The position numbers and the translations under genes were made by a program. This document shows, piece by piece, positions 1-18,435 of a DNA stretch of 18,435 nt. Under the pieces are notes generated by a model, which had not been told where the DNA came from, did not search any database, and worked only from the letters and a program-made list of their open reading frames with translations. The stretch covers positions 1-18,435 of the forward strand of contig CAKRRG010000054.1 of NCBI GenBank assembly GCA_934394545.1. Direction: 5' to 3'. This stretch comes from an uncultured Blautia sp. GTDB taxonomy: Bacteria; Bacillota; Clostridia; Lachnospirales; Lachnospiraceae. Position 1 is the stretch's first letter, and each line of letters opens with the position of its first letter.

Positions 1-15
1 AGAAGGAGAGGTAAA

Positions 16-741
16 ATGAAAGTAATTAAAGTTAAGAATTATGAAGAGCTGAGCCGTACTGCAGCTACCATTATCGCAGGAGTTATCTTATCCAAACCGG
101 ATTGTATCCTGGGACTTGCTACCGGTTCTTCCCCAGTGGGTACCTACGATCAGCTGACTGCTATGTATGAAGAAGGAATCCTTGATTTTTCCCATGTTAA
201 GTCCGTTAACCTGGACGAATATGTGGGACTGGACGGATCTAATGACCAGAGCTATCGTTATTTCATGAACAAGAACCTGTTCAGCAGAGTCAATATCAAC
301 ATTGAGAATACCCATGTTCCGGATGGTACCAATCTTGATGCGAAGGCATGCTGTGAAGCATACAATACGCTGCTTCAGAATATCGGAACTGTAGATCTGC
401 AGCTTCTTGGAATCGGACCGAATGGTCACATCGGTTTCAATGAGCCAGATGACCACTTTGAGAATGGCACACACTGCGTAGACCTTACAGAGGCTACCAT
501 CCAGGCAAATAAGAGATTCTTTGCAAGCGAAGACGAAGTTCCGCGTAAGGCTTATTCCATGGGAACCGGCAACATCATGAGTGCGAAGACTGTTCTTCTT
601 GTAGCCAATGGCAAGAACAAAGCCAAAGCTCTTGCAGCCGCAATCAAGGGACCGGTTACTCCACAGTGCCCGGCTTCCATCCTTCAGTTCCATCCCAATG
701 CAATTATCGTAGCAGATGAGGATGCACTGAGTGAGCTGTAA
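16..741 (+). CDS. nagB: Glucosamine-6-phosphate deaminase
   Basis: Cytosolic enzyme that converts glucosamine 6-phosphate to fructose 6-phosphate plus ammonia, the step that passes amino sugars into glycolysis. The 241-aa protein has the phosphate-binding GLATGSSPVGTY loop (residues 33-44), the NLDEYVGL motif with the presumed general base D67, and GIGPNGHIGFNEP (132-144) with H138 and E143. N136 stands where the E. coli enzyme has D141, a substitution I believe is usual in short Firmicute NagB proteins. The length matches the short Bacillus type and lacks the C-terminal extension of the allosteric E. coli enzyme. The ATG is preceded by AAGGAGAGG at good spacing. The gene begins at the window edge, so an upstream nagA or similar partner could lie outside. 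A strong terminator follows the stop codon. Identification is secure. Confidence 0.96.
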   Translation: MKVIKVKNYEELSRTAATIIAGVILSKPDCILGLATGSSPVGTYDQLTAMYEEGILDFSHVKSVNLDEYVGLDGSNDQSYRYFMNKNLFSRVNINIENTHVPDGTNLDAKACCEAYNTLLQNIGTVDLQLLGIGPNGHIGFNEPDDHFENGTHCVDLTEATIQANKRFFASEDEVPRKAYSMGTGNIMSAKTVLLVANGKNKAKALAAAIKGPVTPQCPASILQFHPNAIIVADEDALSEL

Positions 742-751
742 TTTATGTTTA

Positions 752-793
752 TACAAAAATGGAGCTGCTTAGAAACGCAGCTCCATTTTTGTA
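752..793. terminator. Bidirectional intrinsic terminator between nagB and the histidine kinase gene
   Basis: A perfect 17-bp inverted repeat (752-768 with 777-793) has an 8-nt loop. The core is GGAGCTGC/GCAGCTCC, flanked by A5 on the left arm and T5 on the right, so it works as a terminator in both directions. It ends nagB from the left and the kinase gene from the right. The kinase stop codon (769-771) lies in the loop, so the last codons of that gene form one arm of the hairpin. Confidence 0.93.
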
Positions 794-2106
794 CCTTTTC
801 CAAGATCACTGTCCACGTGAATCTGGGCATGATGCAAGGTTGCCCCATGTTTTACAATGGACAATCCAAGACCGGTACCTCCGGTCTGACGTGAATGACT
901 TTTGTCAACACGGTAAAATCTTTCGAATATTCTTTTCTGTTCAGATTTCGGTATTCCGATTCCATCATCCTCCACACGGTAATAAGCTTTTCCCTCTCTG
1001 TTTTTTCCTACGTAAATATAAATATGTCCACCCGGATTTGTATAACGAACTGCATTGTCCGCTATATTGTACAGCATTTCATAAAGCACATGACGCACTC
1101 CCTGAATGGTAACCGGATGACCATAATATCTCAGGGAAATATTCTTCTTCTGGGCCTGATCCTGGAGATTGTTTACCACATCCTCTGCAAGCTCATTCAA
1201 TTCCACACTTTCCATGGAAACCACTTCATCCTGCTGTTCATCCAACCGGGACAACTGGATAATATCTGCCACCAGATTTCCAAGACGATTGGCTTCTTTG
1301 TAAATTCTCCCTGAAAAATCTGCAATATTTTCCGGACGCACCATTCCATTCATCATCAGCTCTGCATAACCGGAAATTGACATCAACGGAGTTTTCAGCT
1401 CATGGGAAACATTTGCAGAAAACTCTCTTCGCACAGCCTCTGTCTTTTTCAGTTCCTCAAGCTGACATGCGATCTGCAGATTCTGCTGGTCTACCCGGGT
1501 AAGAAGAGGCTTCAGTTCCTCATAACACACATTGTCAAGAGGATGCTCCAGATCCAGGTTGTTTATAGGTTTGATCAGTTTTTTGGTCTGTCTCTGTACC
1601 AGAATGATTTCTATCAGGATGATTACGATCATCAAAAGTCCAAGCCAGATAAGACTGCTCATTAATGTATGAAAAACACTGTCTGTGGTTTTTGCCAGAC
1701 GAAGGATTTTCCCATCCTCCAGCTTCACTGCATAATAAAAGGTCTGCTGTGCAAGGGTTTCTGAATAACGTACTACTTCCCCATGGCCTTCTTCCATAGC
1801 CTGGATAAACTCAGGACGATTGCTGTGATTAGGAAGCTTAGAAGCATCTGCCTCACTGTCATAGAGAACCTTTCCATTCTCATCCGTCAACGTAATTCGC
1901 GTTCCTGTATTATCGCCCACACTCTTGCTTAAATAGTCTTCTCCGGCTTTCTCCATTCCTGCTTTTACATATTCCGTTTCATCTCTGACTGTCCGCTTCA
2001 TAACATCGTCAAACTTTTCGTACATTAAAAAGCTGGCTGCTACGAAGGTAAGAATTGCTGTAAGAACAATCATAAAACCAGTGTGGCTTAGGATTTTCTT
2101 TTTCAT
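769..2106 (-). CDS. Membrane sensor histidine kinase, PhoR-like
   Basis: Sensor kinase of a two-component system; 445 aa. An N-terminal membrane helix (about 9-29) and a second one (about 148-170) enclose an extracellular sensor region of about 115 residues. After a short HAMP-like linker come the dimerisation helix with the H-box (ANVSHELKTP, phospho-accepting H235), the N-box (N347, N351), the D-box EDDGIGIP (about 379-386), the F-box RIFERFYRVD and the G2 box GTGLGLS (about 410-416), so all catalytic boxes are intact. The start codon overlaps the end of the response regulator gene by 4 bp (ATGA), the usual translational coupling. Architecture and the upstream phosphate transporter suggest a PhoR role in sensing phosphate limitation. 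The kinase sequence alone cannot separate PhoR from WalK or other paralogues. The 3' end is built into the terminator shared with nagB. Confidence 0.9.
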   Translation of the reverse strand: MKKKILSHTGFMIVLTAILTFVAASFLMYEKFDDVMKRTVRDETEYVKAGMEKAGEDYLSKSVGDNTGTRITLTDENGKVLYDSEADASKLPNHSNRPEFIQAMEEGHGEVVRYSETLAQQTFYYAVKLEDGKILRLAKTTDSVFHTLMSSLIWLGLLMIVIILIEIILVQRQTKKLIKPINNLDLEHPLDNVCYEELKPLLTRVDQQNLQIACQLEELKKTEAVRREFSANVSHELKTPLMSISGYAELMMNGMVRPENIADFSGRIYKEANRLGNLVADIIQLSRLDEQQDEVVSMESVELNELAEDVVNNLQDQAQKKNISLRYYGHPVTIQGVRHVLYEMLYNIADNAVRYTNPGGHIYIYVGKNREGKAYYRVEDDGIGIPKSEQKRIFERFYRVDKSHSRQTGGTGLGLSIVKHGATLHHAQIHVDSDLGKGTKMELRF

Positions 2107-2789
2107 CCCTGGCTGCCTCCTTTATCTGCCATTCTGTATCCTACACCACGGACAGTTTCCACTAGTCTGCCGGTTTCTCCCAGCTTCTGCCTGAGTGTCC
2201 GCACATGCACATCCACAGTTCTGGTTTCTCCGTCAAAATCATAGCCCCATATATGACACAGTATCTGGTCACGGGTCATAACGATACCTCGGTTTTCCAT
2301 CAGATAAAGAAGCAGTTCAAATTCCTTTCTGGTCAGCTCTATCTGCTGATCGCCACAGTAAACCTGATGACGTCCCGGAAAAATGCTCAGTTCCTCACAG
2401 CGAAGCTCCCTGTCATCTCCGTGGCGGCTGCTGCGACGAAGCACCGCCTTTACCCTTGCAATAAATTCCATCATGCCAAAAGGCTTGGTAATGTAATCGT
2501 CTGCCCCGGCTTCCAGAGCACGCACTTTATCAAATTCCGCCTCCTTGGCTGTTACCATGATTATGGGAATCTCTCTGGTTCCGGAGGATTTCTTCAGCTT
2601 CTCCAGAATCGAATATCCGTCCTCCCCCGGAAGCATAATATCCAGAAGGATCAGTTCCGGCTCTTCCTGGGCCAGTGCCCGCCACAGATCCTGGGAATCT
2701 GTCAAGCCTCTGGCATGAAACCCGGTAGTTTCCAGTGTATATACTAAAAGATCCCGAATATTGTTATCATCTTCAACACAAAAAATCAT
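2103..2789 (-). CDS. OmpR/PhoB-family response regulator, PhoP-like
   Basis: DNA-binding response regulator. I start it at the ATG ending at 2789 because GGGAGGAG lies 9 nt upstream and the protein then begins MIFCVEDDNN, giving 228 aa, the usual family length. An in-frame ATG at 2834 would add 15 residues ahead of the receiver fold with no good ribosome binding site. Receiver domain: acidic pocket E6/D7/D8, phosphorylation site D50 (ILLDIMLPGEDGY), T80 and K102 (TKPF). Winged helix about 131-221, with the recognition-helix region WGYDFDGETRTVDVHVRTLR. The gene is followed directly by the kinase (4-bp overlap) and preceded by the Na+/phosphate symporter on the same strand. The direct repeats upstream of the symporter are the obvious candidate target. 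The phosphate role is inferred from context; the family assignment is certain. Confidence 0.92.
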   Translation of the reverse strand: MIFCVEDDNNIRDLLVYTLETTGFHARGLTDSQDLWRALAQEEPELILLDIMLPGEDGYSILEKLKKSSGTREIPIIMVTAKEAEFDKVRALEAGADDYITKPFGMMEFIARVKAVLRRSSRHGDDRELRCEELSIFPGRHQVYCGDQQIELTRKEFELLLYLMENRGIVMTRDQILCHIWGYDFDGETRTVDVHVRTLRQKLGETGRLVETVRGVGYRMADKGGSQG

Positions 2790-2816
2790 TTCCAGTCGCT
2801 CCTCCCACATCTTGCT

Positions 2817-2873
2817 AAGCAAGTCCCCACCCACTGCTTATTGCTTTTCGCAACCCCAGCAGGGAACTTGCTT
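2817..2873 (-). promoter_or_regulatory. Long hairpin between the phosphate symporter and regulator genes
   Basis: Inverted repeat with 12-nt arms: AAGCAAGTCCCC (2817-2828) and GGGAACTTGCTT (2862-2873), one G-U wobble in the minus-strand RNA. Nested inside are a CUGCU/AGCAG stem and an UUGC-GAAAA-GCAA tip. It lies about 50 nt after the symporter stop codon and directly before the regulator ribosome binding site. No U-tract follows on the minus strand, so it does not look like an ordinary terminator. A processing or stability element, or a control of regulator translation, is more likely. Confidence 0.55.
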
Positions 2874-2922
2874 GATTCGGTTAAAATCATTTTTTTCAGT
2901 AAAAATCAGACAAAAAAGGCTG

Positions 2923-4692
2923 TTATGGGAGCATATAATTCACACGTGCAACCTCCAGTTCGTGGTGGAAATGTTCGTCCGGTGCATTTTTCACAGAATC
3001 AAGATGACTGTGGGTATCATAAAGATCCTCACGAACCTGAGTAACACAGACACCGATATTGGAACAGTGATCTGCAATACGCTCCAGACAGGTAGTAACA
3101 TCTGAAAGAATAAATCCCATCTCAATGGTACACTCTCCTGCCCGCAGACGATTTATGTGACGCCGTTTCAGTTCCTTGCTAAGCTCGTCGATAACCTCCT
3201 CTAAGGGTTCGATTTCTTCTGCCAGGCTCATATTCTGGTCAGCAAATACCCGGTATGCTTTATCCACAATATCAGACACTGCTTTTTCCATAATGTGAAG
3301 TTCTTTCTCTGCCCGCTCAGAGAAGCCGGCATTTTTCTCTGCCATCTCCTTTGCAGATTTCATAATGCTAAGTGCATGATCGGAAATACGTTCAAAATCA
3401 CCGATACAATGAAGCATAATAGACAGGCTGTGACTGTCCTCCAGAGAAAGATCCTTCTGATTTAATTTGATCAGATAGGTTCCAAGCTCATCCTCGTAAC
3501 GGTCAACCTTCGCCTCAATTTTTTCCACACGAATAGCGGTTTCCTCATCGTAATGATCCAGCAATCCAAAAGAAAGCTTCAGTGCATTCTGGGACTGCTC
3601 TGCCATTTTTTTCGCAGCAGTTTTACTCTGCTCGATTGCAATACCAGGATTGCTGAGGAAACGGGATTCCAGGATCATAAACTCCTGATCTTCTGCGGAA
3701 ATTGCTTTCTCTTCTTTTGTATCGCGTACCGTTGCACATGCCATTTTTACAAGCAGATTACCAAAAGGAAGAAGTACCACTGTTGCAATTACATTAAATG
3801 CACTGTGGATAACTGCAATTCCAGCAGGTCCGGCTACTTCATTAATAAATGAAAAATGTAAAAATCCATTCAGCAAATAGAATACTATCATAAATGCAAC
3901 AGTTCCGACAATGTTAAAATACAGATGAACAATTGCAGCTCTTTTTGCATTCTTTGTTGCACCGATAGAAGAAAGCATTGCTGTGATACAGGTTCCAATA
4001 TTCTGTCCCATAATGATCGGAAGCGCAGCTCCATAACGGACTGCACCGGTTACACAAAGCGCCTGCAGAATACCAACAGAAGCTGAGGAAGACTGGATAA
4101 CAGCAGTAAGCAGTGCACCAGCCAGCACACCTAAAACCGGATTGGAAAATTTCAGCAGGATATTTGTAAATTCCGGTACTTCAGCCAGAGGCTTAACAGC
4201 GCCACTCATGGTATTCATTCCAAACATCAGAACTGCAAAGCCAACCATAATGTTTCCAATGTCTTTCTTCTTTTCATTGTGAAGAAAAACAATAAAAATC
4301 ACACCCACAAGAGCCAGAATCGGGGAAAATGAGCTTGGATTTAAAAGTCTTACAAAGAAATTGGAGCTTTCAATTCCTGCCAGACTAAGAATCCAGGCGG
4401 TAACTGTAGTACCGATATTGGCACCCATAATAAAACCAACTGCCTGTGACAAATGCATAATTCCAGAGTTTACAAAGCCTACTACCATAACCGTAGTTGC
4501 GGATGACGACTGAATGATTGCAGTAACTGCAGCGCCAACCAGAACTGCTTTTACACGATTTGATGAAAGATTCTCCAGAATCTTCTCCAGCTTGCCGCCG
4601 GACAGTTTCTCCAGACCGTCCCCCATAACCTGCATTCCATACAGAAACATTGCCAGGCCTCCGACCAGTGTCAGAATGCTAAAAAAATCCAT
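2923..4692 (-). CDS. Na+/phosphate cotransporter with C-terminal PhoU-like domain
   Basis: Integral membrane symporter of the Na/Pi cotransport (NptA/YjbB-like) family, importing or exporting phosphate with sodium; 589 aa. Two inverted Na_Pi_cotrans repeats are visible: IIQSSSATT (59-67) with GANIGTTVTAW (90-100), and VIQSSSAS (198-205) with GQNIGTCITAM (229-239). The QSSS motifs are the family's substrate-site hallmark. About nine hydrophobic segments cover residues 1-320. The cytoplasmic C-terminus (about 345-565) is helical and PhoU-like, with two metal-binding-type motifs, GDFERISDHA (431-440) and CLERIADHCSNIG. The start has AAGGAGAGGAAAGG upstream. The promoter carries Pho-box-like repeats, and the response regulator and kinase genes follow, pointing to phosphate-starvation control. 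Transport direction cannot be read from the sequence. Confidence 0.94.
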   Translation of the reverse strand: MDFFSILTLVGGLAMFLYGMQVMGDGLEKLSGGKLEKILENLSSNRVKAVLVGAAVTAIIQSSSATTVMVVGFVNSGIMHLSQAVGFIMGANIGTTVTAWILSLAGIESSNFFVRLLNPSSFSPILALVGVIFIVFLHNEKKKDIGNIMVGFAVLMFGMNTMSGAVKPLAEVPEFTNILLKFSNPVLGVLAGALLTAVIQSSSASVGILQALCVTGAVRYGAALPIIMGQNIGTCITAMLSSIGATKNAKRAAIVHLYFNIVGTVAFMIVFYLLNGFLHFSFINEVAGPAGIAVIHSAFNVIATVVLLPFGNLLVKMACATVRDTKEEKAISAEDQEFMILESRFLSNPGIAIEQSKTAAKKMAEQSQNALKLSFGLLDHYDEETAIRVEKIEAKVDRYEDELGTYLIKLNQKDLSLEDSHSLSIMLHCIGDFERISDHALSIMKSAKEMAEKNAGFSERAEKELHIMEKAVSDIVDKAYRVFADQNMSLAEEIEPLEEVIDELSKELKRRHINRLRAGECTIEMGFILSDVTTCLERIADHCSNIGVCVTQVREDLYDTHSHLDSVKNAPDEHFHHELEVARVNYMLP

Positions 4693-4752
4693 TACCTTTC
4701 CTCTCCTTTTTATCCTTTTCTTTGTTTGTTAAGTTCTTTTGTTTCTGTATCC

Positions 4753-4807
4753 AATATAGGGGGACTATGTAAAATCTCTTGTGAGAGGAATGTTAAATCT
4801 ATGTAAA
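4753..4807 (-). promoter_or_regulatory. Phosphate-type promoter: four TTTACAT-like direct repeats plus -10 box
   Basis: Read on the minus strand, four 7-mers follow one another: TTTACAT (near 4802-4808), TTAACAT (near 4791-4797), CTCACAA (near 4779-4785) and TTTACAT (near 4767-4773). Start-to-start spacing is 11, 11 and 12 bp, one helical turn each. A -10-like TATATT (4753-4758) lies 9 nt after the last repeat, and no separate consensus -35 is present. This is the arrangement of PhoB/PhoP-activated promoters, in which tandem repeats replace the -35 box. It drives the Na+/phosphate symporter and perhaps the two-component genes behind it. Confidence 0.72.
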
Positions 4808-4861
4808 ATACTTTACAATTGGTGGTTTTTTAACAAATACAGCAAGTCCATTGACAGGTTA

Positions 4862-4900
4862 TGTAAAGTAAAATGTAAAATTGATATTTTGAAATGTAAA
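4862..4900. repeat. Second cluster of TGTAAA repeats
   Basis: Three more TGTAAA copies occur on the plus strand at 4862, 4874 and 4895 (spacing 12 and 21 bp), in the same orientation as the copies at 4768 and 4802. TTTACA (4812) and TTAACA (4830), in the opposite orientation, lie between the two clusters. The cluster sits between the greA stop codon and the symporter promoter. It may be a distal regulator-binding site; AT-rich chance similarity is the alternative. Confidence 0.4.
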
Positions 4901-4920
4901 ATTTCCATACAGAACTTTTT

Positions 4921-5427
4921 CTAAAAGCCTCGGATTTCTTCCTCTTCGGAATGGGTCTTGTCAATGGAACGGATTTCCAAGAAATAACTGTAATTGTCAT
5001 TTACCTTTACTTCTACCCGGTCACCGACCTTGTGCCCCTTCAGTGCCATACCAATAGGGGAATCAATGCTGATCCGGTTCTCCATGGAATTTCCTCGTAT
5101 AGAGGTAACAAGTTTGTATTTCTCAAGCTCGTCATCTTCTTCGAAATAAACTTCCACAATATCATCCATTCCCACTTCATCGTTTCTGGAATTGTCGGAA
5201 ACGATAGTAGCTGTTTTCAGCATGTTCTCCAGATAACGGATACGGCTTTCATTCTGATTTTTGTGCCGCTTTGCTGCATAATATTCAAAATTTTCGCTTA
5301 AATCTCCCTGCGCTCTGGCTTCCTTCACTGCCTCAATGGCTTCCTTACGGATAACAAGCTTGCGATGCTCAATTTCCTGCTCAATTTTTTCCACATCTTT
5401 CTTGGTAAGCTTCTCTCTCATTACCAT
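4921..5427 (-). CDS. greA: GreA-type transcription elongation factor
   Basis: Cytosolic factor that enters the secondary channel of RNA polymerase and stimulates cleavage of backtracked RNA. The 168-aa protein has the N-terminal coiled coil (about 5-75) with the catalytic tip ARAQGDLSENFEYYAAK; D42 and E45 match the acidic pair of E. coli GreA. The C-terminal FKBP-like domain (about 85-157) keeps the IS-SPIGMALKGHKVGDRVEV core. An acidic tail (SEEEEIRGF) makes it about ten residues longer than the usual 158. Two start codons are possible, M1 and M3, at 4 and 10 nt from GAGGAG; M3 may be the real one. It begins 12 bp after the stop codon of the GTPase-nuclease gene and almost surely shares its transcript. 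It may be a second greA paralogue in this genome. No clear terminator follows. Confidence 0.92.
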   Translation of the reverse strand: MVMREKLTKKDVEKIEQEIEHRKLVIRKEAIEAVKEARAQGDLSENFEYYAAKRHKNQNESRIRYLENMLKTATIVSDNSRNDEVGMDDIVEVYFEEDDELEKYKLVTSIRGNSMENRISIDSPIGMALKGHKVGDRVEVKVNDNYSYFLEIRSIDKTHSEEEEIRGF

Positions 5428-5439
5428 ACATCTCCTCTT

Positions 5440-8187
5440 TTATAATTTCTTCTTTCCAAGACGGACCTCTTCCATCAGTCTGGCCGTTTCTGCATCTGCG
5501 TGGTCAAAAAGATAGGTGCGGCTGGACTGACGGTGCTGATGCCATTCCTGACGAAGCTGCTTTCTTGTCTCTTCAATCTCCTCTTTCAGTCCCTTTGCAG
5601 AAATACGGCTGGCGCCTTGTCCCATAATGATGATCTGTTCCAGACCATCAGAGGTTGCCACTGTTACCTGATGCTGTCTGCCGATTTTGTGAACGGTTTT
5701 CTCTATATACTGGTCAGCAGTTTCTGCTTCCTTTGTGTAAACCACATGAATATTGTGATAGGTAAGGACTTCTTCCTGATGGCCTTCCACTTTATATGCA
5801 TCAAAAACCAGAATCAGTGTACATTTCTTATATCCCTGGTAATTGCTGAGAATGTCCATCAATTTTGTCTGCGCAGCACGGACATCCCCATCTGCCAGTT
5901 CCTTCAGTTCCGGCCATGCAAAAATAATATTATAGCCATCCACAAGAAGGTACTCTTCCTGGTCACGTTTCCCGGAAACAGTTCTTTCGGAATAAGATGG
6001 AGCGCTTACCACCTTTTTATAAGAGGACACCCGGTCTCGTTTTACCGGACCAAAGGTGCGCTCGAAAATCTCCTGAAGCTCTTTATCGTCCTCGTAACTG
6101 CCCTGGTAAGCAGATTTCGGCGGCTGATAGCCGGAAAACTTTCCCTTTGATTCTGTACTGTCTTCCCCTTCACTGCCCCAACTGTCTTCCCCTTCGGAAT
6201 TCTCCGTAAGCTCTTCTGCAATCCCCGAATCCAGGTGCATATAATCTTCCACTTCGTACCAGGGAACCACAAATCCTGCTCCATGGGCACAGAATACAGA
6301 GCCTGTCGGATTCTCCAGATCCCTTTCGGAATCGTATCCAAGCTGCTCCACGATTTCCTCCTGATTTTTGCAAGGTTCATAGCCCTTCAGGCTGCAGAAC
6401 AGTCTTCCCATTCCTCTTGTATAGGAAATCACATCCTTCTGGTAATCACGCATAGCCGAAACAGGAGCCTTGCCCTTAAGAATCGCAGTCATATCCTCAT
6501 TTTCCGGCGGCAGCATAGTGCCCTGCATTTTCTGAATATCTGTCATAGCGCGGCCAACACAGTCAACCGGCACTTCCAGCCGGAATTCATAATAGGGCTC
6601 AAGCAGAACATTCTGTGCTTTTTTCAATCCCTGGCGAACTGCCCTGTAGGTAGCCTGACGGAAATCACCGCCCTCTGTGTGCTTCAGATGGGCACGACCG
6701 GTCAGCAATGTGATCTGCATATCCGTAACCGGCGATCCGGTCAGCACACCTCTGTGTTCCTTTTCCTCAAGATGGGTAAGGATCAGCCTCTGCCAGTTCC
6801 GGTCCAGCACATCCTCACTGCAAGCTGTAAAAAACTGAAGACCGCTTCCAGGCTCTCCTGGTTCCAGAAGGAGATGAACCTCCGCATAATGGCGCAGTGG
6901 CTCAAAATGTCCCACACCTTCCACCGGTGCAGCAATTGTTTCCTTATATACAATATTTCCGGCTCCGAAATCCACAGCCACATGAAAACGCTCCCAGATC
7001 AGCCGTTTCAGAATCTCGATCTGTACATCTCCCATAAGCATAGCGTGAATTTCTCCCAGCTGTTCATCCCATAAAATGTGTAGCTGAGGATCTTCCTCTT
7101 CCAGTTCCTTCAGCTTCTTTAACATCTGATGCACATCACAGCCATCCGGCAAAATAATCTGATAGTTTAAGACTGGCTCCAGCACGGGCATATTGGAATT
7201 CTCCGTCACCCCAAGTCCCTGTCCCGGAAAAGTATGGACAAGTCCAGTCACCGCGCACACAGTTCCTGCTGGTGCCTCTTTGGCCAATTCAAACTTTGCA
7301 CCGGAATAGATCCGGATCTGATCTGCTTTTTCTTCCCAGATTTCGTCTCCTGCTGCCACATTTCCCCGGCTAGTGGTAAGAAGCTCTTTTACCTTCAGGG
7401 TTCCCCCTGTTATTTTCATATAGGAAAGACGGTTTCCCTGATCATCTCTGGCAATCTTATAAACCTTTGCACCAAAAGCCTCCGGATAGACGGGGCATCT
7501 TGTATACGTGTCCAGCCCAAGGATCAATTCTTCCACGCCCTGCATTTTCAGCGCAGAACCGAAATAACAGGGAAAAACCTTCCTTTCAGCGATCAGATCC
7601 ATAATTTCTTTTTCTGACACTTCCCCTGTCTCCAGATATTTTTCCAGAAGATCTTCCTCGCACATTGCAAGACTCTCCCAAAATTCTTCTGAGAAAAAAA
7701 ATTTTATGCAGTTCTCATTTAATCTCTTTTTCAGCTCAGCAAGAAGTGCCTCCTGATTGGTTCCATCCTGGTCCATTTTATTCACAAAAATAAAAACCGG
7801 AACCTTATACCGCTCCAGCAGTTTCCATAAGGTCACAGTATGCCCCTGCACGCCATCCGCTCCATTGATCAAAAGTACTGCATAATCAAGGACCTGCAGC
7901 GTACGCTCCATCTCTGCCGAGAAATCCACATGTCCCGGTGTATCCAGAAGCGTAACCCTTGTCTGTGGGAACTCCAGCACAGCCTGTTTGGAAAAAATAG
8001 TGATCCCACGCTCTCTTTCCAGCGGAGAGGTATCCAGATATGCATCTTTGTGATCCACTCTTCCCGGCTTACGGATTTTTCCGCTTAAATATAAAAGTGC
8101 TTCTGACAATGTAGTTTTTCCTGCATCTACATGAGCCAGAAGCCCCATACAAATGTTTTTCTTTATTTTCTCTGACTGTTCACTCAC
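5440..8187 (-). CDS. TetM/EF-G-like ribosomal GTPase fused to a YacP/Rae1-like NYN ribonuclease domain
   Basis: The 915-aa protein has two parts. Residues about 10-610 align along the whole TetM/TetO family: G1 AHVDAGKTT (18-26), G2 RGITI (60-64), G3 DTPGH (82-86), G4 NKMD (136-139), G5 GSALK (210-214), then the EF-G-like domains. The domain IV tip reads LKHTEGGDFR (501-510) where TetM has YSPVSTPADFR, so the tetracycline-displacing loop is not conserved. Residues about 655-745 form an acidic and serine-rich linker with a duplicated SEGEDS. Residues about 746-880 match B. subtilis YacP/Rae1: LLVDGYNIIFAWPEL, LVFDAYKV, TKEAETADQYIEK, VATSDGLEQ, GQGASRISA. The acidic residues D750, D796, D825 and D847 are the presumed metal site. 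Rae1 cleaves mRNA in the ribosomal A site, so a GTPase that docks there is a sensible partner. The start is GTG, with GAGGAGG 7 nt upstream. greA follows. Confidence 0.9.
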   Translation of the reverse strand: MSEQSEKIKKNICMGLLAHVDAGKTTLSEALLYLSGKIRKPGRVDHKDAYLDTSPLERERGITIFSKQAVLEFPQTRVTLLDTPGHVDFSAEMERTLQVLDYAVLLINGADGVQGHTVTLWKLLERYKVPVFIFVNKMDQDGTNQEALLAELKKRLNENCIKFFFSEEFWESLAMCEEDLLEKYLETGEVSEKEIMDLIAERKVFPCYFGSALKMQGVEELILGLDTYTRCPVYPEAFGAKVYKIARDDQGNRLSYMKITGGTLKVKELLTTSRGNVAAGDEIWEEKADQIRIYSGAKFELAKEAPAGTVCAVTGLVHTFPGQGLGVTENSNMPVLEPVLNYQIILPDGCDVHQMLKKLKELEEEDPQLHILWDEQLGEIHAMLMGDVQIEILKRLIWERFHVAVDFGAGNIVYKETIAAPVEGVGHFEPLRHYAEVHLLLEPGEPGSGLQFFTACSEDVLDRNWQRLILTHLEEKEHRGVLTGSPVTDMQITLLTGRAHLKHTEGGDFRQATYRAVRQGLKKAQNVLLEPYYEFRLEVPVDCVGRAMTDIQKMQGTMLPPENEDMTAILKGKAPVSAMRDYQKDVISYTRGMGRLFCSLKGYEPCKNQEEIVEQLGYDSERDLENPTGSVFCAHGAGFVVPWYEVEDYMHLDSGIAEELTENSEGEDSWGSEGEDSTESKGKFSGYQPPKSAYQGSYEDDKELQEIFERTFGPVKRDRVSSYKKVVSAPSYSERTVSGKRDQEEYLLVDGYNIIFAWPELKELADGDVRAAQTKLMDILSNYQGYKKCTLILVFDAYKVEGHQEEVLTYHNIHVVYTKEAETADQYIEKTVHKIGRQHQVTVATSDGLEQIIIMGQGASRISAKGLKEEIEETRKQLRQEWHQHRQSSRTYLFDHADAETARLMEEVRLGKKKL

Positions 8188-8223
8188 GCAAACGCCTCCT
8201 CATTGGAAAATCATCACTTTTTA

Positions 8224-8232
8224 AGTATAGCA
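8224..8232 (-). promoter_or_regulatory. Extended -10 promoter of the GTPase-nuclease/greA operon
   Basis: The minus strand reads TGCTATACT, an extended -10 box (TGn plus TATACT), about 37 bp before the GTG start. The expected -35 position carries only TCGACT, which fits an extended -10 promoter. It is the best candidate for driving both genes of the operon. Confidence 0.6.
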
Positions 8233-8343
8233 CAACCTCCGTTATCAGTCGAGACACTGCGTCTGAAATTTACCTGCACATCCACCTATTTTATGTGGAA
8301 CGAATATGCAATACTTTTATTTTGATTGTAAAATTATTTTATC

Positions 8344-8371
8344 TTTACAATATTTGATAGCATGATATAAT
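8344..8371 (+). promoter_or_regulatory. Promoter of the alcohol/aldehyde dehydrogenase operon
   Basis: TTTACA (8344-8349), a 16-bp spacer and a consensus TATAAT (8366-8371) lie about 57 bp before the ADH start codon. The promoter is divergent from that of the GTPase-nuclease operon; the 240-bp gap between the two genes otherwise holds no gene I can support. Confidence 0.65.
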
Positions 8372-8427
8372 GCTTTTTATGAAACACGATACAGATATAA
8401 CGATCCACCAGAAAGTGAGAAACTGAT

Positions 8428-9648
8428 ATGAAACCCATAAAAAAAATATACTGCAGGATTTTTCAGAACGTTTTTAAATTTGCTCTTCCATTTCTTCCTT
8501 ACCGAAATCCAGAAATTATCGGAAGCCTGAAGGCTGTTCCTGATGTACTAAAAAAGAAAAAATGCGAAAACGTATTGATCATCACAGATGCCGGAATCCA
8601 CAAGCTGGGTCTGACACAGCGCCTGGAAAAGGCATTGACAGACAGCCGTATTTCTTATATCCTTTATGACAAAACAGTGGCAAATCCTACTACAGAAAAT
8701 GTGGCAGAAGCTCTTGAGCTTTATCACCAAAATAACTGTAACGCCATCATCGGCTTCGGTGGCGGTTCCAGTATGGATTGTGCCAAAGCGGTAGGTGCCA
8801 GAGTGGCCAAGCCACACCAGTCTCTTGCAAAGATGAAGGGAATCCTGAAGGTGCATAAGCGGCTTCCCCTGCTCCTCGCAGTTCCCACTACAGCCGGAAC
8901 AGGAAGCGAAACCACTTTAGCCGCTGTCATTGTTGACTCAGAAACCAGATATAAATACGCCATCAATGATTTTCCTCTGATTCCGCGTTACGCAGTTCTG
9001 GATCCGAAGGTCACTCTAAGCCTTCCTCCATTTATCACTGCTACAACCGGTATGGATGCGCTCACACATGCAGTGGAAGCATACATTGGAAATTCCACCA
9101 CACCAGGTACCAGAAAGAATGCCCTGGACGCTGTACAGCTGATTTTCAACAATCTGGATACAGCCTACACGGACGGCACTAATAAAGAAGCCCGCCAAAA
9201 CATGCTTCGGGCCTCCTATTTCGCAGGCTGTGCTTTTACAAAATCCTACGTAGGCTATGTTCACGCTGTAGCCCATTCCCTGGGAGGACAGTATAACGTT
9301 CCTCATGGACTTGCCAATGCCATACTGCTTCCCCATGTTCTTGAGTCCTATGGAAAAACCATTTATAAAAAGCTGGCTGCGCTTTCTGTTGCCGCAGGTA
9401 TTGCCACCTGTGAAACACCTGTAGAAGAAGCAGCACTGCGTTTTATTCAGGAAATCAAGGATATGAAGACACGTTTTGGAATCGGCGATACCATCCCCCA
9501 GATCAGAGAAGAAGACATTCCCAAGTTGTCCCATTATGCGGACAAAGAGGCAAATCCTCTTTATCCAGTTCCGATATTGATGGATGCCCATGAGCTGGAA
9601 AAATTTTACTATATGCTAATACCGGCAGAAGAAACCTCCGTACAATAA
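8428..9648 (+). CDS. Iron-containing alcohol dehydrogenase
   Basis: NAD(P)-dependent, Fe2+-type alcohol dehydrogenase (group III, FucO/YqhD superfamily), interconverting an alcohol and its aldehyde in the cytosol; 406 aa, about the usual length. The nucleotide-binding IIGFGGGSSMDCAK lies at 107-120, followed by VPTTAGTGSETT (152-163). The metal ligands expected from FucO are all present: D210 and H214 in TGMDALTHAVEAY, H279 in VHAVAHSLGG and H293 in VPHGLANA; H283 is the usual catalytic histidine. The start is an ATG with only a weak GTGAG ribosome binding site. The aldehyde dehydrogenase gene follows after 24 bp in the same operon, so the pair could oxidise an alcohol to the acid, or the ADH could reduce aldehydes. 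The physiological substrate is not readable from the sequence. Confidence 0.93.
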   Translation: MKPIKKIYCRIFQNVFKFALPFLPYRNPEIIGSLKAVPDVLKKKKCENVLIITDAGIHKLGLTQRLEKALTDSRISYILYDKTVANPTTENVAEALELYHQNNCNAIIGFGGGSSMDCAKAVGARVAKPHQSLAKMKGILKVHKRLPLLLAVPTTAGTGSETTLAAVIVDSETRYKYAINDFPLIPRYAVLDPKVTLSLPPFITATTGMDALTHAVEAYIGNSTTPGTRKNALDAVQLIFNNLDTAYTDGTNKEARQNMLRASYFAGCAFTKSYVGYVHAVAHSLGGQYNVPHGLANAILLPHVLESYGKTIYKKLAALSVAAGIATCETPVEEAALRFIQEIKDMKTRFGIGDTIPQIREEDIPKLSHYADKEANPLYPVPILMDAHELEKFYYMLIPAEETSVQ

Positions 9649-9672
9649 ATCAAAATCAGAAAGGATTTTTCC

Positions 9673-11052
9673 ATGACACAGGAAGCAATTCAGGAAATCA
9701 TCCGCAAACAGCGGAAATATTTTTATACAGGTGCAACCCTGAGCATTGATTTTCGTATCAATGCCCTGAAAAAGCTGCAAGCCTCCATTCAGGCTCACCA
9801 GGAACAGATTAATGCTGCCCTGAAGGCAGACCTTGGAAAAAGCAGCTTCGAGAGCTACATGTGTGAATCCGGCCTTGTTCTCAGTGAGATCACCTACATG
9901 CTGAAGCACATTCGTTCTCTTTCCGAAGAAAAAACAGTACATACGCCACTTGCCCAGTTTCATTCCAGAAGCTACCGGAAGCCTTCTCCATACGGCGTCA
10001 CTTTGCTCATGAGTCCATGGAACTATCCGTTCCTCCTCACCTTCGATCCGTTGGTAGATGCAATTGCCGCCGGAAATACTGCCGTTGTAAAGCCCAGTGC
10101 CTACTCTCCTGCCACCGGTAATATTATCTGTGAAATCATCCGCGAATGCTTTCCGGAAGAGTATGTAGCCATTGTCATGGGAGGACGGCAGGAAAATGCC
10201 TGTCTTCTTCAGGAGCATTTTGACTATATCTTTTTCACCGGCAGCCAGGCTGTTGGTAAGGAAGTAATGCGTCACGCCAGCGAACATCTCACTCCGGTTA
10301 CTCTGGAGCTTGGAGGGAAAAGCCCCTGCATCGTAGACAAATCTGCAGATATCAAGCTTGCAGCCAGACGTATTGTATTTGGAAAATATCTGAATTGCGG
10401 TCAGACTTGTGTGGCTCCTGATTATATCTACTGCCACAAAGACGTAAAGGATGAACTTTTGAAGCAGATTCAGAAGCAGATTCAAAAGCAATTTGGAAAA
10501 GTGCCTCTTGATAATAAAAATTATGGAAAAATCATTAATGAAAAGCATTTTAACCGTATCCAAAATTTAATCGATCCTGCCAAGGTTATCTGTGGCGGCA
10601 CTGTCCGTCCTGAAACTTTGCAGATCGAACCTACTGTAATGGCAGATGTAACCTTTGAGGATGCCATCATGCAGGAAGAAATTTTTGGTCCGGTACTTCC
10701 GGTACTCACTTTTGATTCCATTGAAGAAGTGATCCAGAAGGTGAACTCCATGGCGCATCCCCTTGCTCTCTACATTTTTTCCCAAAGCAAAGCTGTGTGT
10801 GAAGAAGTTACTTCCAAATGTGGCTTTGGTGGAGGATGTATGAATGATGTGGTTATCCACCTTGCTACCAGCGAAATGCCTTTCGGCGGCTTTGGTGAAA
10901 GCGGCATGGGCAGTTACCACGGTGAAAAGGGATTCGAGACATTTACTCATTATAAGAGCATTGTAGATAAAAAGACCTGGATTGATCTGCCTATGAGATA
11001 TCAGCCTTACAGAAAAATTTATGAAAAGCTGATCCATGTTTTTTTGAAATAA
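9673..11052 (+). CDS. Aldehyde dehydrogenase, class 3-like
   Basis: NAD(P)+-dependent aldehyde dehydrogenase that oxidises aldehydes to carboxylic acids; 459 aa, the short length of the class 3/YwdH-type group. Motifs in order: MSPWNYPF with N117, AAGNTAVVKPS (132-142) for cofactor binding, FFTGS (187-191), LELGGKSP with the general base E212, and NCGQTCVAPDYI with the catalytic C246. Later come EIFGPVLPV and the conserved NDVVIHLATSEMPFGGFGESGMG near the C-terminus, typical of class 3 enzymes. The C-terminus ends with a basic and hydrophobic stretch (KIYEKLIHVFLK) that might help membrane association, as in fatty aldehyde dehydrogenases; that part is inference. It has an AGAAAGGA ribosome binding site and shares an operon with the upstream ADH. 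A hairpin terminator follows. Confidence 0.93.
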   Translation: MTQEAIQEIIRKQRKYFYTGATLSIDFRINALKKLQASIQAHQEQINAALKADLGKSSFESYMCESGLVLSEITYMLKHIRSLSEEKTVHTPLAQFHSRSYRKPSPYGVTLLMSPWNYPFLLTFDPLVDAIAAGNTAVVKPSAYSPATGNIICEIIRECFPEEYVAIVMGGRQENACLLQEHFDYIFFTGSQAVGKEVMRHASEHLTPVTLELGGKSPCIVDKSADIKLAARRIVFGKYLNCGQTCVAPDYIYCHKDVKDELLKQIQKQIQKQFGKVPLDNKNYGKIINEKHFNRIQNLIDPAKVICGGTVRPETLQIEPTVMADVTFEDAIMQEEIFGPVLPVLTFDSIEEVIQKVNSMAHPLALYIFSQSKAVCEEVTSKCGFGGGCMNDVVIHLATSEMPFGGFGESGMGSYHGEKGFETFTHYKSIVDKKTWIDLPMRYQPYRKIYEKLIHVFLK

Positions 11053-11069
11053 AATCCTGATAACAATTT

Positions 11070-11105
11070 CAAGCCACCCTCTGAACAAACTCAGCGGGTG
11101 GCTTG
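11070..11105. terminator. Hairpin terminator between convergent genes
   Basis: CAAGCCACCC (11070-11079) and GGGTGGCTTG (11096-11105) form a perfect 10-bp stem, with an inner CTGA/TCAG extension. It lies between the aldehyde dehydrogenase gene (+) and the membrane protein gene (-), 8 bp from the stop codon of the latter. Neither strand has a long U-tract, so termination may be partial, but the position fits a shared terminator. Confidence 0.72.
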
Positions 11106-11113
11106 CTGTCATC

Positions 11114-11779
11114 TTAAGCAACTTCTTTTTTCATAGCCTTGTAACCAATCACTACTGTCCATACATAAGCACAGGTTTTCGGAATCATCAGCATACCGAT
11201 CATGGGAACAACATCAGCCCAAAGCACAACCGGAATATAGAATGCGAAGCTCAGCACGATTGTCAGCCACATCCAACGGAAAGATTGATCTGCGCTTTTT
11301 TTTGCACTTTGATAAAACAGAACAATGATAAGTAATCCCAGCAACGCAAACGGAATGTTTCGATAAATTCCCCAGGAAAGCGGAGCATCTGCACGAAGCC
11401 ACTTATTCTGCGGCATCATACACAGAATTATTCTCAATCCTGCAAGAATATAGACAACTGCTGTAGTTTCCTTGTGTCCCTTGACCTGGTAACGTTCACG
11501 CCAAACATGATAAAGCACAACATAGAAAATTGTCATAGTAATAGAAGTGATCCATTTACCTAAACCAAGGGGTACCGTGTAATTCTCAAGACCGGTCGTA
11601 CAAAGGGCCAGTGCACGTGGAACCAGATGGAACGCATCGCCACTGCCTAAAAGAACTGCCATAATTCCAAACATAGTGAACTGGCGATTTCCTTTGCTTT
11701 TTCGAATCATGAAAACACCAATCGTGATTACTGAAATCAGATATACTGCATCAAATAAAGTTTCTACAATTGCCTGCAT
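11114..11779 (-). CDS. Seven-helix membrane protein of unknown function
   Basis: I do not recognise a characterised family. The 221-aa protein is hydrophobic, with about seven membrane segments: near 5-24, 35-53, 74-94, 107-121, 136-157, 170-190 and 193-213. The N-terminus is short and the C-terminus ends with basic residues (YKAMKKEVA), which by the positive-inside rule would be cytoplasmic. It has no signal peptide cleavage site, transporter signature or nucleotide-binding motif that I can see. A GDAFHLVPR motif at about 47-55 holds charged residues within or beside a membrane segment. The ATG has AAGGAAA upstream. The gene is preceded by an operator identical in pattern to that of the adjacent tetR gene, so it is probably repressed by that regulator and induced by the regulator's ligand. 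A role in stress or small-molecule response is inference only. Confidence 0.8.
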   Translation of the reverse strand: MQAIVETLFDAVYLISVITIGVFMIRKSKGNRQFTMFGIMAVLLGSGDAFHLVPRALALCTTGLENYTVPLGLGKWITSITMTIFYVVLYHVWRERYQVKGHKETTAVVYILAGLRIILCMMPQNKWLRADAPLSWGIYRNIPFALLGLLIIVLFYQSAKKSADQSFRWMWLTIVLSFAFYIPVVLWADVVPMIGMLMIPKTCAYVWTVVIGYKAMKKEVA

Positions 11780-11833
11780 AATAACATTTCCTTTCTTATT
11801 TTATTTTTTACTCTGTTTTTTATTTTCCGTTAC

Positions 11834-11848
11834 ATGAACGCTGTTCAT
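11834..11848. promoter_or_regulatory. TetR-type operator upstream of the membrane protein gene
   Basis: ATGAAC-GCT-GTTCAT is a perfect 15-bp palindrome with a 3-nt spacer, 54 bp before the start codon. The same half-sites and spacer length occur in front of the neighbouring tetR gene (12531-12545). A second palindrome, CCCACAT-AAA-ATGTGGG, lies just upstream at 11866-11882. No clear -35/-10 pair could be assigned, but the position fits a promoter-proximal operator. Confidence 0.75.
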
Positions 11849-11891
11849 TTTGCTTTTTAAATTTTCCCACATAAAATGTGGGAGAATCTTA

Positions 11892-11927
11892 GAAAGTGTT
11901 TCAAAAAGAGATTGATTTTTCAAACAC
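11892..11927 (-). terminator. Possible weak terminator after tetR
   Basis: Read on the minus strand, GTGTTTGAAAAA and TTTTTGAAACAC form a 12-bp AT-rich stem with one central mismatch, followed by TTTC. It starts 4 bp after the tetR stop codon. The low GC content makes it a weak terminator, so some transcription may run into the membrane protein gene. Confidence 0.45.
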
Positions 11928-11930
11928 GCT

Positions 11931-12488
11931 TTAATATATTGTTTTCTTTATAAGCATCAATACAGAGGACGGATCATAATCCTGGCGGACCATTGCCACT
12001 AAAATCAGGGAAAACAGAATATCTGCAAACTGTTTCTCTGTAAATTCCTGGTCAAATACATCGGAACGGATTTTGGGATCGTTCTTCAGCACTTCGCATA
12101 AACCATTAAGGATATGTTCCCAGGTCTGCAGCATTCTCTTTTTTCCATCGTTTTTTTCATTCCGCATAAAGCCTAGGGAATGCAACGAGAAAAAGCCTGG
12201 AAATTGCTTATTGCCATATTCCAACCGTTCAAAAATCCAGGAAATACAACTTGCAGCATCATGAAAGACTTGTTCTTCCTCAGGGTGAAAAAAGATTTCC
12301 CGCCAAACGCTCTCGATTGTGTCTCCCAGCAAAGCGGACTTGGATTCATAATAATTATAAATCGTACCTGCTGAAACAGAGCACCTGGAAGCAACTGCCC
12401 GTATACTTACAGCATTCCATCCATTTTCTCTGATCAGTTCCCGGCTGGCAGCCAATATATCCTCCTTTGAAGTAGCAAGATGATTCAC
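11931..12488 (-). CDS. TetR/AcrR-family transcriptional repressor
   Basis: One-domain DNA-binding repressor with a ligand-binding C-terminal half; 185 aa, typical for the family. The N-terminal helices ILAASRELIRENGWNAVSIR lead into the helix-turn-helix at about 28-47 (IRAVASRCSVSAGTIYNYYESK), whose GTIYNYYESK stretch is the family signature. Residues about 60-185 form the variable helical ligand and dimer domain and give no hint of the ligand. The start is GTG, with GGAGG 7 nt upstream. The gene has a near-consensus promoter with the operator palindrome directly after the -10 box, so it should repress itself. The same palindrome precedes the downstream membrane protein gene on the same strand, which is the most likely target. 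Family assignment is secure; ligand and function are unknown. Confidence 0.92.
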   Translation of the reverse strand: MNHLATSKEDILAASRELIRENGWNAVSIRAVASRCSVSAGTIYNYYESKSALLGDTIESVWREIFFHPEEEQVFHDAASCISWIFERLEYGNKQFPGFFSLHSLGFMRNEKNDGKKRMLQTWEHILNGLCEVLKNDPKIRSDVFDQEFTEKQFADILFSLILVAMVRQDYDPSSVLMLIKKTIY

Positions 12489-12530
12489 AATTTCACCTCC
12501 TGATATCTTACGTATAGATTCTTATCCTTT

Positions 12531-12580
12531 ATGAACACCGTTCATTTTGAAAGTATACGCTGTTCACTTTGATTTGTCAA
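12531..12580 (-). promoter_or_regulatory. tetR promoter with autoregulatory operator
   Basis: Minus strand: TTGACA (12575-12580), 17-bp spacer, TATACT (12552-12557), close to a perfect sigma-A promoter. The palindrome ATGAAC-ACC-GTTCAT (12531-12545) lies just after the -10 box over the transcription start. A degenerate half-site, GTGAACAGCG, sits in the spacer. Repressor bound here would block transcription, giving autoregulation. Confidence 0.82.
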
Positions 12581-12610
12581 GTACCTCTAAAAAAAATTTC
12601 AGACATAAGA

Positions 12611-12644
12611 AAAACCCCGGAAAATCAAAGACTTCCGAGGTTTT
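12611..12644. terminator. Terminator at the left border of the AT-rich island
   Basis: AAAACCCCGGAA (12611-12622) and TTCCGAGGTTTT (12633-12644) form a 12-bp stem; the single mismatch is a G-U pair in the minus-strand RNA, and TTTTTC follows on that strand. It would stop transcription arriving from the peptide cluster before the tetR promoter. A plus-strand reading is also possible. Confidence 0.7.
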
Positions 12645-13003
12645 AATAATTTTCTGTATTCGATTGAAATTATCGTTTGCTGAACTGCGTTTACTATGGA
12701 CAGCTGATCTGAATACACCGCTCAATCTTCTATGGCTATTATTTGCCTCCAATCAGGAAGTAGGCTGTCCCGTCTACTTTTACTTTGCTTACGCAGGCCT
12801 CTCTCCTATATATATTACCACTTACGCTTAGCATTTTCGTCAATTTGAATAAACTACTTTTTTGCTATTGTAGTACTTTCTCCAAGAATGGTGGCTTATC
12901 TCCTTGCTTTCTTGGACATCTTTTAGGAGGCAGACGCCCTTGCCCATCCGTTTTTATTTCTAAAATCCCCTTCTCTTTTCAATAGACGAATTTTTTTAAC
13001 ACA
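12645..13003. other. 359-bp gap without a recognised gene; possible mobile-element remnant
   Basis: No gene of known type could be supported. The minus strand holds a 31-codon frame (12739-12834) ending CVSKVKVDGTAYFLIGGK, and another open stretch near 12870-12985 ending DKPPFLEKVLQ. Neither has a good ribosome binding site. A 7-bp inverted repeat, CCAAGAA/TTCTTGG (12882-12888 with 12909-12915), could form a stem-loop. By eye the base composition is less AT-rich than the peptide cluster. Because it lies between the cluster and the tetR promoter, it may be the end or a decayed remnant of the mobile element that carried the island. Confidence 0.35.
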
Positions 13004-14053
13004 CTAACGATATTGTTCTTTAAACATTTTTAAGTCTTCGAAAGAATAATTTTTCCAAAGCACCGGACACCCACCATAGCATTTTTCTAAATATTTACAT
13101 GCTCTACATTCATCTGAAGGCAAGCGACTTATCTTATCAATTACGTCTTTATACGATTTCATACTTTTTAACCTTTCAAAATCTTTAGCAGTAACAAAAT
13201 CTTCACCTAATTTTCCAATTTTATTATTAAAATACATATCGCATGGAAGCAGGTTCAAATTAGTATCAAATGTAACTGCATTTTTCTTATGAATCTGGCA
13301 TGGTGATGCCATTCTACCCTCTAACGCAGATAATTGTTTCTCTGAATATACACACATTGGAAAACTATATTCAATCCACCAATCATCTGTAATGCTATTT
13401 AATCGATCCATTTGAGATATAAATACATCAATTAATTCTAATGGATTATGATTTTCTAAATAGGTTTTATTTTTATCAAAATTCCTCCCATTATCTATAA
13501 GAAATGTAAATGAAAACTGTCTAGCTCCATTTTTTAAAGCATTCTCAACTGAATCACAAAGAAGCAGAACACTTTCCGGCGTCACAACCATAGAACATGT
13601 AAACTCTATTTGTAAAGATGAAAGATTTCTAATTGCTTCCTGTTGCTGTAAATAACCGTCACATCCAGTTGTTTCTATCCATTCTTTTGAATCATGTCCT
13701 TTCATTGAAACATCTATATAACTTAAGCCACGCTCGATTAACTTTTTGCAAAACTGTAAATCTCTAAGCATTGTTCCATTTGATGCAACAGCAGTTATAA
13801 TAGGGATTTCCTGTTCTTTTATATATAACAGTATATCCAATAGATGTGGATACAAGAGAGGTTCCCCTCCAGTAAAAAATATATATTTCACTTTTGCATC
13901 ACAACAAAAATCAACTATCTTCTTCAGATTATCAAAGCTCACCATATCACTTCTGCAATAGCCTGCATCTTTTGCGAAACAGAAATTGCAACGCAAGTTA
14001 CAGTCTCGCGTCAAAATAATGGAGCATTGTTTAATTAGTTCTTTTTCCAACAC
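13004..14053 (-). CDS. Radical SAM/SPASM enzyme, second maturase of the peptide cluster
   Basis: Iron-sulfur enzyme that should make a 5'-deoxyadenosyl radical to modify the precursor peptide; 349 aa. The N-terminal cluster motif is CNLRCNFC (C18, C22, C25), followed by the SAM-binding TGGEP (61-65). The C-terminal SPASM-type auxiliary cluster region has C252, C271 and the CX2CX5CX3C block C316/C319/C325/C329 (CRACKYLEKCYGGC). The last cysteine of the classical seven-cysteine motif is not seen, because the protein ends soon after. Unlike the first maturase it has no PqqD-like domain, so it may rely on its partner for peptide recognition or install a different modification. The start is GTG, with GGGAGG 8 nt upstream, 44 bp after the UvrA-like gene. 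The exact chemistry cannot be assigned. Confidence 0.87.
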   Translation of the reverse strand: MLEKELIKQCSIILTRDCNLRCNFCFAKDAGYCRSDMVSFDNLKKIVDFCCDAKVKYIFFTGGEPLLYPHLLDILLYIKEQEIPIITAVASNGTMLRDLQFCKKLIERGLSYIDVSMKGHDSKEWIETTGCDGYLQQQEAIRNLSSLQIEFTCSMVVTPESVLLLCDSVENALKNGARQFSFTFLIDNGRNFDKNKTYLENHNPLELIDVFISQMDRLNSITDDWWIEYSFPMCVYSEKQLSALEGRMASPCQIHKKNAVTFDTNLNLLPCDMYFNNKIGKLGEDFVTAKDFERLKSMKSYKDVIDKISRLPSDECRACKYLEKCYGGCPVLWKNYSFEDLKMFKEQYR

Positions 14054-14097
14054 GATACCAACCTCCCTATTATTTGTGCCTTATATATTCCTAAATG

Positions 14098-16428
14098 TTA
14101 TTTTTCCAAATTATACAATGAAGATTCCTTCTTTGAAAAAACATCTTTAGTTTTCCCTTGTGCAACAATTTTTCCGCCTGCCTTTCCACCATATATACCG
14201 AAATCAATAACATGATCAGCGACTTTTGCAATAAATTCAATATTATGCTCAATAATCAAAATTGTCTCACCTTTGTTTTGTAATGAAAAAAGCACTTTTA
14301 TAAATTTTTCAATATCAATTTCATTCAATCCTGATGTAGGCTCATCAAGAATGTAAAGATTTTGCCCTCGAGAAGACACCCCCAAGGCTTTTGCTAATTT
14401 TATACGCTGAGCCTCTCCACCAGACAGATTCATAGACATTTGTCCTAATGTCAGATACCCAAGTCCTAACTCAACCATACTATTTAATACGGAATACACC
14501 TTTTTCGTATTCTTAAAAATTTCAATAATATCTGATACAGGAGTATCGAGTACATCTAGGATTGTTTTGTCAGCATACGTTACTGACAATATATCATCAT
14601 TAAATCTTTTACCATGGCATTCTGGACAAGTAATATATGAACTTGGAAGATAATTAAGATCAATTTTCTTAAGTCCAGTTCCCTGGCAACACTCACATCT
14701 TCCACCTTTAACATTCATACTAAACATAGAAGGTGATAATTTAAGTTTTTTGGCTGTGCTTGTCTTAGAAAACAAATTTCTTATCTCATCAAACACTTCC
14801 AAATAAGAAACCACAGTTGATCGGGGTGTTCTTCCAATAGGTGCTTGGTTTACTTGAATAATTCTTTTTATCGAACTTCCACCTTTTACATCTCCATATT
14901 TTTTTGCGGTACTTTTTTCAAGACTCTCTGCAACTGCTGTCGTTAAAGTAGATTTTCCAGATCCAGAAACGCCTGTAATACACGTAATACCACCTATCGG
15001 AAATCTTGCATCTTGCTTAACGATATTGCGAAAACAAATATTATTAACTTCAAAATATTCTTTAAAATTTAGTGATTTTTTAAAATCAATCAGCATTGGT
15101 AATGTGTTTTGATTTTCTCCCTCACACATTAAGTATCCACCATTTGGTCCACCTTCTGGTCCTAATTCAATTTTATAATCAGCAGAAGCAATATATTGTT
15201 TGTTATGCTCAATTGCAATAACCGAATTTCCACGTTGAACAAGTTTTTGGGTTGCACCTATGATTCTAGTAATGTCACGGTGATGAAGTCCTTTGCAAGG
15301 TTCATCCAAAATATATATTAGTCCCTTTAAGGAGCAAGTGAGCTGTGTTGCAATTCTGACTCGCTGTCTTTCACCTCCAGAAAGCGAAGGAACTGTCCTG
15401 TTCAGGCTCAAGTATCCGACATTTAATTCAATCAGTGCGTCCAACTTTTTAATAATACTATCACATAATTGAGTTACTAAATCCTGCTTATTTAATGCAA
15501 TTTTTTCATCATTTAAATTATTAATCCAAGAATGTAACGCAGTTAATTCCAAACTTTCAACTTCATTATAGTTTAATCCATTCACAGTATACGCTAATGC
15601 TTGTTTTCCTAATTTTGCACCATTACAAACATGGCATGCTATCGTTGTTGTATATTTTGAATATGCTGCTGATTGCGAAGAAGGATCTACACTCGCAATT
15701 TGATCTTTTAACAGCGGAATAACGCCTTGAAGAGATACTAAATGCTGTTTTCTCCGTTTACCTTCCTTGTATGAAATTTTCACTCGTAACACTTCTTCTG
15801 TGTATAATAAATTATAGACTTCATCTTTTGTTAATTGTGAAAATTTCTTATTGATATCAATACCATAGTAATCGCACAATGCCTCAAGAGATTTCTGTTC
15901 TTTACCTTCGGCAGGACCTTTAAAATAAAGTATTGCGCCCTCTCTAAGAGTTTTTTCAACATCCGGAACTAGTAAATCCTCTGATACTATCAATTCCACT
16001 CCAAGTCCACTACAATTTGGACAAAAGGATTTTGGATTATTGAAAGAGAATATATTTTCTGGAACTTCATTACTAGATTCACTATTAATCAATGAAAATA
16101 ATGCACGCAAATAATATGAAATCTCTGTAATAGTTCCAATCGTAGATCTTGGATTTACATTATAATAATTCTGCGAAATATTTAATGCTGGTCGAAGATT
16201 CTCTATCATCCTCACTTTAGGCTTATTCATCAATTTCTGATTGTAGATGTTGCCAGTCATTCCTTCAAGAAATCCTCTTTGACTTTCTGCATATATTGTA
16301 TCGAATACCAATGAAGATTTTCCACAACCAGAACATCCCGTTACGCATGTGAATGCATTGAATGGTATTTCTAAATCCAAATGTTTTAAATTATTTTCAT
16401 GAGCATCCTTTATCACAATTTTTTCCAA
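14098..16428 (-). CDS. UvrA-like ABC ATPase without the UvrB-binding domain (DrrC/UvrA2 type)
   Basis: Soluble, DNA-binding double ABC ATPase; 776 aa against about 940 for housekeeping UvrA. First half: Walker A GCSGCGKSS (31-39), ABC signature LSGGERQR (349-356), Walker B LIYILDEP (370-377). Second half: GVSGSGKST (486-494), LSGGEAQR (668-675), LYILDEPTSG (691-700). Both zinc modules are kept: C136/C139 with C265/C268, and C578/C581 with C601/C604. After GTITEISYYLRALFSLI the chain passes almost directly into FSFNNPKSFCPNC, so the UvrB-binding insertion is missing. That is the shape of UvrA2 and of DrrC-type proteins, which protect antibiotic producers from their own DNA-binding drugs. Lying between two peptide maturases, it is best read as an immunity gene. 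The start is probably TTG, with GGGAG 12 nt upstream. Confidence 0.9.
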   Translation of the reverse strand: MEKIVIKDAHENNLKHLDLEIPFNAFTCVTGCSGCGKSSLVFDTIYAESQRGFLEGMTGNIYNQKLMNKPKVRMIENLRPALNISQNYYNVNPRSTIGTITEISYYLRALFSLINSESSNEVPENIFSFNNPKSFCPNCSGLGVELIVSEDLLVPDVEKTLREGAILYFKGPAEGKEQKSLEALCDYYGIDINKKFSQLTKDEVYNLLYTEEVLRVKISYKEGKRRKQHLVSLQGVIPLLKDQIASVDPSSQSAAYSKYTTTIACHVCNGAKLGKQALAYTVNGLNYNEVESLELTALHSWINNLNDEKIALNKQDLVTQLCDSIIKKLDALIELNVGYLSLNRTVPSLSGGERQRVRIATQLTCSLKGLIYILDEPCKGLHHRDITRIIGATQKLVQRGNSVIAIEHNKQYIASADYKIELGPEGGPNGGYLMCEGENQNTLPMLIDFKKSLNFKEYFEVNNICFRNIVKQDARFPIGGITCITGVSGSGKSTLTTAVAESLEKSTAKKYGDVKGGSSIKRIIQVNQAPIGRTPRSTVVSYLEVFDEIRNLFSKTSTAKKLKLSPSMFSMNVKGGRCECCQGTGLKKIDLNYLPSSYITCPECHGKRFNDDILSVTYADKTILDVLDTPVSDIIEIFKNTKKVYSVLNSMVELGLGYLTLGQMSMNLSGGEAQRIKLAKALGVSSRGQNLYILDEPTSGLNEIDIEKFIKVLFSLQNKGETILIIEHNIEFIAKVADHVIDFGIYGGKAGGKIVAQGKTKDVFSKKESSLYNLEK

Positions 16429-16493
16429 AATAATTACACACTCCCTTCCCGAATCAAAATCTCAATGAATTATTTTTATATCTTGTTGTAAAA

Positions 16494-17930
16494 TTATTCT
16501 TCACCATAATACGCATCTACTTTTGTATGGATAATTTTGGCAACAGAACAATGGAAATTTTGAATTTTAAAAGCATCTCCATCTTGATTTTCATTCGAAT
16601 TACTCATCATGCAAACAGTACAATAACCTCGATCCGCACAACTTACACATTTAGGAAACTCTTTGCGCTTTATTTGACGTAAATACTTAATTTTTTTAGA
16701 ATTTTCCCAAATATCCTGAAGTGACTGGCTTTCTAAATTTCCCAACACATTAGTCTGCCAGCCAACACAAGAATAAACATCTCCGAATACAGAGACACAA
16801 AAACTATAACGACAAATCGAACATATTGGATCGGTCTCTGTAAAGTTCTCTTTTTCCTTAGCAATTTCACGTAATTGCTCAGCATATCCTTCACCAAGTT
16901 CTAAATCAATAGTTCTTTCTATTTCTTCCAACGAAAGCCTATTAGATAAGTTTCTTCCCGTATGGTCATATGACGCAAAAATTACTGGCTCAACAGCTAC
17001 CGCAATTTTATGTTTCCTTCCCCACTTAATTACATCTACAAAACTTTCTCGATTTTGTTTCATTACAGGACAAGAAATCTGCAACGGTATACCTTCAGCT
17101 GAAAGTTTCTCTAATCCACTAATTGTTTTATCAAGACTTCCACTTAACTTAGTAATAGAATCATGTACTTCTGCATCCATAGAATAAATAGAGGTCTGGA
17201 CAGAAAGAAGCGGATTTTTTTTCATTTCTGCAATTATTTCATCATTTAAGACAGTTAAATTAGAAAGTACATTTACCGACAAATCCATTTTTCTACATTT
17301 TTCAAGGAATCCTATTATATCTTTATGTAGTAATGGCTCCCCTCCAGATAATGTCACATGAATAATGTTCATCTTTCTTCCAATTTCAATGATTTTATAA
17401 AAAAGATCACCGTCTATAACACTATTTTTATATTCATGCGGGATATAACAATGAACACAGCGTTCATTACAGGCATTCGCGACTTCAATATGAATACTTC
17501 TAAGAAATTCATTGACTTTAAATATATTTTTTACACAATCATCAGTACTGATTTTAGACATAGATTGTTCCATACCATAATTATTATTTTCTTCCGAAAA
17601 TTTTTTATCCTGGCACTCTTCTGGTGTTTCTCCCACACTTAAATATCCTTCATCCAAAAAATATTGAAAAAAATCTATCGTATCTGCTTTTAACGTCTCG
17701 TTATCAACCCCAATAAAAATCTTAGATAGCTCATCAACAATATCATCAATATGTTTTGGATATTTTTCCAAAACGCTCAACATAACAGCACCACTCTGTG
17801 ATACAAATTTTTCACCACGTATTGGACGATTATCATTGAGCATTCTATACCCAAATTCTGAATTATCCGTTATATATCCATATTCATCATATTGCCTAAA
17901 CAATACATCATCACGTATTTTTATATACAT
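16494..17930 (-). CDS. PqqD-domain radical SAM/SPASM peptide maturase
   Basis: Probable main maturase of the peptide cluster; 478 aa. Residues about 1-100 resemble a PqqD-like RiPP recognition element (SQSGAVMLSVLEKYP, then an IDDIVDELSK helix and a DFFQYFLDEGYL helix), the module that binds leader peptides. A linker of about 40 residues leads to the radical SAM core: CNERCVHC (C154, C158, C161) and LSGGEPL (194-200). The SPASM region has C370/C373/C378 and C388 (CVSVFGDVYSC), then C428/C431/C437/C440 and C461, enough for two auxiliary 4Fe-4S clusters, as in sactipeptide and ranthipeptide thioether synthases. The ATG has GAAGAGG upstream. The precursor gene lies directly upstream, separated by a terminator. 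Thioether formation on the three core cysteines is the leading hypothesis; epimerisation or another C-H modification is possible. Confidence 0.9.
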   Translation of the reverse strand: MYIKIRDDVLFRQYDEYGYITDNSEFGYRMLNDNRPIRGEKFVSQSGAVMLSVLEKYPKHIDDIVDELSKIFIGVDNETLKADTIDFFQYFLDEGYLSVGETPEECQDKKFSEENNNYGMEQSMSKISTDDCVKNIFKVNEFLRSIHIEVANACNERCVHCYIPHEYKNSVIDGDLFYKIIEIGRKMNIIHVTLSGGEPLLHKDIIGFLEKCRKMDLSVNVLSNLTVLNDEIIAEMKKNPLLSVQTSIYSMDAEVHDSITKLSGSLDKTISGLEKLSAEGIPLQISCPVMKQNRESFVDVIKWGRKHKIAVAVEPVIFASYDHTGRNLSNRLSLEEIERTIDLELGEGYAEQLREIAKEKENFTETDPICSICRYSFCVSVFGDVYSCVGWQTNVLGNLESQSLQDIWENSKKIKYLRQIKRKEFPKCVSCADRGYCTVCMMSNSNENQDGDAFKIQNFHCSVAKIIHTKVDAYYGEE

Positions 17931-17973
17931 TGGCTTATTACCTCTTCACTAAACATTAGTTTCAAGCATATAC

Positions 17974-18002
17974 AAAAAAGGACGCAGTAAAACTCTGCGT
18001 CC
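17974..18002 (-). terminator. Intrinsic terminator between the precursor gene and the maturase operon
   Basis: Minus strand: GGACGCAG-AGTTTTA-CTGCGTCC, a perfect 8-bp GC-rich stem with a 7-nt loop, followed by six T residues. It begins 25 nt after the precursor stop codon. Most transcripts should end here and some read through to the maturases, giving an excess of substrate peptide over enzyme, a common plan in RiPP clusters. No second promoter is obvious in the 44 bp between terminator and maturase start. Confidence 0.93.
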
Positions 18003-18027
18003 AGAAATTCTTTGCATATATTGCTTG

Positions 18028-18126
18028 TTAAGCTTTTGAAGAACAAGGTCTTCCACAAGGACCATCACCACATTTCGCAGCATTTACCTTTTCAGCGCTA
18101 ATAATAGTAGGTTTTTTATACTCCAT
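18028..18126 (-). CDS. Small cysteine-containing RiPP precursor peptide (32 aa)
   Basis: Short gene encoding a 32-residue peptide. It starts MEYKKPTIISAEKV, a lysine-rich leader with the KKPxI pattern often seen in leaders bound by PqqD-like domains, and ends with the presumed core CGDGPCGRPCSSKA. Cysteines are at 19, 24 and 28, all in the C-terminal half and spaced by Gly, Asp, Pro, Arg and Ser. The ribosome binding site TAAGGAGGT (18134-18142) is a full match to the anti-Shine-Dalgarno sequence, 7 nt before the ATG, so high translation is expected. A promoter lies about 180 bp upstream, a perfect terminator just after, and two radical SAM maturases follow. Leader and core limits are inferred. 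No double-glycine cleavage site is present. The peptide matches no family that I can name with certainty. Confidence 0.85.
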   Translation of the reverse strand: MEYKKPTIISAEKVNAAKCGDGPCGRPCSSKA

Positions 18127-18142
18127 TCCTTTTACCTCCTTA

Positions 18143-18298
18143 TCTTATAAGTTTTTGCATAAACATTTCGCTTCAAGGATATAATACACCTAAAATACGG
18201 TTCACCACGTCTTGTTATTAAAGGACGTTAAGGCGAAATAGGAATATCCAAATCCGTTATTTTAGCTTTGATTTATTAAAAATATATCCTACTTATTT
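18143..18298 (-). promoter_or_regulatory. Long structured 5' leader of the precursor mRNA
   Basis: About 155 nt lie between the predicted transcription start and the precursor ribosome binding site. Three complementary pairs are visible: ATTTCGC (18165-18171) with GCGAAAT (18233-18239), GGATAT (18177-18182) with ATATCC (18244-18249), and ACGTC (18207-18211) with GACGT (18224-18228). The first two pairs interleave, so they would form a pseudoknot or two alternative folds. No known riboswitch class is recognised. Confidence 0.4.
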
Positions 18299-18305
18299 AG
18301 TTATT

Positions 18306-18334
18306 ATTTTATCACAATCCATGTTAATTTTCAA
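18306..18334 (-). promoter_or_regulatory. Promoter of the peptide cluster
   Basis: Minus strand: TTGAAA (18329-18334), 17-bp spacer, TAAAAT (18306-18311), with TGn directly before the -10 box. It begins only 19 bp after the stop codon of the truncated relaxase and faces the precursor gene. It is the best promoter candidate for the whole cluster. Confidence 0.75.
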
Positions 18335-18352
18335 CATAAAAAATCAGAATAC

Positions 18353-18435
18353 CTATAAACAGACCACAAAGGCATGATTGCCTTTAGTAAAACGCTTTGC
18401 AAATTCTACGCCCAGCCGGTTTGCTTCTTCCGGGG
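18353..18435 (-). pseudogene. Truncated relaxase of a Tn1549-type conjugative element (window-edge fragment)
   Basis: The minus-strand frame entering from the right edge encodes PEEANRLGVEFAKRFTKGNH followed by AFVVCL and a TAG stop. This matches the N-terminal nuclease domain of relaxases from Tn1549-like elements, which I recall continuing after AFVVC with a THxDK and HxHNH region holding the metal-binding histidines. Here the reading frame is lost right after AFVVC, so the metal-binding motif and the rest of the protein are missing. The gene start lies outside the window. The break is followed within 20 bp by the peptide cluster promoter, so it probably marks the insertion point of the cluster. 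Confidence 0.78.

Follow-up and report, generated by a model that had tools for sequence, protein, structure and literature searches.

The window, that is, the whole stretch of 18,435 nucleotides analysed here, carries a four-gene operon whose nature as a RiPP cluster, with a small precursor peptide encoded beside radical SAM maturases, is well supported on sequence grounds. One of the genes encodes a cut-down UvrA-like protein of the type by which producers of DNA-binding drugs protect themselves, and this hints at a DNA-acting peptide as the product. We give about an even chance to the full model, in which a horizontally acquired operon makes a radical SAM-matured peptide that acts on DNA and the UvrA-like protein serves for self-protection. 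The features concerned are:

18306–18334 (−), promoter-like site TTGAAA-17-TAAAAT, with TG before the second hexamer
18134–18141 (−), ribosome binding site aaggaggt, 7 nt before the precursor ATG
18028–18126 (−), precursor peptide gene, 32 aa, MEYKKPTIISAEKVNAAKCGDGPCGRPCSSKA; putative division into leader MEYKKPTIISAEKVNAA and core region KCGDGPCGRPCSSKA
17980–18002 (−), terminator-like hairpin, possible attenuator, GGACGCAG-7-CTGCGTCC followed by T6, between precursor and enzymes
16494–17930 (−), rSAM1, RRE/radical SAM/SPASM enzyme; PqqD-like N-terminus, core CNERCVHC, SPASM C-terminus
14098–16428 (−), UvrA-like ABC ATPase, TTG start; insertion domain present, without the UvrB-binding region
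13004–14053 (−), rSAM2, radical SAM enzyme, GTG start; core CNLRCNFC, SPASM-type cysteines at the C-terminus

The genes lie, all on the minus strand, at the coordinates given in a preliminary description of this DNA, and two of the gaps between them (65 and 44 bp) are as it gave them, but the gap between the precursor gene and rSAM1 is 97 bp and not 63. The block is AT-rich, as also described there, with a GC content of 31–34% in positions 13001–18000 against 39–51% in 1–13000; this composition and the sporadic spread of the operon suggest horizontal acquisition. A by-eye reading of the minus strand at 18353–18435 gave the idea of a truncated relaxase; a short BLAST search against the related loci returned one 8-residue match (E 0.37).

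The four genes occur in the same order in all 20 related loci of the window's clade and in none of the other 64 loci compared (the genome relatives used being the best 80 of 459, with L002 left out of the counts); within the 20, the UvrA-like gene is uninterrupted in 19 and rSAM2 is full-length in 19. The UvrA-like gene is strictly coupled to the maturases and co-inherited with them (18 of the 21 sets used); the rSAM1 tree includes, besides the window's own sequence, 66 of the 79 frames. Among the 84 loci rSAM2 is confined to this clade and, used as an independent anchor in 397 genomes of one family, it gave two matches and no new locus: G001 is the centre genome (locus L009) and G076 was taken as the L020 locus. 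The hosts of the UvrA-bearing operon are gut anaerobes, mostly Clostridia.

The preliminary description had made its proposal depend on the small gene recurring beside the maturases in related genomes, and it does so: 79 of the 85 sequences (84 loci and the window) have, ahead of rSAM1, a precursor with a similar leader (conserved pattern M.Y.KP.[VI][IL]). None was found upstream in L036, L049, L052, L059, L063 and L081, of which L059 and L063 have fewer than 110 bases of upstream sequence. In the window's clade the small ORF is conserved in 21/21 sequences (20 loci and the window), and pairwise differences over core residues 18–28 in the 11 members of equal length number 298 at third codon positions, 58 at first and 42 at second. 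The ORF is beyond chance, since it is kept throughout the clade and its core has a coding-type pattern of codon positions, and the core appears to be under strong selection at the amino acid level. Three core types are found on the one leader, which is common to several phyla and to divergent rSAM1s. The protein database contains ten sequences closely related to the L005 precursor homologue.

The promoter that had been proposed at 18306–18334 is present as a site with 10 of 12 matches, one of five such sites and the only one with the TG, although the total of promoter-like sites in the region (32, against 27.9 ± 5.0 expected) is not above chance; judged by its sequence it is a plausible promoter. 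The perfect ribosome binding site reported for the tiny gene is there, and RBS-like stretches precede most of the 33 precursors listed. The terminator reported after it is likewise found, as the hairpin and T6 at 17980–18002, and a hairpin with a T-rich tail occurs in 21/21 of the precursor–rSAM1 gaps of the clade. Its score was unmatched by any of 200 shuffles in 18 of the 21 gaps and was reached by 4, 3 and 1 of the 200 in L014, L021 and L017, respectively; the stems were found by a search for pairing, so that pairing holds by construction, and their registers differ in part. Inspection by eye shows the arms .....CAG and CTG..... in 13 of the 21 hairpins, where both sides of the third and fourth pairs change together; the hairpin chosen in L021 is a different one from the shared-arm hairpin. 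An Rfam scan of 12500–18435 gave nothing at the gathering score.

Both enzymes match the radical SAM family PF04055, but PF13186 is matched in rSAM1 only. rSAM1 also matches PqqD (PF05402) at residues 45–97 with 25.3 bits (cut-off 23.4), and its N-terminal domain in the predicted model has strands and helices in winged-helix order. The match and the model point to an RRE-type leader-recognition domain, with predicted binding of the leader; review passages describe the RRE as the precursor-binding domain. Such a domain argues against the reading that the small ORF encodes a Cys-rich peptide for binding a metal or cluster, or is a leader ORF with a regulatory role ahead of an attenuator, with the enzymes acting elsewhere. 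The conserved terminator-like hairpin 3′ of the ORF is as in attenuation leaders, but the sharing of one leader by three core types, several phyla and divergent rSAM1s, and the apparent selection on the core, also speak for a precursor, and we consider this reading very improbable.

In rSAM1, C154, C158, C161, C370 and C388 are invariant in 67 aligned rows, and C378, C428, C431, C437 and C440 are at least 90% kept in the same rows. The enzyme resembles SuiB, CteB and SkfB, which combine an RRE with SPASM or twitch, in its RRE-type N-terminus, CxxxCxxC core, SPASM cysteines and small peptide gene directly upstream; it differs in being 14–19% identical to the solved SuiB, 5wgg/5why (CteB) and SkfB, and in that none of the precursor peptides tested matched a curated library family. 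Its top fold match is 5wgg, a thioether-forming enzyme, with others tying within 1 Z (the structure comparisons of rSAM1 and the UvrA-like protein are re-ranked Foldseek matches, and other folds are possible), and no NCBIfam cut-off was reached among the best 25 of its 61 matches. No RRE-type domain was matched in rSAM2, where C18, C22, C25, C252, C271, C316, C319, C325 and C329 are invariant in 20 sequences. Among NCBIfam models rSAM2 scores highest with the ranthipeptide maturase PapB, which it resembles in its radical SAM domain and SPASM-type cysteines, but its 70.6 bits fall short of the cut-off, which is 340; none of the best 25 of its 80 matches reached a cut-off.

The PapB and 5wgg matches, the SPASM-type cysteines of the enzymes and the three Cys of the core (KCGDGPCGRPC in the window) would suit an ordinary sactipeptide- or ranthipeptide-like bacteriocin with Cys thioethers and a target other than DNA, the UvrA-like gene being unrelated, for example in general DNA repair. 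The preliminary description had likewise inferred a cysteine-crosslinked product. The first core Cys is present in 21/21 type A and 29/30 type B sequences (for type B, with the spacing that the pattern required), but the second and third are each Ser in one of the 21 type A sequences (such variants being L014 and L015), and among the 30 type B relatives 24 have Ser in place of the second, whilst GRP is kept in 21/21 of type A and defines type B. Crosslinking through Cys is therefore not the obvious choice. The Asp two residues past the first Cys is found in only 14/21 type A sequences. These replacements and the low PapB score count against the bacteriocin, as does the UvrA-like gene, which is no usual repair gene since it is present in 20/20 clade loci and lacks the UvrB-binding region; we regard the bacteriocin reading as decidedly unlikely.

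The UvrA-like gene is the most informative of the four, because gene clusters for DNA intercalators are known to encode a class of UvrA-like proteins that lack the UvrB-binding domain and serve for self-resistance (PMC10413001 and PMC10192343). Both ATPase sites are kept, with Walker and signature motifs, in an alignment of 20 members; the zinc-type cysteines are also kept, and the DNA-binding insertion domain (PF17755) lies at residues 150–247. The UvrB-binding region is missing, residues 114 to 120 facing 135 to 278 of UvrA, and none of the 20 aligned members has a UvrB-binding insert. In this UvrA-fold ABC ATPase architecture, and in being extra to a longer UvrA and inside a biosynthetic-type operon, the protein is like DrrC, Ecm16 and MtrX; those named in the sources belong to actinomycete clusters for other drug types, whereas the present system is mostly in Clostridia and has a ribosomal peptide. 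The ATPase of Ecm16 is reported to rise 16-fold with its drug. In sequence the present protein scores 562.9 bits against B. stearothermophilus UvrA and 339.8 bits against Ecm16; it is thus closer to ordinary UvrA, and descent from the DrrC/Ecm16 lineage is therefore not established. A further, longer UvrA frame of 851–1050 aa occurs in 7/7 genomes of relatives tested, and replacement of the host repair gene by the UvrA-like gene was rejected on account of this coexistence. On plasmids, 2174 records matched the UvrA-like protein, none with at least 60% identity, so the window's clade is not seen there. Deinococcus UvrA2, another of the nearest known systems, is to our knowledge not tied to a peptide cluster. 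The combination of genes, which had been noted as unfamiliar, indeed matched no family name in the scanned library models or open-access papers (the radical SAM RiPP atlas of Clark and Seyedsayamdost 2022 may hold it), but the class of UvrB-less UvrA-like proteins is itself known.

Neither an exporter nor a protease was found repeatedly next to the operon, in contigs of which some stop short and with a Pfam tally that lists 25 of 82 families; for a secreted antibiotic this is unusual, and it counts against our best explanation. No other gene cluster recurs in more than five of the 20 A loci, the only one at that level being integrase-like. The lack of a recurrent exporter or protease favours a reading in which the modified peptide remains inside the producer and acts along with the UvrA-like ATPase, as partner or cofactor in a DNA-surveillance, anti-phage or regulatory machine and not as a toxin; the strict coupling of the UvrA-like gene to the maturases and the strongly conserved core point the same way. 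So does type B, the nearest relatives, which have a GRPC peptide resembling this one but lack a UvrA-like gene, and whose cassette adjoins defence genes in several genomes (10 hand-chosen proteins, mostly large, are among the basis). The neighbour scans took in 87 of 92 (A), 94 of 199 (B) and 57 of 113 (C) proteins, B meaning here not A and without an amidohydrolase cluster; the C-type precursor loci L055, L066 and L079 supplied 3 of the B proteins. Type A neighbourhoods are, however, poorer in PADLOC families (27 among 87 neighbours against 278 among the 94 of the B set, figures that count redundant models and not proteins, the B set being richer in large proteins), and the precedent found for a UvrB-less UvrA in biosynthetic clusters is self-resistance (PMC10413001 and PMC10192343). 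An intracellular partner thus seems to us rather unlikely.

Under the preferred model of a DNA-acting peptide, rSAM1 would bind the leader with its RRE-type domain and modify the core around C..GRPC, and the clade-specific rSAM2 would add a second modification, while the hairpin 3′ of the precursor gene would ensure that more peptide than enzyme is made. Once cut and released, as we presume, the finished peptide would bind DNA, the producer's own included; the UvrA-like ATPase would recognise the peptide-bearing DNA via its insertion domain and strip or displace the peptide without UvrBC, as proposed for Ecm16 and DrrC. As type B has its GRPC peptide without a UvrA-like gene, the core by itself does not necessarily call for protection of DNA; perhaps only the form modified by rSAM2 does.

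Relatives of rSAM1 are also found on mobile DNA. A 44.7% relative is present in five PLSDB records of E. coli plasmids; the plasmid copy had no match in 'ecoli_genomes' at megablast sensitivity. In the viral collection a single-sequence scan found no relative and an alignment scan found 2 among 23 stretches; phage records searched with the E. coli rSAM1 gave 10 weak radical SAM matches, none covering 80%.

More tentatively, and with somewhat less than even confidence, we see here a cross-phylum radical SAM RiPP family with one leader and enzyme chassis and exchangeable partner genes (UvrA-like and rSAM2, an amidohydrolase, or none), the UvrA-bearing branch of which would make the first DNA-acting ribosomal peptide matured by radical SAM enzymes, perhaps a groove binder with the GRP motif as its basis, and would rely on a UvrB-less UvrA to clear the producer's DNA. 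If this is true, DNA-acting ribosomal peptides of gut anaerobes would become accessible by a route that is simple and can be tested, and UvrA-type self-resistance would reach beyond actinomycete drug clusters. The three core types on one leader would then provide matched enzyme and substrate sets for learning how a UvrB-less UvrA tells drug-bound from bare DNA.

The preliminary description placed a possible RiPP cluster at 13004..18334, and the four genes that it named are all present there, on the minus strand and at the coordinates it gave.

Features of the operon in the window
minus strand: precursor peptide, 32 aa
minus strand: rSAM1, PqqD-like/radical SAM/SPASM enzyme, 478 aa (Pfam, NCBIfam)
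minus strand: UvrA-like protein, 776 aa (Pfam, NCBIfam)
minus strand: rSAM2, second radical SAM enzyme, 349 aa (Pfam, NCBIfam)
17980-18002, minus strand: terminator, the richest in G-C pairs among seven terminator-like sites

The gaps of 65 and 44 bp are as described, whilst the first is 97 bp rather than 63 bp. The block is indeed AT-rich, with a GC content of 31-34% in 13001-18000 against 39-51% in 1-13000. The scan for terminator-like sites returned seven where 1.9 ± 1.3 were expected. A candidate for the claimed promoter was found at 18334-18306, in a scan whose total matches were not above chance, and is separated from the precursor gene by a leader of ~170 nt (18127-18305, minus strand) that matches no Rfam family. 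Ahead of the promoter, one frame of 18353-18435 (minus strand) reads PEEANRLGVEFAKRFTKGNHAFVVCL followed by a stop and by eye resembles a truncated relaxase; this candidate and the drop in GC hint at a mobile element.

A small ORF lies upstream of rSAM1 in 79 of 85 sequences (84 related loci and the window). The leaders resemble M.Y.KP.[VIL], with R or T also accepted ahead of P in type B. This motif was part of the pattern by which the ORFs were chosen, and looser rules gave the same ORFs. Three core types are found, each with near variants: C-G-x-G-P-C-G-R-P-C in type A (n = 21, including the window), C-x-P-N-S-K-P-S-G-R-P-C-N-P-P in type B (n = 30), where GRP is the defining feature, and S-Y-A-A-G-C-P ... 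C-x-x-C-E-R in type C (n = 28). All 21 type A cores keep GRP; one has Ser in place of the second Cys, and a different one has Ser in place of the third. Of the 30 type B cores, 24 carry Ser at the second Cys position. Core codon differences among 11 equal-length type A members number 298 at the third position against 58 and 42 at the others. The peptides from an E. coli and a Photobacterium plasmid are identical letter for letter. The six precursors tested, that of the window and five others, match no Pfam or NCBIfam model. Judged from these sequences, the precursor is genuine, and a family can be defined by it. At one locus (L068), a single rSAM1 is preceded by two different precursor-like ORFs, one with an enlarged Cys-rich core.

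Relatives of rSAM1 were confirmed 459 times in GTDB species genomes, the best 80 of which entered the locus set; two viral contigs and seven plasmid records (43-45% identity) from E. coli, Salmonella and Photobacterium carry others. The order precursor, rSAM1, UvrA-like, rSAM2 occurs in 20/20 type A loci. In Eubacterium plexicaudatum (L044), an insertion interrupts the UvrA-like gene and rSAM1 is split, with precursor and rSAM2 open; this is a decaying copy. In L015, rSAM2 is open only as a 69-aa frame. Neither the UvrA-like gene nor rSAM2 was found in the other 64 loci, 46 of which extend at least 4 kb past the rSAM1 start; one of the 64 (L038) has a single weak ABC match (45-bit). Type A forms a single branch of the rSAM1 tree (support 100/100), and its sister, joined at 98/98, is four type B members (L048, L050, L086 and the long-branched L065) whose precursors already have three Cys and PCGRPC. 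Since type A is one branch with a B-type sister and neither gene was found in the other loci, a single gain is the simplest account of the UvrA-like gene and rSAM2. The protein identities of rSAM1, UvrA-like and rSAM2 co-vary (r 0.78, 0.65 and 0.70; p 0.0001), and in comparative terms the four-gene block is one unit. Two type A members, L021 and L022, come from bins assigned to a gammaproteobacterium and to an actinobacterium respectively, which suggests transfer; both are metagenome bins, in which misbinning is possible. At E 1e-60, rSAM2 is present in just 2 of 397 genomes in the family of G001, the centre genome of the search, both at loci already known; the operon is therefore sporadic.

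All 21 type A sequences have a hairpin with a T-rich tail between precursor and rSAM1, its stem pairing by construction as stems were located by searching for pairs. None of 200 shuffles reached the hairpin score in 18 of the 21 (exceptions: L014, 4; L021, 3; L017, 1). On visual inspection, the arms .....CAG / CTG..... are common to 13 of the 21, and the changes in their outer part are paired. Partial termination here would leave precursor in excess over enzyme, and the hairpin is compatible with this.

The type B cassette consists of a GRPC precursor and rSAM1 only (L001, L003, L023-L046 and others) and was seen on conjugative plasmids and two viral contigs, by integrases and defence genes. 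It adjoins type I methyltransferase and specificity genes in L035; in L036, an rSAM1 of the type B branch with no precursor ORF found upstream adjoins SngA/B/C (8e-94 to 6e-271). Eight of ten hand-picked type B neighbours match PADLOC at 1e-20. A possible role for the cassette is as a chemical element of anti-phage defence or of competition. In E. coli plasmid RCS57TR364_p (L001:5937-11996), precursor and rSAM1 come after genes for a Tn3-family transposase and for a recombinase, and a piece resembling, by eye, a degenerate recombinase lies behind; the pair is probably transposon cargo. Among type C loci (L047-L084), an amidohydrolase-like gene follows rSAM1 in 22, directly in most, with a helix-turn-helix regulator upstream on the opposite strand in 8 of these; PF04909 occurs in 18 of 57 type C neighbours scanned. 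The amidohydrolase is a third partner for the leader/enzyme chassis.

Radical-SAM RiPPs and UvrA-like self-resistance are each of a known kind, one for either half of the operon; their combination was found neither in the open-access literature search nor in the family libraries scanned. We make no claim of sactipeptide or ranthipeptide membership. PMC10413001 describes DrrC, Ecm16 and MtrX, UvrA-like proteins of DNA-binding drug clusters that have no UvrB-binding domain, and reports that such proteins can protect independently of UvrABC, that their genes served as markers in finding a new DNA intercalator, and that actinobacterial uvrA-containing clusters were grouped into classes, RiPPs among them. 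A product acting on DNA is to be proposed with caution, as it is predicted from the genes and the simpler type B cassette does without a UvrA-like gene. Caution is also called for because no recurrent exporter or protease was found beside the type A operon: non-core gene clusters each occur in at most 5 of 20 loci, and the Pfam tally of neighbours lists 25 of 82 families. The main rival makes the peptide and the UvrA-like ATPase partners inside the cell instead of toxin and protection; against it stands the self-protection precedent of the drug clusters. By analogy with those clusters, the reading that we favour for these four genes is a radical-SAM RiPP operon whose product would act on DNA, the UvrA-like protein providing putative self-protection.
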